From assembly GCF_029945535.1 (NCBI RefSeq), contig NZ_JAQSCU010000019.1:1-64000 (forward strand): a stretch of DNA of 64,000 nucleotides, written 5' to 3'. A program made the position numbers and the translations under genes. This stretch comes from Methylotenera sp. GTDB taxonomy: Bacteria; Pseudomonadota; Gammaproteobacteria; Burkholderiales; Methylophilaceae. Each line of letters starts with the position of its first letter. Positions within the stretch are counted from its first letter, which is position 1. Below the pieces are notes generated by a model that saw nothing but the letters and a program-made list of their open reading frames with translations, was not told where the DNA came from and did no database searches. Shown piece after piece: positions 1 to 64,000 of the stretch.

Positions 1-463
1 CAGATTTTTTGATGGGTGTAACTGGTACATATTTTAGATCTACGTCTGAGGAAACTAGCTTATTGACCTCGGCCATAAACGCTACTGAATCAAGCTTTTC
101 ATAGCCACGTACTTTACCTTCCAGCAATTTGACTAAACCTTCATGCTTCAGTACAGCTAATAAGAATCCAGGTGTGTTAACTGATTTACCTATAAACAGA
201 TTGATGAATGGGATTGCTGTGATGGGATGTGCTGCTTTATCTAATGCGTCCAAAGTTGCTTTAAGTGGTATCCACTCTTCACTAAAGAATCCACCACCAG
301 AATTCTCAATAATGCGGATGTGTACTTGATTGTCTTTGTTACATCCAAAATGATAAGTTAGATTGGCTTTACCAGAACATGTGGGGCAGGATGCGATTTT
401 AATGATGCGCATTGATAGTGTGGAGTTTTCAGAGGTGGAACTGCTGCTTGTTGCTTCTTTCAT
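1..463 (-). CDS. Hypothetical Cys-containing protein, 3' end cut by window edge
   Basis: This reading frame is absent from the ORF track because it has no stop inside the window. It is open on the minus strand from an ATG at 463 to the left edge, giving about 154 residues. The start is supported by a good ribosome binding site (AAGGAGAC) about 6 nt upstream. A Ser/Thr-rich N-terminus is followed by CPTC at residues 26-29 and another Cys at 41, which could be part of a metal or redox site. The rest is a mixed hydrophobic and charged globular sequence with no signal peptide. I do not recognise the family and assign no function. Confidence 0.6.
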   Translation of the reverse strand, partial: MKEATSSSSTSENSTLSMRIIKIASCPTCSGKANLTYHFGCNKDNQVHIRIIENSGGGFFSEEWIPLKATLDALDKAAHPITAIPFINLFIGKSVNTPGFLLAVLKHEGLVKLLEGKVRGYEKLDSVAFMAEVNKLVSSDVDLKYVPVTPIKKS

Positions 464-812
464 GGTAAGTCTCCTTGGTTGATGTTTAGATAGGCATGTT
501 GGTCTTTCATATAAGATGGGTGAAAAGGCGCAGTTAAAAGCAAGATTAATTGATGCATTCTTTAACTTTGGACGTAAAAAAGCCTGCAAGTTTTTTAGGC
601 TATGCAGGCTGGGATTTGATGTGCGTTAATGGTTAAGTTGAATGATCTTAATCAGGTAAGATGAAAATTGAAAATGGACTTATCAATAGCGTTCGTTCGA
701 GATCCTTCACTTTCGACACTTAGCAATCATTTAAAATGTAGACATTTTGAAAGTCCTATCGTCATAGGTAAGGGCGCGAAGCCGAATGCAGGACATCGGG
801 TTGAGCTCAGAG
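464..812. other. Intergenic region without a recognised gene
   Basis: The only structure I see here is the terminator hairpin at 576-610. The 62-aa plus-strand ORF at 668-856 has no family resemblance and overlaps the 3' end of the minus-strand membrane protein, so it is not called. The part nearest 463 presumably holds the promoter of the left-edge gene, but I cannot identify its boxes confidently. Confidence 0.4.
576..610 (-). terminator. Rho-independent terminator
   Basis: On the minus strand, AGCCTGCA pairs with TGCAGGCT across a 14-nt loop and is followed by a T run. It lies about 200 nt beyond the end of the gene at 813-1253, so it would terminate that minus-strand transcript. Confidence 0.6.
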
Positions 813-1253
813 TTAGTTGTACGGCGTGGCATAGCGCGCGAATATTAAGAGACTAGCCATACCACTCAACATAGTGGCCGCCACATAAACGTAATACCCC
901 ATCGTGTTCCGACGCGTTTTGTAAAATTGCCAGACGGCCACAGCTAAAACCGATAAGACAGTTGCCACAGAGGCAAGTAAATAACTGCCAAGGATGCCAG
1001 CCCAAATACTGCTATATACGATGCCAAAGAACCATAGTGACAAGGCCTCTACTGGACGAGAAAGAACAATGGGCTTTTCTGGAAGACCCAAACGCTTTGA
1101 AATTGCCTTCGCGTACCAAACCACTCCCAAAGCAACTCCTGTTGCAGTGATGAGTGCCATACCTCCAGCTGGAAATGATGGAAATGCTTCCTTTATCGCC
1201 ACTGCAAGAAAAAGCCCCGCAATAAGCCCTAAAATAATACGTAGCTTGTACAT
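813..1253 (-). CDS. Hypothetical integral membrane protein
   Basis: A 146-aa protein with four to five hydrophobic segments: residues about 5-20, 28-48, 70-92, 93-108 and 118-140. Short basic stretches between them (for example KAISKRLG and KTRRNT) fit a polytopic inner-membrane protein. The family is not recognised. It is the last of three consecutive minus-strand small genes at 2336-813 and follows one of the two 18-nt repeats. That arrangement resembles gene cassettes more than an operon, because the gaps are long and carry the repeats. The terminator at 576-610 is the likely transcript end. Confidence 0.6.
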   Translation of the reverse strand: MYKLRIILGLIAGLFLAVAIKEAFPSFPAGGMALITATGVALGVVWYAKAISKRLGLPEKPIVLSRPVEALSLWFFGIVYSSIWAGILGSYLLASVATVLSVLAVAVWQFYKTRRNTMGYYVYVAATMLSGMASLLIFARYATPYN

Positions 1254-1309
1254 GATGCGTCTGTGAATTGAAAGGGTAGTGACATCGGTCTTCTAACGTT
1301 TTAATTTAG

Positions 1310-1327
1310 GGGTGCCGTTAGGCGTCC
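1310..1327 (-). repeat. 18-nt direct repeat, copy 1 (attC-like core)
   Basis: The plus-strand sequence gggtgccgttaggcgtcc is identical to the copy at 1925. On the minus strand it contains GCCTAAC, and 19 nt further along comes GTTAGAA. These match the RYYYAAC and (imperfectly) GTTRRRY core boxes of integron attC sites. It lies downstream of the 186-aa gene. The stretch between the boxes is shorter than known attC sites and lacks inner complementary boxes, so assignment as a working attC is doubtful. Confidence 0.5.
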
Positions 1328-1363
1328 TGTTTGAATGATTGGTAGGAATGTTCGATGGTGAGT

Positions 1364-1924
1364 TCATAATTTTGACAGACGTTCGTCGAAGTACTTCATA
1401 GGCGACTCCCCAATACTTAATACCTCACGGGCTTTTTCTAAAGGGACATAAAATTCAATTCGGAACTCCCACAAACTTGCATTTTCTAGAGGCGACTTGG
1501 CTTCGTCAAAATGAGTATTTAGCGCTGAACCCTGTAATTGGCATGTGAAAGAATCTCTTTGATAGGAAATACCAAACTTAAGCTGCTGTACTTCCCTACT
1601 TCTATAACCATCTGACGCTGCTTCATAACCTCCATTTAGGGCAAAGGTGGCTATTCTCGGCCCATGAAATTCGTATGAGACTCCACTGCGCATATTCTCA
1701 ACTGACTGGCCTGTAACAATCATGCTTGATAGAAAGCTACAGGAGAATCTGCCACCATTGTTTTTCATAAACGGAACTTCAAGTCCCATCGCAAACTCTG
1801 GTCGAAATTTAGGGGCGGTAAATTTTTCTACTAACTGACCATTAATTACGATTTGACCTTCTACGTCATCATTTGGATACATCGCTTGCCTCACGCCATT
1901 ATAAAACGGAACAATTGAATACAA
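1364..1924 (-). CDS. Hypothetical soluble protein
   Basis: Up to 186 aa, with no signal peptide or membrane segment. It is rich in beta-prone residues (for example GVSYEFHGPRIATFAL and LWEFRIEFYVPLE). The family is not recognised. The ORF-track start is a TTG immediately inside the 18-nt repeat. The frame is closed by a TAG just upstream, so translation may instead begin at the internal ATG at residue 15 (MYPNDDVEG). It is flanked on both sides by 18-nt repeat copies in the same orientation, like a gene cassette. Confidence 0.5.
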   Translation of the reverse strand: MYSIVPFYNGVRQAMYPNDDVEGQIVINGQLVEKFTAPKFRPEFAMGLEVPFMKNNGGRFSCSFLSSMIVTGQSVENMRSGVSYEFHGPRIATFALNGGYEAASDGYRSREVQQLKFGISYQRDSFTCQLQGSALNTHFDEAKSPLENASLWEFRIEFYVPLEKAREVLSIGESPMKYFDERLSKL

Positions 1925-1942
1925 GGGTGCCGTTAGGCGTCC
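1925..1942 (-). repeat. 18-nt direct repeat, copy 2
   Basis: Exact copy of the repeat at 1310, 615 bp away. It lies between the stop of the LprI-like gene and the start of the 186-aa gene. On the minus strand it is preceded by GTTTAGC and an inverted repeat (GTCCA...TGGAC), so it may also form a hairpin downstream of the LprI-like gene. Confidence 0.6.
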
Positions 1943-1964
1943 AGCTTGATGGACGTGCTAAACA

Positions 1965-2336
1965 TTAAAGCTTGCTATTTTGGCAACCTGAGCTTGAGCA
2001 TTCTCTGATACGGTCTTGCAGGAACTGAGACCTTTTGATTGTTGTACTAGTGGCACAATCTAGATTTACAAAAAATCCATTGGCTTCACGTTTTGAGCAA
2101 TTATTGTTTCGCTCTTCCATCCATGAAAGCTGGCTGAACTTAAGTGCTTTTTTGCCGTCACTATCAAGCTTTGTAGTTAATTTTTTGTAGTTTTCGTTTA
2201 GTTCTTTATCCGCTTCTTGGTAAACTTTATTCAGGCAATATAAACCATCAAAATCGTTTTTTGGAATATCGCATGCTGAGTTTGCAAAAGCTACGTTACA
2301 TGAACAGAACAGTAAAACAAACAGCATTTTTTTCAT
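1965..2336 (-). CDS. LprI-like (DUF1311) secreted protein
   Basis: A 123-aa protein with an N-terminal signal peptide of about 18 residues (MKKMLFVLLFCSC...AFA). The mature part resembles the DUF1311/lysozyme-inhibitor LprI N-terminal fold: a Cys after the signal, a conserved E-A-D-K-E-L-N helix, Y-K-K-L, then SQLSWMEERNNNC and a final helix. The family includes periplasmic proteins, some of which inhibit c-type lysozyme; inhibition here is unproven. Several Cys residues suggest disulfides in the periplasm. It stands alone in the accessory zone, with the 18-nt repeat just downstream. Confidence 0.65.
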   Translation of the reverse strand: MKKMLFVLLFCSCNVAFANSACDIPKNDFDGLYCLNKVYQEADKELNENYKKLTTKLDSDGKKALKFSQLSWMEERNNNCSKREANGFFVNLDCATSTTIKRSQFLQDRIRECSSSGCQNSKL

Positions 2337-2571
2337 TGTACAAAACCTTCACGCATCTTAAAGATAATACTGTAAGCGATCATGATGATGATTTTATGAC
2401 TTATATAAAACTGGGTTAATAAGTGCATCAGTAGGCGAAATAGTGATGCGTACTACTATGTTGTTCATCGCATTTTGTGTATGTGATTAACTATGTAGCA
2501 ATATTTAATACATTTCATTCACGCTTACTGCTCTGAGAGCTAGCTTGAGACTGAGAATTACTTTAGTTAGT

Positions 2572-3084
2572 TTAGAGTTTAGGGGAGCCTGTAATTGTCC
2601 CAATGGCATCTATTTCACCTTTGAGTTTAATTCGATTTAAATTATCGATTGGCAAAGCAACGAAAAGTTTAATGCGATTCTCTAAATACCTACAGCATCT
2701 TTGGAACACTTCCAGTCTTTCCTCATCTGTACCTTTAGCTACAACAGGATCTTCAATTCCCCAATGAGCTGTCATTGGCTGACTAGGCCAGATTGGACAA
2801 ACCTCACCAGCTACATCATCACAAACTGTAAATACAAAATCCAAATGAGGCGCGTCTTTTCCAGTAAACTCATTCCAACTTTTACTTCTTAGCCCGTCGA
2901 TATTCAGCCCATGGGATTCTAAGGTCTTAATCGTTAAAGGATCGATCGAACCTTTTGGGGTATTACCTGCACTATAAGCTTTGAATTTCCCTTTGCCCCA
3001 GTGTTCCATCAATTTTTCTGCCATGATGCTGCGTGCTGAATTATTGTTGCAAAGAAAAAGCACATTAAATACGTTTGGTTCCAT
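2572..3084 (-). CDS. arsC: Arsenate reductase, low-molecular-weight phosphatase type
   Basis: A 170-aa protein of the LMW protein tyrosine phosphatase fold that reduces arsenate to arsenite in the cytoplasm, usually with thioredoxin. The P-loop CNNNSARS (CX5R) is at residues 12-19, and a resolving pair of Cys sits in VCDDVAGEVCP near residues 88-96. These are the features expected of ArsC rather than a tyrosine phosphatase. The C-terminus runs some 25 residues past the usual family length. No arsR, arsB or acr3 is nearby, so it is an orphan; the start at 3084 matches the conserved N-terminus. Confidence 0.82.
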   Translation of the reverse strand: MEPNVFNVLFLCNNNSARSIMAEKLMEHWGKGKFKAYSAGNTPKGSIDPLTIKTLESHGLNIDGLRSKSWNEFTGKDAPHLDFVFTVCDDVAGEVCPIWPSQPMTAHWGIEDPVVAKGTDEERLEVFQRCCRYLENRIKLFVALPIDNLNRIKLKGEIDAIGTITGSPKL

Positions 3085-3139
3085 TTGATTACAACCTCGC
3101 TAATTAATTATATGACTCGCAACTCAGTATAAAATCGAA

Positions 3140-3364
3140 TTATGTATCTTTAAATTTTTCGTTTAATTTAACTCTGTTCTCACGCCACTCTTCAAGCTCC
3201 TCATCTTCTCTTTCAAGCTGTATTGCTATAGCCTCAATAGTACTGAATATTTTGTCATCTATTCTGCGTACTAATTTTGTACGCATACGGCTTAATAGAC
3301 GTTCAGTATCTTCCTCATTTAAATTAGCTGCTTTTTCAAGATAGTCTTTATCAGGTTTTCTCAT
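3140..3364 (-). CDS. Small hypothetical charged helical protein
   Basis: I prefer the ATG at 3364 (MRKPDKDYLEK...), giving 74 aa. An AAGGGGA ribosome binding site lies about 8 nt upstream of it, inside the longer 83-aa track ORF. The product is almost entirely charged helix, rich in Glu, Arg and Lys (EEDTERLLSRMRTKLVRRID, then EREDEELEEWREN). It has no membrane segment or recognised family. It is 55 nt downstream of arsC and could be co-transcribed with it. Confidence 0.5.
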   Translation of the reverse strand: MRKPDKDYLEKAANLNEEDTERLLSRMRTKLVRRIDDKIFSTIEAIAIQLEREDEELEEWRENRVKLNEKFKDT

Positions 3365-3640
3365 TTTCAGCATTCCCCTTCTAGAGTTCATATTTCATAA
3401 ATGGTAATCGACAGTATAGTTCACTGAAATTAGTGCATTATTATAGTGACGATTAATGACAGGAAGATATTAGAACTTATTGAACTGGACTACACTAACT
3501 TTCTCGCCTTATTTAGGCTACTGACTGAAGTGTTATCAAAGCATGAACTAGGAAGAATAATTTAAACTACTTTTCCGATTTTAATTAGATTGTCATTTAG
3601 TTATGCAATTGTTGATTTTTTATTCAGTTGAAAAATAGTG

Positions 3641-5461
3641 ATGATAAACGGGATTTTCGACAATACATTCGCCAAGGAACATGATTCAAGTTTTGGTGAA
3701 GCATTACATCTACACCTTCATGACATTGTTCAAAGCAATCTGCTTACCGCTGTTTTTCAGCCAATACTAGATATGCAGCAAGCCAAAATTATTGGATATG
3801 AGGGATTGATTCGCGGTCCTGCAACCAGCGTACTTCATACTCCAATTGAGTTATTTCGTGTGGCAAGGGCATGCGGCATGGTGGCAGAGGTCGAGTACCT
3901 TTCTCGTCGCACAGTGCTTGAGTCTTTCGCTAAACAGAATCTGTCAGGTAAGATATTTCTAAATGTCAGCCCTGACGTGTTATTGCAACCTGATTCAAAA
4001 AATGGAGAAACTCTAAAATATCTTGAAGAGTTAGGCTTACAACCTAATCAGGTGATCATTGAACTTACTGAAAATGCTCAGGCCCTTGATTATCAGCTAT
4101 TACGTGATGCAACTCAGCATTATCGTAATATGGGTTTTGAAATCGCGATTGACGATCTCGGTGAGGGTTTTTCTGGTTTACGCCTGTGGTCTGAGATTCG
4201 CCCTGAGTATGTCAAAGTAGATAAGCACTTCATTCATAACATTCATCTCGACCCAGTAAAAATGCAATTTGCCCGCTCCATACAGGAAATTGCCGCCAAA
4301 TCAGGTGCACTTGTTATCGCAGAGGGTATAGAAATACAAGATGAGTTAATGGCTATTAGAGATCTTGGCATCACTTATGGCCAAGGTTATCACATTGGTA
4401 GGCCTAGCATCTTGCCTTCACAAGTAGTACCTACTGAAATCACCAAATCTCTAATGCGAATAGAAATTTCCCGAGAAAATTTGCTACAGAATCGCGCTAC
4501 AGTAGAGAAATTGCTAAAACACGTCTCCCCAGTTGCACCAACATGTAATAACGAAGATGTGTTCAAAATGTTTGACATGAATGCAGATCTTTACGCTCTT
4601 CCAGTAGTAGTTGATGGTCGTCCCATTGGACTTATTGGGCGCAATATGATGATTAATGACTACGCACGTCCTTACCGCCGTGAATTATATGGACGCAAAC
4701 CTTGCGAAATGATGATGGATCGTTCAGCCATCATAGTAGATCAAATGATTAGCTTGCAGGAGTTAAGTGATTTGATTCTAAAAAGTGACCCTCGTCACTT
4801 ATCCATTGGTTTTATTATTACCGATAACGGTATATACCGAGGCATGGGTAGCGGTCATGACTTGTTAAGAATAATCTCACAAATGCAGATCAATGCAGCA
4901 CGATATGCTAACCCACTGACAATGTTGCCAGGTAATGTGCCCATCAGCGAACAAATAGACAGCTTGCTAGAGTCCGGCGTTTCATTTGTTGCCTGTTACT
5001 GTGATTTAGATAACTTTAAACCGTTTAACGATGTCTACGGCTTTAAAAAAGGGGATGAAGTCATCCAATTAACTGGGCGTTTGCTGACTGAGGTTTGTGG
5101 ACCATATGATTTTCTTGGACACATTGGTGGCGACGATTTTATCGTACTCTTTCAGAGTGAGCATTGGGAAACCCGATGTGAGGAATTTCTGTCGAAAGTA
5201 AGTGATACATTTCCGCAGTTTTACACGAGTGTTGATCAGCAACGCGGGGGTATTGAAACTGAAGATCGCCAAGGTGAACGACGTTTCCATTCAATTCTCA
5301 GTATTTCTATCGGAGCACTTATTGTTGAACCAGATCATTATCCGTCACACCATGAAGTATCTGCAGCCTGTGTTAACGCTAAGAAGCAAGCAAAGAAAAT
5401 CCCTGGAAACAATCTATTCATTGAGCGTCGAACTGAAAATAACCCAGAAGTTATTTCCTGA
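3641..5461 (+). CDS. EAL-CBS-GGDEF cyclic-di-GMP signalling protein
   Basis: A cytoplasmic 606-aa protein with no membrane segment. The N-terminal EAL domain (about 25-265) keeps the key motifs EGL, NVSP, ELTEN, IDDLGEG, KVDK, AEGIE and GQGYHIG, so phosphodiesterase activity is plausible. The middle (about 280-405) looks like paired CBS modules, a possible nucleotide sensor. The C-terminal GGDEF domain carries GGDDF near residue 498. The inhibitory RxxD site upstream is degenerate (GPYD), so product inhibition is probably lost. The order EAL-CBS-GGDEF is the reverse of the usual GGDEF-EAL tandem. GTG at 3638 and ATG at 3641 are adjacent; I chose ATG. No clear ribosome binding site is visible. 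It is monocistronic. Confidence 0.85.
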   Translation: MINGIFDNTFAKEHDSSFGEALHLHLHDIVQSNLLTAVFQPILDMQQAKIIGYEGLIRGPATSVLHTPIELFRVARACGMVAEVEYLSRRTVLESFAKQNLSGKIFLNVSPDVLLQPDSKNGETLKYLEELGLQPNQVIIELTENAQALDYQLLRDATQHYRNMGFEIAIDDLGEGFSGLRLWSEIRPEYVKVDKHFIHNIHLDPVKMQFARSIQEIAAKSGALVIAEGIEIQDELMAIRDLGITYGQGYHIGRPSILPSQVVPTEITKSLMRIEISRENLLQNRATVEKLLKHVSPVAPTCNNEDVFKMFDMNADLYALPVVVDGRPIGLIGRNMMINDYARPYRRELYGRKPCEMMMDRSAIIVDQMISLQELSDLILKSDPRHLSIGFIITDNGIYRGMGSGHDLLRIISQMQINAARYANPLTMLPGNVPISEQIDSLLESGVSFVACYCDLDNFKPFNDVYGFKKGDEVIQLTGRLLTEVCGPYDFLGHIGGDDFIVLFQSEHWETRCEEFLSKVSDTFPQFYTSVDQQRGGIETEDRQGERRFHSILSISIGALIVEPDHYPSHHEVSAACVNAKKQAKKIPGNNLFIERRTENNPEVIS

Positions 5462-5540
5462 AAATCCTAACTAGTCTGATTAAACGTGTTTGATGACGTT
5501 GCAAACAACTTAACATGGCACCTGTTGCTACTGTATAAAA

Positions 5541-5559
5541 GAGCCATTAGCTCTGGCTC
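5541..5559 (+). terminator. Possible transcription-end hairpin
   Basis: GAGCCA and TGGCTC form a 6-bp stem about 80 nt after the EAL-CBS-GGDEF gene. No T tract follows, so intrinsic termination is uncertain. Confidence 0.25.
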
Positions 5560-5657
5560 CTACACTTACACAGCAACTACAAACATATCTAAGCAAACTT
5601 TAATTAATATGTGGCTAAGAATCACCATCACTCTCTTGAAAGCCCCCGCTTGTTAGC

Positions 5658-5789
5658 TTGGGTACTGCCATACGAGCAGCAAGGAAGGCAAAGGGCCTCT
5701 CTCAAGAAGCCTTAGCTAAGCTGGCTGATATGGATCGTTATTACATGAGCGAGATTGAAAGAAGCAATTATGCACGATTGGAAATTACA
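5658..5789 (+). pseudogene. Truncated XRE-family HTH regulator
   Basis: The frame from a TTG at 5658 encodes a clear XRE/Cro-type helix-turn-helix (IRAARKAKGLSQEALAKLA, then MSEIERSNYA). After the second half of the domain the frame runs directly into the tRNA-derived repeat at 5784. The rest of the 79-aa track ORF only translates that repeat. No ATG is available upstream before an in-frame TGA. The simplest reading is a regulator gene cut off when an element recombined at the tRNA repeat. Confidence 0.6.
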
Positions 5790-5871
5790 AAAGAAAAAAG
5801 GACCCAGATTTCTCCGAGTCCTTTATTTTGGTGGCCCCTTGTGAGTCGAACACAGCACCAACGGACTATGA
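5784..5871 (-). repeat. tRNA-Ile2 3'-half direct repeat, copy 3 (att-like)
   Basis: About 88 bp nearly identical to the 3' half of the tRNA-Ile2 gene at 9788-9866 plus its terminator. The shared block runs from the anticodon loop (TCATA) to past the terminator T run. It differs by a few substitutions and short indels. The homology stops just after the anticodon; the 5' half of the tRNA is missing, so it is not a gene. This is what an attachment-site duplication left by a tRNA-targeting integrase looks like. Confidence 0.75.
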
Positions 5872-5902
5872 GCTTAGGCCCTGTCAGGAATACTTAAAAT
5901 AT

Positions 5903-6460
5903 TTAGCTAATTCTACGACGACGTGAAATAAGTCCGATTACACCCAAACCTACTAACAACATAGCATACGACTCTGCTTCTGGCACTGGGGTTGTAATAT
6001 TCAGCACACCTGCATAGGATCCACCGGATAGGCCAGCAACAGTGCCCTTAATTTGTAATGTATAACTACCCGCCAATAACGATATAGGATTTAACACCAC
6101 AGTGGTGATACCTACAGTTGGTGAGAAGTTTACTGTAGTTCCCCAATTTTCAATGATAGACGCTACTGAGCTTGCTGTGTCATTCACATTGCCAGCATAA
6201 AGTCGCGCTTTAAGGTTACTTAAACCCAAAATACTGTCTAAGTTAATTGAGGATGTAACAGAGTTTGCAGAGCCATTCGGAATGGTGAAATAAAACGCAT
6301 CAAAAAACGTTGTGCCTGTAGTTGCAGCTGCAAATGAATTGCCATAATTAAGTGAAGTTGGTAGGGATCCTACCGTCAGATTAGTTGCTGAATCAGCAAA
6401 TGCAGTCACGCTAGATACGGCTAGCATGCCAGCAAATAAGATACTTTTAATTAATTTCAT
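5903..6460 (-). CDS. PEP-CTERM sorting domain protein
   Basis: I place the start at the ATG encoding MKLIKSILFAGMLAVSS, because it begins a proper signal peptide (about 22 residues, cleavage near AFA-DS). The track start 35 codons upstream adds an unlikely leader. The mature protein (about 185 aa in total) is low in charge and rich in Ser, Thr, Gly and Asn. It ends in a textbook PEP-CTERM tail: VPEAESYAML, a hydrophobic helix, then RRRR. Such proteins are sorted by exosortase in EPS-producing Gram-negatives. No exosortase is in the window, so sorting would depend on genes elsewhere. It is the only gene between tRNA repeats 3 and 2. Confidence 0.85.
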   Translation of the reverse strand: MKLIKSILFAGMLAVSSVTAFADSATNLTVGSLPTSLNYGNSFAAATTGTTFFDAFYFTIPNGSANSVTSSINLDSILGLSNLKARLYAGNVNDTASSVASIIENWGTTVNFSPTVGITTVVLNPISLLAGSYTLQIKGTVAGLSGGSYAGVLNITTPVPEAESYAMLLVGLGVIGLISRRRRIS

Positions 6461-6669
6461 TTGTGTAACCCCAATTGATAAATTTATATTTAAGTACGAT
6501 TTAATACATGCAATCATGTTATGGGTAGATTGTGACAATGTTGATGAAAAGTTATATTGATTCATAGTTAATATGGACTATATTTTCCAACCATTTATTA
6601 CATTGTAAAAATTGAGTTAATAGGCTTTCCCATCCTTATAACTAGAAATATGGTTTTAATCTCTAGTGA

Positions 6670-6756
6670 CTACAAAAAGAAAAAAGGACTCAGATTTCTC
6701 CGAGTCCTCATTTTGGTAGCCCCCTGTGAGTCGAACACAGCACCAACGGATTATGA
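6670..6756 (-). repeat. tRNA-Ile2 3'-half direct repeat, copy 2 (att-like)
   Basis: About 87 bp matching the 3' half of the tRNA-Ile2 gene and its terminator, breaking off at the anticodon loop. It differs from the functional copy by loss of one C in the acceptor run, a G-to-A change and a small gap in the terminator tail. It separates the PEP-CTERM unit from the coiled-coil/Sel1 unit. Confidence 0.78.
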
Positions 6757-6761
6757 ATAAA

Positions 6762-7454
6762 CTACTTCTCAAGTCTTCGCTCGCCTGTACATTTTTCACT
6801 ATAAGTCATTAGAGTATCGTTAAATGATTTTTTTCGATTATTAAACTGCGTTGTTTTATCGTTCAAATATTCTAACTTCAATTTTAATGGCGTTAATGAC
6901 TCATTAAAAATTTTCTGCTTTTCTTTAAAAAGCCTAATACGTTCATTTAATGCAGATGAGTCAGCATTTTGTAGCTTAACTTCTTTATTAAATTGATCTA
7001 TTTGTGAGTTTATTTTTTTGGCTGCTGCCGAATCAACTTTTTTAGAAGTTAAAGCCGTAAGCTCTAATTTTTTCTTATCCAGCACTTCACCTCGACTATT
7101 CATTTGAGCAGTTTCTGCATTAAGAACTGTGACTTCTTTTTCTATTATAAGTCTAGCACTATCATTTTCTTTGACCTGATTTTCAACTACCATGACTTCA
7201 TCATTAATTAACTTTGTTTCACTCTGAAAGTAGTCATACTTTTGTCGAATATTGTTATCTTGTCCCATACACTTTTCAATTTCTTCGATAGTAATGGTCG
7301 GCTTATTTTGCGCATCTTCTTTCAAAATATGATAAATCCCCGGCAATCTAACTGATGACGACGGTAAGTCTTCACAAACACCACTGATGCTATAACTAGA
7401 AATCAGGCTAGCAAAAATATTGAGAATGTTTGCTGTGTTATTGTTTTTTTTCAT
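6762..7454 (-). CDS. Hypothetical coiled-coil protein, possibly exported
   Basis: The start at 7454 (ATG) has GGAA about 8 nt upstream and is preferred over the GTG six codons earlier; the product is about 230 aa. A weak N-terminal hydrophobic stretch (IFASLISSYSISGVC) may be a signal peptide. From about residue 75 the protein is a long coiled coil rich in Lys, Asn, Glu and Leu (KLKLEYLNDKTTQFNNRKKSF). The family is not recognised. It follows the Sel1-repeat gene by 25 nt on the same strand, so the two are probably co-expressed. Its stop lies only 5 nt from the tRNA repeat at 6670-6756. Confidence 0.6.
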   Translation of the reverse strand: MKKNNNTANILNIFASLISSYSISGVCEDLPSSSVRLPGIYHILKEDAQNKPTITIEEIEKCMGQDNNIRQKYDYFQSETKLINDEVMVVENQVKENDSARLIIEKEVTVLNAETAQMNSRGEVLDKKKLELTALTSKKVDSAAAKKINSQIDQFNKEVKLQNADSSALNERIRLFKEKQKIFNESLTPLKLKLEYLNDKTTQFNNRKKSFNDTLMTYSEKCTGERRLEK

Positions 7455-7479
7455 ATCAAATTCCGAATGCACTTATAAA

Positions 7480-9612
7480 CTAAATAGAATTTATTGGTTT
7501 ATTTTGGTGTTTATCTTTCCAATCACTAAGTGCATTTTTTGAAGTGTTAATTTCAGCTGTCGTCATACTTTTTTCTAAAGTATTCAACTTGGTTTTAATA
7601 TTTTGAATTCTCTTAGCTTCTGCGGATGAGTCTATCCCAATCTCAAGTCTAAAACCATTAGGGGCGTCTTCTTCAGGGTTGTAATCAGATGCGGACGGAA
7701 AGGCACCAACCGACAATGGCTTTATACTCGCAATTTTCTTTGAATATTCGATAACTAAGCTATACCAGACATAGGCTTGTGATTTATCCAATGGCACACC
7801 TAATCCATTTTCATATATTTCAGCTACAGGCATTGCTGTGTTGTAAAAATCTTCGTATCTATTCCCATCTACAGAATAAATATTTGTAGCTAAGCTTTTA
7901 AATAACTCAAGTGCTTTAGGATAATCTTGCTTAGTGATTACTCCCTCTTTATAGGCTTTAGCTAAATCCAATTGAGCATCAAAAAGATTTCTATTAGCTG
8001 CTTTTGTAAGTAAGGCCATAGCTTCTCTAGGATTTTTCTCGCCACCTCTGCCATCAATATAAAGCTTAGCCAGCTCATATTGGGCGTAAGGCTTGTCATT
8101 AGTGACTACTTTTTTATACCAATACAAGGCGTTTGTGTAGCTTGGACGTGCCTCGATTCCAGCCTCATTTGGGGCATCAGCCATATATAGCCTAGCAAGC
8201 GCTAATTGAGCGTCAACATCCCCACCATTAGCAGCCTTATCATACCAATATCTTGCTAACTTCAAGTTTCCACCGTATTCTGGTCCATATCCATTGTAGA
8301 AGCGCGCCAAAAATTTCATTGCTGCTTTACTCTGTGTTTTTGCCATTCTGTCTATAGTAGCCTTAGACTCCTTTGCATTTTGCTCTTTAGCTAAACCTGT
8401 TGAATAAATCAAACCTAAGTTCTTTTGACTTCTCTGATATTTATACTTATCTATCTCCATAAAGCGTAAATAAAGTTCTGTTGCATAAGTTAAATCTTTT
8501 TGAACTCCAATACCTTCCTTATAGGCATTTGCCAAATTCTCAATCGCGAATTTGTCATTATTTTTTGCCCCAACAGTCCAAGTTGCAACTGACTTTTTAA
8601 GCCAAATATCCGCTAATTGATTATCTTTTTTAGCAATTTTAATCTTTGGGTATGCAGTATATTGATCATCACGGTAAATCAGTCCTAATTTATATTGCGA
8701 AAACCCATAGCCGCCTTCAGCAGATTTCTTTAACCAGTCAATACCCAATTGATCGTTTTTATCAACACCAATGCCATCAAAATAACAATCAGCTAAAATT
8801 GCTTGCGATTTCGCAATACCATGTTCAGATAGTTTCTTTAACCAAGAAACAGCAAGTGGTAATTTTGTTTTATCACTTTTACCTTGCTCTAAATATGTGA
8901 TCGCCAAGTTATTCTGTGCTTGCTCGCTACCTTTATTTGCAGCTTTTTCAAGCCATTCGATGGCCTTGTTTTCATTTTTCTCATATCCACCTAAACCTTG
9001 AAGATATGCTATACCTAGCTCAAATTCAGATGATGTAAAGCCTTGCTTTGCGGATTGTTCATACCAAAATATTGCTTTAGTACTACTTTGCTCAACCCCA
9101 ACACCTTTTTCATATAACTGCGCCAGATTGTACATAGCCTCAGCATTGCCTGCTTCTGCGGCTTTTTTATTCCATTTGAACGACTCGGGGTAGTCTATTT
9201 TTGTACCGAGCCCAATCGAATATAAAACTCCCAACATATTCTGAGCATTAACATCGCTTTGCTCAGCGGCCTTTTTAAACCATAGCATTGCTTTTTCAGG
9301 AGACTTTTCGGTGGATTGTCCGTTTAGAATAAACTTTCCATAATAAAACTGAGCTTCTGGCTGACTTTGCTTGGCTGCTTTTTCGAACCAATAAAGGGCC
9401 TTATCGAAATTTTTTATTACACCATTACCTTGTAGATAGTTAATTGCAATTTTGTTCTGAGCATTTGCATCGCCTTTTTCTGCCATTGGCAAATATTCAG
9501 CAAATATTTCAGCTGGTTTCTTTTCTTGATCAGCGGCTGCATATATCGAAGTTGTGAATAGGAAAAATAAGAAACAAATTATTAATTTTAAAATTTTCAG
9601 TCTATTTTCCAT
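7480..9612 (-). CDS. Secreted Sel1-like repeat (SLR) protein
   Basis: The start at the ATG of MENRLKILKL is preferred over the TTG 12 codons upstream, because it begins a signal peptide (hydrophobic core IICFLFFLFTTS, cleavage after YAAA). The mature part of about 690 aa is a chain of Sel1 repeats, roughly 36 residues each, with motifs such as A-xx-WFEKAA and A-Q-xx-LG-xx-Y-xx-G (for example ALYWFEKAAKQSQPEAQFYYG). There are more than twelve, forming an alpha-solenoid. SLR proteins are adaptors for protein complexes, often in the periplasm. With the coiled-coil gene it fills the unit between tRNA repeats 2 and 1. The ligand or partner is unknown. Confidence 0.85.
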   Translation of the reverse strand: MENRLKILKLIICFLFFLFTTSIYAAADQEKKPAEIFAEYLPMAEKGDANAQNKIAINYLQGNGVIKNFDKALYWFEKAAKQSQPEAQFYYGKFILNGQSTEKSPEKAMLWFKKAAEQSDVNAQNMLGVLYSIGLGTKIDYPESFKWNKKAAEAGNAEAMYNLAQLYEKGVGVEQSSTKAIFWYEQSAKQGFTSSEFELGIAYLQGLGGYEKNENKAIEWLEKAANKGSEQAQNNLAITYLEQGKSDKTKLPLAVSWLKKLSEHGIAKSQAILADCYFDGIGVDKNDQLGIDWLKKSAEGGYGFSQYKLGLIYRDDQYTAYPKIKIAKKDNQLADIWLKKSVATWTVGAKNNDKFAIENLANAYKEGIGVQKDLTYATELYLRFMEIDKYKYQRSQKNLGLIYSTGLAKEQNAKESKATIDRMAKTQSKAAMKFLARFYNGYGPEYGGNLKLARYWYDKAANGGDVDAQLALARLYMADAPNEAGIEARPSYTNALYWYKKVVTNDKPYAQYELAKLYIDGRGGEKNPREAMALLTKAANRNLFDAQLDLAKAYKEGVITKQDYPKALELFKSLATNIYSVDGNRYEDFYNTAMPVAEIYENGLGVPLDKSQAYVWYSLVIEYSKKIASIKPLSVGAFPSASDYNPEEDAPNGFRLEIGIDSSAEAKRIQNIKTKLNTLEKSMTTAEINTSKNALSDWKDKHQNKPINSI

Positions 9613-9741
9613 ATAGAGATCTAAATCGTAATAGTTTTTAGTAACCAATTAAAACTTATTTTTGTGTCATTAGAATGAATTGAGGTTTGTCTTGAGTTAC
9701 TTTGTTGAATATTCTTTTTAGCCCGAAAGTTGGCTCTGACA

Positions 9742-9866
<125 letters not shown>

Positions 9867-9915
9867 AAAACTTTTAAAGACGCTATTTTAAACTAAGAGT
9901 TGAAATCAAGACTAG

Positions 9916-11853
9916 TTAATCTTGTCCTGTTTCTAAGAAACTACGCAATCTTTCTGAACGAGTTGGATGACGCAGCTTACGCAACGCTTTCGCCTCAATT
10001 TGACGAATACGCTCACGGGTGACATCAAACTGTTTACCAACCTCTTCTAGGGTGTGATCTGTATTCATTTCAATACCAAAGCGCATACGTAATACTTTTG
10101 CTTCGCGTGGCGTCAATGACTCCAACACCTCACTGGTCGCATCACGTAGGCTCGCGTAAATCGCGGCATCCACTGGTGCTAATGTTTGTCCGTCTTCAAT
10201 AAAGTCACCTAAGTGTGAATCTTCATCATCACCGATTGGCGTTTCCATTGAAATTGGCTCTTTGCTGATTTTCAAGATTTTACGAATCTTGTCTTCAGGC
10301 ATTTCCATTTTCTCAGCAAGCAATGCTGGATCTGGCTCTACACCGGTTTCTTGTAAAATCTGACGGCTGATACGATTCATTTTATTAATCGTTTCAATCA
10401 TGTGCACAGGGATACGAATGGTACGTGCTTGGTCGGCAATAGAACGTGTAATCGCCTGACGAATCCACCATGTTGCATAGGTTGAGAATTTGAAACCACG
10501 ACGGTATTCAAATTTATCAACGGCTTTCATCAAGCCGATATTACCTTCTTGAATTAGGTCTAAAAATTGCAAGCCACGGTTTGTGTATTTTTTAGCAATC
10601 GAAATTACCAAACGTAAGTTAGCTTCAATCATTTCACGTTTAGCACGACGCGCACGCGCCTCGCCAGTCGTCATTTGCTTATTGATTTCTTTAAGCTCTT
10701 TGATTGGAATACCCACATTTTTTTCTAAATCAATCAAACGTTGTTGTTGATCTAAAATTGAGTGGTTATAACGGATTAATTTCTCAATATAAGGCTTATC
10801 CGCTTTCAATTCTTCAGCTAACCAGCCTAAATTACTCTCATTACCTGGGAATGATTTAATGAAATGCAATCTAGGCATACCTGATTTTTCTACGCAGAAA
10901 TCAAGCACTTTACGTTCGTGGCTACGAATAGTTTCAACTAAATCGCGCACTTGATCGCACAGTCCTTCAACTTGTTTTGGAGAGAATCTGAATGCTGTTA
11001 ATTCAACCAGAATTTCTGATAATAAAGTTTGATATTCAGGGTCTTGTGAGCCTCTTAAAGGTAAGATTTCCGTCATTTTTTTGTTCGCTGCGCGCACTAC
11101 CGCAAAGCGATTAACAACTTCTTCTTTAAGTTTTGCGAGCGCTTCAGCAGAGATAGCAGCAGCCTTTGCGCCGTCTTCATCTTCACCTTCGTCGATCTCT
11201 TCATCAACTTCATCTTCGTCTTCTGCGGCTTCAATCACCACATCGGCAACTGCACCCACATCAGAATCAATCAAGCCATCCACTAAGTCATCAACGCTTA
11301 ACTCATCGTTTTCAACTTTATCAACTAATGCCAATAAAGCAGCAATAGTCGTTGGGCAGGCAGCAATCGCTTGCACCATATGTTTAAGGCCGTCTTCAAT
11401 ACGACGTGCAATTTCAATTTCGCTTTCACGGGTAAGTAAATCCACTGTACCCATTTCGCGCATATACATACGCACAGGGTCAGTTGTACGACCAAAATCT
11501 GAGTCTACTGTAGCAAGTGCTTGTTCAGCCTCTTCTACAGCATCTTCATCAGTCACAGCAGGCGGAGCATCAGACATTAGCAACACTTCAGCATCAGGCG
11601 CCTCTTCGTACACCTGAATGCCCATGTCATTAATCATGCCGATAATGCCATCGATTTGCTCGGAGTTTTGTACATCATCTGGAAGATGATCGTTAATCTC
11701 AGCGTAGGTTAAGTAGCCGCGCTCTTTACCTAATACAATTAGAGATTTTAAACGTGAGCGGCGTTCTTCAGCACTAGCTTCTTGCAGCTCAGGGCTAACG
11801 AACTCCATTTTGTTTTTTTCTGCTAACTGATCGCTTTTCTTTGGTCTTGCCAT
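9916..11853 (-). CDS. rpoD: RNA polymerase primary sigma factor RpoD (sigma-70)
   Basis: The 645-aa housekeeping sigma factor. It has region 1.1 at about 20-95 and the acidic non-conserved region around 205-235 (runs of Glu/Asp). Region 2 runs from about 405 to 490 and includes the [20 protein letters not shown] core-binding and [13 protein letters not shown] -10-recognition helices. Region 3 follows, and region 4 near 580-640 has the helix-turn-helix [18 protein letters not shown]. The length is normal for a betaproteobacterium. It is separate from dnaG by a 161-nt gap that may contain its own promoter, within the classic rpsU-dnaG-rpoD block. Confidence 0.98.
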
Positions 11854-12014
11854 GTACTCACCTCTAATTTATGCAATTACCATGTTTTTATTTAAAAATT
11901 GGCATGGTGAATGTAATTTCCGTAACCCTCTATTATAGCAGAAAATATCGCTATTTTGACCTACAGGCGCTGCTAATAATTCAACGTCGCGACACTAAAC
12001 ACGACCAGTAAAAA

Positions 12015-13751
12015 CTATTTTTTAACTTTACTCCCTAAACTTTTTAGCAAGCTTCGCTCATCCTCCGTCAGTGCGCTTAAAGGCTTTTCACTGACCTGTG
12101 CCAGCAACGCACTTTCATTTTTCTGTAGATAAAGCTGCTTTAATTGCTGCCTTGCACCAGACATCGCAAGAGCTAAGTCCAGTGTTTCATCCAGCACATT
12201 AAGTTCTTTTTTAAGCTCAGTAATGATATTGGTATCAACTTTACTTTCCAACTCGCGCATTATCACTACTGGTTTAGAATGAGGATGCATGAGGCAAGTT
12301 TCAATAGTCTGTCTCAATAATAATTCATCACCTGAACTGCCCGATATCCACAGCAGATCATCCTTACCTACCAGCGCAGGCTGCATAATCATGGTTAAAC
12401 AAAAATGGTGATGCAGAGAGTTGGTTGTACGCGTAAGCTTTGGCCTAGCTTGCACAGGCGCTTTATTCAGATTAGGCAACTTAAGCAAGCTCTGCATTTC
12501 ATCTATGGATAATTGCGCTAATTCCGCTACCTTCTTGCGCAAATACATCGCGCTGCGTGGCGCATTGATTTGCTGCATGATGGGTTCAGCTTCGTTTAAA
12601 AAACGCACTTTATCCTCTTGGCTTTGCAAAGGATTATCTTCACTCAAATGCTTCAAAATATACTGCGAAAGTGGCATTGCGGTTTTAATTTCCGCCTCAA
12701 ATTGCTCTTTACCAAACTCACGCACATAAGAATCAGGGTCATGCGCTTTGGGCAAAAATAAGAATGACAACTTCAAGCCATCCGTAAGCGCCGGCAAAGC
12801 GTTCATGGCCGCACGCCAAGCTGCGGTTAACCCTGCATTATCGCCGTCAAAACAAAATACCACCTCATCGGTTTGCCGCATCAACTTAGTAATATGAAAA
12901 GGCGTGGTAGCAGTACCTAATGCTGCCACAGCATACTCAATACCATACTGAGCCAACGCGACTACATCCATATAACCTTCAACTACCAACGCGCGCCCTG
13001 CATCGCGTATCGCTCTGCGTGCTAGAAACAAACCATAAAGCTCATGGCCTTTTTGAAATAGTGGCGTTTCTGGGGAGTTGTAGTACTTAGGCGTATCTTC
13101 TGGATTAATCACGCGGCCACCAAAGCCAATCACCTGACCTTTTTGGTCATGAATCGGGAACATGATGCGGTCACGAAATCGGTCATAGCGGCGACCTTGG
13201 TCATTCTCAACGACTAGGCCCGCAACACTCAACGCTTCGTTGTCATAGTTTGGGAAAACACTCTGCAAATTTTGCCAACCCGCCGGTGCGTACCCTACTT
13301 GAAATTTAGCCGCCACTTGCCCGCTTAAGCCACGTGCTTTTAGATACTCAATGGCTCGAGGAGATTTTTTCAGTTCAGCTTTATAGTATTGAGCCGCTTG
13401 CTGTAATGACTCTTGCAAACCCAATACAACCTTATGCTCAGGCTTGTTTGCATCGCGTGCTTCTTGCGGTACGATCATTCCGACCATTCGAGCAAGATCA
13501 TTAATCGCTTCAACAAAACTTAAACCTTGGTATTCCATTAAAAAACCAACGGCGGTGCCATGCGCGCCACAACCAAAGCAATGATAAAACTGCTTAGTTG
13601 GACTGACAGTAAAACTCGGAGACTTTTCGTTATGGAATGGGCAGCATGCAGAGTAATTAGCTCCCGCTTTTTTCAAGGGCGTGCTTTTATCAATCACGTC
13701 GACAATATCAACGCGATTTAATAACTCTTGAATAAAGCTCTCTGGAATCAA
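12015..13751 (-). CDS. dnaG: DNA primase DnaG
   Basis: A 578-aa replicative primase that makes RNA primers at the fork with DnaB. The N-terminal zinc-binding domain has the Cys/His cluster CPFH...HCFGC (about 37-62). The TOPRIM catalytic core contains VVEGYMDV near 263 and the acidic FCFDGDNAG near 310. The C-terminal helicase-interaction domain is short and divergent. It is preceded by a terminator at 13842-13867 that separates it from rpsU-yqeY, a common arrangement that tunes primase level. Confidence 0.97.
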   Translation of the reverse strand: MIPESFIQELLNRVDIVDVIDKSTPLKKAGANYSACCPFHNEKSPSFTVSPTKQFYHCFGCGAHGTAVGFLMEYQGLSFVEAINDLARMVGMIVPQEARDANKPEHKVVLGLQESLQQAAQYYKAELKKSPRAIEYLKARGLSGQVAAKFQVGYAPAGWQNLQSVFPNYDNEALSVAGLVVENDQGRRYDRFRDRIMFPIHDQKGQVIGFGGRVINPEDTPKYYNSPETPLFQKGHELYGLFLARRAIRDAGRALVVEGYMDVVALAQYGIEYAVAALGTATTPFHITKLMRQTDEVVFCFDGDNAGLTAAWRAAMNALPALTDGLKLSFLFLPKAHDPDSYVREFGKEQFEAEIKTAMPLSQYILKHLSEDNPLQSQEDKVRFLNEAEPIMQQINAPRSAMYLRKKVAELAQLSIDEMQSLLKLPNLNKAPVQARPKLTRTTNSLHHHFCLTMIMQPALVGKDDLLWISGSSGDELLLRQTIETCLMHPHSKPVVIMRELESKVDTNIITELKKELNVLDETLDLALAMSGARQQLKQLYLQKNESALLAQVSEKPLSALTEDERSLLKSLGSKVKK

Positions 13752-13841
13752 AGTATTCTGCTTTTATAAGATTTTAGGTAATTTTAGCTTATTTTAGAAA
13801 AGTCGCTTCTACAAATAGAAACGAAATAGAAATACCCAGAA

Positions 13842-13867
13842 ACAAAAAAGGAGCTTTTCGCTCCTTT
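13842..13867 (-). terminator. Rho-independent terminator between yqeY and dnaG
   Basis: AAGGAGC and GCTCCTT arms close a short loop, and a T run follows on the minus strand. It lies 26 nt after yqeY and about 90 nt before the dnaG start. It would end most rpsU-yqeY transcripts before dnaG. Confidence 0.75.
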
Positions 13868-13893
13868 AGTATTTTTTGCTACCTGTCTTTAAC

Positions 13894-14337
13894 TTAAGCT
13901 AATCGAGTTTTAATCAAACCTGATATTTTTCCCATATCAGCCTTACCAGCAACTAACGGCTTAATCGCAGCCATTACCTTACCCATATCTTTAACGCCAG
14001 CAGCGCCTGTATCTGCCACCACTTGATCTAAAATACTTAGGATTTCCGCCTCAGTCAGCTGTTGTGGCAAATACTCCTGCAACACACTCACTTCATACTT
14101 CTCAACATCGGCTAAATCTGTTCTGTTTGCAGATTCATAAGCAGCGATTGAATCACGGCGTTGTTTGAGCATTTTTTCGATTGCGGTAATAACATCCGCA
14201 TCACTTAACTCAATACGCTCATCCACTTCACGCTGCTTAATAGCGGCTTGCAATAAACGAATAGCACCTAAACGCGCGCTATCTTTAGCACGCATTGCGG
14301 TTTTCATATCTTCAGTGATTTGTAACTTAAGGCTCAT
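13894..14337 (-). CDS. yqeY: GatB/YqeY domain protein
   Basis: A 147-aa YqeY-family protein (LKLQITEDMKTAMRAKDSARLGAIRLLQAAIKQ, MGKVMAAIKPLVAGKADMG). The family resembles the C-terminal helical domain of the amidotransferase subunit GatB. Free-standing copies have unclear function, possibly tRNA binding. The gene is regularly found between rpsU and dnaG in proteobacteria, as here. It begins 7 nt after the DUF3144 gene, so translation is probably coupled. Confidence 0.9.
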   Translation of the reverse strand: MSLKLQITEDMKTAMRAKDSARLGAIRLLQAAIKQREVDERIELSDADVITAIEKMLKQRRDSIAAYESANRTDLADVEKYEVSVLQEYLPQQLTEAEILSILDQVVADTGAAGVKDMGKVMAAIKPLVAGKADMGKISGLIKTRLA

Positions 14338-14344
14338 CTAAAAC

Positions 14345-14650
14345 TTATGCACTCTTGATGTAAGTATCAAACTTAGCCTGATAATCCGTCATATGTTCAG
14401 TCAGGGCGATTTTGTATTGATTAACAAAGTACTCTAATGCGGCGGCTTTTTCAGCTTCAAAGTTTTCTTTGGTACCACACTGCGTGGCAATCAAAAACGT
14501 ATTGAACCGTGCAGACGCAAACAAGAAGCTCGCATTCACCACACCAACATCGTTGCTTGCAGCTTGTTCATTGGCAAAACCAATGAACTTATCTGTCAAA
14601 CTCCAAAATGCTTCATCTGGCGCTGCTGGAGCGTTGTTTGTATCAGCCAT
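14345..14650 (-). CDS. DUF3144 family small protein
   Basis: A 101-aa protein with the signature FIGFANEQA near the N-terminus and ASFLFASARFNTFL in the middle. This resembles the DUF3144 family of small cytoplasmic proteobacterial proteins (recognised from memory). Its function is unknown. It sits between rpsU (7 nt) and yqeY (7 nt), so it shares their transcript. This is not the position of a DUF3144 gene in E. coli, so it is a lineage-specific passenger of the rpsU operon. Confidence 0.75.
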   Translation of the reverse strand: MADTNNAPAAPDEAFWSLTDKFIGFANEQAASNDVGVVNASFLFASARFNTFLIATQCGTKENFEAEKAAALEYFVNQYKIALTEHMTDYQAKFDTYIKSA

Positions 14651-14657
14651 ACTATGA

Positions 14658-14870
14658 CTAGTAAAGTTTAGCTGGAAGTGTTTGTTTTAGCAAACGGCGA
14701 TACTGACGTTTAACAGCGGCAGCAGCTTTACGTTTACGTTCCCATGTTGGTTTCTCGTAGAACTCGCGAGCGCGAAGATCATTCAACAAACCTGTTTTTT
14801 CAATTAGGCGTTTAAAACGGCGAAGGGCAACGTCAAACGGCTCATTTTCTTTTACGCGTACACTAGACAT
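14658..14870 (-). CDS. rpsU: 30S ribosomal protein S21
   Basis: A 70-aa basic protein with the S21 pattern: [18 protein letters not shown] near the start, [12 protein letters not shown] in the middle and a basic C-terminus. S21 binds the 30S platform and helps initiation. It leads the rpsU-DUF3144-yqeY transcript and is divergent from tsaD across a 212-nt gap that must hold both promoters. Confidence 0.97.
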
Positions 14871-15082
14871 TCGATCTCTCTTATAACAACAAATTTAATA
14901 TGGGTATACTCAAATTTCTAACAGGCACTTACGCGCTTCTGATTTAGAAACTGAGAAAAGCCGACTATTTTAATCGCATAATTGTTTTTATTCAATTACT
15001 TTTATGCATTTATGCCCTAAATGCGCAATAATTCAACCTTTAAAATATTTAAAGTCATTAAATAGATGCTGGAATTTCTCAA

Positions 15083-16117
15083 ATGATAGTCTTAGGTGTT
15101 GAATCATCCTGTGACGAAACAGGGCTTGCATTATACGATACCGAGCAAGGTTTGCTCGCACACGCGTTGCATTCACAAGTTGAAATGCATGCTGAATATG
15201 GCGGCGTGGTGCCAGAACTTGCCTCGCGCGACCACATTCGTCGCGTGCTACCTCTTACTGAAAACGTACTAAAAACTGCTAATAAAACGCTACAAGATAT
15301 CGACGCAATCGCTTACACACAAGGCCCCGGTTTGTCTGGAGCGCTATTAGTTGGCACTAGCTTTGCTGAATCACTCGCGTTTAGCTTACAAATTCCTACA
15401 ATTAATGTGCATCATCTTGAAGGGCATTTGCTTGCACCTTTGCTTGAGGCTAACCCACCAGCCTTTCCATTTGTAGCGTTGCTTGTTTCGGGCGGTCACA
15501 GCCAGCTGATGCGTGTAGATGGCATTGGCGAATATGAATTACTAGGCGACACTTTAGATGACGCTGCGGGTGAAGCTTTTGACAAAACCGCTAAATTATT
15601 AGGTTTAGGTTACCCAGGTGGCCCTGCGCTGTCTAAATTAGCCCAAAGCGGTAAGGCGCGCTTTAAGTTACCACGACCATTATTGAACAGTGGTGATTTA
15701 AACTTTAGCTTTAGCGGCTTAAAAACGGCGGTGTTAACACTAGTGAATCAACACCAACCCTTAGATGCTGCAACTACAGCGGATATTGCGTGGGAATTTC
15801 AAGAAGCCGTGACTGAGATATTAACGCTGAAATGCATGACAGCTTTGCGTGAAACAGGTTTAGATAATTTGGTGGTTTCGGGCGGCGTAGGCGCAAATTC
15901 AAAACTGCGTGAAAAATTGAATGCAGCGACCAAACGTAAGCTATGCAAGGTGAGCTATCCACGCTTAGAGTTCTGTACTGACAACGGCGCGATGATTGCC
16001 TTTGCAGGTGCCATGCGCCTAAAAGCCATGCATGGTAATGGTAATGGTAATAAAAACTATGGCTTTAGCGTGCGCCCACGTTGGGATTTAGCAGAGTTGC
16101 AAAAACCCGCTATTTAA
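15083..16117 (+). CDS. tsaD: tRNA N6-threonylcarbamoyladenosine transferase TsaD
   Basis: A 344-aa ASKHA-fold enzyme that transfers threonylcarbamoyl to A37 of ANN-decoding tRNAs with TsaB and TsaE. The metal ligands are in HHLEGH near 110-115. SGGHSQL near 137 and the [13 protein letters not shown] / [11 protein letters not shown] nucleotide-binding segments near 270-310 are intact. It is divergent from rpsU, a conserved arrangement in proteobacteria. A small HGNGNGNKN stretch near the C-terminus is encoded by a short GGTAAT-type tandem repeat. Confidence 0.97.
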
Positions 16118-16126
16118 AAAGACAGC

Positions 16127-16750
16127 TTACTTTTTCTTACCAAAACTCGATTCAGTGCCAGCCAGCAACTTTTGAATATTGCTTCTGTGGCGCCAAATCA
16201 GCATTACCGCCATAATAGTGACCGCAATAACATAGTCGTTATATGCTGACAATAGAAACCATGCATACACTGGCGCAAGTGCTGCCGCCACAATCGCACC
16301 GAGTGATGAATAACGGGAAATAGCAAAAACTACAATCCACGTTACCACTGCCGCTAAACCGAGCAATGGCGAAATAGCTAACATCACGCCCAGCGCTGTC
16401 GCCACGCCCTTGCCGCCTTTAAATTTATAAAAAATTGGATACAAATGCCCAAAAAATACAGCTAAACCAACTGAAGCAACTACCCACATCAACATATCAG
16501 ACTGCAAAGCTAACCAAACTGGCAACCAACCTTTAAGCACGTCACCTAACAATGTAAGCGCTGCAGCCAGCTTCTTACCACTACGCAATACATTAGTCGC
16601 ACCCGGATTACCAGAACCCACCGTACGCGGATCAGGCAACCCAAACAGCTTACTCACGATAATACCAAATGCAACAGAACCCAATAGATACGCAGCCACA
16701 ATCCAAACCACAGGAATTAACGTGACTGGTACAAACCCTAATTCATTCAT
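16127..16750 (-). CDS. plsY: Acyl-phosphate glycerol-3-phosphate acyltransferase PlsY
   Basis: An inner-membrane enzyme that acylates glycerol-3-phosphate from acyl-phosphate, the first step of phospholipid synthesis. The start at the ATG at 16750 (MNELGFVPV) gives 207 aa, the normal family length. The 32-residue extension in the track is only a translation of the REP and inverted repeat upstream. Conserved loops are present: [12 protein letters not shown] near 50, the K-G segment near 75 and [20 protein letters not shown] near 110. Five or more membrane segments are visible. Confidence 0.95.
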
Positions 16751-16813
16751 AAAATCTCTCTTTACCGTAATTCCCGCGCCAACGGGAATCCATTTTAACC
16801 ACACAAATACCCT

Positions 16814-16885
16814 GTCATTCTGAGCATAGCGAAGAATCCAAGCCATAAGTCAACTTGCTGGATTCTTCGCTATGCTCAGAATGAC
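16814..16885. repeat. Perfect 27-bp inverted repeat (MITE/REP-like)
   Basis: Two exactly complementary 27-nt arms, beginning GTCATTCTGAGCATAGCGAA, flank an 18-nt loop. Just to the left is an imperfect ATTCCCG...CGGGAAT element (about 16768-16792). GTCATTCTGAG...GAATCC is a widespread intergenic repeat type. It lies between plsY and folB, where it would form a strong hairpin in the transcript upstream of plsY. Confidence 0.85.
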
Positions 16886-17017
16886 GAAAGTGAATAACAA
16901 TCCGTCCGTTATCTAAAACTTTTGTACGATGCACACTCGCACATTGCAATTGTAGTTTAATATTCAAAATATTACTGGATTCTGGATTGCAGGAATCACG
17001 ACACGAGAATAAAGCCA

Positions 17018-17371
17018 ATGGACACCATATTTTTAGAGCAAGTTAAAGTACAAACAAAACTAGGGGTACCCGAGTGGGAACGCATGATGCCGCAAACCAT
17101 TATCCTAGACATTGAAATTGGCTACGATTTAACTAACGCCTGCCAAAGCGACACCATTGCCGACACCATAGACTATGGCGCAGTCGTTAGACGCATACGC
17201 GAAACCTTAACTGAAAACAGCTTTAAATTAGTAGAAGCCTTAGCTGAATATCTTTGCCAATTGATATTGAAAGAATTTGGTGCGCTAAGTGTGAAGATTA
17301 AAGTGGCAAAACCTGGGATATTGCCGGGATTGAAGGCGTTGGGGGTAATTGTTGAACGCAACAGAAATTAG
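17018..17371 (+). CDS. folB: Dihydroneopterin aldolase FolB
   Basis: A 117-aa enzyme of folate synthesis that cleaves 7,8-dihydroneopterin. Typical motifs are V-Q-T-K-L-G-V-P-E-W-E-R at 10-22, the conserved TIDYGAVV near 48-55 with the substrate-contacting Tyr, LVEALAEYL near 72-80 and KVAKPGILPG near 96-105. It is divergent from plsY, a common neighbour pair. The next gene starts 5 nt downstream but appears unrelated. Confidence 0.95.
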   Translation: MDTIFLEQVKVQTKLGVPEWERMMPQTIILDIEIGYDLTNACQSDTIADTIDYGAVVRRIRETLTENSFKLVEALAEYLCQLILKEFGALSVKIKVAKPGILPGLKALGVIVERNRN

Positions 17372-17376
17372 ATAAC

Positions 17377-18075
17377 ATGAAAATTGTAACTTGGAATTGC
17401 AATGGGGCATTTCGTAGAAAGTTTGAATCCATAAAGCATATGGATGCTGATATCTTAATTATTCAAGAGTGCGAAGATCCTGTGCGCAGTAAAGACATTG
17501 CCTACATAAACTGGGCATCCAATTATCTATGGCTAGGTAACAATAAAAACTCAGGTCTTGGCGTATTCGCCAAAGATGCCATATCTCTAACATTGCTTGA
17601 TTGGGAAACACAAGGTCTAGAGTCTTTTATTCCGTTTCTAGCAAATGATAATTTAACAGTTTTGGCTGTATGGACTAAACAAGCCAACTCCCCTACATTT
17701 CAATACATTGGGCAATTGTGGAAATATCTTCAAGTTCATAAATCAAAATTACCGTTAGCTCAAGCCGTTGTTTGCGGCGACTTTAATAGCAACGCCTGCT
17801 GGGATAAATGGGACCGATGGTGGAATCATTCAGACGTAGTTTCAGATTTACAAAAATTAGAAATTCACAGCATTTACCATCACCTCAAGCAAGAGATTCA
17901 AGGTAAAGAAAGTTCAGCAACATTTTATATGCATCGTAAAATTGAAAAGCCGTATCATATTGACTATGCTTTTACATCAAAAAATCTTTTGGCATCAGCA
18001 CAGTTAGAAATAGGCAATCCTGCTGAGTGGCTCAGATTAAGTGACCACATGCCAATAATTTTTGAAATTGCTTAA
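17377..18075 (+). CDS. Endonuclease/exonuclease/phosphatase (EEP) family protein
   Basis: A 232-aa protein of the DNase I-like fold. Motifs are TWNCNGAF at the start, ILIIQECED near 28, VVCGDFNSN near 133, and LSDHMPIIFEI at the C-terminus, all metal or catalytic positions. There is no signal peptide, so it is probably cytoplasmic. The substrate could be DNA, a phosphodiester or a small phosphate ester and cannot be told from motifs. It is more AT-rich than its core neighbours and sits between folB and a repeat cluster, so it looks like a later insertion. Confidence 0.8.
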   Translation: MKIVTWNCNGAFRRKFESIKHMDADILIIQECEDPVRSKDIAYINWASNYLWLGNNKNSGLGVFAKDAISLTLLDWETQGLESFIPFLANDNLTVLAVWTKQANSPTFQYIGQLWKYLQVHKSKLPLAQAVVCGDFNSNACWDKWDRWWNHSDVVSDLQKLEIHSIYHHLKQEIQGKESSATFYMHRKIEKPYHIDYAFTSKNLLASAQLEIGNPAEWLRLSDHMPIIFEIA

Positions 18076-18094
18076 TACTTACCCCTCACGTTCC

Positions 18095-18300
18095 CTTACA
18101 CCACGCCGAGCAACGCAAACTTAAAGGAGTTTTCAGCAAGCGGCTGTTTGAGCCAAGTGATTTTATTGGCGAGTTTCCGATTGCTGCCTTTATGTTGAGT
18201 AGCGCAGGGAAGGCGAAGCCCGTGGGGTTGGGGTGCCGTTTTCTGTGGTTACTTTCTTTTCAGGCAATTAAAAGAAAGTGACTAGCTGTCGGGCTACCCC
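18095..18300. repeat. Dispersed intergenic repeat of the AAAGAAAGTGA type
   Basis: A GC-richer stretch with no conserved reading frame. It includes the recognisable GGTTACTTTCTTTT ... AAAAGAAAGTGAC inverted repeat and GGGAAGGCGAAGCCCG upstream. Sequences of this type recur between genes in many beta- and gammaproteobacteria and are often mis-called as small ORFs. I recognise the type by pattern only. Confidence 0.55.
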
Positions 18301-18336
18301 CCGACACGGTTCAATAACCTACACAGTTAAAAGACA

Positions 18337-18364
18337 CTGGATTCCGACTTTCGTCGGAATGACG
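18337..18364. repeat. REP-like palindrome
   Basis: GGATTCCGAC-tttc-GTCGGAATGAC hairpin element between the EEP gene and xerD. It is the same family as the copies at 20014, 43374 and 62605. Confidence 0.75.
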
Positions 18365-18373
18365 AATGGGAAA

Positions 18374-19282
18374 TTAGCCCCTAGGATGATGCATACTATG
18401 CAATTGCTTTAAACGCTCCCGCGCCACATGCGTATAAATCTGTGTAGTTGAAATATCCGAATGCCCTAACAACATTTGCACCACTCGCAAATCAGCACCG
18501 TGATTCAACAAATGCGTGGCAAATGCATGGCGCAACACATGCGGTGACATATGCTTATTAATACCAGCACGCAAGGCATAGCGCTTAATCAAATACCAGA
18601 AAGCTTGGCGCGTCATCGCCTCACCTCGATTGGTGACAAACAACGCATCGCATAAACGCTTTTGTAAAATTGCCGAGCGCGCATCACTTAGATAACGCGA
18701 AATCCAATCCACAGCCTCTTCACCCATCGGCACTAAGCGTGTTTTACTGCCCTTACCTGTAATTCGCACTATGCCGTCGCTCACGCTGACTTCTGTGACT
18801 TTGACACCCACTAACTCAGATACACGCAATCCACAGGCGTAGAGCAGCTCTAGCATCGCTCTGTCGCGCAATCCTGCTGACTCTTCCACATTAGGCGCAT
18901 TAAGTAAGGCAACGACCTCTTCTTCATTCAAGCTTTTAGGCAAGCTGCGTGGTAATTTAGGCGATTGAATTTGAATGGTCGGGTCTAGGCTGATTTTGTT
19001 ATCGCGCATTAAGTAGCGATAGAATCTGCGCATACTTGCAATCAATCGACTAATACTACGCGGCACACTTTGTGGAAATTTCACCGCGAGATATTGCTGA
19101 ATATCAGCTTGGTCTACTGTGAGTAATTGCTTATTTTGTGGTGTGAGCCAATGGGCAAATGAGGTTAAATCTAGGCGATAACTTTCTAGCGTATTTTTAG
19201 ATAAACCATCTTCTAGCCACAAATGGTCAATGAAGGTATCAAGCTCTGCTAAGTCTTGCGGCGAGAGCGTGCGCTCACTCAT
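18374..19282 (-). CDS. xerD: Tyrosine recombinase XerD
   Basis: A chromosome-dimer resolution recombinase of 302 aa from the ATG at 19282. The longer track start would lie deep inside ogt. The N-terminal SAM-like core-binding domain spans about 1-95. The catalytic part has the Arg in CGLRVSELVGV, the HVLRHAFATHLL His-Arg box, the GH motif of LLGHSDISTT and the nucleophilic Tyr in QIYTHV. Length and residues match housekeeping XerD, not an island integrase. The gene overlaps ogt by 8 nt, so it is translationally coupled. Confidence 0.93.
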   Translation of the reverse strand: MSERTLSPQDLAELDTFIDHLWLEDGLSKNTLESYRLDLTSFAHWLTPQNKQLLTVDQADIQQYLAVKFPQSVPRSISRLIASMRRFYRYLMRDNKISLDPTIQIQSPKLPRSLPKSLNEEEVVALLNAPNVEESAGLRDRAMLELLYACGLRVSELVGVKVTEVSVSDGIVRITGKGSKTRLVPMGEEAVDWISRYLSDARSAILQKRLCDALFVTNRGEAMTRQAFWYLIKRYALRAGINKHMSPHVLRHAFATHLLNHGADLRVVQMLLGHSDISTTQIYTHVARERLKQLHSMHHPRG

Positions 19283-19784
19283 GTGTATAGCCTTGCACAC
19301 CTTCATGCGCTAATAGCCAGCGTTTAATGACCAAACCATTTTCTTTACCTTGCATAAATCCGCCTATGCCATTTTGCGCAACGACGCGATGGCATGGAAT
19401 GATAAGAGGGATATTGTTTGCACCACAGGCATTTGCCACGGCGCGAGGCCCTGAGCCGATTTGGCTGGCAATCTGCCCATAGGTTGCAACTTGCCCCAAC
19501 GGAATCGCGACAATGGCCTGCCAAACGCTCTGCTGAAAGGCTGTACCGTGTTGATAGTGAAGCAATGTATGAAATTGAGTATTGGGCTGCTGTAGATATT
19601 GATTGATCTGCTCATAAGCTTGCCTGATGATGGCATTTTTTATTACGGCGGGGTGATATAGCTGCAGATGCTCTTGCGAAGGGGGTTCTGGCAACAAATC
19701 AATCCCGAGCTGATTGCCTTGCATGGCAATGGCTACCACACCAAAAGGTGCATCAATGAGGGCTTCGTACTGAGTAATCATCAT
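19275..19784 (-). CDS. ogt: Methylated-DNA-[protein]-cysteine S-methyltransferase
   Basis: A 169-aa suicide enzyme that removes the methyl group from O6-methylguanine. The active site PCHRV lies near residue 140 and is followed by IGGFMQGKENG. The DNA-binding helix-turn-helix with the Arg finger is in GSGPRAVANACGANN. The N-terminal ferredoxin-like domain is present. No AraC domain is present, so this is the Ogt rather than the Ada type. It is directly upstream of xerD with overlapping ends. Confidence 0.93.
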   Translation of the reverse strand: MMITQYEALIDAPFGVVAIAMQGNQLGIDLLPEPPSQEHLQLYHPAVIKNAIIRQAYEQINQYLQQPNTQFHTLLHYQHGTAFQQSVWQAIVAIPLGQVATYGQIASQIGSGPRAVANACGANNIPLIIPCHRVVAQNGIGGFMQGKENGLVIKRWLLAHEGVQGYTHE

Positions 19785-19904
19785 GTTATGTTAAACCAAT
19801 ACAGTGCAGATGCAAACGAAAAATCATGGGCGTAAACTATAGTGATAAGACTTATATAACCAATCCATCAAGTCACCCAATGCCATAAGTAACTTTCACT
19901 ACCA

Positions 19905-20042
19905 TCATTCCGTGCTTTCGCATGTGAATAATGTGTTTTAGCACATATATTCCACGGTGAAGACCTTTACGGTCTGACAGGGAATCTAGAGACTTTTGCA
20001 ATGTTGCTAAGCCTCTGGATTCCGATTTTCATCGGAATGACG
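19905..20042. repeat. Composite REP/BIME-like element
   Basis: It consists of CATTCCGTGC...GGAATCTAG (about 19905-19990, with an internal hairpin AATGTGTTTTAGCACAT nearby) and GGATTCCGATtttcATCGGAATGAC (20014-20042). The same two modules occur in the same order, more compactly, at 62566-62633. This fills the gap between ogt and the rplS terminator; no gene is seen there. Confidence 0.7.
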
Positions 20043-20102
20043 GTAGTGAATGGTTTGTCAGACTATTTAGCGGAATAACTACAGGTATAAAACCATAGTC
20101 GT

Positions 20103-20138
20103 AAAAAAACCCAAAAGCCTTTCGACGTTTGGGTTTTT
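20103..20138 (-). terminator. Terminator of the rpsP-rimM-trmD-rplS operon
   Basis: On the minus strand AAAACCCAAA pairs with TTTGGGTTTT and a T run follows. It starts about 25 nt beyond the rplS stop. Confidence 0.85.
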
Positions 20139-20163
20139 GCTATTCAGCAATAAAGGCTTAGAT

Positions 20164-20559
20164 TTAAGCTTTTGCTTCTGGAGCCATAACTTCTTTTTCA
20201 CGTGTGAACAATTTTTCTTTAATACGTGCTGATTTACCTGAACGCTCACGTAGGTAGTAAAGTTTCGCACGGCGAACATCACCACGACGTTTAACTTCAA
20301 TGCTAGCAATTAGCGGTGAGTAAGTTTGGAATGTACGCTCAACACCTTCACCAGATGAGATTTTACGTACGATGAATGATGAGTTCAAACCACGGTTACG
20401 TTTAGCGATTACAACGCCTTCGTATGACTGCACACGTTTACGTGTACCTTCAACTACGTTCACGCCAATTACTACAGTGTCGCCTGGTGCGAAAGATGGG
20501 ATGATTTTGCCTAAACGGGCAATTTCTTCCTCTTCCAACATTTTAATAATATCTGCCAT
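20164..20559 (-). CDS. rplS: 50S ribosomal protein L19
   Basis: A 131-aa L19. It has the N-terminal helix followed by [20 protein letters not shown], the [18 protein letters not shown] segment near 105-122 and a short Ala-rich end. It is the last gene of the conserved rpsP-rimM-trmD-rplS operon and is followed by a strong terminator. Confidence 0.97.
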
Positions 20560-20626
20560 TTTATATCCCTTGCGGGTTCCTTTTAATTATGAAGATGCTT
20601 GTTCCTGCGCTGAACTTAATACCAAG

Positions 20627-21376
20627 TTACTCAGTATCGAGTTCTTTGAGCAGCCGTGCTTCTTCTTTCGTCAACGGCCTTGCGGCCAATAAATCGGGAC
20701 GTTGATCCCGAGTTCTTTTCAGCGACATTTTCAAACGCCACTGTTTAATCTTCGCATGATTGCCCGATGTTAAAACATCCGGCACTTTCACGCCTTTATA
20801 TTCTTCTGGCCTAGTGTAGTGCGGGCAATCTAACAAGCCATCTACAAATGAGTCTTCAATGGCCGAATCACTATCGCCTAAACTGCCCGGCAAGAGCCTG
20901 ACAATCGCGTCCATCAAAGCCATGGCAGGTAACTCACCACCACTTAACACATAATCGCCAATGGAGATTTCCTCATCCACTAGCGCGTCTATCAATCGTT
21001 GGTCTACACCTTCATAACGACTGGCTAACAACACTAAACCTTGTTTCTTGCTTAACTGCATGACTTTTTCATGCGTCAACGGTTTACCTGCTGGTGAAAG
21101 ATGGATCACCCAACTTTCGATATTCTTTTCAGCTTGGCTTACTTTCGCTGAACCAATGGCTTGCTCTAATGGCTCAACCAGCATCACCATACCAGGGCCG
21201 CCACCATAAGGCCTATCGTCTACCGTTTTATGATTATCTGTTGTGAAATCACGTGGATTCCAAAACTGCACATCATAAATCTTTTGCTGTAATGCTCTAC
21301 TGGTAATACCATATTTGGTAATGGCATCAAACATTTCAGGAAACAGCGTTATGACGTCAAATTTAAAAGCCATCAT
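20627..21376 (-). CDS. trmD: tRNA (guanine-N1)-methyltransferase TrmD
   Basis: Methylates G37 of tRNAs reading CUN, CCN and CGG, using SAM. The deep trefoil-knot motifs are present: [11 protein letters not shown] near 58-68, [10 protein letters not shown] near 118, [15 protein letters not shown] near 138-152. The track start is a TTG; two ATGs follow and I chose the first (21376). About 250 aa, normal length. It is 31-35 nt after rimM in the operon. Confidence 0.96.
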
Positions 21377-21410
21377 CAAACTTGGACGACATGAAATTTA
21401 AACAGCATGA

Positions 21411-21998
21411 TTAGAAATCTGCATCCCAATCCACCAACATCGTTTTTGCCGCTAGATCAACTTCAAGGACTACATCGTCAATAAACGGTATTAATCTCTC
21501 TTGCGGTTTTTCTTTAGCTATAGTCTTATCGGCTGGAGCATCCTGCTGAACGGCATCTGCACGTACAGCAATCACATCATTTGCGCCAGTTTCAAACACA
21601 TCAACTATCAGGCCAAAATCAACTTCCTGCTTATTCTTAACGCGTAAACCAATCAAGTCTGACCAGTAATACTCATTCTCGTCAGCTTCAGGCAATTGTT
21701 CTCTAGGCACTGCGATTTGCTTACCCTTGCAAGCAAGCGCAGCATCGCGATCATCTATGCCTTTTAGCTTAACAACAAGCACATCATTGTGAGTTTTGGC
21801 GGTTTCAACAACCATTTCACGCCAATCGTCGCCTTTGCCTAGCCACCAAGTTTCGTAATCAAATAGACCGTCAAACGCTTCTGTATCTGGCACAATTTTT
21901 AGCCAGCCAAAAACGCCGTAGGGCGCAACTATGCGCCCCATGACTACCATATCAGTGCTTGTTTGCTGAGTGTTTGCCAAAATCTTAGTAGCTGCCAA
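21411..21998 (-). CDS. rimM: Ribosome maturation factor RimM
   Basis: A 195-aa assembly factor of the 30S head that binds S19. The RimM N-domain motif MGRIVAPYGVFGWLKI is at about 18-36. A PRC-barrel domain follows, with YYWSDLIGLRV near 110 and RLIPFIDDVVLEVD near 165. An extra Ala/Lys/Asp loop (about 145-163) in the PRC barrel makes it slightly longer than typical. The 20-residue leader before the conserved start may be native. It overlaps no neighbour and lies 56 nt after rpsP. Confidence 0.95.
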   Translation of the reverse strand: MAATKILANTQQTSTDMVVMGRIVAPYGVFGWLKIVPDTEAFDGLFDYETWWLGKGDDWREMVVETAKTHNDVLVVKLKGIDDRDAALACKGKQIAVPREQLPEADENEYYWSDLIGLRVKNKQEVDFGLIVDVFETGANDVIAVRADAVQQDAPADKTIAKEKPQERLIPFIDDVVLEVDLAAKTMLVDWDADF

Positions 21999-22054
21999 AA
22001 TTACCCACAGACTGAATCAGTCGCTCGGTGACACACATCACCTGAGCGATGATA

Positions 22055-22555
22055 TTAAGCGTCTGCAGCTGGTGTTTCAGCTACTTCTGCAGCAGCTTCA
22101 ACTGGAGCAGCGGCAGCTTCGGCCTCAGCAGCTTTTGCTGCGGCTGCAGCTTCAGCGGCCTGTGTAGCTTCTTCAGCGGCTTTCGCATCTGCTTCAGCTT
22201 TAGCAGCATCTGCAGCAGCTTTAAGTTTTGCAGCTTCAGCAGCAGCAATTTTAGCTTTTACAGCATCAGCTTTAGCAGCATCTTTTGCTTTAGCAGCAAT
22301 AGCGTACTCTGGACCTTTAGCGTGAAATTTAACCAAACGCGCTACTGTATCAGACAACTGTGCACCTTGACCTTGCCAAAATGTAACACGCTCTTGATCT
22401 ACACGAAGCGCTTCTGCACCAGCTTTTGCTGATGGGTTGTAAAAACCAACACGCTCGATAAAGCGGCCATCACGACGATTGCGTGAATCTGCCACTACCA
22501 CGTTGTAGAAAGGAGTTTTTTTCGCGCCACCACGAGCTAAACGAATAATAACCAT
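22055..22555 (-). CDS. rpsP: 30S ribosomal protein S16 with long Ala-rich C-terminal extension
   Basis: Residues 1-82 are a normal S16 ([20 protein letters not shown], the [11 protein letters not shown] turn and [12 protein letters not shown]). The remaining 84 or so residues are a repetitive extension of Ala, Lys and Glu ([21 protein letters not shown]). It ends in an acidic Ala tail ([10 protein letters not shown]), doubling the usual length of about 80-90. The extension would form a charged helix on the 30S surface. It is the first gene of the rpsP-rimM-trmD-rplS operon. Confidence 0.96.
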
Positions 22556-22718
22556 AATCTTTGTTCTCTTTTAGAAAATTTTAAAGCAGAAAGGCGCGGA
22601 TTTTACGTTATTAATGATGGGTTTGGCAAGTAGTTTGTGCATTAATACCATAATTAATCTTTGTGTAAAATCGATAGTTTTAAAACTGCGCTGCTTATAC
22701 ACAGTCTTAGCGCCACGT

Positions 22719-23423
22719 TTAGTTGTGTTTTTTATATCGTGTTGGGTCTGCCAAGCCTGCTGCAGCAAAACCTTCCCGCCTTAAACGGCATGAGTCACAC
22801 AATCCACATGCCTCACCATGGCTGTCTGCTTGATAGCAAGAAACAGTCATCGCGTAATCCACACCGAGCTCTGTGCCCAGCGTGACTATTTGTGCTTTTG
22901 TCATATCAATCAATGGTGCATGAATAGTAATTGCATGACCCTCCACTGCGCTCTTAGTTGCTAGATTCGCCATGGCTTGAAATGCCTTGACATATTCGCC
23001 ACGGCAATCCGGGTAACCTGAATAGTCCAGTGCATTCACGCCGATAAAAATATCCTGACTTTTTAACACTTCTGCCCATGCTAAAGCTAAAGACAACATA
23101 ATAGTGTTTCGCGCGGGCACGTATGTGATTGGTATGCCAGCAGTTTCGCTTTCTGGCACCGCAATCGCATCATCGGTTAATGCAGACCCGCCAAATAAAG
23201 ATAAATCTAAATTCGCGGTTTTATGTGCTGCTGCGCCCATAACATTGGCAACGTTTTTAGCTGCATGCAATTCAGCAATATGGCGCTGATGATAATCTAA
23301 GCTTAAGCAATAGCAATCAAAACCTTGAGATTTGGCAATCGCAAGACAGGTAGCGGAATCTAACCCGCCAGAAAGAAGTACGACTGCATTCTTTTTTGTT
23401 TTATTTTCCATATTTGAATCCAT
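22719..23423 (-). CDS. queC: 7-cyano-7-deazaguanine synthase QueC
   Basis: Converts CDG to preQ0 in queuosine synthesis, using ATP and ammonia. The PP-loop [11 protein letters not shown] lies near the start. Zinc ligands sit in [14 protein letters not shown] near the C-terminus, with an upstream Cys. I place the start at the ATG at 23423, 14 nt after the queE stop; an ATG four codons later (23411) is an alternative, and the track start lies inside queE. It is co-directional with queE, so the pair forms an operon for the pathway. Confidence 0.95.
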
Positions 23424-23437
23424 ACCGAAACTACAAC

Positions 23438-24076
23438 CTAAACCCCAGGCTTTTCGCCCCATAATATTTTATGCAATTGAACTTGCATACGCACAGGTAA
23501 TTTATCCGCCAGCACCCACTCAGCTAGGTCGGTAGGACTCACTTGACTATAGACTGGCGAGAATAACACGGGACATTTTTCGGCAATTTTATGCGTACTT
23601 AATAAATCTCTCGCCCATTGGTAATCTTCTCGACTACACAGTACAAACTTCACTTCATCTGAGCTTTTCAAATGATCTAAATTGCTCCAGACGTTATTTT
23701 TTAGCTCGCCTGAATCTGGTGTTTTGACATCTAATATTACAGAAACACGTTTATCTACTGGGCTAATATCAATCGCGCCGCCTGTTTCTAAGGATACGTT
23801 GTAGCCTGCATCACATAAATCTTTTAACAATACATGGCAATCTTTTTGCGCTAGCGGCTCACCGCCCGTCACTGTGACGTATTTTGTGCCGAATTCTGCG
23901 ACCTTAGCCAAAATATCAGCAATCTCAATATTGCTGCCGCCACTAAATGCATAAGCGGTATCGCAATACACACAGCGCATTGGGCAGCCTGTTAAGCGCA
24001 CGAATACTGTGGGCAATCCTACGCGTGAGGACTCGCCTTGTATTGAGTAGAAGATTTCGTGGACTTTGAGTTTCAT
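23438..24076 (-). CDS. queE: 7-carboxy-7-deazaguanine synthase QueE
   Basis: A 212-aa radical SAM enzyme that turns CPH4 into CDG. The cluster motif is CPMRCVYC (CX3CX2C) at about 32-39, within the QueE-type arrangement with no long insert. [21 protein letters not shown] before the cluster and [11 protein letters not shown] near 70 are conserved substrate and SAM elements. It starts shortly after the tol-pal-cpoB terminator and is followed by queC. Confidence 0.95.
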
Positions 24077-24122
24077 TACTTAAGTTTCATTAATGCTTAA
24101 TATGCCAGAGAACTGATTGTAT

Positions 24123-24155
24123 AAAAAAATAGCGCCAACTTGAATTGGCGCCATT
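24123..24155 (-). terminator. Terminator after the tol-pal-cpoB operon
   Basis: GGCGCCAA pairs with TTGGCGCT and a run of seven Ts follows on the minus strand. It lies about 130 nt beyond cpoB and about 45 nt before queE, isolating the Tol and Que transcripts. Confidence 0.8.
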
Positions 24156-24284
24156 GTAACTTAAATATGGATTTACTTAAATTGAGCTAAGCTAATGTTT
24201 TAGCAATAGAACTTATTTCAATAGCCGCCAATGAAATAGGTGTTAATTAAAATACCATTAACTAAATACCAAATTAAATATAAG

Positions 24285-25133
24285 TTACTTAATCGCCTCT
24301 AATGCTTTCAATCGCTTTTGTGCGGTAGGCGTTACTTCGCTATTCGGAAACTGAGCAATTAAATCGCGCAAAGTTTTTTTCGCACCCGGCACTAGGCCTA
24401 ATTGAATTTGACTATTCGCCATATTCAACATCGCATCTGGTACTTTTGGGCTTTCTGGATGCAAGTCTATTACTTTTTGTTGTGTAGCAATGGCAGACTT
24501 GTAGTTTTTTAAGGCAAATTGTGAATAACCTAAGCCATAAGTCGCCTCTGCTGCCAGCGTGCTGTTTGGGTAGTCTTTTAAGAATTTATCATAAGCATTA
24601 AACGCATCTTTATGCTTAGACTCTTTGGATAAACCATTAGCCAGCTCTAGCAATTGATACTCTTGCGTATTTTTAGCTGGTGCGGCTGCCACCACTGGGG
24701 TTGACTGTGGCGCTGACGCATCACTTGAACCCGCTGCTGCAGGAGTAGCGCCGCTTTCTAGCTTGCGCAAACGTGTATCAGTATCACCATACAAATCTTT
24801 TTGTCTTTGCTGAGTCGCATCGACATTATGATTTGCCACTTCTAGATCGCCTTTAAGCCTTGCTACTTCTTGCCTCAAAGACTCGATCTGATTCTGCATT
24901 TCCATCAAGCCACCACCTTTAGTGATGGCTTCAATGGCTTGCAAACGCTGCTCGAAGTTCTTTTTTACATTCGCTAACTCAGTCTGATTCGCCTGATCCT
25001 GGCTATTCATTGTCGTTTCAACTTCAAGAATCTTTTTGCGCGCTTCTTTGTCGTCAAACAAAGCCGCATGGCCACTTATTGCAAATAGCTGCGCAGACAA
25101 TAACACACTAGCCAGTATCAGTTTCTTCATCAT
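24285..25133 (-). CDS. cpoB: Cell division coordinator CpoB (YbgF)
   Basis: A 282-aa periplasmic protein that links Tol-Pal to peptidoglycan synthesis at division. It has a signal peptide of about 22 residues (cleavage near GHA-AL). A trimerising coiled coil spans about 25-115 (NQIESLRQEVARLKGD), followed by a Pro/Ala/Ser linker and three TPR repeats at about 160-280 (AFNAYDKFLKDYPNSTLAAEA, TYGLGYSQFALKNYKSAI). It is the last gene of the tol-pal operon, as usual. Confidence 0.94.
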   Translation of the reverse strand: MMKKLILASVLLSAQLFAISGHAALFDDKEARKKILEVETTMNSQDQANQTELANVKKNFEQRLQAIEAITKGGGLMEMQNQIESLRQEVARLKGDLEVANHNVDATQQRQKDLYGDTDTRLRKLESGATPAAAGSSDASAPQSTPVVAAAPAKNTQEYQLLELANGLSKESKHKDAFNAYDKFLKDYPNSTLAAEATYGLGYSQFALKNYKSAIATQQKVIDLHPESPKVPDAMLNMANSQIQLGLVPGAKKTLRDLIAQFPNSEVTPTAQKRLKALEAIK

Positions 25134-25179
25134 ACTTTTTAAGTCCTAAATAGTTAGCTCTAAGTCAACGATCTTACAA

Positions 25180-25755
25180 TTACTCGTTTTCGTAGACTAC
25201 ATCTACACGACGATTTTGTTTTGAACATGCATCATCCGCACAGCCTTCTGTCGCTTTTTCTTCACCAAAGCTTACTGTTTCAATTTGTGCATCTTGCACG
25301 CCAAGTAAGTTAAGTGATTTTTTCACAGCGACTGAACGGCGTTGACCTAATGACAAGTTGTACTCACGAGTACCGCGTTCATCGGTATTGCCTTGTAGAA
25401 TTACTTTTGCTGAAGAGTGTGCTAGCAAGTATTTAGCATGTGCCTCAATGAGCGGACGGAATTCAGCTTTAACTGCATCGCTATCAAAATCAAAATAAAC
25501 ATTACGTTTAGACAAAATATTGTTCGGATCTTTTAGCGGGTTATTGCCTGAATCTGTCGCATTACCATCAATCGCCACTTCTTTAACGGCTGAAGTATCT
25601 GCACCTGTATTTTCTGCAGGTTTAGTCACTTGAGCTGGACTTTTATCTTCCACAGTCACAGGCTTAGTGTTCATTGGTGTGCTTTTGCAAGCGCTTAATA
25701 CCAATGCAAGCAATAAGCTGCTTAGTAACTTAGTGTTCCATGTAGATTTATTCAT
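25180..25755 (-). CDS. pal: Peptidoglycan-associated lipoprotein Pal
   Basis: A 191-aa outer-membrane lipoprotein with lipobox LSAC at residues 20-23 and a Pro/Thr-rich linker. The OmpA-like peptidoglycan-binding domain runs from about 85 (VYFDFDSDAV) through LQGNTDERGTREYNLSLGQRR. Two Cys residues near the C-terminus (GCADDACSKQNRRVDV) are typical of betaproteobacterial Pal. It anchors the envelope together with TolB. Confidence 0.96.
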   Translation of the reverse strand: MNKSTWNTKLLSSLLLALVLSACKSTPMNTKPVTVEDKSPAQVTKPAENTGADTSAVKEVAIDGNATDSGNNPLKDPNNILSKRNVYFDFDSDAVKAEFRPLIEAHAKYLLAHSSAKVILQGNTDERGTREYNLSLGQRRSVAVKKSLNLLGVQDAQIETVSFGEEKATEGCADDACSKQNRRVDVVYENE

Positions 25756-25880
25756 ATTACTCTCCTCAAGATGTCATGCTTTATAAAATATACTTAAACT
25801 TAATTATTTCTATTACTCGAATTACAACTATTTTTACTACTGAATATCTATTCAAAACGCCTACTACTTATCTAATAGAA

Positions 25881-27185
25881 CTATTTAATTAACGGTCCCC
25901 AAGCAGGTTCACGAATATCACCACCAGATTCATTCAAGCGTTGCTTCACGCGACCATCTGCCGATACTGCTGCTAAAGCACCATGTCCGCTGGAACGTGT
26001 TGCATACAGAATCACACGACCATTGGGCGCAAAACTTGGCGATTCATCTTGCGAGCCATCACTTAATAGTTGCACTTGCCCTGTTGTTAAGTCTTGTAGC
26101 GCTACACGGAACTTACCACCATCATTACGTATCATTGCCAATGACTTACCATCCGGTGAGAAACGTGGGCTAACGTTATACGCACCCTCAAAAGTCACAC
26201 GTTGCGGATCTCCGCCGTTAGCAGAAACTTTATAGATTTGCGGCTTTCCACCACGGTCTGAAGTAAAGTATATCCACTTAGCATCCGATGACCAAGTCGG
26301 CTCGGTGTCAATCGCATTGCCCTTAGTAATACGACTCAAACCAGAGCCATCAGCATTGATAGTATATACCTGAGAGTTTGCACCATAAGTGAGTACGATA
26401 GCCAATTTACTGCCATCTGGTGACCATGCTGGCGCGCTATTATTCCCTTTAAAACCAGCTAATACAGTGCGTTGACCACTTAAAGACTGCACATAAATAA
26501 TCGGCTTTTTCTTTTCAAAAGACACATAGGCAATTTTATTGCCTTCTGGTGACCATGCTGGCGAAATAATAGGCTCTTTTGATGACACCATGGTCAAAGG
26601 ATTTGCGCCATCGGCATCTGCTACTTTGAGCATATAACGGTCATTCGCCTTAGTGATGTAAGCGATGCGGCTCGCAAAGATGCCTGATTCGCCAGTCAGT
26701 TTCTGATAAATCACATCCGCAATTTTATGTGCAGTTGTTCTTAGTTGATTGGGTGCAATATTGTACTGCATGCCGGTTAGTTGGCTTTGCTTAAGCACGT
26801 CTGCTAACTGAAACGTGACCTTCAAACGGTTATTCGGCAATGTTTCTACCACGCCTACTGCCATGGCCTGCGCTTGCAGATTTGCCCACTCTGAATATTT
26901 GATTTGCGTGATATCGGTAGGTTTATTCACCACGCCGCCAGTTTCTAACACGCGAAATAAACCGCTGCGTTTCAAATCTGCCGCAATAATGCTGCTAATG
27001 TTGTCTGTGCTATTACCACTTTGCTCAAATGGCACAATGGCGATTGGCACTTGCTGCGCACCACCGCCACTAATTTCAATTTCTAATGCTGCATTAGCTA
27101 ATGATGAGATAAACAGGCTTGCAGAAAATATAGCTAAATTAAGTAATTTGGTGAACTGCAATCTTGAAAATTTAGGGTTATGCAT
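25881..27185 (-). CDS. tolB: Tol-Pal system protein TolB
   Basis: A 434-aa periplasmic protein. It has a signal peptide of about 32 residues, an N-terminal alpha/beta domain to about 165 (VPIAIVPFEQSGN, GVVETLPNNRLKVTFQLAD), and a six-bladed propeller with repeated SPAWSPEGNKIAYVSFE-type blades. It links Pal to TolA. The gene lies between tolA and pal, a conserved position. Confidence 0.96.
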   Translation of the reverse strand: MHNPKFSRLQFTKLLNLAIFSASLFISSLANAALEIEISGGGAQQVPIAIVPFEQSGNSTDNISSIIAADLKRSGLFRVLETGGVVNKPTDITQIKYSEWANLQAQAMAVGVVETLPNNRLKVTFQLADVLKQSQLTGMQYNIAPNQLRTTAHKIADVIYQKLTGESGIFASRIAYITKANDRYMLKVADADGANPLTMVSSKEPIISPAWSPEGNKIAYVSFEKKKPIIYVQSLSGQRTVLAGFKGNNSAPAWSPDGSKLAIVLTYGANSQVYTINADGSGLSRITKGNAIDTEPTWSSDAKWIYFTSDRGGKPQIYKVSANGGDPQRVTFEGAYNVSPRFSPDGKSLAMIRNDGGKFRVALQDLTTGQVQLLSDGSQDESPSFAPNGRVILYATRSSGHGALAAVSADGRVKQRLNESGGDIREPAWGPLIK

Positions 27186-27368
27186 AGGCTATGTTTAATG
27201 TCTTTAATTAATCATTCATTAAAATTTAAGAATTGGAACTCAGAACCCGTAACTTAGTTCTCATTGAATTCCAATCCAAGCTTATTTTGACGCCTCAAGC
27301 ATTTTGACGCCACACGATTTACACTTTGTTACATTCAAACACGCTTTTATAAGACGTGAAAAACCAAC

Positions 27369-28202
27369 TTAATCATTAGGGCGGAATTTTAAATTTAAGT
27401 TTCTAAATTGAGAGAAAAGCGATGGATCATTAGGTAGCGGCAATGGCTCAGAAGCCATAATTGCCCGTTCCACGGCTTCATCACAGGCTGCGCTACCGCT
27501 TGATTTAACCAGTTTAGGGCTGCCACTTAACTCACCTGTTGGTAGCAAGCCTATATCAAATCTAAGCTCCGGGTTACCTTCACCACACAGCGTTTTATTG
27601 ACATTACCTTTAATTTTAGCCTGTATTTTATTCTTGAACTCACCTACTACACCCGCATTGGCTGAGGCTTTAGATGATAAAGCTTGTTGTTCCCCTGCTG
27701 TTTTTTCTTCCGCTAATGCCTCTTGTTGTAGCTTCTTTAAGGCGTCATTCGGTTTATTTACTTTTACAGCAGGCTTCGCATCATCTTTAAGTGCTTCTAG
27801 CTTTAGCGCATCAAGCTGTTTCTTTAGTTCTAAAGCTTTCTCTTTTTTAAGTTGGTCTTCCGCTTTTTTCAACTCTAATGCTTTTTTCTTTTTTTCTAGC
27901 GCAATGTCGACTTGCGGCTCTTCTTTTGGCTTTTCTTCTACGATGGGTTTAGGTTCTGGCTTAATCTCTTCTTTAACAATCGGCTTTGGCTCTGGCTGTA
28001 CTATTGGTTGCACTACTGGCTCAGGTGCTGGTGCGGTTTGATTAGGGATGCTATCCCACAGCTCAACTTCTGTGACATTTAAAGTAGTGTGTGCGGCTTT
28101 CCAGTTAAATGAAATCAGCAATGCACCAAGTAAAGCCAGATGCACAGCAATTGCTAGCCCGCCAGCCTTCCAAGAAACTTCTTTTTCGTACGTTCTAATC
28201 AT
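27369..28202 (-). CDS. tolA: Tol-Pal system protein TolA
   Basis: A 277-aa inner-membrane protein with a single N-terminal membrane helix (about 13-33). A Pro/Glu/Lys-rich region and a long Lys/Ala/Leu/Glu helix (about 60-180) span the periplasm. A compact C-terminal TolA/TonB-like domain (about 195-277, CGEGNPELRFDIGLLPTGEL) includes two Cys. It transduces proton-motive force energy from TolQR to TolB-Pal. Confidence 0.94.
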   Translation of the reverse strand: MIRTYEKEVSWKAGGLAIAVHLALLGALLISFNWKAAHTTLNVTEVELWDSIPNQTAPAPEPVVQPIVQPEPKPIVKEEIKPEPKPIVEEKPKEEPQVDIALEKKKKALELKKAEDQLKKEKALELKKQLDALKLEALKDDAKPAVKVNKPNDALKKLQQEALAEEKTAGEQQALSSKASANAGVVGEFKNKIQAKIKGNVNKTLCGEGNPELRFDIGLLPTGELSGSPKLVKSSGSAACDEAVERAIMASEPLPLPNDPSLFSQFRNLNLKFRPND

Positions 28203-28237
28203 TTTAATAAACTGGCCATATTAATAGTTCTGCGAGC

Positions 28238-28636
28238 TTATTTCGCTGGCGCTAACAATAGCCCAACTTTATCCACTTTGTTCTGTTTGAGTAAATCCAT
28301 CACACCTATCACATCGTCGTACTTAACATTTTTATCTGCGGCAATCACGACCGAACGCTCTGGTGATTTTGTAAGCGCTTGGCGCACAGCCAGCAGCAAT
28401 TCATCGCGCGGCATAGGCTTACTGTCGAACTCTATTTTGTGATTGAGTTTAACCGTGAGTACCAATGGAGGCACTTGCGGTTGCTTTAAAGCCTGACCTA
28501 CTTTAGGTAAATCGACCACGCCAGGGTTAGTCATAGGTGCGGTGACCATAAAAATAACCAGTAGCACCAAAGTCACATCAATGTAGGGCACTACATTGAT
28601 TTGATTCATCACGCGACGTTTGCGAGTACGCGCCAT
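28238..28636 (-). CDS. tolR: Tol-Pal system protein TolR
   Basis: A 132-aa ExbD/TolR-family protein. It has a short cytoplasmic start (RTRKRRVMNQINVVP), one membrane helix with the essential Asp in PYIDVTLVLLVIFMV (about 17-35), and a periplasmic domain. It forms the proton channel with TolQ. It is 3 nt downstream of tolQ. Confidence 0.95.
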   Translation of the reverse strand: MARTRKRRVMNQINVVPYIDVTLVLLVIFMVTAPMTNPGVVDLPKVGQALKQPQVPPLVLTVKLNHKIEFDSKPMPRDELLLAVRQALTKSPERSVVIAADKNVKYDDVIGVMDLLKQNKVDKVGLLLAPAK

Positions 28637-28639
28637 GAT

Positions 28640-29320
28640 TTAGCTCTTTCTTTGCAGAATATTAGTGAACTCTTCCATAAAGCTTTCGTAACGTACAGAA
28701 AGCCTATCGACTGAACTGGCAAAACGGTTATAAGCAATGACGGCTGGAATCGCCGCAAACAGACCGATTGCAGTTGCTACCAAAGCTTCGGCAATGCCAG
28801 GAGCGACTTGGCTAAGGGTTGCTTGTGCCACATTAGACAAACCTCGAAACGCATTCATAATGCCCCACACTGTGCCAAATAAGCCGATATATGGGCTCAC
28901 AGAGCCAACTGAGGCTAGAAACGGCAGATGTGCATCCAGATCGTCTAACTCACGGTTATAGGCAGCCCGCATTGCGCGACGAGAGCCTTCCATTACATCA
29001 GAAACATCCATCGTCGTTTGCTGTTTGTGACGTACATATTCCCTAAAACCCGCTTCAAATATACTTGCCATGCCTTGTGGTTTTCGACGGCTTGAGGCGA
29101 GGCCTTCAAATAGTTTATTCAAATCACCACCGGACCAAAATGCTTTTTCAAAGTCTTCCGCATTAGTCTCAGCTTTTTTAATCGTTGCCAGTTTGATGAA
29201 AATATACCACCAAGAAAATAGTGAGGTGCCTATTAACACCAGAAGCACCATCTGCACAGGCAGGCTGGCACCAGCCACTAGCGAAAAAATAGACATATCA
29301 TTGGCCGCGCTTATACTCAT
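28640..29320 (-). CDS. tolQ: Tol-Pal system protein TolQ
   Basis: A 226-aa MotA/TolQ/ExbB proton-channel protein with three membrane helices (about 18-38, 130-155, 168-190). The conserved ASVGSVSPYIGLFGTVWGIMNAF segment (about 135-158) is present. Its ATG overlaps the ybgC stop (ATGA), so the two are translationally coupled. Confidence 0.96.
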   Translation of the reverse strand: MSISAANDMSIFSLVAGASLPVQMVLLVLIGTSLFSWWYIFIKLATIKKAETNAEDFEKAFWSGGDLNKLFEGLASSRRKPQGMASIFEAGFREYVRHKQQTTMDVSDVMEGSRRAMRAAYNRELDDLDAHLPFLASVGSVSPYIGLFGTVWGIMNAFRGLSNVAQATLSQVAPGIAEALVATAIGLFAAIPAVIAYNRFASSVDRLSVRYESFMEEFTNILQRKS

Positions 29321-29754
29321 AACTTCTCCACATTTAAATTTATTGCTTGTATTCTAATCATGTCTTGCTTCATAGCAGTAGGAATGGCTACCGGACGAAA
29401 AGTTTCCGCATCGACAAATGCAGCTTTTACATATGCTTGAATCAATTCGATGCCATTGCAGATAATCGTTTGCGCCATTTCTATGCTGCCATGCCCGACA
29501 TTTGCCAGCTCGCACTTTACCTCAAGCATGTCATTGAACCTTGCAGGCTTCTTGAAATTAATCGATAGGCTATGCACCACAATAATGACGCCAAGCTCAT
29601 CTTTAACTGTGGTTTGCTCGTAACCCAAAGCGCGGAGCCATTCAGTACGAGCACGCTCCATAAAGTTCAAATAATTCGAGTGGTAAACCACGCCGCCTGC
29701 ATCGGTATCTTCGTAATACACACGGACTGGCCAGCTAAAACTGTTCTGACTCAT
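29317..29754 (-). CDS. ybgC: Tol-Pal-associated acyl-CoA thioesterase YbgC
   Basis: A hotdog-fold thioesterase, 145 aa from the ATG at 29754 (MSQNSFSWPV). The track start lies inside ruvB. The active-site motif is YYEDTDAGGVVYHSNYLNFMERARTEWL, with the catalytic Asp near residue 18. It hydrolyses acyl-CoAs and sits by convention at the head of tolQRAB. It starts 4 nt after the ruvB stop, so ruvB and the tol genes share a transcript. Confidence 0.94.
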   Translation of the reverse strand: MSQNSFSWPVRVYYEDTDAGGVVYHSNYLNFMERARTEWLRALGYEQTTVKDELGVIIVVHSLSINFKKPARFNDMLEVKCELANVGHGSIEMAQTIICNGIELIQAYVKAAFVDAETFRPVAIPTAMKQDMIRIQAINLNVEKL

Positions 29755-29758
29755 GCTT

Positions 29759-30793
29759 TTACTCTTGCCACGTTTCACCACTTAAATGCTTAGGCATGGG
29801 CAATTCAAAATGCTGATAGGCTTGCTGCGTGGCGATACGTCCACGAGGTGTACGCATTAAATAGCCTTGTTGAATCAAATAAGGCTCAAGCACATCTTCA
29901 ATCGTATCGCGCTCCTCACCTATGGCTGCTGCTAGATTATCCAGACCTACAGGACCGCCGCCGAATTTTTCTATCACTGCGAGTAAAAGCTTTCTATCCA
30001 TCACGTCAAAGCCAAGCTTATCGACATCCAACATCTTCAACGCTGCATCAGCGATTTCTGATGACACGATGCCATTGGCTTTTACTTGAGCGTAGTCACG
30101 TACACGGCGCAGCAATCTATTGGCGATACGGGGGGTGCCGCGTGAACGGCGGGCAATTTCGAGAGACCCCGTATCAACCATTTCAACTTCTAATAAACCA
30201 GCTGAACGATGAACAATTCGAGCCAGCTCTTCAGAAGTATAAAATTCCAACCGAGAAACGATACCAAAGCGGTCACGCAATGGGTTAGTCAGCATACCTG
30301 CACGAGTGGTCGCGCCTATCAAGGTAAATGGTGGTAAGTCGAGACGCACACTGCGTGCGGCAGGGCCTTCACCAATCATAATATCTAGTCGATAATCTTC
30401 CATCGCTGGATATAAAATCTCTTCGACGACTGGCGAAAGTCGGTGAATCTCATCGATGAACAACACATCATTCGGCTCTAGATTCGTCAGTAAGGCAGCC
30501 AAGTCGCCAGCACGCTCTAGCACTGGACCAGAAGTTTGGCGCATATTCACGCCCATTTCTTTGGCAATAATATGTGCCAAAGTAGTTTTACCTAAACCTG
30601 GTGGCCCAAACAGTAAGACGTGATCCAGCGCCTCACTACGACCACGTGCAGCATTAATAAAAATCTCTAATTGGCTGCGTGCTTTTTCTTGTCCGACATA
30701 CTCGTCTAAAAGCTTGGGGCGCAGAGCGCGTTCTAAGGCTTCTTCGCGAGGGCTTTCAGCATCGGGGGCAATCAGACGGTCAGTTTCTATCAT
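29759..30793 (-). CDS. ruvB: Holliday junction branch-migration ATPase RuvB
   Basis: A 344-aa AAA+ motor. Walker A is [15 protein letters not shown] near 60-74, Walker B is [11 protein letters not shown] near 110, the sensor region is [17 protein letters not shown], and the C-terminal winged helix contains [19 protein letters not shown]. It is placed next to ybgC-tol. ruvA and ruvC lie 7-9 kb away on the same strand with unrelated genes between. Confidence 0.97.
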
Positions 30794-30850
30794 AAGTTCA
30801 TCTTGTTATTTGGGTTTTAGTGCTAAGGCGCCATTAAAACACGTGCATAT

Positions 30851-32968
30851 TTATTGCGCATGCAATTTTGCGTAGCGTTCAATCAATCCTTTGACTGTGA
30901 CTGGGCCACCTAAATAGAGACCTTGCCCATAGTGTACGCCTATGCTTTTCAATTCACGCAATATCTCTTCATTTTCAACAAACTCAGCCACCGTTTTAAT
31001 ATTCATAGCTTCGGCTACGCTATGAATTGAGCGCACCATGGCGTGGTCAATTTTATTAATATGCATTTCTTTAACAAAAGTACCATCAATCTTCAAATAA
31101 TCCACGTCAAAATTTTTCAAATAGGTAAATGATGACATACCACTGCCAAAATCATCTAGCGCAAAACTACAGCCCAGTTTTCGCAATGCGCTGAATAACA
31201 AAATGGTATTTTTTAGGTTAACAATCGCAGCGGTTTCAGTAATTTCAAAACAGATAGACTCAGGCGGAATTGAATATTTGATGAACATATCTTGTATAAA
31301 GCTCAACAAACTTTTATCACCTAATGAGGTACCAGACAAGTTAATTGAGAATATATAGTTACATTTTTCTGCATTAATATCTAACAACTGCTGGTACGCT
31401 AAGAAAACGTTTTTAATGACCCATCTATCAATATTAGGCATCAAATGATACCTTTCGGCAGAGGGTATAAATGTGGTTGGCAGAATTATTTTGCCATCGA
31501 GATCAATTTTTCTAAGCAAAATTTCATAGTGCTGTACTTGTGTCGTTACAGAGGTGAGCGGCACAATTGGCTGGCAATAAAGCATAAATTGCTCGTCATC
31601 AATTTCATCGGTAATGTCTGATATTGACTCTACCGCACTGCGCTGACGAACCACTTCAACATCACCTGGGTTAAACAAAAAGCTTTGATTTCGCCCAGCT
31701 GATTTGGCTGAGTAACAGGCCGAATCAGCTGCATGAATAATCTCACTGACGTTTTCAAAGCCTTGATTAATTACCACTAAACCAATACTGACGCCAACAT
31801 TAAAAATTTTATCATCGTGAATAAAACGATAATCCCGAATGGTTTTTAGTAGCGCATTGTTAATCTGATTCGCATCTCCTAACGTACAGTTTTCCAATAG
31901 CAAGCCAAACTCATCGCCGCCTAAACGCGCCAAAGTGTCTCTCTCTCGCATTTTATTCGCCATTAAAATACTGACTTGCTTGAGTAACTCATCACCCGCG
32001 GAATGCCCGCAAGTGTCATTCACTAATTTGAACTGATCTAAATCCAAATAACAAAATATATGTTGTGCATTATTTTCATGTACGCTTTTTAGGCAGCGCT
32101 CTAAGCGCACTTCAAACTCGCGGCGGTTAATTAAACCAGTTAAATCATCATGCTGAGCCTGATGGCGCAACATTGAGGTTGCATCGTTTATCTTATCTTG
32201 CATGCTGTCATAAGCATGCTTTAGGCTACTAGACATGGAATTAAAACCTTTTTGCAAGGTTTTTAGCTCGCCACTTGAATTTTCCATAATCGTATGTGAA
32301 AACACGCCTTCACCAATACGATTCACTGCTTGCGCAATCTCTTGAATAGGTTTGGTAATATTTCTACCTAGCTTCCATGCCAACAGCCCACTTAAAACCA
32401 AACCAAAAATAGCCGTTAAGAAAATCTTTACGATTAAATCTTGCTTAATATTTTGTAGAGTCTGGTTACTCAGCTCCACGTACACTTGACCAATTTTTTC
32501 TGGAGTGTACGATTTTTTCAGCTCCAATTCTTTACTACTTAGATTAGCAAAATCATCTATCTCAACCAAACTGCGGTATATAGGGAATGTAAAAATAATG
32601 CCTTTATTTTGAGGAATTTGCTCTAGATTTTCTTTGATAATCTTAGCAATTAACGCTTTAGGCAATTCACGACCACTTAATGCTAGCGTCAATCCTTGGC
32701 TGTCGACCACCATCACCGTTCTTAAGTCCTGCTCATTAGATAGTGCCTGTTGGACTAGCCTTTGCAGCACTTGGCTATTACCAGAAATCACACCATACTC
32801 CGCCGCTGGAGCGAGCTGTGAAGCAATCACCTTGCCTCGATCTTCAAGGGATTGATCTAAAACACCGAAAATATTGGTGATTGCATACCCGACTAAAATA
32901 ATAGCGAATAGCAAAGCTGGAATCGTACCCAAAAATATAACACGTGATTTGATGCCGAGATTCTTCAT
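30851..32968 (-). CDS. Membrane HAMP-GGDEF-EAL cyclic-di-GMP protein
   Basis: 705 aa. Membrane helices at about 8-30 and 185-205 bracket a periplasmic sensor. A HAMP domain follows (about 205-258), then GGDEF (about 270-430) and EAL (about 450-700). GGDEF is canonical (ARLGGDEF) with an intact RxxD inhibitory site (RERD) five residues upstream. The EAL domain keeps the Glu (YEILLRK), NLSG, EITET, LDDFGSG, KIDGTFV and GQGLYLGGP, so both activities are possible. It starts directly after the ABC_sub_bind gene (1 nt), suggesting that its periplasmic domain senses that protein or its ligand. Confidence 0.93.
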   Translation of the reverse strand: MKNLGIKSRVIFLGTIPALLFAIILVGYAITNIFGVLDQSLEDRGKVIASQLAPAAEYGVISGNSQVLQRLVQQALSNEQDLRTVMVVDSQGLTLALSGRELPKALIAKIIKENLEQIPQNKGIIFTFPIYRSLVEIDDFANLSSKELELKKSYTPEKIGQVYVELSNQTLQNIKQDLIVKIFLTAIFGLVLSGLLAWKLGRNITKPIQEIAQAVNRIGEGVFSHTIMENSSGELKTLQKGFNSMSSSLKHAYDSMQDKINDATSMLRHQAQHDDLTGLINRREFEVRLERCLKSVHENNAQHIFCYLDLDQFKLVNDTCGHSAGDELLKQVSILMANKMRERDTLARLGGDEFGLLLENCTLGDANQINNALLKTIRDYRFIHDDKIFNVGVSIGLVVINQGFENVSEIIHAADSACYSAKSAGRNQSFLFNPGDVEVVRQRSAVESISDITDEIDDEQFMLYCQPIVPLTSVTTQVQHYEILLRKIDLDGKIILPTTFIPSAERYHLMPNIDRWVIKNVFLAYQQLLDINAEKCNYIFSINLSGTSLGDKSLLSFIQDMFIKYSIPPESICFEITETAAIVNLKNTILLFSALRKLGCSFALDDFGSGMSSFTYLKNFDVDYLKIDGTFVKEMHINKIDHAMVRSIHSVAEAMNIKTVAEFVENEEILRELKSIGVHYGQGLYLGGPVTVKGLIERYAKLHAQ

Positions 32969-33955
32969 TTACATAGCCTCTTGAGCGTCAGACTCTAGCA
33001 TTTTCTTTAAAATCTCGTCTTCATCCATTAACGGAATGTTAAGCGAGCGTGCGACTTGATAATTCAACATGATAGAAAAATACTTTGGCAATTGCGGCGG
33101 TGGCAAATCGCTCGGCGCTACGCGTGATCTAATCGCGATTTCTGCGGCCTGTTTTGCCAGTTGCTTGCTGGTGCTATACACCGCCGCTAAAGCGCCGGCA
33201 CGCACATAGGATTGAGAATAACCAAAAATAGGTTTTTGATAACGATAGCTCGTTAACAAAATAGGTTGGGCTGTTTCACGGCTATAAATAGCGGGATCTG
33301 GAATCGCTAAAATAGCATCGACGCTATCCAAAAGCTTTTTCAATTGGGGAATTAAATCAGCCTCTTGATTAACTTTCTCTTCCTGAATATTCAGCCCGCG
33401 CTTTTCGCCCTCCTCTCGCACATACTCAATATATTGTGCAGAAGTCGTACCGAGTAAAACGCCTATTTTTTGCGCTTCGGGTAGCACACGCTTAATCAGA
33501 GACATTTGGCGCGAAAAAGGTTGATCTAAGACAATCGCGCTAAAATTACCTAAATCGCGCTTATTTTTTGCCATGATGCTATTAAATGCTGGCAAGGGCG
33601 TAAACACGCCTAATACAGGCGTAGACCGTCTTAATTTGCTAGCCGCTTCTAGCGCTTTTACACCTAGCGCAATCACTAACTCACTGTTTTCAGCTACCAC
33701 CAGCTTTTCTGCGTCTGGCAGCGTAATGACATTCACTCTAAGATTAATTTGCTTATACTTTGCAAGCTCAGCATTGAATTGATCGACAAATTCAAGGTTC
33801 GCTGGCGTTTGTACACTCATGACAATCGTCACACCTGTATAGGCATGCGCAACAAAGGGTACAAAAAGACCAAGCACTAGCATTGCGCATGCAAGTACGC
33901 TATTCATCCAGACTTTTCTATTTAGCTTCAAGAACAAAATTGATTTCTCAACCAT
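32969..33955 (-). CDS. Periplasmic ABC_sub_bind-type solute-binding protein
   Basis: A 328-aa protein with an N-terminal signal or anchor helix (about 17-38, ending AHAY). The periplasmic-binding fold resembles the ABC_sub_bind/TrpX group (VTIVMSVQTPANLEFVDQF, ELVIALGVKALEA, KIGVLLGT, LDSVDAILAIPDPAIY). There is no permease or ATPase gene nearby. It sits between a TonB receptor (21 nt) and a HAMP-GGDEF-EAL gene (0 nt), so a signalling or sensor role is more likely than transport. The ligand is unknown. Confidence 0.8.
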   Translation of the reverse strand: MVEKSILFLKLNRKVWMNSVLACAMLVLGLFVPFVAHAYTGVTIVMSVQTPANLEFVDQFNAELAKYKQINLRVNVITLPDAEKLVVAENSELVIALGVKALEAASKLRRSTPVLGVFTPLPAFNSIMAKNKRDLGNFSAIVLDQPFSRQMSLIKRVLPEAQKIGVLLGTTSAQYIEYVREEGEKRGLNIQEEKVNQEADLIPQLKKLLDSVDAILAIPDPAIYSRETAQPILLTSYRYQKPIFGYSQSYVRAGALAAVYSTSKQLAKQAAEIAIRSRVAPSDLPPPQLPKYFSIMLNYQVARSLNIPLMDEDEILKKMLESDAQEAM

Positions 33956-33976
33956 TCAATTCATTATTCAATTGCA

Positions 33977-36004
33977 TTAAAAATCTAACCTTACATTAAG
34001 TCGAGCGCGACGCTTGAGCGTGTTGTAATCTGCAAATTCTTGATAATGTTCGTTAAACAAGTTTTCAACGACCGCAGAAACTTCGCCACTGATATGTTTT
34101 TCTTTAAACTTACGCGCCACTCGAATATCAGATCTTCTCGCTAAACCGACATAATCACCATCCCCTAAAGCGGTAACCTCACTGGTTTGATAATAAGCAT
34201 AACTGGCATCCCATTGCGGGTTAAAACGGTGAGTGAGCAATCCGCTAAAAGTGCTACTGGGCATAGACATGGTGATATTTCTGGCAGTTTCAAATTCGTC
34301 AGCGTTAATGTCTACATAAGCATAATTTAGCAATACATTAGTATTCGTTGTCACTAGCCATTTGACTTGTGCCTCAAAACCTTGAATCGCAACATCACCT
34401 CCATTTGTATTTTCGCTTGGATTTTTAATTACATTAAAGCTTGGTGCAGTAAAGTCGTGGTTAGTAGAGGATTGAATATAATCATGAATATCATCTCTGA
34501 AAATTCTTGTATCCAATTTAAACTTACCAAAATCGCCTAGATATCCGATCTCTTTAGAAACTATTTTTTCTGGCTCTAAGTTCCCTGCATCTACTACAAA
34601 AGCAGCTAAATAGGGTAGCCTTTGCGCAACTCTTGGGATAACTATAATTGTATTAAATTTTTCTTCTAAATAATTGGGGGTTCTCGAAGCCGTTGAAACA
34701 CCAAATCTAACAGTATGATTCGGATTTATCTTGAAATTAATACTAGCGCGCGGCGAGATGTTTGTTGCAGTAAAATCGTTATGCTCTAACATAGCACCCA
34801 CATTAAACACCATTTTACTCAATGGGCGCCATTCAACGTGTCCAAACATCCTTTGTAGGTCAAATTGGTCAGTTCTATCATTGCCTAAATAATGTGGGGC
34901 ATACATCGTATCTCGACGAAAACTCCCCCCCCAGATTCCACGCAGCTTAGGTGATAGTGAGAAATTATGCTGTGCTTCAACATCATAACGCTCCATTTCT
35001 ATATCATTATTAATCTGCAATGTAGGTGAAACCAAATGAGTAAACGGTGGATCTAGGTTAACCGAATCAATACGATCATCCGATTTATCCATTGAATGAT
35101 AAGCTTGAACGGAAAAGTCACTATTTTCACTCCCGCTATGACGCCATCGAATCAGCTCGTAGTGATTATTAATATCTCGGCTTCTAGGCTCAAAATAACG
35201 AGTTGTATTGATAGTTTCGTCATCATCGCGCTCACCATTGACAATGCCTAGCTCAAACTCAAGGGTATTTTTACTATCTAACTTGTAATCAGTTTGTACA
35301 TTTAGCAAGCGTGTACGCTTAAAGTCATAACGATTATCCAGACCATCATCATCACGATAACCCGCAGTCACTCGATAGCTTAAATTATTTTGCTTAGCCC
35401 CATATCGTAGAAACGCCTCATGTCGACCATCACCATAGGTAGCGCTGACACTAGTACCAAGCTGATCTGATGGGCTTTGTGTGATGATATTAATCACACC
35501 AAAAAAAGAATTGGCGCCATAACTCGCAGCATTTGGGCCACGTGTGATTTCAATACGATCAATATCAGCTATCGCAATCGGCAACTCACTCCACTGCACA
35601 CCACCGTATAAGGGACTGTAAACCGAACGACCATTCACCAACACTTGCATAGAGCCTGCGTAAGCTGTCGTCATGCCATGGTAACTGACTGCGTGATTGG
35701 TGTTATGTACGAATCCAGCATTCGTCCCCACATAAAAACCTGGGACTAGACGAAATATTTCTGGGAGATCAACAACTCCAGATGCGCGTATGGTTTCTCG
35801 GTCTAACACCGTAACGGCTGAAGGGGCATCAGCGATAGATTGTGACAACCTAGAGACCGTAAGCACTCTAGGTACATCACCAATATAGTCATCTTCAGAG
35901 ACTTCCTTAATAGGCTTTTCTTCAGCCGCCAAAACTGGGCTAAAGCTTACAAAAACCACAAAGCTCAATGTAAAAACACCTTTATTAATCAACTTATTAA
36001 TCAT
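33977..36004 (-). CDS. TonB-dependent outer-membrane receptor (signalling trio)
   Basis: A 675-aa protein with a signal peptide of about 26 residues and a TonB box-like segment (PRVLTVSRLSQS). The plug domain spans about 45-165 (VTVLDRETIRASG, LPEIFRLVPGFYVG, VLVNGRSVYSPLYGG, IEITRGPNAASYG), followed by a beta-barrel ending in Phe (ARLNVRLDF). It resembles the vitamin B12/colicin-type receptor group rather than siderophore receptors; the substrate is unknown. No AGCCAGCCA element is found upstream, unlike the four iron-block receptors. It leads the three-gene unit with ABC_sub_bind and GGDEF-EAL. Confidence 0.88.
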   Translation of the reverse strand: MINKLINKGVFTLSFVVFVSFSPVLAAEEKPIKEVSEDDYIGDVPRVLTVSRLSQSIADAPSAVTVLDRETIRASGVVDLPEIFRLVPGFYVGTNAGFVHNTNHAVSYHGMTTAYAGSMQVLVNGRSVYSPLYGGVQWSELPIAIADIDRIEITRGPNAASYGANSFFGVINIITQSPSDQLGTSVSATYGDGRHEAFLRYGAKQNNLSYRVTAGYRDDDGLDNRYDFKRTRLLNVQTDYKLDSKNTLEFELGIVNGERDDDETINTTRYFEPRSRDINNHYELIRWRHSGSENSDFSVQAYHSMDKSDDRIDSVNLDPPFTHLVSPTLQINNDIEMERYDVEAQHNFSLSPKLRGIWGGSFRRDTMYAPHYLGNDRTDQFDLQRMFGHVEWRPLSKMVFNVGAMLEHNDFTATNISPRASINFKINPNHTVRFGVSTASRTPNYLEEKFNTIIVIPRVAQRLPYLAAFVVDAGNLEPEKIVSKEIGYLGDFGKFKLDTRIFRDDIHDYIQSSTNHDFTAPSFNVIKNPSENTNGGDVAIQGFEAQVKWLVTTNTNVLLNYAYVDINADEFETARNITMSMPSSTFSGLLTHRFNPQWDASYAYYQTSEVTALGDGDYVGLARRSDIRVARKFKEKHISGEVSAVVENLFNEHYQEFADYNTLKRRARLNVRLDF

Positions 36005-36055
36005 TAGTTTCCCCTAATTTTTAATAAACCACCGCAGAAATAATACGTTTTATCT

Positions 36056-37114
36056 TCATTCTGCAATCTCCAGCAGCTTCTTGTTTTGCAAGGCCATCCA
36101 ATGCAATATGAGCGTAAAGCCTACCGCGAGCAATGTTGGTCCAAGAAAAATACCAATAAACCCAAAACTTAAAGCACCACCAAGTACGCCGAACACAATG
36201 AGTAATAAAGGCAAGTGTGAAGAATGGCTAATAAGTATTGGCTTAACTACATTATCTACCGTGCTAATCGCTAGTAAACCATACAGCGCTAAGAATATTG
36301 CCCAACCATGCTCGCCCTGGCCATATAGCCAAAATGAAGCGCCTCCCCAGATTAACGGCGGTCCTACAGGAATTGCCGATAAAAAGAATGTGGCACATGC
36401 TAGCAATAACGGCGCTGGCGCACCGGCCAGTAAAAACCCAGCCATGGCAACAGCTGATTGCGCTAGAGCAGTACCAAATATCCCTAGCATGACGCCCTTT
36501 ACGGTGTTGCATGAAAGAATAAGCATCTCTTCACCAAGTTCGCCACCTAATCTGCGCACGATGGTAACAAGTCCTTGAGCTATTCTAGCGCCATCACGGT
36601 AGAAGAAAAATGCCACAAAAACGACTAGAAGCAATTGTAGAAAGCCACCCGCGACTAATTGCACCGCACGTAAAGCAAACGCGCGCATAGGTTCATAATA
36701 CTGACGTAACAGCTTCATCAACTCTTCATGGCTGGCGGTGGCGCGCTCCCATGAATGGCTGATTTGCTCGCCAACAATGGGTAGATTACGCACCCAATCA
36801 GGCGCTTGTGGCTGCAAATTTTGCAAGCTAGCACCCAGCTGATTGAATAGCTTATCTGAAGAATCGGCCAAATTCATAGCAAGGTATGCCATAGGCAGAA
36901 TCAAGGCGACCAGTAGCAGCAAGGTCATAATCATGGCGGCCCAAGTATCCCGCTTGCCTAAGCGCAACCACAATCGATGATAAAGCGGCCAAGTAAATAA
37001 GCAAAATATGGCGGCGAATAAAGCTGCTGCCATAAAAGGCTGCAACACATAAATGCAGCCTATCGCCAACAAAGTGATGATTGCAATTCGTGTGACTTGG
37101 TTGGTATTAATCAT
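36056..37114 (-). CDS. AI-2E family transporter (PerM/YdiK type)
   Basis: A 352-aa inner-membrane protein with about eight hydrophobic segments: the pair at 8-40, 60-85, 145-175, and a cluster from 205 to 345. Family motifs include a long soluble stretch between helices 3 and 4, FVAFFFYRDG near 170 and SAIPVGPPLIWGGASFWLYGQG near 245. Members export varied small molecules or act as ion exchangers; the substrate is unknown. It stands between the receptor trio and a DUF4349 gene. Confidence 0.85.
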   Translation of the reverse strand: MINTNQVTRIAIITLLAIGCIYVLQPFMAAALFAAIFCLFTWPLYHRLWLRLGKRDTWAAMIMTLLLLVALILPMAYLAMNLADSSDKLFNQLGASLQNLQPQAPDWVRNLPIVGEQISHSWERATASHEELMKLLRQYYEPMRAFALRAVQLVAGGFLQLLLVVFVAFFFYRDGARIAQGLVTIVRRLGGELGEEMLILSCNTVKGVMLGIFGTALAQSAVAMAGFLLAGAPAPLLLACATFFLSAIPVGPPLIWGGASFWLYGQGEHGWAIFLALYGLLAISTVDNVVKPILISHSSHLPLLLIVFGVLGGALSFGFIGIFLGPTLLAVGFTLILHWMALQNKKLLEIAE

Positions 37115-37180
37115 TGAGGTCTCGCCTTAAATTTAACATTCAATTACTTGGCTGCCAAAATCTCGCAGACTGACTTCAAG

Positions 37181-38086
37181 CTACTTGCTTCGCCATTTAT
37201 CTCTAATTTTAATCCACAATTTGCGCGCTAAGATGAGTATGGGAATACCAAATAATAACCACGGCAATATCGTTACAAAGAACGTAATAGCGGCGGCTAA
37301 GCTTTCCATCATGACATGCCCAGCCTCTTTAAGCGCATGTGCAACTGGGGAAAAGAAGCCTTGCTCGGTAATGCCTTGTTTGGCAGTAAAGTCAATATTG
37401 ACTGCAACCAATTCGGTTTCTTGTGCTAATACTTTACGCACACCTTGAATGGTATCGAGTTGACTTTGTGTATCCACCAACTCACGCTGCACTTCAATTA
37501 AGTCTTTAAATTTAGCAGACTTGTCCGTGAGCATTGCACGTAAACTATCACGAAATTCTGTTAGGTTTTTAATCCGCGCTTCTGCATCTATCACTGCGTC
37601 CGTTTTATCTTCACTATCTCGATGATGCTGTAATACTTCTGCATTTTTTGCTAAACCCGAAAGAAATATCTCAACAGACCTAGGTGGCACACGTACGGAT
37701 AAACTCGCAGAAGGCGGGCTATATGGCGTTGCACGATTGTAATTTGCACTCAGAATTTGGCACTTTAACAACTCACAATGTGCAACCGTAGCATCAAATG
37801 CAGACTGCATCTTTTCAGCTTCGGTTTCAACCGTCAGTGCGTGGCGCAAAGCGATATAGCGTTTAGCTGTGGAGTTAGCCGCATTTGGCTCAGTTACTTC
37901 GGTGAGAGATTCCTCGCCGCCGCCCACGCTATCCGCCACTTTAGCTCTTGCCATATCTGACATTGGTGCCGACTTCATCGCAACACTTGGCGCTGGCATT
38001 GACTCAGCTGCACCATCGTTATGTTGCCCACAAGCCACGAGTATTGGTACCGTAGCAATCAAAAACAATTTACTCAAAATACTCAT
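37181..38086 (-). CDS. DUF4349 lipoprotein with C-terminal membrane anchor
   Basis: 301 aa from the ATG of MSILSKLFLIATVPILVAC, which has a lipobox ending LVAC. The track start 13 codons upstream would bury it. A central DUF4349-like region (about 75-240) has YIALRHALTVETEAEKMQ, then an extended coiled coil (KNLTEFRDSLRAMLTDKSAKFKDL). A C-terminal membrane helix (about 265-288) and a basic tail follow. The topology suggests an envelope protein with a periplasmic coiled coil. The function is unknown. Confidence 0.75.
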   Translation of the reverse strand: MSILSKLFLIATVPILVACGQHNDGAAESMPAPSVAMKSAPMSDMARAKVADSVGGGEESLTEVTEPNAANSTAKRYIALRHALTVETEAEKMQSAFDATVAHCELLKCQILSANYNRATPYSPPSASLSVRVPPRSVEIFLSGLAKNAEVLQHHRDSEDKTDAVIDAEARIKNLTEFRDSLRAMLTDKSAKFKDLIEVQRELVDTQSQLDTIQGVRKVLAQETELVAVNIDFTAKQGITEQGFFSPVAHALKEAGHVMMESLAAAITFFVTILPWLLFGIPILILARKLWIKIRDKWRSK

Positions 38087-38146
38087 AATGTCTCCGATGC
38101 TGGGCTGACGCTTAGGCTCCTTCACTGAGCTTCACATAAACCCATC

Positions 38147-38725
38147 TTATTTAGATAACGATTTCAATGCTAATTTAATACCTTCTGCTACAGTCGCGTC
38201 TGCTGGCAACAGTTTCACAGCAGCCAATGCTTCGCGTTCATTGTACCCCAATGAAATCAAGGCATTTAGCACGTCGCTACTGGCTGATTTTGGCTGATTG
38301 CTATTACTTGGGCTTAATCCAGCAACCGTAAATTTATCTTTAAGTTCTAACAATAAACGCTCGGCTGTTTTCTTGCCCACGCCCGGCACGCGCGTAAGCA
38401 TTGCGGTGTCCTGCATGGCAACAGCCTGCACCAAATCATCAATCGATAAACCGCTTAAAATTGAAAGTGCTGACTTTGCACCTATACCATTCACTTTAAG
38501 CAACTGCCTAAAGGTCGCACGCTCTTGGTCGCTGCCAAAACCATACAAAAGCTGTGCATCTTCACGCACTACAAAATGCGTGAGCATCACCACTTTTTCA
38601 CCAATGGCTGGTAGATTATAAAAGGTACTCATCGGCACTTCGCATTCATAGCCCACGCCATTGCAATCAATGAGCACCAACGGCGGTGTTTTTTCCAGCA
38701 AAATCCCGTTCAATCTTCCTATCAT
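38147..38725 (-). CDS. ruvA: Holliday junction DNA helicase subunit RuvA
   Basis: 192 aa from the ATG of [12 protein letters not shown], the family-typical start. An OB-fold N-domain spans about 1-63. Helix-hairpin-helix motifs follow ([20 protein letters not shown] and [20 protein letters not shown]). The C-terminal domain III (about 145-192) contacts RuvB. It tethers RuvB to the four-way junction. It is 77 nt after ruvC. Confidence 0.96.
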
Positions 38726-38802
38726 GGCATCATCCAAATCATTACTAGTGTTAACAACTGTATATTTTTAAAACTATGACTGTTTAAAAAAGAAAAACAT
38801 CA

Positions 38803-39375
38803 TTAAACCAACCGTCCGCCACGTACTCGGTAGCCAGCGGTAGCAAGCTTGCCCAAGCCTTGTCCACCATGCGCATGGCAAATGGCACAAGCCAAGGCAT
38901 CGGCTGAATCTGGTTTAGGCGTTGCGGGTAAGTTAAGTAAGCGTTTTACCATTTCTTGCACTTGTTCTTTTTGTGCATGGCCGTTGCCGACTACGGCTTG
39001 TTTGACTTGTAGCGCCGTATACTCGGCTACAGATAAATTACGAATCACCGCCGCGCTGATGGCTGCGCCACGGGCTTGACCAAGCAATAAAGTTGATTGT
39101 GGATTGATATTCACAAACACCTTCTCAATCGCCACTTGGTTAGGTTGATAAGTATCAATCACCTCAAACAAACCATCTAAGATGATTTTTAAACGAGCTG
39201 GCAGCTCTTCTCTATCATCTTCGCCTTCAACCTTATTCTTTTTGCCGCTAGCAGTTTTAATTGTGCCGCTTGAGATATAGGTGATTTTTTCACCTACTTT
39301 TTCGATGACACCGAAGCCTGTTAAGCGCAGGCCAGGGTCGATGCCTAAGATTCTGACATTACTCACAATGCTCAA
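38803..39375 (-). CDS. ruvC: Holliday junction endonuclease RuvC
   Basis: A 190-aa resolvase of the RNase H fold. Catalytic acids are in [12 protein letters not shown] (Asp near 13), VAIEKVFVN (Glu near 84) and [16 protein letters not shown] (Asp near 155). A short Lys/Glu-rich insert (about 42-57, [15 protein letters not shown]) follows the second strand and is longer than in E. coli. It belongs to the yebC-ruvC-ruvA group. Confidence 0.95.
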
Positions 39376-39437
39376 AAAACTAATCGCTTAAAGTCATAAA
39401 AGACGCGAATCAAAAAAGGGATTAAGCAATTCATTTT

Positions 39438-40163
39438 TTAGTCTTCGATGACAGCAGAAGTATAGACATCCTGTACATCGTCTAAGTCATCTAGCGCATC
39501 TAAGATTTTTTGCATTTTCACCGCATCATCACCCGTAAACACGGTTTCCATGTTCGGCTTCATCGTCACTTCTGCCATCACAGCTTTTAAGCCTGCAGCT
39601 TCCATGGCTTCTTTAATCACCATAAAATCGTTTGGTGGCGTGATCACTTCAATACTGCCATCTTCATCCGTCACTACATCTTCTGCGCCAGCTTCTAGCG
39701 CCACTTCCATGACTTTATCTTCATCAGTACCTGGCTCATAAATTAAGCTACCGCAGTGTTTGAACATAAACACCACGCTGCCATCTGTGCCTAAATTACC
39801 GCCATGTTTGCTTAACGCATGACGCACATCCATCACCGCACGTTGTTTGTTATCGGTTAGGCAATCAATAATAATCGCCGCGCCGTTAATGCCGTAACCT
39901 TCGTAACGAATTTCTTCGTAGTTAACGCCTTCTAATTCACCCGTACCTTTTTTAATGGCACGAATGATATTGTCTGCCGGCATGTTCTCTTCTTTAGCTT
40001 CTGCCACTGCCGCACGTAAACGTGGGTTCATGTTCACGTCACCACCGCTCATGCGTGCAGCAACAGTAATTTCTTTAATGATTTTAGTGAAAATTTTGCC
40101 GCGTTTTGCGTCTTGACGACCTTTGCGGTGCTGAATATTTGCCCATTTACTATGACCAGCCAT
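39438..40163 (-). CDS. yebC: YebC/PmpR family DNA-binding regulator
   Basis: 241 aa with the typical start [46 protein letters not shown], and three alpha/beta domains. YebC-family proteins are described as transcription regulators; some act on translation at proline tracts. It sits upstream of ruvC as in many proteobacteria. Confidence 0.96.
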
Positions 40164-40222
40164 ATTACCAACCCTTAATACTTGAAAAATAATTGAATTT
40201 TAACACAAGCTCACGCTGCCAC

Positions 40223-41158
40223 TCACTCTTGCCCTTGAGCAGGATCAATCTGCGTATGTTTAATAATGCTGATGCCTGAAATGGTCACCAAAGATAATGC
40301 AATAAACACCATGCCAATCAATTCATAAGTATTTGGCACTTCATTTAATTGAATCCAAGCGGCTATTACGCCGATAACTGGGGCCAACATACTTGCCATA
40401 CTTGCTACACCTGCTTGCAAACGTTGCAGCGCATATAGCCACAACACCCAAGCCAAACAGCCGCTAAATAAGACATTAAACAGCACAGCAAAAACAAAAG
40501 TTGGCGTCCACTGCATAGGTTGAGCTGGCAAAATAAAAGCAACTACGACAACTGGAATTGACCCTAGAAACATAGGCCAAGCAGTGAGGTTGAGCAAATC
40601 TAAATGAGGTGCGCGTTGATGTAACTTCTTTGAAACGATGGCGGATATGGCCCATGAAACGCCTGAACAAACCGCCAAAAACATACTAAAGCCATCTGCC
40701 TTAATATGCAGCGGATCAAAAATAAGCACCATACCAAACAAGGCAAACAACACCGCCAACCACTGCCAGCCCTGTATTTTTTCACCCAACATTGGCCAAG
40801 CGAACAACATGACCCAAAATGGCATTGTGTAAGTTAGCACCGCAGTTTTACCCGCTCCGCCCTCTACCAGCGCCCAAATCAGCACCCCAGTAAACCCACA
40901 AGACTGCAAAAGTCCTAGTACTAACATTGTAGGAAATTCTTTTAGTGCTAATGGGCGCTTAGTCAAATAAATCAGTACAAATAACACAATAGAACCAAAG
41001 AAAGTACGTATCGCCGCAAACTGAAAAGGGCTAGCAAACTGCACCGCTTGCTTCATCACCACCCAGTTATAGCCCCAAATAATCGTGAGTATAAAAAGTG
41101 CAATGAACGCTTTAACGATGAGCTTTTTCTCTTGTTTACTTTCAGTTTCTTTTTGCAT
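40223..41158 (-). CDS. DMT superfamily (EamA) transporter
   Basis: A 311-aa inner-membrane protein with ten predicted helices arranged as two EamA halves (about 15-140 and 160-295). Markers include WGYNWVVMKQAVQFASP, the duplicated AVLFALFGMVLIF and YELIGMVFIALSLVTIS. It is probably an exporter of a metabolite such as an amino acid; the substrate is unknown. It is divergent from the CBS-domain gene. Confidence 0.87.
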   Translation of the reverse strand: MQKETESKQEKKLIVKAFIALFILTIIWGYNWVVMKQAVQFASPFQFAAIRTFFGSIVLFVLIYLTKRPLALKEFPTMLVLGLLQSCGFTGVLIWALVEGGAGKTAVLTYTMPFWVMLFAWPMLGEKIQGWQWLAVLFALFGMVLIFDPLHIKADGFSMFLAVCSGVSWAISAIVSKKLHQRAPHLDLLNLTAWPMFLGSIPVVVVAFILPAQPMQWTPTFVFAVLFNVLFSGCLAWVLWLYALQRLQAGVASMASMLAPVIGVIAAWIQLNEVPNTYELIGMVFIALSLVTISGISIIKHTQIDPAQGQE

Positions 41159-41254
41159 AAATTATTTTTTTGCAGAATTAGATGATTTTTGAATTTGCTT
41201 AGATCATTATAAGGTGTATATTTTTATGGTAGTACTAAATGTGAGGAGAACAAC

Positions 41255-41686
41255 ATGAAAACATTACAACAATTACTAGATAATAAAAAACATAAAACCG
41301 TTATTTCAATTGCTCCACATCGCCCTGTATTTGATGCCTTAGTGGTGCTTGCGGAATATAAAATAGGTGCATTACTGGTACTTGATGGCGACAAACTAGT
41401 CGGTATTTTTTCTGAACGTGATTACGCGCGGGAAATTATTCTTAAAGGCAAATCTTCAAAAACTACGCCTATTAGCGAAGTCATGTCATCCAATGTGCTC
41501 ACTGTTAAGCCTAGCGATACGGTAGAGCAAGCGATGAATATTATGTCTGATAAACATATCCGTCATTTACCTGTGCTAGAAGGTGACAAAGTCATTGGCA
41601 TGCTATCGATTGGTGACTTAGTGAAAGAAACCATTGAGTATCAGCAAACACTCATTAAGCAGCTTGAGAGCTATATTACGGGATAG
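41255..41686 (+). CDS. CBS-domain protein
   Basis: 143 aa made of two CBS modules (about 8-65 and 72-128) with HRPVFDALVVLAEYKIGALLVL, SERDYAREIILKGKSS and DKHIRHLPVLEGDKVIGMLSIGDLV. Such stand-alone pairs bind adenosyl nucleotides and act as sensors. A GAGGAGA ribosome binding site lies about 6 nt before the ATG. It is monocistronic. The partner is unknown. Confidence 0.92.
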   Translation: MKTLQQLLDNKKHKTVISIAPHRPVFDALVVLAEYKIGALLVLDGDKLVGIFSERDYAREIILKGKSSKTTPISEVMSSNVLTVKPSDTVEQAMNIMSDKHIRHLPVLEGDKVIGMLSIGDLVKETIEYQQTLIKQLESYITG

Positions 41687-41748
41687 GTGTTAGCTAGGCT
41701 TATCATTAAGCCAACCAGTTTTAGCACCACTTGATAATGCGCTTCAGC

Positions 41749-42285
41749 TTAGCGAGTGGTGTCATACGGCTTGCCTGAAATCATCTGCTTCAGTAGGCTC
41801 TTCTTTTGTAGCCTGGACATAAGCAAGACTGCTACTATGTGCAACATTATCAGGCCTTGCAACACATTAGAAAAAATCATGTGTAAATCGACAGGCCAAT
41901 CTTCGCCCCAATAAACATCTGTGCGACTTAGCCAACCAGTCAATGCTAACAATATAATCAGCAACCAAATAATGTAGACCGCTAGCTGTCCAAGTGGGTT
42001 ATGGCCAATATGTGGTGCAAATATTTGCGTGCGAATCTCATGAATATGCAGCTTAATACTTGCAAAAGTGGGCATATAAAATCTGGAAGAAGCTACTTTG
42101 CTTAGCCATAGTCCATAGCCAACTCTTGCAAACACTAGCGTCAAACAAAAATAACCAATAAACCGATGCCAAAAACCGGTATCGTTAAAAAAGTTGACGA
42201 GTACAAAAAGCGCTACCAGCCAATGCGTGATGCGCACAAAAACCGTCCAGACAATAGTCTGTGTTTTTGTTTCAGGAATACTCAT
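41749..42285 (-). CDS. Cytochrome b561 family protein
   Basis: A 178-aa inner-membrane protein with four helices. His residues sit in positions expected for two b hemes (RITHWLVALF near 20, HRFIGYFC near 39, and MIFSNVLQGLIMLHIVAVLL near 140). It probably passes electrons between a soluble donor and the quinone pool. It follows the small PepSY protein by 39 nt, a common pair, and ends the minus-strand iron block. Confidence 0.88.
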   Translation of the reverse strand: MSIPETKTQTIVWTVFVRITHWLVALFVLVNFFNDTGFWHRFIGYFCLTLVFARVGYGLWLSKVASSRFYMPTFASIKLHIHEIRTQIFAPHIGHNPLGQLAVYIIWLLIILLALTGWLSRTDVYWGEDWPVDLHMIFSNVLQGLIMLHIVAVLLMSRLQKKSLLKQMISGKPYDTTR

Positions 42286-42324
42286 CAGGTTACGCTAAAT
42301 TAAGGCTTAGTCTTTAGGTGCCGC

Positions 42325-42588
42325 TTACTCTTTAAGACCTTCAGCTTTAATGATGGCTAGCGTTTTTGTATCAAAGTAAATTTCTACTTTTTTACCTTCT
42401 TTATTTCTACCGTACATTTCATAACAGTTACCATCTACCTTGAATTTTTTAATGGTGTAACCTTCGTCCGTTAATGCTTTTTTTAGGGTTTCTTCAGCAG
42501 CCCACTCGGATTTTGGGTAAACAGGGCAATCCGCAGAAGCCATTGCTTGTAGCGGAATTAAACTTAATAGTGCGAATATAAAACGCAT
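42325..42588 (-). CDS. Small periplasmic PepSY-domain protein
   Basis: 87 aa with a signal peptide of about 18 residues (cleavage near ASA-DC) and a single PepSY-type module (AAEETLKKALTDEGYTIKKFKVDGNCYE, then VEIYFDTKTLAIIK). Two Cys in the mature protein may pair. It is encoded directly upstream of cytochrome b561, where such proteins are often found and may be redox or regulatory partners. Confidence 0.85.
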   Translation of the reverse strand: MRFIFALLSLIPLQAMASADCPVYPKSEWAAEETLKKALTDEGYTIKKFKVDGNCYEMYGRNKEGKKVEIYFDTKTLAIIKAEGLKE

Positions 42589-42665
42589 GATTTTTTCCTT
42601 AGTGTATATATCTCGAGTTAGATCTCAAGAGTTTTAGTGCAAGTAAGCGAGTATTGAACAAGCTG

Positions 42666-43346
42666 CTAAGTATCGGCCCACATACGAATCAAATTATGAT
42701 AATTACCTGTGAGTCTAATCACCGCAGCATTATCACCAACTTGCTGACGTAACGTCACTATTGCCGCATCCATATCGAATAGCAAGGTTCTTTGCGCGTC
42801 ATCTCGTATCATACTTTGCACCCAGAAAAAGCATGCTAAGCGCGCCCCGCTTGTGACAGGGCGCACATGATGCAAACTGGTGCCAGGATAAAGCACCATA
42901 TCACCCGCTGGCAATTTAACCATTTGGTGCCCATAGGTATCTTCAATTACCAACTCACCACCTTCATAGCTATCAGGATCAGCAATGAAAAGTGTGCAAG
43001 AAATATCTGTACGCACATGCAGGCCAGTAATAGCATGCGTACGCACGGCATTATCAATATGCGCACCAAAATCCATGCCTACCCGATATTGGTTAAACAA
43101 CGGCGGGTAGATTTTTTTTGGTAAAGCCGCAGAAAAGAACAGCGCATGACGGCTTAAAGCTCTTAGCACTATTTCACGCGCAGCTTCTGCATCTGGTGAA
43201 GTTTCAGGTAATTGAATATTACGTTTAACCTGTGCCGATTGCGTACCCGCAGTCACCTTACCATCTGTCCATTCGGCCTTAGCCATGAGCACTTGCAACT
43301 TTGCAAGTTCTTCAGCATTTAATACTTGGGGTACGCGCAACAACAT
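42666..43346 (-). CDS. piuC: Fe(II)/2-oxoglutarate PKHD-type hydroxylase (PiuC/YbiX)
   Basis: A 226-aa double-stranded beta-helix dioxygenase with iron ligands in GAHIDNAVR (HxD near 95-97) and [13 protein letters not shown] (His near 157, with the 2-oxoglutarate Arg downstream). Family-typical segments are QVKRNIQLP and [11 protein letters not shown]. The E. coli homologue YbiX is encoded next to fiu; the same pair occurs here, with the receptor immediately upstream. It is likely iron-regulated with the receptor. The substrate is unknown. Confidence 0.93.
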
Positions 43347-43373
43347 TTTAAATCCTTATTCAACCCTTAATTT

Positions 43374-43401
43374 CGTCATTCCCACCTGCGCGGGAATGAC
43401 G
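43374..43401. repeat. REP-like palindrome between receptor gene and piuC
   Basis: CGTCATTCCC...GGGAATGACG with 10-bp perfect arms around an 8-nt loop. It lies between the receptor stop and the piuC start. It could stabilise or attenuate the bicistronic message. Confidence 0.8.
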
Positions 43402-43432
43402 TGTGTGTAGTGACACAGACTATGCTTTACAA

Positions 43433-45757
43433 TTAAAACTTATATTCAGTCGTAATGATAGCTTGTCTACGATTACCTGGCACAGTGAAACCGCCATTAT
43501 CATAAACATCACCATAGTAGGTTTTATCAAACAGATTCTTAACGTTTAAACGCACCGCCCATTTCTGTGCTTCATAAGCCAGCATTGCATCCCAACGTGT
43601 ATATCCAGGCGCAATATTTGGCTTAAACTCACCATTCACAAAATTAGCGCCGGCTCCGCCACTCGGATTATAACCATAGCGTTCATCTTTAGCTTCAAAG
43701 CCTCCACCAACTTTCCAGTTACCCAAAAATTTATAGGTGGTCCACATATTAAAAGTGACAGGTGCAGTATTACGAGCTCGCTGCCCTTTATATCCCGAAT
43801 ATGCGGGTGTAATAACACCAGTCGTTGCATTCACATTTTCAGCGACTTCTAAAATTTTTGCATCCATGAATGCTAGTCCGCTGAATATCTCCCAGTTATC
43901 AGTAATATTACCAGTCACCTCAAACTCCAAACCATCAGTACGGCGCTTTTTCGTTAAAATGCTTGCGGTTGCTTCCAAATCAGTACTACGTTCCCAATCT
44001 TTGGTAGTACGGTAAAGCGCTGTTCTAAAAGACAAATCACCATCTAAGAACAGCCACTTTGCACCCAGCTCTACCGTTTTACTTCTTTCCGGTGGTTGTG
44101 GCACAACCGTCAATTGATACAAATCAGCTGTCGGGCTAAATGAATCACTGTAACTCAGGTAATAATGATTTTCTGGTGTTTGGTGCCATGACAAACCTGC
44201 TCGATAACTATTCTCACCATAACTTAACTTAGGTGATGTAGCACTTGAATACTCTGCTCGCATTTCATCACGACGTACTCCTAATAACAAATCCCAATTT
44301 CGAACAAACTCAATCGTATCCTGCACATACGCAGCATAGTTATCTGCCTGAAACTTCGATGCTGCGGCAGAGCTATAAGAATTGCGATCGTAAAATACAC
44401 CATTTACTGCGATGGCACTGCTTAGCGCATTGTTATTAGCATTGGTATTATTCAAATTTCCGTATGATAAGCCTGTTGTTGCATTAAAGCCTTGCAAGCT
44501 ATGTCGCTCGGAGTCTTCTTTCAAATACTCGAGACCTGCCAAGAATTGGTTTTTCATGCCAGCCAAATCAAATTTGGTACTAAAATCGGACTGAATCGTG
44601 TCAGTTGTATACTGCGTGCTACGCGTTGTGTTGCCGTTAGAGAGGGTAACAGTGTCAGGGTTAGTAGCAAAATTGATAACCCCTGTTCCTGTAGCCGTTG
44701 GTGCTAAAGCACCAGACGTTTGTGCCCAATAGGCACGATCATAATCAGCATGCCTGATTTGCGTACGTAGTTGGGTATCTTCAGTAAATTTATGGGTAAA
44801 TATACCGGTCGTGATACTGGTCTCACTATCATCAAAATTGCGAGCTGTACCCCAGAATGTAGAGTCATTTCCAATGCTATTGTTAATAGGTCTGGTACTA
44901 ACAAAACGAATACCATAATCCGGCACATCTCTTGTTTTGGTATAAACGTGATTTAGAAAAAATTCGTTATTAGTGCCAATACCAGTACCAACACTTAAAG
45001 CGATACCTTGACGATCAGATTCTGGTCTGTCACCTGTTGCTGGATTTTCGCGGTAAGTCTCTTCCGAGCGATCCATCACATTGACACGGATAGCAGTAGT
45101 ATCACCTAATTTTTTATTAAAATCACCTGTAAATTGATGATAATTATATTCACCAAAACTACCCGTAACTGTGTTTTTATCAGCAAGCTCAGCCATTTTA
45201 GTGACTTGGTTAATCACACCACCCGCTTGACCGCGACCGAACAACATAGCGGCAGAGCCACGAAGCACATCAACTTGCTCTAGGTTAAATGTCTCACGGT
45301 AGTATTGAGCAGTATCGCGAACACCATCTAGATAAATATCACCGAAAGTATAAAAACCGCGTAAGTTAAAGTTATCACCACCACGACCACCTTCTGCCGC
45401 ATTAAAAGTTAAGCCAGAAACATTACGCAGTGCTTCACGCAATGAACTCACTTGCTGATCTTGCATCAAGCTATGTGTAACTGTAGTAATCGCTTGTGGA
45501 ATATCGTGTGGATCTTGCAGCACTTTGCCTACGCGTGTTTTAGTGGCTTGGTAGCCATCTGCTTTTGATTCTGTATTGGTGGCATTCACCTTCACTTCAC
45601 TAAGCTCCGCTGGTGCATTTTCCGCTTTATTTACGGTGGTTGGCACTGCTTTTTCTTTGTTTGCAGTATCTTCTGCCATGCTCACTAACGGGTAAGCTGA
45701 GGCAATAGCGATTGCGACGACATTCAATGCCAGCCTAGGCATTTTTCTTGATTTCAT
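43433..45757 (-). CDS. TonB-dependent catecholate-type siderophore receptor (Fiu-like)
   Basis: A 774-aa protein with a signal peptide of about 28 residues. The plug domain spans about 75-205 (TRVGKVLQDPHDIPQAITTV, GLTFNAAEGGRGGDNFNLRGF, VDVLRGSAAMLFGRGQAGGVINQVTK), followed by a 22-strand-type barrel ending in ITTEYKF. The long asparagine-rich extracellular loops and adjacent piuC resemble E. coli Fiu, a receptor for monomeric catechols; ligand assignment is by analogy only. Upstream are a paired AGCCAGCCA element and a Fur-box-like site. Confidence 0.9.
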   Translation of the reverse strand: MKSRKMPRLALNVVAIAIASAYPLVSMAEDTANKEKAVPTTVNKAENAPAELSEVKVNATNTESKADGYQATKTRVGKVLQDPHDIPQAITTVTHSLMQDQQVSSLREALRNVSGLTFNAAEGGRGGDNFNLRGFYTFGDIYLDGVRDTAQYYRETFNLEQVDVLRGSAAMLFGRGQAGGVINQVTKMAELADKNTVTGSFGEYNYHQFTGDFNKKLGDTTAIRVNVMDRSEETYRENPATGDRPESDRQGIALSVGTGIGTNNEFFLNHVYTKTRDVPDYGIRFVSTRPINNSIGNDSTFWGTARNFDDSETSITTGIFTHKFTEDTQLRTQIRHADYDRAYWAQTSGALAPTATGTGVINFATNPDTVTLSNGNTTRSTQYTTDTIQSDFSTKFDLAGMKNQFLAGLEYLKEDSERHSLQGFNATTGLSYGNLNNTNANNNALSSAIAVNGVFYDRNSYSSAAASKFQADNYAAYVQDTIEFVRNWDLLLGVRRDEMRAEYSSATSPKLSYGENSYRAGLSWHQTPENHYYLSYSDSFSPTADLYQLTVVPQPPERSKTVELGAKWLFLDGDLSFRTALYRTTKDWERSTDLEATASILTKKRRTDGLEFEVTGNITDNWEIFSGLAFMDAKILEVAENVNATTGVITPAYSGYKGQRARNTAPVTFNMWTTYKFLGNWKVGGGFEAKDERYGYNPSGGAGANFVNGEFKPNIAPGYTRWDAMLAYEAQKWAVRLNVKNLFDKTYYGDVYDNGGFTVPGNRRQAIITTEYKF

Positions 45758-45794
45758 GGTTTTTCCTAAAAATTAAACTTGGAATTATCAAACT

Positions 45795-45823
45795 TGGCTG
45801 GCTTGCAAGTGTGCTGGCTGGCT
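45795..45823 (-). promoter_or_regulatory. Paired AGCCAGCCA element (receptor leader, copy R1)
   Basis: Two exact AGCCAGCCA copies (sense strand) flank an 11-nt spacer that can pair as GCA-CACT-TGC. The proximal copy ends 37 nt upstream of the receptor ATG. The same architecture is found upstream of the three other iron-block receptors. A Fur-like box lies about 65 nt further upstream. Confidence 0.6.
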
Positions 45824-45887
45824 AATGAATGTTTTAATTGAGTGTTCTTACTAAAAATATCTAGCCAAAACTAGAGTATTGAATGCT

Positions 45888-45906
45888 AATAAGAACTATT
45901 CTCAAT
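45888..45906 (-). promoter_or_regulatory. Fur-box-like site
   Basis: The sense strand ATTGAGAATAGTTCTTATT matches the TGAGAAT-N-ATTCTCA form of the Fur consensus fully on the left half and at five of seven positions on the right. It lies about 130 nt upstream of the Fiu-like receptor start, in the 238-nt gap after the PepSY gene. This makes the receptor a separate, iron-repressed transcription unit. Confidence 0.55.
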
Positions 45907-45995
45907 ATGATAGCAAATTTAATCTTGGAAATAAAGTGTTAAGTTGAGTAAAGATTTAACTTAGTCACACGAATGAATACTAGAGAAAAGTAGAA

Positions 45996-46658
45996 TTAAC
46001 TAGACTGTATGACAAATATGATCGCCAGTAGTATTGAGCCTCCACTAAGCCCAACTAGCATTAGCCTAGAATTTCGCATTTTTGTCCAAAGCAAAACGCC
46101 TGTCATACACAGTAGGATAAGCGCACCTGCTAAGCTATCCACTAGCAATATCCAGCCATTATTCATGCCTACCCCTTTGTGCAGACGACTTAAAAATGCG
46201 AATACGTTAGCCTCTTGCCGCTTGACTGATACAAACTGGTTGCCCACCCAATACTCTGTGGTAACAGAATATTGGGCTGTATGAAAATCAACTTTCCATA
46301 ATGTGGGCTGTTGCACTTGCAAACCGTTCCATGTGACTTTTTTGCTAGGTTCAGCTTCCATTTTGCTGGCTGGCTTGGTCAAATGCAACTCACCCTGCAA
46401 CCATTGAGACAATTGCTTTGGATCGCTAAAGCCTGCACTAGGCAATTGCAGCTCAATATTAGATTTTTCATATTGAGCCAATGGCAACTTCATCACACTT
46501 CGATGGTTTAGCAAAATACCAGTAGTGCCAAATAACAAACCTAAGCCCGCACCCCATAAACCTAAAATACCATGCGTTTTACGTAACCACCGTAAAAATG
46601 CACCTCGGTTAAGAAGTGCTGGCTTAGCCACAGGACTAGTCTTTAAAATGATACTCAT
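45996..46658 (-). CDS. PepSY-associated transmembrane protein
   Basis: A 220-aa inner-membrane protein with a basic start followed by a helix (about 30-50, HGILGLWGAGLGLLFGTTGILLNH). A periplasmic PepSY-like segment follows (about 60-170), then HKGVGMNNGWILLVDSLAGALILLCMTGVLLW and a final helix. The family includes putative membrane reductases for ferric siderophores, although His patterns here are sparse. It ends the receptor-DUF4198-PepSY unit (30 nt gap). Confidence 0.82.
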   Translation of the reverse strand: MSIILKTSPVAKPALLNRGAFLRWLRKTHGILGLWGAGLGLLFGTTGILLNHRSVMKLPLAQYEKSNIELQLPSAGFSDPKQLSQWLQGELHLTKPASKMEAEPSKKVTWNGLQVQQPTLWKVDFHTAQYSVTTEYWVGNQFVSVKRQEANVFAFLSRLHKGVGMNNGWILLVDSLAGALILLCMTGVLLWTKMRNSRLMLVGLSGGSILLAIIFVIQSS

Positions 46659-46688
46659 AGTTGTACGATACTCACGGTTAGGCTGTAA

Positions 46689-47348
46689 TTATGGTTGCAC
46701 AATGCTTAGCGTACTGACATGTCGAATAGCCTCATAAGCGTCGCCTTGATAGCTACCGGCTGTGGGTTGCACATGCACCACTTCGAGCACATATAAGCCT
46801 TTCCAAGGGCTTACAAAACTCACTTCACCACTTTCGTTTAAATCCAACTCTTGGCTCCATTGATTTGGCGCATAGATATGTAATTTACCTTTTAGCAAGG
46901 GCCTGCCATCCAGACTCACACGTACTTTGTGGTCGCCAATTGACTGAATATCTAAGCCAACAGGCAATGCGGCTGCGTTCTTATCGTCACCAATACGGGC
47001 GTAATACATTGGTTTGACTATGCCAATATTATTTTTGCGTAAGTCTTTTACCTTCATTGTTAGCTCATGTGCAACTACAGCCTGATTCACAACGGGTTGA
47101 TGCTTAGCCGCTTCTAACAGCAAGTAATTTTCTTTGCGCTGTATTTCAAGCTTAGTTAAATTAGCCAGCGCTTCTGGTGCGGCAATAGTGTCTAATCGCC
47201 CGCCTGTTTTTTCGCGCAAACCGTTATCATATTCGCCAAAATAAAGCTTAGTTTGTCCGTCCGCTTGCTCTAACCACATAAAATGCGCTGATGCTGGCAA
47301 TGCAGTGAGCGCGCTGATTAATGCAGCAATAATGTTTAATTTTTTCAT
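46689..47348 (-). CDS. DUF4198 periplasmic protein
   Basis: A 219-aa protein with a signal peptide of about 21 residues (cleavage SA-HFMW). The N-terminal HFMWLEQADGQTKLYFGEY and later HKVRVSLDGRPLLKGKLHIYAPNQW match the DUF4198 group, whose mature protein often begins with a His that could bind metal (as in NikM/CbiK-like proteins). It is 25 nt after the TonB receptor gene. Role in metal uptake is inferred from context. Confidence 0.8.
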   Translation of the reverse strand: MKKLNIIAALISALTALPASAHFMWLEQADGQTKLYFGEYDNGLREKTGGRLDTIAAPEALANLTKLEIQRKENYLLLEAAKHQPVVNQAVVAHELTMKVKDLRKNNIGIVKPMYYARIGDDKNAAALPVGLDIQSIGDHKVRVSLDGRPLLKGKLHIYAPNQWSQELDLNESGEVSFVSPWKGLYVLEVVHVQPTAGSYQGDAYEAIRHVSTLSIVQP

Positions 47349-47373
47349 GATACTTATCCTCTTTTAGCCAATA

Positions 47374-49560
47374 TTATTTAAAGTCAAAACGCAATGTTGC
47401 AAAAATGCTACGCGGATCACCTGGTAATGCGCCTGCAAATGTTGGGCTTGTGTAATAAGTTTTGTCAGTAATGTTTTTAAGATTAAGTGCGGCTTGCCAC
47501 TTTGGCTGAGCATAAGAAATTGCAGCGTCATACACGGTATAAGCTGGTATTTTGTACAAGTTCAAATTGTCAGCATACGAATCGCCTTTATGTGTTGCGC
47601 CTATGCCAAACTTCAAGCCTTTCACATCACCTGTTTGAATTTCATAACTGGCAAAAATATTAAATATTTGCTCACTAACAGCCGTAGGACGTGTGCCATA
47701 AATACTGGTAAGCGGCACGCCTAAGGCATCATTTTTTGCTAGAGTTGTTGATTTAGTTTCAGCATCCATAAATACCGCATTGGCATTTACATTCAAGCCT
47801 GCAATTGGATGTACGCCAACATCCAACTCTACCCCTTTAGACTTATCCTTACCGTCTGGTGTGCCTACTGATGCGCCTGGCAGAGTGATAATATAGTTTT
47901 CACGCTTGGTATCGAACAGTGCAACATTTAAATCAATCTTACCCTGCAAAAAACTAGATTTAGTGCCAATCTCAAACTGTTCTGAGCTTTCAGGTACATC
48001 TACTAATATATTGCCTTCAGTAGCCATATTAATAAACTTACCGTTGCTAAACCCAGTATAAAACGCTAAGTTTGCAGTAGGCTGAAACACCGCCCCCAAC
48101 GAGCCTGTCGTCAGGTCTTTGGTTTCATCCACCACTCTGGCAACATTTGCGACATTATTAACAGTGGAAACACCTTTATCTTGGTAATTCACATGGTCGT
48201 TACGCAAGCCAACACGCACTTTAATCTTCTCACCAAATGCTAGTTGATCTTGCACATAAACAGAATTAGTATCGCTGGTGAGCTCTCTATTAAAACTTTG
48301 TATTGCTAGTTTAGCTAAGCTAGCCAAGCTAACTTCAGGTACAACTGGATTTAGAATATTGGTAATATTGGCTAGTGTATAACCTTGACGCAGAGTGTCA
48401 TTTTTTGTATTTTTATATTCGTAACCAGCCAGCACAGTATGCTTTACGCTACCAGTATCTACTTTCCAAGTTAGCTCGTTTTGAAACGTGGTGTAGCGTG
48501 CATCGTCAGATTGTTGGCGTAAATTACGATTCTTAATTAGGCCTGTTGCGTTGCCACCATCACCACCCGCATTTCGAATAAAATCTAAATCACGCGTATC
48601 ATTAGAAAAGACTGTGCGCATACTAAGTGCATTGTTAATTGCCCAGTCATGCGTGGCGGTGATGCGGTTAATATGCTGCTCTGAATAATCAAATGGCGTG
48701 TAATAACGTGTTTTGTCGCTCACATTGGCAATATTAGCTTTACCATCAAACAAAATGCCGTAGTTATCTGGCTTCACTTTAATATCACGCACATCCACAT
48801 CTATCAACAGCGTTTTGTCATCCGCATAGTTAAATGCAACGCTAGGTGAGAACTCGGTAATTTCTCGACCCAAACCGCGAATACCATCGGTTTTTTCAGT
48901 ATCAACAATTAAACGACCCGTCACACCTTGCGTGATTGTGCCAGTTAAATCCATGTAAGCATCACGCGTGTTAAAGCTGCCAAATGTTGTGCCGACCTCT
49001 AAGCCATATTCAGCTTGCGGCTTCTTTGTCACCACATTAATGCTGCCACCCGGCCCACCCGAGCCAAACAATGCTGAACCAGGTCCTTTTAGCACCTCAA
49101 TACGTTCAACATCGTACATAGTGCGGAAGTAACCATTTTGCGCAGTGCCATCAGGCAAGTCATCGCGTAAGAAATTAACCGCTAAACCTCGAGAGTTGTA
49201 GTTATTAGCATAACCATAACCACCGCCATGCTGTGGCTGCACGCTGCTCACGTTGCGCATCGCCTCATTCATGGTTTGTACGCCTTGCTCACGCAAAGTC
49301 TCAACAGGCACTACAGCGACACTGGCAGGTACATCACGTAATGGCGTATCGGTTTTGCTGCCTGTATGCGCTGCATCTTGCGGGTTACCTGCACGAATAC
49401 GGTTTTGCTTAACACTCACTTCTGGCAAAGCTTCACTCTCGTTTTGTAATGCTTCTGCTATTTTCTGCTCTTCTGCCACTTTTTGTTCTTGTGCCATGGC
49501 GGCCATTGAAGACAAAGCCAGCATCACTGCCAGCGTTAAGGTTTTTTGTTGCAAATTCAT
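47374..49560 (-). CDS. TonB-dependent siderophore receptor
   Basis: A 728-aa protein with a signal peptide of about 23 residues (AMA-QEQ). A plug domain spans about 65-190 (TPLRDVPASVAVVPVETLREQG, NEAMRNVSSVQPQHGGGYG, YDVERIEVLKGPGSALFGSGGPGGSINVVTKKP), followed by a beta-barrel ending in LRFDFK. The group is the ferric hydroxamate/citrate-type siderophore family; the ligand is unknown. It leads a unit with DUF4198 and a PepSY membrane protein and is preceded by a paired AGCCAGCCA element. Confidence 0.9.
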   Translation of the reverse strand: MNLQQKTLTLAVMLALSSMAAMAQEQKVAEEQKIAEALQNESEALPEVSVKQNRIRAGNPQDAAHTGSKTDTPLRDVPASVAVVPVETLREQGVQTMNEAMRNVSSVQPQHGGGYGYANNYNSRGLAVNFLRDDLPDGTAQNGYFRTMYDVERIEVLKGPGSALFGSGGPGGSINVVTKKPQAEYGLEVGTTFGSFNTRDAYMDLTGTITQGVTGRLIVDTEKTDGIRGLGREITEFSPSVAFNYADDKTLLIDVDVRDIKVKPDNYGILFDGKANIANVSDKTRYYTPFDYSEQHINRITATHDWAINNALSMRTVFSNDTRDLDFIRNAGGDGGNATGLIKNRNLRQQSDDARYTTFQNELTWKVDTGSVKHTVLAGYEYKNTKNDTLRQGYTLANITNILNPVVPEVSLASLAKLAIQSFNRELTSDTNSVYVQDQLAFGEKIKVRVGLRNDHVNYQDKGVSTVNNVANVARVVDETKDLTTGSLGAVFQPTANLAFYTGFSNGKFINMATEGNILVDVPESSEQFEIGTKSSFLQGKIDLNVALFDTKRENYIITLPGASVGTPDGKDKSKGVELDVGVHPIAGLNVNANAVFMDAETKSTTLAKNDALGVPLTSIYGTRPTAVSEQIFNIFASYEIQTGDVKGLKFGIGATHKGDSYADNLNLYKIPAYTVYDAAISYAQPKWQAALNLKNITDKTYYTSPTFAGALPGDPRSIFATLRFDFK

Positions 49561-49590
49561 TGAAACTCCCTTTTTATTTAGTTATTTTAT

Positions 49591-49635
49591 TGGCTGGCTA
49601 ACTAAACATTGCGGGGCAACACTTACTGGCTGGCT
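49591..49635 (-). promoter_or_regulatory. Paired AGCCAGCCA element (receptor leader, copy R2)
   Basis: Two AGCCAGCCA copies flank a 27-nt spacer with a TTGC-CCC-GCAA hairpin. The proximal copy lies 30 nt before the receptor start, upstream of the AAGGGAG ribosome binding site. The flank TTTAGTTAGCCAGCCAA is shared with copy R3. Confidence 0.65.
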
Positions 49636-49701
49636 AGAATTGTTTTATTTCTAGTGATTGTGAAGGTGCTCATGAGAACGCCTTCATAACAGTTCGATCT
49701 A

Positions 49702-50889
49702 TTAATAGGTGCTACTTCCTGCCTTAGTACTGGTTTCAGCTAAATAGCCTTTAACCACTTGCGCAGCAAAGCTTGAAATTTCTACTTCTGTTTTTTGTTT
49801 ACCCTCATTTAAATCCTGTGCGTAATTAAATGGTGATAAATATAGGCTGTCTTTATCAGCAGATGCACGTAGGTGAATAGGTTTATTCAACTGACTTAAA
49901 CTAGTCCACTGCTTACGCACCTCATGCCAAAATGGTTCAGTGCTTTTTAGATAAGTGTCACCCAATGCAAAGTCATAATCTTTGATACGTTCATAGCGAT
50001 CAAAACCCATTTCACGTGCAATTACAGGTGCTTTAACATCTGGTTTTGCATTAGCATCTAAAATAACCTTGTTGTTTTGCTGCTCATGCACCCAGCCAGT
50101 TGGCAAAATAATGTGTCGATTATTGCCTAGTAAGACTTGGTAATCGTTGCGCACAGTGTACTCACGTCGTGGTAATGGGCGCCATGTATCTGCACTGTTC
50201 CAATTTGAGTAATTGCCAAAATGTTGCCATGCCGCCACTCCGCCATAGCGTGGTGAATCGTCAACCTGATACACGGTTTGTGACCAAGTACCCTTTTGTT
50301 CAGCCTTTGGCACAGGCTGCGCCAGCCACGTGTTGTAGCCTTTATAAGTAAGCACTTGCTTAGGCTGATATTGCCAATCTTGGCGCCAATGTTTGGTCAC
50401 CATAGGTGGATTTTTAGTGCCGTCTTTATTCATGGTTTGCATGACTAAAATGTGCTGCAATGAAATAAAGTCTTCTTTATCTTCTAGCACATAGACTTTT
50501 TCTGTTGCCCAGCTTTGGTAAGGCGCTTTAGGTTGATAGTTTTCAGTAAAACCTGCCACTTCTATAAAGTCGAAACTCACTTTATATTCTCCAGCCATGG
50601 CTAGAATTGCGCGCCTATCTCGCTCTAAATGACTCAGATTTGGTTCTTGTAACTTTAACCAAGCTTCGCTAGGCGCTTTATCTAGTGTGACTGGTACACC
50701 TTTTGATGTACCACCACGTGGTTTTAAATCTGAACTATCGTTAAAGTTCCACGTAAAAGTGTATTGGCGTTGCTGGGTGTCGGCCGCTTGATGGCCGCTG
50801 CTGCCAGTGGTGTCCTCTGCCTGCACAGCAATAACATAAGATGCTGATAAAAGGATGGCCGCTAGTATTAAGTATTTAATTTTAAACAT
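49702..50889 (-). CDS. DUF6607-like secreted protein
   Basis: A 395-aa protein with a signal peptide of about 24 residues (VQA-ED). The mature part is soluble, with many aromatics (KHWRQDWQYQPKQVLTYKGYNTW, YGGVAAWQHFGNYSNWNSADTWRPLPRREYTVR). The pattern reminds me of DUF6607, seen next to TonB receptors, but I could not verify this. It is 41 nt after the heme-type receptor gene and is probably its periplasmic or surface partner. Confidence 0.6.
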   Translation of the reverse strand: MFKIKYLILAAILLSASYVIAVQAEDTTGSSGHQAADTQQRQYTFTWNFNDSSDLKPRGGTSKGVPVTLDKAPSEAWLKLQEPNLSHLERDRRAILAMAGEYKVSFDFIEVAGFTENYQPKAPYQSWATEKVYVLEDKEDFISLQHILVMQTMNKDGTKNPPMVTKHWRQDWQYQPKQVLTYKGYNTWLAQPVPKAEQKGTWSQTVYQVDDSPRYGGVAAWQHFGNYSNWNSADTWRPLPRREYTVRNDYQVLLGNNRHIILPTGWVHEQQNNKVILDANAKPDVKAPVIAREMGFDRYERIKDYDFALGDTYLKSTEPFWHEVRKQWTSLSQLNKPIHLRASADKDSLYLSPFNYAQDLNEGKQKTEVEISSFAAQVVKGYLAETSTKAGSSTY

Positions 50890-50930
50890 TTAATGCCTCT
50901 TGATATGAAGTGTTAATCACTAGATTTATA

Positions 50931-53204
50931 TTAGAAATGATAGGCAAAGCTTGCGGAAATATTACGCCCAGGCTGCGAGTAAAAATCTACACCTGCTGGA
51001 TCAGCAGCATCAGCTTGACGAATATCACTCCATAGAAAATACTTTTTATCGAATAAATTATTCAGTGCAACATTTACCTCAGCATCTTTAAATGGTTTCC
51101 ACCAAGCCGATAAATTGGTCACAACATAACCAGCTGGTTTATATTGCTGGCCGTTGCTATCATCAACCCTTGAAACTGCAACAGCACTGCGAACTCTAGT
51201 TTCAGCACCCCAATTTCCTGCATCGCGCATTAGGGCTAAACTTAAACGTGCTGGTTCAATGCTGCTTAAAGGCTGATTGCTTGATTCATTTTCACCATGT
51301 GCATAGGCAACAGCGCTATCAACGCTCCAGCCTGGCGTAAAGTCCCACTTGGTACGCGCTTCAACACCGTATATACGTACACGAGAAACATTTGTATTAA
51401 TAAAAGTCGTTGCTACGCCCGCTATGCATCGTGGGTCTGCTGGACAAGTTAAACGGACATTTTCAATAAAGTCTTTATAGCGATTGTCATACACAGAAAA
51501 CTGCCCGTTCACATTAGACGCATGCCATTTTGTACCTAGCTCGATGCCAACACTTGTTTCCGGGTCTAAATCTGAATTAGGGCTAATTGCATATTGTTGA
51601 ATACTGTTACGAAACGAGCCATTCACTTCGTCGTAATTGGGTGCACGAAAGCCTGTAGCCACTTGTCCGAACAATGACCATACAGAATCTAGTTTCCAAA
51701 TTGCGCCGAGCTTAGGTGAAAAGGCTGATTCTGTTTTCTCTACCGCATTGCGACCATTGGCTGTTAAAGCTTTTTGAAATAGCACATCGACCTCTGGCTT
51801 AAGATTGCGTCTATCAAAACGTAAGCCTGGTGTTAATGTAAGCTTGCCATCGGCTAAATTGCTAATCTCATCTTGCACAAAGAGGCCAACGGTATCAGTA
51901 ATCCCTTTAGGAAAATCGCGCATAGGGAACGTATCACCCGCAATGGTGTTGCTAACCGTACCAGTTGTTAAATTAAAGCGTGTTGCGTCACGGCGCTCTT
52001 CGCTGGTCAACCTAGAAACATCAATCCCATAAGTGAATAAATGCCCTTGCTGCCCAATTTTGCTAGCAGTTTCTAGCTGTACGCCACCACCTGTCGTGTC
52101 CTGCGTAATATTAAACTGCTGTTTAACCAAACAATTATTGCCTGCGCCAGCAGCCCCAGAGCAGGTTGCACTGGTGTTAGTACGCGTCTGTAAGTTATCG
52201 TTAGTCGTTTCAGCTTGCTGATGGTAACCGCGCAAGACTAGGCGATCATAAAACATATTTTCCGGCTTTTGCTCCCATTCAACACTCGCACGCCAGCGAT
52301 TAGTATTGTCACTGCCTTCCATGGCTGTAGTTTTTGGCGTTAAAGCCACTAGGCGTTTAATGCTGACATCAGCATCTTGGTCACGCCCCTCAAATGTCAG
52401 AGATAATTTATTCTTATCATTCGGACGTAAGGTAAATTTAGCAATCACACCCTGATCTTTAACATCTTGCTGGTTAGGTTTGGTGCGGTTAACCGCAGTA
52501 TTGTTATCGCCACCTTGATTATCAAACTCGCTAGCATCTGTGCGAGAGTATCCAAGCATCACGTCTAACATATCACCACGCCAAGCACCTAATAGAGAGT
52601 TGGTAAAACCATTGTTCTCGCCTGTATAGCCAAATCGATAGACTGCCCCATAGCTTTTATCCGCTTTTATGATGTCATCAGCATCTAAGGTAAGGTAACC
52701 CACCACCCCACCAATCGCATCAGACCCATATAAGCTAGAAGCTGATCCACGCAGGATTTCTACTCGTTTAAGAAAATCTTGCGAAACACCTAGCGGCCCA
52801 CTAAACGTAAAGTTAGTAGGACCTCCACTGTCATATACATCTGGCAAACGCACGCCGTCCACAATTTGCGCAATACGGTTGTTTTCAATGCCGCGAATAT
52901 TTAAACGCGTTGCGCCAAAGCGGCGCATATCCCGCGCAAAAGTTATATCTGGCTCATCTTTAAATAAATCAGTTTCATCGGCCGCCAAACCACGCGTTAA
53001 GGCTTGATGATTAATCACGGTAATCGTGGCGGGTATTTCATCGATAGCCGCTTCAGTACGCGTTGCAGTGACCGCTACTTGTGGCAAAGTGACTACATCC
53101 AATGCCGCTAATTTGGTTTCTTCATCTGCAATCGATTGCATAGAAGAAGTCGCAAGCATTAATGCGACTAACAGTTGTGAGGGTTGTTGCAATAACATTA
53201 TCAA
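50931..53204 (-). CDS. TonB-dependent heme/hemoglobin-type receptor
   Basis: A 757-aa protein with a signal peptide of about 25 residues. The plug (about 40-170) has VTVINHQALTRG, TRLNIRGIENNRIAQIVDG and VEILRGSASSLYGSDAIGGVVGYLT. The barrel carries TGFRAPNYDEVNGSFRN and SPNSDLDPETSVGIELG, corresponding to the FRAP and NPNL boxes of heme receptors. It ends in SFAYHF. It probably takes up heme from hemoproteins. hemP is in the same block. An AGCCAGCCA element overlaps its leader. Confidence 0.88.
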   Translation of the reverse strand: MIMLLQQPSQLLVALMLATSSMQSIADEETKLAALDVVTLPQVAVTATRTEAAIDEIPATITVINHQALTRGLAADETDLFKDEPDITFARDMRRFGATRLNIRGIENNRIAQIVDGVRLPDVYDSGGPTNFTFSGPLGVSQDFLKRVEILRGSASSLYGSDAIGGVVGYLTLDADDIIKADKSYGAVYRFGYTGENNGFTNSLLGAWRGDMLDVMLGYSRTDASEFDNQGGDNNTAVNRTKPNQQDVKDQGVIAKFTLRPNDKNKLSLTFEGRDQDADVSIKRLVALTPKTTAMEGSDNTNRWRASVEWEQKPENMFYDRLVLRGYHQQAETTNDNLQTRTNTSATCSGAAGAGNNCLVKQQFNITQDTTGGGVQLETASKIGQQGHLFTYGIDVSRLTSEERRDATRFNLTTGTVSNTIAGDTFPMRDFPKGITDTVGLFVQDEISNLADGKLTLTPGLRFDRRNLKPEVDVLFQKALTANGRNAVEKTESAFSPKLGAIWKLDSVWSLFGQVATGFRAPNYDEVNGSFRNSIQQYAISPNSDLDPETSVGIELGTKWHASNVNGQFSVYDNRYKDFIENVRLTCPADPRCIAGVATTFINTNVSRVRIYGVEARTKWDFTPGWSVDSAVAYAHGENESSNQPLSSIEPARLSLALMRDAGNWGAETRVRSAVAVSRVDDSNGQQYKPAGYVVTNLSAWWKPFKDAEVNVALNNLFDKKYFLWSDIRQADAADPAGVDFYSQPGRNISASFAYHF

Positions 53205-53222
53205 ACTCCGTCATATAGTGGT

Positions 53223-53285
53223 TGGCTGGCTAACTAAATGTTGACGGTCAATCGAAATTGACGGAGCAATCGTTACTGGCTGGCT
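53223..53285 (-). promoter_or_regulatory. Paired AGCCAGCCA element (receptor leader, copy R3)
   Basis: Two AGCCAGCCA copies flank a 45-nt spacer. The spacer contains a 6-bp stem GTCAAT-TTCG-ATTGAC with a UUCG tetraloop in the sense RNA. The proximal copy is only 18 nt before the receptor ATG, next to the GGAG ribosome binding site. It sits between azurin and the heme-type receptor. Confidence 0.68.
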
Positions 53286-53335
53286 AAATTTTATAAAAAA
53301 TTACTAAGTGGCTAAATTACAAAACAGTGCCACTT

Positions 53336-53815
53336 CTAAACTAACTTAACTGCACCTTTCATCATAAAAGCATGACCAGGAAACGAGCAGAAAAATGTAT
53401 AACTATCAGTTGAATTTAGCTTACTTACGTTAAATTTTGCTGTTGATGTCTCACCGCCGCCGATTACTTTAGTTGCCATAATCACGCGGGCGTCTTTAGC
53501 TTTTACGTAGTCACCTGCCGCTCCTGACTGAATGCCATCATCTAACACCGCTTGCTGATCACTCACCTTAGCAATCACCAAATTATGCCCCATCACATTC
53601 TTAGCAATTTTTCCTACGTGCTTAAGGTTAACGGTAAACTCTTTACAGCTTTTCGAAACTTCTATGCTTTTAGTATTAAATGCCATGGCATCATTAGCTT
53701 CTACCGTGATTTCACAACTAGTAGTGGCAGCCTGTGCTGCAGGCGTGGTAGATAAAATAAAGACAGCGATAAAAAATAAAATAACTGAAGCGATGAATAA
53801 TCTTTGTGTCGTCAT
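53336..53815 (-). CDS. Azurin-family blue copper protein
   Basis: A 159-aa periplasmic electron carrier with a signal peptide of about 29 residues (AQA-AT). Type 1 copper ligands are visible: His in VMGHNLV near residue 77, then Cys, His and Met in [14 protein letters not shown] near 143-152. Two further Cys (SCEI and SCKEF) form the usual disulfide. Its place between two TonB receptors of an iron block is unusual. It might donate electrons for periplasmic ferric reduction or be a bystander. Confidence 0.92.
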
Positions 53816-53936
53816 GATGATTTCCTTAATTGATAGAATTTTATGGATAAATTGTTAGTGCCTTTTAAATAGCATCATTAAATACGCGCTCTGCAAGCCG
53901 CATAAATATTGCGACTGCAAAGCATGTGAATGCGTA

Positions 53937-56174
53937 TTAGAACTTATAAGTTAAGCTGCCGATCACACTGCGCATATCTCCGTAATAACATTGTGAAGCA
54001 TCACAATTGGATATAAATTCTTTATCGGTTAGGTTACGTGCGTTGAGTGCAAGCTCCCATTGGCCTGTGGTATAGCCCAACATTGCATCCACTAGGGTGT
54101 AAGCAGATAGCGCCTTTGGTGCGCTTTCGTCTACCCCCTTGGTTGATCCCACATAACGCAAACCCAGCCCTGCCTTGATGCCACTAAGCCATTGGTAATC
54201 AGTCCAAAGAGAGATTTGATGCAGCGGAACGGGGTTTGCCTGCTTGCCAACCGAGCTAGGATTGGCTGGATTGCGAATCACATTCGCCTCTGGTGTCCAC
54301 GTCCAAGCGGCCACCACATTCAGGCGGTCAATTGGTTGTAGATTAGCTTCAAGCTCAAGCCCACGCACACGAATTTCTCCGTTTTGCTTGGGGATAAAAT
54401 TACTGTCTGAATTCACCACATTATCACGCGTCAACTGGAAAACAGCTGCACTGTAAGTGGCTTTGCTTTGCGGTGGCTGGTAACGCAAGCCGACTTCATA
54501 TTGATTGCCACTTTCTGGGTCAAACGGTTTACCAGTGGCTGGGTTAATAGTGGTATTGGGCACAAAGGATTCGCTGTAGCTTACATAAGGCGCAAAGCCA
54601 TTTGGCGCCAAGTAAACTAAACCAGCACGCCCTGTAAGTTTGCTATCACTCTGTTGCGATTTTGACGAGGTTAGATTGTCGGTGGCGTTTATCTTCGCGC
54701 TGTCATAGCGCCCACCCAACGTGGCTACCCAGCGTTCATCAAATTTAACCTGATCTTGCAGGTAAATGCCTGTTTGTTTAAGCTTGGTGCTGGCATTAGC
54801 GTAAGGCGCGGAGGTTGCGATAGTGCCAGTAGTGGCACCAGTATAAGCATCTATCGTGGTGCCGCTATCATCATAAATAGTATACTGGCCATAACTGCTG
54901 CGCTGATAATCTAAGCCTGTAAGAAACGTATGCTTAAACGCGCCAAAATCAAATTTGGCCTCAAACTGGTTATCGATATTAAAAGCCGTTGCTTGTTCTA
55001 TGCTAGTAAAATTTTTGCGCTTCAAGGTGCGGAAATTTGCTGGATCACTGGGGTTACCAGCGTTAGCATTGACAAAAGCATCAGGATAAAGCGCTCCATA
55101 ATCCATGTCCATTTTGCCATAGCGCGTGCTTTGGCGAAAAGCAAAGCGGTCATTCAATTTGTGTTCAAGCTTATAGCCTATCATCCATTGATTTTGGTTA
55201 AGCCTGTCAAAATCTTTATCACCAAAATAAGTATCGGCCGAAATTTTGCCATTTGGATTAGGTAAAATAGACCCCTCTCTCGGCAAAGCGCGTGAGTATA
55301 CGCCAGCCCTATCTTTTAAATAGGAGGCTTGCAGATCAAGCGTTGTGGCATCGGATATTTTCCAAGTGAGCGAAGGGGCAATAAAAGCATGGTCATCTTT
55401 CATCCCACCAATAGGCAGCTCAGCATCGCGCAGCACGCCCACAATGCGATACAGCACGCTACCATCATCGTTAACTGGCCCTGTAAAATCACCCGAAATT
55501 TGACGGCGTGCGTCATTACCCACTTGTACTTGCAACTCGCGGCTTGTTTCTTCTAAAGGTTTTTTGCTGACGATATTGGTCATACCGCCAGGGCTATTTT
55601 GACCGTAAAGCACAGAAGAAGGCCCGCGCATTAATTCAATACGTTCGGTGGCGTAATTTTCTGTGCGCCACACGCCCCAAGTGTTATTGTTGCGCAGTTG
55701 CAGGCCATCTAAATAAAAGCCAGGTGTTAGGGCATAAAATCCACGCACATTAAACCACTCAAAACGCGACTCAGCACCGTAAGGCGCAGCAGTGACTCCG
55801 GCCGAATATCCCAAAGCATCACGTACGCGATTAGCACCAATCGCTTTTGCAAAGTCTGAAGTAATCACGGAGATAGATTGCGGTGTTTCGATAATCGGCG
55901 TGTCTGTTTTAGTTGCTGATGCTGTGCGTTTGGCGACGTAGCCATGGACTGGACCAGTCGCAGTTTCCTGCTCAGCTTTTGCTTCCACCTTAACTTCTGG
56001 CAAGGTTTCTGATTTATTAGCTGCATTATTTTTTGCACTATCAGTCACAGCTTCAGCAGAAGCTTGTGACTCTAAGTTAGCATCAGCTGCAATGGCAAAC
56101 TGCGGCAGCGCCGCAATAATAGCAATGAAAATAATTTTTTGACGCGCGACCTTATCGCACAATAGATATTGCAT
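53937..56174 (-). CDS. TonB-dependent siderophore receptor, FhuA/FoxA-like
   Basis: A 745-aa protein with a signal sequence of about 29 residues (AIA-AD) after a basic start. The plug (about 75-215) has TPIIETPQSISVITSDFAKAIG, RVRDALGYSAGV, WFNVRGFYALTPGFYLDGLQ and IELMRGPSSVLYGQNSPGGMTNIVSKKP. The barrel ends in VIGSLTYKF. The pattern resembles ferrichrome/ferrioxamine receptors; the ligand is not proven. Two Cys near the C-terminus (NCDASQCYYGD) are typical. It follows the 57-aa membrane protein and an AGCCAGCCA element. Confidence 0.9.
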   Translation of the reverse strand: MQYLLCDKVARQKIIFIAIIAALPQFAIAADANLESQASAEAVTDSAKNNAANKSETLPEVKVEAKAEQETATGPVHGYVAKRTASATKTDTPIIETPQSISVITSDFAKAIGANRVRDALGYSAGVTAAPYGAESRFEWFNVRGFYALTPGFYLDGLQLRNNNTWGVWRTENYATERIELMRGPSSVLYGQNSPGGMTNIVSKKPLEETSRELQVQVGNDARRQISGDFTGPVNDDGSVLYRIVGVLRDAELPIGGMKDDHAFIAPSLTWKISDATTLDLQASYLKDRAGVYSRALPREGSILPNPNGKISADTYFGDKDFDRLNQNQWMIGYKLEHKLNDRFAFRQSTRYGKMDMDYGALYPDAFVNANAGNPSDPANFRTLKRKNFTSIEQATAFNIDNQFEAKFDFGAFKHTFLTGLDYQRSSYGQYTIYDDSGTTIDAYTGATTGTIATSAPYANASTKLKQTGIYLQDQVKFDERWVATLGGRYDSAKINATDNLTSSKSQQSDSKLTGRAGLVYLAPNGFAPYVSYSESFVPNTTINPATGKPFDPESGNQYEVGLRYQPPQSKATYSAAVFQLTRDNVVNSDSNFIPKQNGEIRVRGLELEANLQPIDRLNVVAAWTWTPEANVIRNPANPSSVGKQANPVPLHQISLWTDYQWLSGIKAGLGLRYVGSTKGVDESAPKALSAYTLVDAMLGYTTGQWELALNARNLTDKEFISNCDASQCYYGDMRSVIGSLTYKF

Positions 56175-56215
56175 GGTGTATCCCCTGTAATGTAAAGCTA
56201 GCTCAAAATTGATTT

Positions 56216-56249
56216 TGGCTGGCTACAGGCGATACCGCTTTGGCTGGCT
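56216..56249 (-). promoter_or_regulatory. Paired AGCCAGCCA element (receptor leader, copy R4)
   Basis: Two AGCCAGCCA copies flank a 16-nt spacer that can pair as GCG-GTAT-CGC. The proximal copy lies 41 nt before the receptor start. No clear Fur box is seen between this element and the gene upstream. Confidence 0.62.
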
Positions 56250-56276
56250 ATTTTATTGAAAACTAATGATTAAAAT

Positions 56277-56450
56277 TTAATGCCTATAAAAATAAATGTA
56301 AACAATCACGGCGATCGGAAAAGTCAGCGCTGCAAGCGAAAGATCTTCTAATAGACCATCTCTCACTAACGCCACGACTAGGCCAGTCAGCGTAAAAAAT
56401 CCAATAATAGTCGGCCATAAAAACATTTCTTTTAGTGTTTTTGCAGCCAT
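56277..56450 (-). CDS. 57-aa membrane protein coupled to PepSY gene (missed by ORF track)
   Basis: The ATG at 56450 is 1 nt after the PepSY gene stop (TAAAATG), which indicates translational coupling. The frame runs 57 codons to TAA. The product has two hydrophobic segments (about 10-27, WPTIIGFFTLTGLVVALV; about 36-52, LTFPIAVIVYIYFY) separated by an acidic hairpin (RDGLLEDLS). This is the shape of a small inner-membrane partner of a PepSY reductase-like protein. The family is not recognised. It is below the track length cut-off. Confidence 0.7.
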   Translation of the reverse strand: MAAKTLKEMFLWPTIIGFFTLTGLVVALVRDGLLEDLSLAALTFPIAVIVYIYFYRH

Positions 56451-56451
56451 T

Positions 56452-57624
56452 TTATTTAGCGCCTTGTACGTTTTTGGCTAATACATAAGTCGTTTTATCT
56501 GCTTGTGATAAAGCTTGGCTAACTTCGGCTGGCGATTGTTTACGCTTTTTCCACCACAACATTAAACCAGTCCAAAGCACCACAATCGTAATCACATCTA
56601 AAATCAGCCAGATGATTTTCAGCGGCATGCCACCATAATCACCAAAGTGCAAAGGCTGCGAAATAAGCAAAGTGGCCAAGTACCAAGGCACCTCTCGGCT
56701 ATCTGTCAGTTTGGCTGTTTGTGCATCAATCAACACAGGTTTAAATAAGCGTGCGGTGAGTGAGGTATCTCCACGCATAAACATGCCGTAATGATGTGGA
56801 CTAGAGAAACTAGTGCCAGGAAACGCAATAAAGCCTAAACGCATGTTTGGCTCACGCGCTTGAGCCGTATCAATAGATGTTTGCAATGACGCGTAATGAG
56901 TGGGCGGCGGCAACCCTTTATACGGCGCAGTCATGGCTGACATTTGGTCAAATTGCCAGTATTTAATGACCAAGTCTGACCATGCATTTATCACACCTGT
57001 TAGGCCCACCGCCAGCGCCCATACTAAGGTGACAACGCCTAAAAAATTATGCGTATCTAAACGTTTTAATTTAGGTGCGCGATCTTTACGAATCTCGCCA
57101 AACTCTAGTCGTCGCATAAATGGCGCATACAACACCACGCCAGAAATTAGCGCGACCACCAGCAATAAACCCATAAACCCTAAAAACAACATGCCAGGGA
57201 AACCTGCAAATAAATCCACATGCAGCTTAAACATAATGTGCATAAAGCCTTCATCAAATTTAGGCTCGTCTAACACTTTGGCGGTGCGGGAATCTACCAA
57301 TACAAATTTAGTATCATCTTCAGAAGTTGCAGTTTTACCTAAACTCACTGTCCACGTTTTGTTCTCATCCACATCACGAAACAAAAACTGTACAACGCGT
57401 GTTGGATACAAGGCTTTGGCACTCGCCAATACATCATCCATATTCGCAGACTTTGTATTCGCCGGCATTTCAGGCGCTTCAACCTCATTACCAAGCAGAT
57501 GGCTAATCTCATGACTGAATATCAACGGTAAACCCGTTAGACAGAGTAACAACATAAACGCTGTGCAAACTAAGCTAGACCACTTATGTACCCACGCCCA
57601 AGTTTTGATGGATTTGATATTCAT
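56452..57624 (-). CDS. PepSY-associated TM protein (PiuB-like putative reductase)
   Basis: A 390-aa inner-membrane protein with four membrane helices (about 12-35, 145-170, 190-215, 335-360) and periplasmic PepSY regions. Conserved patterns include KWSSLVCTAFMLLLCLTGLPLIFSHE, LHVDLFAGFPGMLFLGFMGLLL, TLVWALAVGLTGVINAWSD and SQPLHFGDYGGMPLKIIWL, with His residues that could coordinate heme. Such proteins co-occur with siderophore receptors and may reduce ferric chelates. It lies 26 nt after exbD and is followed by a coupled 57-aa protein and a receptor. Confidence 0.88.
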   Translation of the reverse strand: MNIKSIKTWAWVHKWSSLVCTAFMLLLCLTGLPLIFSHEISHLLGNEVEAPEMPANTKSANMDDVLASAKALYPTRVVQFLFRDVDENKTWTVSLGKTATSEDDTKFVLVDSRTAKVLDEPKFDEGFMHIMFKLHVDLFAGFPGMLFLGFMGLLLVVALISGVVLYAPFMRRLEFGEIRKDRAPKLKRLDTHNFLGVVTLVWALAVGLTGVINAWSDLVIKYWQFDQMSAMTAPYKGLPPPTHYASLQTSIDTAQAREPNMRLGFIAFPGTSFSSPHHYGMFMRGDTSLTARLFKPVLIDAQTAKLTDSREVPWYLATLLISQPLHFGDYGGMPLKIIWLILDVITIVVLWTGLMLWWKKRKQSPAEVSQALSQADKTTYVLAKNVQGAK

Positions 57625-57650
57625 GATGATGAATGATAAAAACTAATAAA

Positions 57651-58073
57651 TTAGTTTTTTGGTTCACTGACAAAACCTAGTTTCGTCACACCTGCATTTT
57701 GCGCATCCGCCATTACTTCTGCCAGTACTTGATAACGCGTTTCTTTATCTGCTCGAATATTCAATTCTGGCTGCGGTTTTTTACCTGCAATTTCTTGCAA
57801 CTTAACTTTCAATTCACCTTGCACCAAGGCTGCATCATTCCAATACATTTTGCCTGCTGCATCTATCGATACCGAAATCACTTCTGGCTTCTCAGGTAGC
57901 GGCTGGCTGCTAGCTTGTGGCAAATCAATTTTCACCGCATGCGTCAGCAATGGCGCAGTAATAATAAAGATGACCAATAGCACCAACATCACATCGACCA
58001 GAGGCGTAGTATTAATTTCTGACATTGGCGTTGTGTGTGAAGCAGACCCTACGCCGTTTCCTGAGCCTATCAT
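57651..58073 (-). CDS. exbD: Biopolymer transport protein ExbD
   Basis: A 140-aa protein with a short cytoplasmic start (MIGSGNGVGSASHTTPMSEINTTP). A single membrane helix contains the essential Asp in LVDVMLVLLVIFIITAP (about 25-42), followed by a periplasmic domain. It pairs with ExbB to power TonB. Its start overlaps the exbB stop by 4 nt. Confidence 0.95.
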   Translation of the reverse strand: MIGSGNGVGSASHTTPMSEINTTPLVDVMLVLLVIFIITAPLLTHAVKIDLPQASSQPLPEKPEVISVSIDAAGKMYWNDAALVQGELKVKLQEIAGKKPQPELNIRADKETRYQVLAEVMADAQNAGVTKLGFVSEPKN

Positions 58074-58813
58074 GCTGGTACTCCAGCAATGTGAGCGCGC
58101 TCTTTAGTTTCTACTGAGGATTTTGCATCTTCATGGTTAACATTAATCACCGCACCTGTAGTCAGTAATGTATGCAGTGCATAACCAAAGTCCTCAAGCT
58201 CAGCTGCCAGCAATCGATTACTACGCACCAATGCGTTATAAGCGAGTACGGCAGGTATGGCTACCGCCAACCCCAAAGCTGTCATAATCAATGCTTCACC
58301 TACAGGTCCAGCTACTTTATCTAGCGTGGCTTGACCACTCTGGCTAATACTTGCAAGCGCATGATAGATGCCCCATACCGTGCCAAATAACCCTACAAAT
58401 GGTGAAATGCTACCTACCGACGCTAATACGCTAAGGCCGTTTTCCATCTTAGTATTTTCTTCCGCAATACTGCGGTTCAAAGCACGTGCCACAAACTCGT
58501 CTTGCGCTACCTTTTCACTATTTTTTGACGCATGCGTTTTATAGTGTTCAGCTGCAGCAATAGCGTTTTTTGCTAAGCTAGCCAGTGCAGTTTTATTGTT
58601 TTGTTTAATGGCAACCGCTAGATTTGGTGCGTTCCAAAAATGTTGCGCATAAGCTTTAAATGCTTTGCGTACGCGGAATGCTTGCAAGCTTTTTGAAACG
58701 ATTAAGTACCAACTTGCCACTGACATTGCTAGCAAAATCAGTGCAACCCCTATAGATACTGGGCCACCAGCTGTAATAAACGCCAAGCTATTAAATTCAT
58801 ACCCGTTTTGCAT
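58070..58813 (-). CDS. exbB: Biopolymer transport protein ExbB
   Basis: A 247-aa MotA/TolQ/ExbB-type protein with three membrane helices (about 20-40, 130-155, 175-198). It has the conserved LASVGSISPFVGLFGTVWGIYHALAS block and the final PVGEALIMTALGLAVAIPAVLAYN. It lies in the hemP-tonB-exbB-exbD unit, distinct from the tolQ at 28640. Confidence 0.95.
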   Translation of the reverse strand: MQNGYEFNSLAFITAGGPVSIGVALILLAMSVASWYLIVSKSLQAFRVRKAFKAYAQHFWNAPNLAVAIKQNNKTALASLAKNAIAAAEHYKTHASKNSEKVAQDEFVARALNRSIAEENTKMENGLSVLASVGSISPFVGLFGTVWGIYHALASISQSGQATLDKVAGPVGEALIMTALGLAVAIPAVLAYNALVRSNRLLAAELEDFGYALHTLLTTGAVINVNHEDAKSSVETKERAHIAGVPA

Positions 58814-58876
58814 TTTGTTTCCTTTTTAAATCTCTATTGAATTTTTTGAATCGAATTCTGTTTGCTGCATGCGCAC

Positions 58877-59665
58877 TTAATTATTGAGTGAAAATTTTAC
58901 TGGCACCAAAACATAAGCACTGATTGCCTGATTGCTGCGCTTAGCTGGAATAAAGCTCCACTTTTTCACCGCCTCTATTGCCGCTTGGTCTAGCTTTTCA
59001 AAGCCGCTACTCGTCGCTAACACTACGGTTTCCGCTGTGCCATTCTCAGCAACTAACACCTTTAGCAACACGCGCCCTTGCTGCCCCAACCTTCTCGCCA
59101 TTTGCGGATAATCTGGCGCAGGATTATTCAAGTAAGCCGCACCAAATCGTGGCGGCTCGACTACTGGCTCAGCTACAATTTTTGGTGGTGGCGTCTCTAT
59201 TACTTCAGGTGCTTTTGCAACCACGACTGGTGCCGCAGGCATAGGCGGTGCCTCAGTGACTACTGGCTGAGCAACCTCTTGTACAACAGCAACAGGTTTA
59301 GGTATTGGCTGCTGCTTTTTAATGATAGGTTTCTGCTGCTTAATGACAGGCTGTGGTGGCGTAGGAGTTAATGGTACAACTTCAGGCTCCGGTGCAGGGC
59401 TAGCCACTAAACTGACCATCATCGGCACTTGCAACTCTTTAATGATAGGCTGCGTCGCCTTAGCATTGATTAGCATTAACACTGCAACTATATGGACACA
59501 CACCACCACCGCCAACACGCCGTAAGAATTTGTCACTTTATTAGGGCTATTTTTACGGCCCGCGTGGACTGATGCTAATCCCTTAACTTTCAATTCATAA
59601 ACACCACCTGCATCACTTTGCGTTTGGGTTTTATGAAGATTATTTACAAGCGTTAATGTCTGCAT
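58877..59665 (-). CDS. tonB: Energy transducer TonB
   Basis: A 262-aa protein with a cytoplasmic start, a membrane helix at about 48-68 (YGVLAVVVCVHIVAVLMLI), then a Pro/Lys/Val-rich periplasmic spacer (VIKQQKPIIKKQQPIPKP). The C-terminal TonB domain (about 185-262) has NPAPDYPQMARRLGQQGRVLLKV and KKWSFIPAKR. It energises the four receptors of this block. The start at 59665 is accepted, although an ATG about 100 nt downstream cannot be excluded. Confidence 0.95.
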   Translation of the reverse strand: MQTLTLVNNLHKTQTQSDAGGVYELKVKGLASVHAGRKNSPNKVTNSYGVLAVVVCVHIVAVLMLINAKATQPIIKELQVPMMVSLVASPAPEPEVVPLTPTPPQPVIKQQKPIIKKQQPIPKPVAVVQEVAQPVVTEAPPMPAAPVVVAKAPEVIETPPPKIVAEPVVEPPRFGAAYLNNPAPDYPQMARRLGQQGRVLLKVLVAENGTAETVVLATSSGFEKLDQAAIEAVKKWSFIPAKRSNQAISAYVLVPVKFSLNN

Positions 59666-59700
59666 ATGATGATTTCATTTCCTATTGCAAAATACTCTAA

Positions 59701-59892
59701 CTACTTAGTTAAAATTAGCTTGCCTTGATTAGTCAATCGCAAACGATAGTCTTCACCCGCATGCTTGATTACCAATTCACGGGCGCCAGAAAATAACACC
59801 TCGCTCGTCACCACTCGATTGCTAGCAACATTTTGTGGCGTCTCTTTATTTAGGCGATCAAACTCTAATTGGCTAAGCATTTCATTCTTCAT
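59701..59892 (-). CDS. hemP: Hemin uptake protein HemP
   Basis: A 63-aa protein with the HemP signature in its last 40 residues (RVVTSEVLFSGARELVIKHAGEDYRLRLTNQGKLILTK). HemP is a small protein (35-80 aa) encoded with heme uptake genes and is often Fur-controlled; in some beta/alphaproteobacteria it activates hmuR. It leads the unit and has a strong Fur box 38-56 nt upstream. It is followed by tonB (35 nt). Confidence 0.93.
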   Translation of the reverse strand: MKNEMLSQLEFDRLNKETPQNVASNRVVTSEVLFSGARELVIKHAGEDYRLRLTNQGKLILTK

Positions 59893-59929
59893 TTAAATTG
59901 TTCGTGAGTACCGCTTAAATACAAACACA

Positions 59930-59948
59930 AATGATAACAATTATCATT
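59930..59948 (-). promoter_or_regulatory. Fur box upstream of hemP-tonB
   Basis: The sequence AATGATAACAATTATCATT is near-palindromic and matches the Fur 19-bp consensus (TGATAAC-N-ATTATCA core). It lies 38-56 nt upstream of hemP and would repress hemP-tonB-exbB-exbD in iron-replete cells. Confidence 0.85.
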
Positions 59949-59984
59949 TGTAAATGCAACTCTATGTTTATTGTTAACTTATAC

Positions 59985-60227
59985 TCAATGCAAGCCGAAA
60001 TTCTGCTGCATTTCTTGCGTAAATCTGGCTTTTTCTTGCTTATAAGACTTCATACTTGTCGCAGCTTCGTTTATTAATTTACTTAGCAGATCTAACGAGT
60101 GTGAATCTATCCGTAGACTCACCGCGCCGATTTCCAGCTCTAGCACATCACAGCTTTCACAAAATGCAATCGCACCACCTTCATTTCTAGACAGGAGTAT
60201 TCTTGAATGTTGGCTTCTAGGTTTCAT
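59985..60227 (-). CDS. Small hypothetical protein, paralogue of the 68-aa neighbour
   Basis: An 80-aa cytoplasmic protein with a basic start, a CESCDVLELEIGAVSLRID beta segment and a C-terminal helix with LLSKLINEAATSMKSYKQEKARF. The segments ELEIGAVSLRI and LLSKLINEAA align with ELEVGGTSLRF and MNEMLRKAA of the next gene at 60277, so the two are distant paralogues. A Cys pair (CESC) could bind a metal. It is immediately upstream of the hemP Fur box. The family is not recognised. Confidence 0.6.
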   Translation of the reverse strand: MKPRSQHSRILLSRNEGGAIAFCESCDVLELEIGAVSLRIDSHSLDLLSKLINEAATSMKSYKQEKARFTQEMQQNFGLH

Positions 60228-60276
60228 GGCTCTTAATTCTCATCCTAATAATTAATCACTTGCTAACTTTACTTAC

Positions 60277-60483
60277 TCACGCATGATGCAATTCCGTTTG
60301 CATGACCAGCTTAGCTGCTGCTTTACGCAGCATCTCGTTCATCATAAAAAAGTTTCGCGCTTCAAATCTTAATGAAGTGCCACCAACCTCTAACTCAATC
60401 ATGTCTTTTGCTTTGTTATAAAACACTTTGCATTCTTGATTGCCAGCCAACTTTGCTTGGCTAATGATTAGCTGCTTTTTCAT
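60277..60483 (-). CDS. Small hypothetical protein next to Fur box
   Basis: 68 aa: a short strand, Cys-containing QECKVFYNKA, then MIELEVGGTSLRFEARNFFMMNEMLRKAAAKLVMQ and a His-rich end (TELHHA). It is a distant paralogue of the 80-aa protein at 59985 and shares the strand-turn-helix core. It starts 32-50 nt after a Fur-box-like site, so it is probably iron-repressed. The family and function are unknown. Confidence 0.6.
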   Translation of the reverse strand: MKKQLIISQAKLAGNQECKVFYNKAKDMIELEVGGTSLRFEARNFFMMNEMLRKAAAKLVMQTELHHA

Positions 60484-60514
60484 GATTAACTTCCCGTATC
60501 ATTGATTGATAGTT

Positions 60515-60533
60515 AATGATAATCATTCTCATT
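60515..60533 (-). promoter_or_regulatory. Fur-box-like site upstream of the small paralogues
   Basis: The sequence AATGATAATCATTCTCATT closely follows the Fur consensus (GATAATGATAATCATTATC register). It lies 32-50 nt upstream of the 68-aa gene at 60277-60483. Confidence 0.75.
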
Positions 60534-60610
60534 TAAGATGTCAACTAGTTATAACATTTAGCCATTAAATTAAATCACTGAATCCAACTATGCCAACAAA
60601 TTGGCTGATA

Positions 60611-60637
60611 AAAAAATGGAGCGTCAGCTCCATTTTA
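60611..60637 (-). terminator. Terminator of trhP
   Basis: AAATGGAGC and GCTCCATTT arms close a GACG-type loop with a run of T on the minus strand. It lies about 25 nt after the trhP stop and separates it from the iron block. Confidence 0.85.
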
Positions 60638-60661
60638 AAATAACTTAGCGATAAAGCATGT

Positions 60662-62008
60662 CTAGATATACTTAGACACCATGGCATTACTTAAATCACT
60701 CGCCACAATAGGTATGCGCACATAGTAGCCGCTGCCAGAAGCCTCTTGGATATTCTCACCTTTTTTATTGAACATCTGCTCAACCACTAACTCCTGATTA
60801 CCTGTTGGATGAATGATCTGCAAACGATCACCTACTGCAAACTTATTACGCGCTTCAATATCCGCCAACCCTTTTTCAGCATCGTATGCCACCACATCGC
60901 CCACGTATAAGCTGCGATTAGAGATTGAATAGCCTTGCTTGTAATTTTGATGCTCAGCGGTGTGATGACGTTGATAGAATCCATCGGTATAACCACGATT
61001 TGCCAAGTTTTCTAAATCACTGACCAAATTCCAGTCAAACGGACGACCAGCCACCGCATCATCCACAGCTTTACGATAGTTTTGGCAAGTACGCGCCACA
61101 TAATAACGTGACTTGGTGCGACCTTCAATTTTCAACGAATCTATGCCCATTTTAACCAAACGCTCTACGTGTTCAATTGCGCGTAAGTCTTTGCTGTTCA
61201 TAATGTAAGTGCCGTGCTCATCTTCTAAAATGGGCAACAACTCTCCTGGTCGACCTTTTTCTTCGATGAGATACACCTTATCAGCCAAGGGATGACGTGG
61301 CAAACTACCACAACCTGAAAGACTAGACTTTTCCATTTCAGCTTTAAAGTCAAACTCACTCAAACGAATCACACCTGCCGCATCTTCGGACGCATCATGC
61401 ACCTTGTAATCCCAACGACAGCTATTGGTACAGGTCCCTTGATTAGGATCGCGGTGATTAAAATAACCTGAAAGTAAGCAGCGACCAGAATAGGCAATGC
61501 ACAAAGCACCGTGCACGAATACCTCTAACTCCATATCTGGGCAGAGTTGGCGTATCTCTTCAATTTCATCCAAAGACAGTTCACGCGATAAAATTACACG
61601 GCTTAAGCCCATGCTTTGCCAGAATTTAACCGTAGCAAAATTCACCGTATTGGCTTGCACAGAAAGATGTATTGGCACTTCAGGCCATTTTTCACGCACC
61701 ATTTGAATTAGCCCAGGGTCAGACATAATCAGCGCATCTGGCTGCATGGCAATCACTGGCGCCATATCAGCCATGTAGGTTTTAACTTTAGCGTTGTGAG
61801 GGGAGATATTACTCGCAACAAAAAACTTCCTGCCACGCGCATGTACTTCTTTAATACCAATCTCAAGATTAGCCATCGTAAAGTCGTTATTACGTGCGCG
61901 CAAGCTATAACGTGGTTGCCCAGCGTAAACAGCATCTGCGCCATAATCATATGCAGTCCGCATACGGTCTAAATCGCCCGCTGGGGCTAACAGTTCAGGG
62001 AGTTTCAT
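60662..62008 (-). CDS. trhP: Peptidase U32 family tRNA hydroxylation protein TrhP (YegQ)
   Basis: A 448-aa protein of the YegQ/TrhP group needed for the first step of ho5U (and cmo5U) at tRNA position 34. The U32 core has ELLAPAGDLDRMRTAYDYGADAVYAG at the start and LEVFVHGALCIAYSGRCLLSGYFNHRD near 165-190. The Cys set GTCTNSCRWDY and upstream GALC/GRC could bind an Fe-S cluster. The C-terminal U32 extension has LQIIHPTGNQELVVEQM near 400. A terminator follows. Confidence 0.92.
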   Translation of the reverse strand: MKLPELLAPAGDLDRMRTAYDYGADAVYAGQPRYSLRARNNDFTMANLEIGIKEVHARGRKFFVASNISPHNAKVKTYMADMAPVIAMQPDALIMSDPGLIQMVREKWPEVPIHLSVQANTVNFATVKFWQSMGLSRVILSRELSLDEIEEIRQLCPDMELEVFVHGALCIAYSGRCLLSGYFNHRDPNQGTCTNSCRWDYKVHDASEDAAGVIRLSEFDFKAEMEKSSLSGCGSLPRHPLADKVYLIEEKGRPGELLPILEDEHGTYIMNSKDLRAIEHVERLVKMGIDSLKIEGRTKSRYYVARTCQNYRKAVDDAVAGRPFDWNLVSDLENLANRGYTDGFYQRHHTAEHQNYKQGYSISNRSLYVGDVVAYDAEKGLADIEARNKFAVGDRLQIIHPTGNQELVVEQMFNKKGENIQEASGSGYYVRIPIVASDLSNAMVSKYI

Positions 62009-62104
62009 TTCATTACCAATTCAGTCAAGCATTCCAAGCCAATCGCTCAGAAAATTGCCAGCAGGGTAGCAAAATGAAAGAATTTTAGTTTTGACTTAAA
62101 TCAG

Positions 62105-62524
62105 TTACTCGCCAATAATTTTAACTAGAACGCGCTTTTTTCTGCGACCATCAAACTCGCCGTAAAAAATCTGCTCCCAAGGGCCGAAATCCAAACGACC
62201 TTCAGTAATCGCCACCACTACTTCACGCCCCATCAATTGGCGCTTCATGTGTGCATCGGCATTATCCTCACCAGTATCATTATGGCGATAGCTGCTCACA
62301 GGCTCGTGCGGGGCAAGTTTTTCTAACCACTGAGTGTAATCGTGATGCAAACCACGCTCGTCATCGTTAATAAACACACTGGCAGTAATATGCATGGCAT
62401 TGATTAACACCAAGCCCTCTTTTACGCCACTCTCACGTAAGCACTCATTCACTTGCTCGGTAATGCGAATAAATGCCACGCGGGTTGGTGGGTTAAACCA
62501 CAGTTCTTTACGATAGCTTTTCAT
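62105..62524 (-). CDS. YjbQ family protein
   Basis: 139 aa from the ATG at 62524, which has a GGAGA ribosome binding site 8 nt upstream. The track start is a TTG four codons earlier that would fall on this site. The UPF0047/YjbQ fold is recognised by [36 protein letters not shown] and [35 protein letters not shown]. Members can act as secondary thiamin-phosphate synthases in vitro; the true role is unknown. Confidence 0.92.
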
Positions 62525-62565
62525 TGTTGTCTCCAAAAATTTAATTCATTGGCATTTCGTCTAAT

Positions 62566-62633
62566 GTCATTCCGTGCTTGACACGGAATCTAGTGACTTA
62601 AAGACACTGGATACCGACTTTCGTCGGTATGAC
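62566..62633. repeat. Composite REP/BIME-like element
   Basis: GTCATTCCGTGC-ttga-CACGGAATCTAG is followed within 20 nt by GGATACCGACtttcGTCGGTATGAC. The second palindrome has compensatory base changes relative to the 18337 copy (C-G to T-A type pairs kept). The same two-module order is found at 19905-20042. Confidence 0.8.
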
Positions 62634-62685
62634 AAATACGTTAATTGCATTGTATTTTAGCACCACAGAAAATACTAAACCCAAT

Positions 62686-62713
62686 AAAAAAGGCCTCCAA
62701 CTGGAAGCCTTTT
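62686..62713 (-). terminator. Terminator of the SoxYZ-like gene
   Basis: AAAGGC-TTCC arm pairs with GGAG-GCCTTT with T run on the minus strand. It lies about 20 nt beyond the SoxYZ-like stop. Confidence 0.8.
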
Positions 62714-62729
62714 CAACGCTAAAATAAAC

Positions 62730-63533
62730 TTAGCCTTTCACATCGACTTGCTGCACAAAAGCCTTACCTTCATTGTCTGTTGCAGTCACTTCTAATTTAC
62801 CAGCTGCATCAGGTACAAAGTTAAATTTAAAGTATGGGTCTTCTGCAGTACCAACGCCCACATCTATGGTTAACATTGGTTTGCCGTTATAAGAAAACTC
62901 AGTCTTTTTAATGTAAAACGCGGGTACAAAACCTTGAGATACTAGATCGCGCTGTAAGCCAGTGCGCATTGGGTGTTTGATATTAAATGTTGTTGACGTT
63001 GCACTACCAATAGCAACGGGTTCATCCACCTTGAATTTGATTTTACCTGCGCTGGCACGAATCGCCGCTTCGTCACCTTCTACCGTGCCGCCACAACCGC
63101 CAGCGGCGCGAATTTCACGTGAAGCTAAATATAACTTACCGCTAGCATCTTCACCTACTAAGCGTACAAATGCATCAGTTTCAAAGCGGATGCGTGTGGC
63201 TAATTGGAAATTACCCAGCGTATCAGTTAAATGATAAGTAGCAGTTAATGGAATTGGATTAGCATCAACAAACGCATACAATTTGGTGATTTTCACACCA
63301 TTGGCTGCGGCATTATCCACGCTATAAGTCACAGGCACTTGCGCACCACTTTCAGCTCGGCGCGGCGCATCTATTTTAATAAAATCCACCTCTTGCATAT
63401 CGCGTTTTGCAAAAAATGCTTCTTTCATCACTGGCCATAACTTAGGATCAGGCTCGGCAAAAGCAGAAGCACTCGTCACTAGTAAAATAACGCTGGCTAG
63501 AGCACGCCATAAGGTTTTATTTAAGTTCATCAT
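62730..63533 (-). CDS. Quinoprotein-dehydrogenase-associated SoxYZ-like carrier
   Basis: About 267 aa. I use the first ATG at 63533; the track start is a GTG five codons earlier. Signal peptide to about residue 26 (ASAFA-EP). The N-terminal half resembles SoxY and ends with the carrier motif GGCGG near 150. The C-terminal half resembles SoxZ (about 165-267, MRTGLQRDLVSQGFVPAFYIKKTEFSYNGKP). Such SoxYZ fusions are found beside PQQ-dependent dehydrogenases in methylotrophs. They probably carry a covalently bound intermediate; the substrate is unknown. The dehydrogenase would lie beyond the window. Confidence 0.88.
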   Translation of the reverse strand: MMNLNKTLWRALASVILLVTSASAFAEPDPKLWPVMKEAFFAKRDMQEVDFIKIDAPRRAESGAQVPVTYSVDNAAANGVKITKLYAFVDANPIPLTATYHLTDTLGNFQLATRIRFETDAFVRLVGEDASGKLYLASREIRAAGGCGGTVEGDEAAIRASAGKIKFKVDEPVAIGSATSTTFNIKHPMRTGLQRDLVSQGFVPAFYIKKTEFSYNGKPMLTIDVGVGTAEDPYFKFNFVPDAAGKLEVTATDNEGKAFVQQVDVKG

Positions 63534-63678
63534 TTTCCACACTCGCACTTTCGTTGTGCTAAAAAAAGCAGTTTGCCAATACGACCATCGTTAGGTAAGA
63601 CTACTGAATGCTATTTTAGTTTTATTCAAGCACTTGTATGTGATGCGAGTCACACAACACACATTTGCTTATTAGCCG

Positions 63679-64000
63679 CTACAGATTACGATACTCTTCA
63701 AAGTTAAGTTCAATGCCGTTGCCTGCAGGGTCTTTAAAGTTAACTTGTCGCACGCCGTTCATTAACACTCGGGTGGTATATGGTACTTGATGTGCAGTTA
63801 AATGCGCCTCGGTAGCGGGCATATCGGTACAAGTGAAAGATACATGATCATAAGTGCCATTCACATGCAAATCTGGCGCACCTACCCCCTTGTTGTATTC
63901 AGCAATATGCACCACATCATTATCACCAATGTACAACCAAAATCCGTAGCTAGTCGTCGCAGTGCGCGGCCCAATTTTTAAACCAACAATATCACAATAA
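63679..64000 (-). CDS. VOC/glyoxalase-fold protein, 5' end cut by window edge
   Basis: The frame is open to the right edge. The 85-aa track ORF starts at an internal TTG and is only the C-terminal part. About 107 residues are visible, starting YCDIVGLKIGPRTATTSYGFWLY. The pattern is one betaalphabetabetabeta module with HIAEY, YDHVSFTCTDM, and a terminal VNFKDPAGNGIELNF (Glu ligand in GIELNF). It matches the VOC superfamily (glyoxalase/bleomycin resistance/dioxygenase). Substrate unknown. Confidence 0.8.
   Translation of the reverse strand, partial: YCDIVGLKIGPRTATTSYGFWLYIGDNDVVHIAEYNKGVGAPDLHVNGTYDHVSFTCTDMPATEAHLTAHQVPYTTRVLMNGVRQVNFKDPAGNGIELNFEEYRNL

Follow-up and report, generated by a model that had tools for sequence, protein, structure and literature searches.

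Repeat–hairpin–repeat elements before four TonB receptor genes of a Methylotenera sp. are HmuP-responsive elements, likely read as HemP-operated translational switches

The four repeat–hairpin–repeat elements found in the window (the complete 64,000-nt stretch of Methylotenera sp. DNA analyzed here) are the known HmuP-responsive element (HPRE) of HemP/HmuP regulators. A sequence comparison of many bacteria suggests that this element acts as a switch on the ribosome-binding site, which it conceals or exposes, and that its likely operator is HemP, which would bind the RNA. We consider it likely that, as a whole, HPREs in iron-receptor leaders alternate between mutually exclusive hairpin and Shine-Dalgarno (SD) folds and thereby form a translational switch operated by HemP.

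The elements comprise eight AGCCAGCCA copies on the minus strand, arranged in pairs, each pair preceding the ATG of one TonB receptor gene (Table 1). All eight were found where the original prediction had placed them, its spacer lengths were correct, and its four hairpins could be drawn. Exact AGCCAGCCA matches number 10 in 64 kb compared to 0.60 expected, a count reached by no shuffle; the two remaining matches, announced as coding, are present at 21901 (+) and 46367 (-). The end of the proximal repeat lies 37, 30, 24, and 41 nt from the ATG in elements 1 to 4. Of the range of 18–41 nt given previously, the upper value holds, while the lower had been counted from a TTG start at 53204; because the SD-preceded ATG at 53198 is the better start, the distance for element 3 is 24 nt. 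The receptor gene at 33977 indeed lacks the element. When the whole genome (3.0 Mb) was searched with a covariance model, only the four window elements were recovered (E 2e-9 to 3e-5), with no convincing degenerate copy (next-best E 0.008); 4 of the 11 TonB receptor genes in the genome carry the element. The repeats are not common in unrelated intergenic regions, as the other copies in this genome lie in ORFs. Orthologous receptor genes carry the element with differing spacers; orthologs of element 1 either keep GCA..UGC with other loops or form a different hairpin.

Table 1 Features of the four elements and the surrounding iron-uptake locus (positions in the window).
Feature	Position	Strand	Details
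TonB-dependent receptor, Fiu / TonB-siderophore-like	43433..45757	-	best matches under curated cut-offs
Element 1 proximal repeat	45795..45803	-	
Element 1 spacer	45804..45814	-	GCACACTTGCA, 11 nt, hairpin GCA/UGC
Element 1 distal repeat	45815..45823	-	AGCCAGCCA
TonB-dependent receptor, siderophore type	47374..49560	-	slightly under TIGR01783 cut-off
Element 2 proximal repeat	49591..49599	-	
Element 2 spacer	49600..49626	-	GTAAGTGTTGCCCCGCAATGTTTAGTT, 27 nt, local hairpin UAAGUGUUGC/GCAAUGUUUA
Element 2 distal repeat	49627..49635	-	
TonB-dependent hemoglobin/heme-type receptor	50931..53198	-	above TIGR01785/TIGR01786 cut-offs; preferred ATG 53198
Element 3 SD region	53205..53213	-	UGACGGAGU, perfect 9 bp complement of 53259-53267
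Element 3 proximal repeat	53223..53231	-	
Element 3 spacer	53232..53276	-	45 nt, internal hairpin GUCAAU-UUCG-AUUGAC
Element 3 anti-SD	53259..53267	-	GCUCCGUCA, within spacer
Element 3 distal repeat	53277..53285	-	
TonB-dependent siderophore receptor, FhuA/FoxA-like	53937..56174	-	above TIGR01783 cut-off
Element 4 partner	56178..56189	-	UACAGGGGAUAC, SD region of receptor 53937
Element 4 proximal repeat	56216..56224	-	
Element 4 spacer	56225..56240	-	AAGCGGTATCGCCTGT, 16 nt, local hairpin GCG-GUAU-CGC
Element 4 distal repeat	56241..56249	-	
exbD	57651-58073	-	downstream of hemP
exbB	58070-58813	-	downstream of hemP
tonB	58877-59665	-	directly 3' of hemP; tonB/exbB/exbD block 57651..59665
hemP	59701..59892	-	63 aa, C-terminus ..GKLILTK; PF10636, 66 bits
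Fur-box-like site	59927..59951	-	5' of hemP, core ATGATAATTGTTATCAT

The assignment to the HPRE (described by Amarelle, Koziol & Fabiano 2019, BioMetals 32:273) is based on several shared properties. The window elements consist of direct AGCCAGCC-type repeats like those of shmR and chuR, they lie in the predicted 5' leaders of four TonB receptor genes, 24–41 nt ahead of the start codons, and hairpin covariation predicts an RNA secondary structure. In Sinorhizobium meliloti shmR, the HPRE-defining gene, the leader (CP090106.1) shows the same repeat–hairpin–repeat arrangement before the ATG, CAGCCAGCC-cTTGAG-TTCGCCG-CTCAAcagca-AGCCCGGCC, with a degenerate second copy, and the HPRE of Chromobacterium violaceum chuR is CCCGCAAGCCAGCCGACAGCCAGCCAGCG, located 26 nt ahead of the ATG (PMC9131926). 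The presence of the element furthermore correlates with hemP/hmuP: hemP is encoded within the window itself and in 26 of 27 element-bearing Burkholderiales genomes versus 151 of 399 overall (Fisher p=4.6e-11); in one element-bearing genome (G202), hemP was not detected. In 33 of 119 cases the element lies 5–72 nt past a hemP stop codon, many of them at 5–50 nt. Long AGCC tandem arrays (G007, G093, G620) and a repeated tract (G504) were set aside as composition-driven pattern matches. Rfam returned nothing at gathering score in the window except one tRNA, and no match at E<=1 for 12 other element loci; searching the literature for the repeat alone, as a 9-mer, yielded only unrelated primers among the papers listed. 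The original prediction recognized neither the published HPRE nor the hemP gene in the same window.

Between the two invariant AGCCAGCCA repeats, the spacer is free in sequence but keeps its pairing. Helix scores with the own partner reached 10.06 compared to 7.17±0.31 after permutation (z=9.3; 0/2000), and the covariation score was 0.309 versus 0.183±0.030 (0/500 permutations). Spacers are also complementary to their own ribosome-binding site (14.25 versus 11.85±0.32, z=7.5, 0/1000), with a signal that peaks at -14..+1 (z=5.4) and is close to zero past +28 and upstream. Both properties were reproduced in previously unused loci (z=2.9 each). Among 20 strong cases, the local hairpin and SD pairing are mutually exclusive in 18, and a translational switch is therefore implied. 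In the window, the anti-SD within the element 3 spacer is a perfect 9-bp complement of the SD region (Table 1). In the element 4 spacer, the segments GUAUC and CCUGU(A) have their complement at 56178-56189, and the 3' part of the element 2 spacer (49600-49608) is complementary to 49575-49583, so that this element pairs mainly just 5' of the SD. For the spacer of element 1 (45795), no SD complementarity was seen against its own ribosome-binding site, and S. meliloti shmR shows little. In a non-redundant set, the own SD ranks among the top 5% of partners for only 25% of elements. In the HPRE published for chuR, the repeats are separated by almost no spacer, and the hairpin is therefore not universal. 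Taken together, covariation, the 5'-leader or intercistronic position, and spacer–SD-region complementarity support the originally proposed RNA leader, and they likewise favor the suggestion that an RNA-binding protein may act near the ribosome-binding site.

The hemP product is the probable reader of the four elements. Deposited structures of HemP homologs (4ynx and 2jra) each contain two chains, domain-swapped in 2jra, and fold and sequence comparisons matched only HemP's own family (YdiE, RPA2121, 2loj). When HemP is absent, the spacer would pair with the SD region and keep translation off. Under low iron, Fur would derepress hemP and some of the receptor promoters; a HemP dimer could then grip both repeats on the nascent leader and hold the spacer as a local hairpin, leaving the SD sequence free, so that the receptors would be translated and their mRNA stabilized. 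Since the SD-paired fold is on average ~11 kcal/mol more stable than the local hairpin, HemP would need either to intervene while the leader is being transcribed or to bind with high affinity. A single small protein, HemP, may thus switch on four receptors beside tonB-exbB-exbD, one of heme type and the others siderophore-type or siderophore-like.

Elements elsewhere point to a wider regulon. A Plug-domain protein is encoded downstream in 63 of 95 elements (a partly hand-picked set), and targets beyond heme receptors include siderophore-type receptors, P19 iron transport, multicopper oxidase, ferritin, azurin, and sigma factors. The element is also present in Methyloglobulus and other non-Burkholderiales Gammaproteobacteria, a class from which the HPRE is called absent in the accessible part of the literature; the published limit to heme receptors of Alpha- and Betaproteobacteria thus does not hold here, and is descriptive rather than structural. 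On balance, we lean towards a still broader view, in which HPREs make up a large family of translational switches operated by a protein, with HemP capturing the nascent repeat-hairpin-repeat and preventing sequestration of the ribosome-binding site by the spacer, and in which this ~60-residue protein would govern a wide range of iron-related genes in Alpha-, Beta-, and Gammaproteobacteria, from heme and siderophore receptors and P19 iron transport to multicopper oxidase, ferritin, and sigma factors.

The literature disagrees on the mode of action of HemP/HmuP, which appears there as a transcriptional activator, a repressor, or a post-transcriptional activator, and a 2022 study drew the mechanism as 'unknown'. 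ChuP activates chuR and vbuA without binding chu DNA, and chuR lacks its own promoter (PMC9131926). Counting against a HemP–RNA switch are reports of HemP as a direct transcriptional activator in Burkholderia multivorans (with DNA binding) and Bradyrhizobium, or as a repressor in Stenotrophomonas, as cited in later papers. The reported DNA binding in B. multivorans would suit repeats that form a paired DNA operator near a promoter for a transcription factor, possibly HemP, as would the AT-rich sequence often found 5' of the first repeat in Methylophilaceae. We nevertheless regard such an operator, which the original prediction had offered with variable spacing, as improbable: repeat spacing (17–54 nt, start to start) shows no 10.5-bp helical phase, the many copies 5–50 nt past a hemP stop codon leave little or no promoter room, and pooled flanks contain no -10 box at a fixed distance and no other conserved upstream sequence, only a C/T preference immediately before the repeat. 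Hairpin and SD covariation are moreover properties of RNA, and ChuP did not bind chu DNA.

If the elements are read on RNA, HemP could still act by protecting the mRNA from decay or recruiting the ribosome, with spacer–SD complementarity as a modest by-product. This reading, to which we assign a minor share of the probability, would agree with the reduced transcript abundance in a chuP mutant (PMC9131926) and with SD pairing that is not universal (element 1 has none and S. meliloti shmR little), but this complementarity is gene-specific and centers on the ribosome-binding site; it does not appear in control windows and recurs in unused loci. The transcript data do not discriminate, because loss of translation also destabilizes mRNA. 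The repeats are invariant and unpaired, like a seed target, as would be expected if a trans-acting sRNA with UGGCUGGCU paired with them. This earlier suggestion now appears very improbable: outside the elements, every exact TAGCCAGCCA/TGGCTGGCTA site of the genome overlaps an ORF, with no intergenic exact TGGCTGGCTA source seen in a search that covered the 9-mer with other flanks only in part, the element co-occurs with hemP, and published genetics implicate HemP/HmuP (PMC9131926). Least credible of all is masking of the early coding region in cis through pairing with GCUGGC signal-peptide codons; GGCUGGC or GCUGGCU does occur early in the coding sequence of two window receptors, but the 6-mers are found in 30 of 95 genes compared to 26.6±3.6 in synonymous-codon shuffles, and 7- and 8-mers likewise show no excess.

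For the HemP-operated translational switch, the comparative evidence firmly assigns the element to RNA and, for many of the genes, leads to the prediction of a specific base-paired switch, and the HemP mechanism is therefore testable with few point mutations. Two known systems offer parallels. CsrA/RsmA is a small dimeric, strand-rich protein for which two short single-stranded motifs flank a hairpin near the ribosome-binding site. The HPRE shares this design, two short single-stranded motifs on either side of a hairpin close to the ribosome-binding site together with a small, dimeric, strand-rich protein; its motif, however, is AGCCAGCCA instead of GGA, and its effect is probably activation. 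As the motif is not GGA and HemP showed no resemblance to CsrA in fold or sequence comparisons, we rejected CsrA/Rsm regulation itself. Riboswitches acting at the ribosome-binding site hide or expose the SD through mutually exclusive leader folds, a principle shared with the HPRE, but their effector is a small ligand that the RNA itself binds, whereas that of the HPRE is probably the protein HemP. Assignment to any Rfam cis-regulatory family was rejected for lack of a covariance-model match in the window and the 12 other loci. With the published HPREs of shmR and chuR/vbuA, the window elements have in common the AGCC-type direct repeats, the 5'-leader position, the hemP/hmuP link, and the kind of target, and they differ in that four elements accompany a single hemP locus, and most of them precede receptors of siderophore type. 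Compared to the HPRE as published, what appears to be new is the hairpin covariation across unrelated copies, the complementarity of the spacer to its own ribosome-binding site, and a regulon that is wider than heme receptors, includes targets other than receptors, and reaches into Gammaproteobacteria, suggesting that HemP is a broad rather than heme-only regulator of iron uptake.

The eight copies of AGCCAGCCA lie where the original prediction had placed them, two before each of four TonB receptor genes, and re-reading the window reproduced the sequences, spacers and hairpins it had described for these four elements. Altogether, 10 exact matches occur in the 64-kb window against 0.60 expected, a count that no shuffle reached. 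A covariance model run over the whole genome returned exactly these four elements, with the next candidate clearly separated; the genome holds 11 TonB receptor (Plug) genes, 4 of which are preceded by an element.

Features of the window; elements are located by their proximal repeat, with its distance to the receptor ATG.
Feature	Position	Strand	Remark
Element 1	45795	-	37 nt; receptor 43433
Element 2	49591	-	30 nt; receptor 47374
Element 3	53223	-	24 nt; receptor 50931
Element 4	56216	-	41 nt; receptor 53937
DUF4198-like gene	46689-47348		weak match; between receptors
DUF6607 gene	49702-50889		between receptors
Azurin/plastocyanin-type gene	53336-53815		between receptors
hemP	59701–59892	-
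80-aa protein	59985-60227	-	CxxC
68-aa protein	60277-60483	-
Fur-box-like site	60512		strong

Several elements come right after a short gene whose protein ends in ..NGKLILTK, that is, hemP/hmuP; the element is the HmuP-responsive element (HPRE) of the literature. In a sample of the order Burkholderiales, hemP is present in 26 of 27 element-bearing genomes compared with 151 of 399 overall (p=4.6e-11). The element starts 5–72 nt past the hemP stop codon in 33 of 119 cases, leaving hardly any space for a promoter, or none. In the window, hemP has Fur-box-like sites on its 5' side and is followed by tonB, exbB and exbD; the modelled structure of its product has a disordered N-terminus, a helix and three strands, and HemP homologs in the PDB are two-chain deposits, one described as domain-swapped. 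Two tandem genes, whose small products (80 and 68 aa) resemble each other, sit between the strong Fur-box-like site and hemP. Neither matched a Pfam family, except for a weak DUF6686 hint; in Methylobacter/Methyloglobulus, their relatives lie after hemP and have HPREs of their own (loci L108, L110, L140, L143). The azurin-type gene has a relative with its own HPRE in another genome of the family (L067), and a DUF4198-like gene elsewhere (L037/L056) is likewise preceded by one.

A search for the exact pair of repeats, which undercounts degenerate HPREs such as that of shmR, hit 22 of 101 relatives; in wider samples it hit 27 of 399 genomes of the order and 23 of 303 of the class. Read backwards, the pattern hit about one genome per survey. 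Genomes were sampled by species, with kinship reduced only through removal of similar spacers. Named hosts include Methylotenera, Nitrosospira, Nitrosomonas, Thiobacillus, Rhodoferax, Limnohabitans, Polynucleobacter, Herminiimonas, Massilia and Methyloglobulus. In a curated set of 95 copies, partly hand-picked (an automatically selected set gave the same result for the pairings described below), the element is in sense and its median distance to the start codon is 34 nt.

The spacer hairpin is real. Relatives of receptor 43433 (71–88% identity) keep the repeats and differ in their hairpins (e.g. GCAC..., GCAGTTCTGCA, GTGAG...CTCAGTT), and spacers of unrelated copies share little sequence, yet the ends of a spacer pair with one another. 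In a set of 45 non-redundant spacers, pairing a spacer's own halves gave a best-helix score of 10.06, versus 7.17±0.31 with right halves exchanged between elements (0/2000). In a 42-sequence alignment, pairing was 50–58% in registers −1, 0 and +1 versus 30–41% in others, and the covariation score was 0.309 versus 0.183±0.030 (0/500). The register shifts by about one base between copies, consistent with a variable-length linker.

Folding whole leaders brought out a feature absent from the original prediction, complementarity of the spacer to its own Shine-Dalgarno (SD) region. In element 3, GCUCCGUCA matches UGACGGAGU over the SD, and in element 4 GUAUC.CCUGUA pairs with UACAGG.GAUAC around GGGG; in element 2 pairing lies mostly just upstream of the SD, and none was seen in element 1. 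Matches in other genomes reach 13 bp (L055), 11 bp (L109) and 10 bp (L036, L077). For the helix with the own SD, 57 non-redundant leaders gave a score of 14.25, versus 11.85±0.32 when partners were exchanged (z=7.5, 0/1000). A positional scan peaked at −14..+1 (z=5.4), with elevated values from about −20 to +25; beyond +28 the signal was near zero, as it was in four windows 5' of the first repeat, and these control windows make a base-composition artefact unlikely. When 39 unused loci were put through automatic selection, the 8 non-redundant elements obtained yielded z=2.9 for the hairpin and likewise for SD pairing (controls, 0.3 and 1.3); the loci used first, selected in the same way, gave 7.0 and 5.7, respectively.

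In 18 of 20 strong cases, SD pairing draws on spacer bases that the local hairpin also uses, so that only one of the two can form at a time. Predicted folds favour the SD-paired state by a mean of about 11 kcal/mol. When the repeats were forced to stay single-stranded and the hairpin to stay closed, predicted SD accessibility rose from 0.36 to 0.53 over all cases and, among the strong ones, from 0.24 to 0.55; this comparison is illustrative, as the constraint rules out the competing fold by construction. The leader probably works as a HemP-dimer switch, including the presumed HemP–RNA contact and activation. Hairpin and both repeats would be transcribed ahead of the SD, and a HemP dimer bound to both repeats of the nascent RNA would hold the hairpin in place, which leaves the SD free; without HemP, the leader would drop into the SD-paired form. 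Such a switch would explain activation by HemP, the invariant repeats, a spacer that varies freely yet covaries, the location and the variable spacing.

Non-receptor targets in the 95-element set comprise the Fe2+ transport protein P19 (6/95), multicopper oxidases (3), ferritin and azurin; ECF sigma factors also occur. At L099 and L202, a FecI-like ECF sigma factor gene starts 27-28 nt past the HPRE (Sigma70 region 2 in L202), which would bring surface-signalling cascades under HemP. At L069, L119 (Nitrosomonas) and L122 (Nitrosomonadaceae), the multicopper oxidase gene starts farther away, at ~100 nt. A convincing hairpin HPRE precedes a bacterioferritin-like gene at L082, a target in iron storage rather than uptake and thus odd for an uptake activator. 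Small helical-looking proteins of 69-106 aa from several genera, several encoded directly 3' of hemP, each have their own HPRE (L063, L076, L080, L081, L141, L168, L187); the members tested matched no Pfam/NCBIfam family, and these proteins may be new HemP-pathway members.

Neither the element class nor its link to HemP is new. The name HPRE goes back to work on E. meliloti by Amarelle et al. 2019, as relayed in PMC9131926 and PMC9241770. Chromobacterium violaceum requires its HemP-family protein, ChuP, for full expression of chuR (heme receptor) and vbuA (siderophore receptor), both of which have an HPRE, with two copies of AGCCAGCC at chuR; ChuP is a heme-binding positive regulator that does not bind the DNA, and post-transcriptional action has been proposed (PMC9131926). 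One S. meliloti record, CP090106.1 (L263, L267; 3.7 Mb), is labelled pSymB, carries trpE, hmu and shmR, and is probably a mislabelled chromosome. Relative to the accessible part of the HPRE literature, the new points are covariation in the hairpin, complementarity of the spacer to its own SD, a single hemP locus with four elements that chiefly serve siderophore-type receptors, and the targets P19, multicopper oxidases, ferritin, azurin and ECF sigma factors. A 2022 paper citing Amarelle et al. 2019 states that HPRE is absent from Gammaproteobacteria; new against that statement, about 14 genomes of the class sample outside Burkholderiales have the element before a receptor, 12 of them with hemP. 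The S. meliloti shmR leader, which runs CAGCCAGCC, hairpin TTGAG..CTCAA, AGCCCGGCC, ATG, has the same layout as the window elements, and the same plan recurs at a B. multivorans heme receptor and a Methylocystis receptor.
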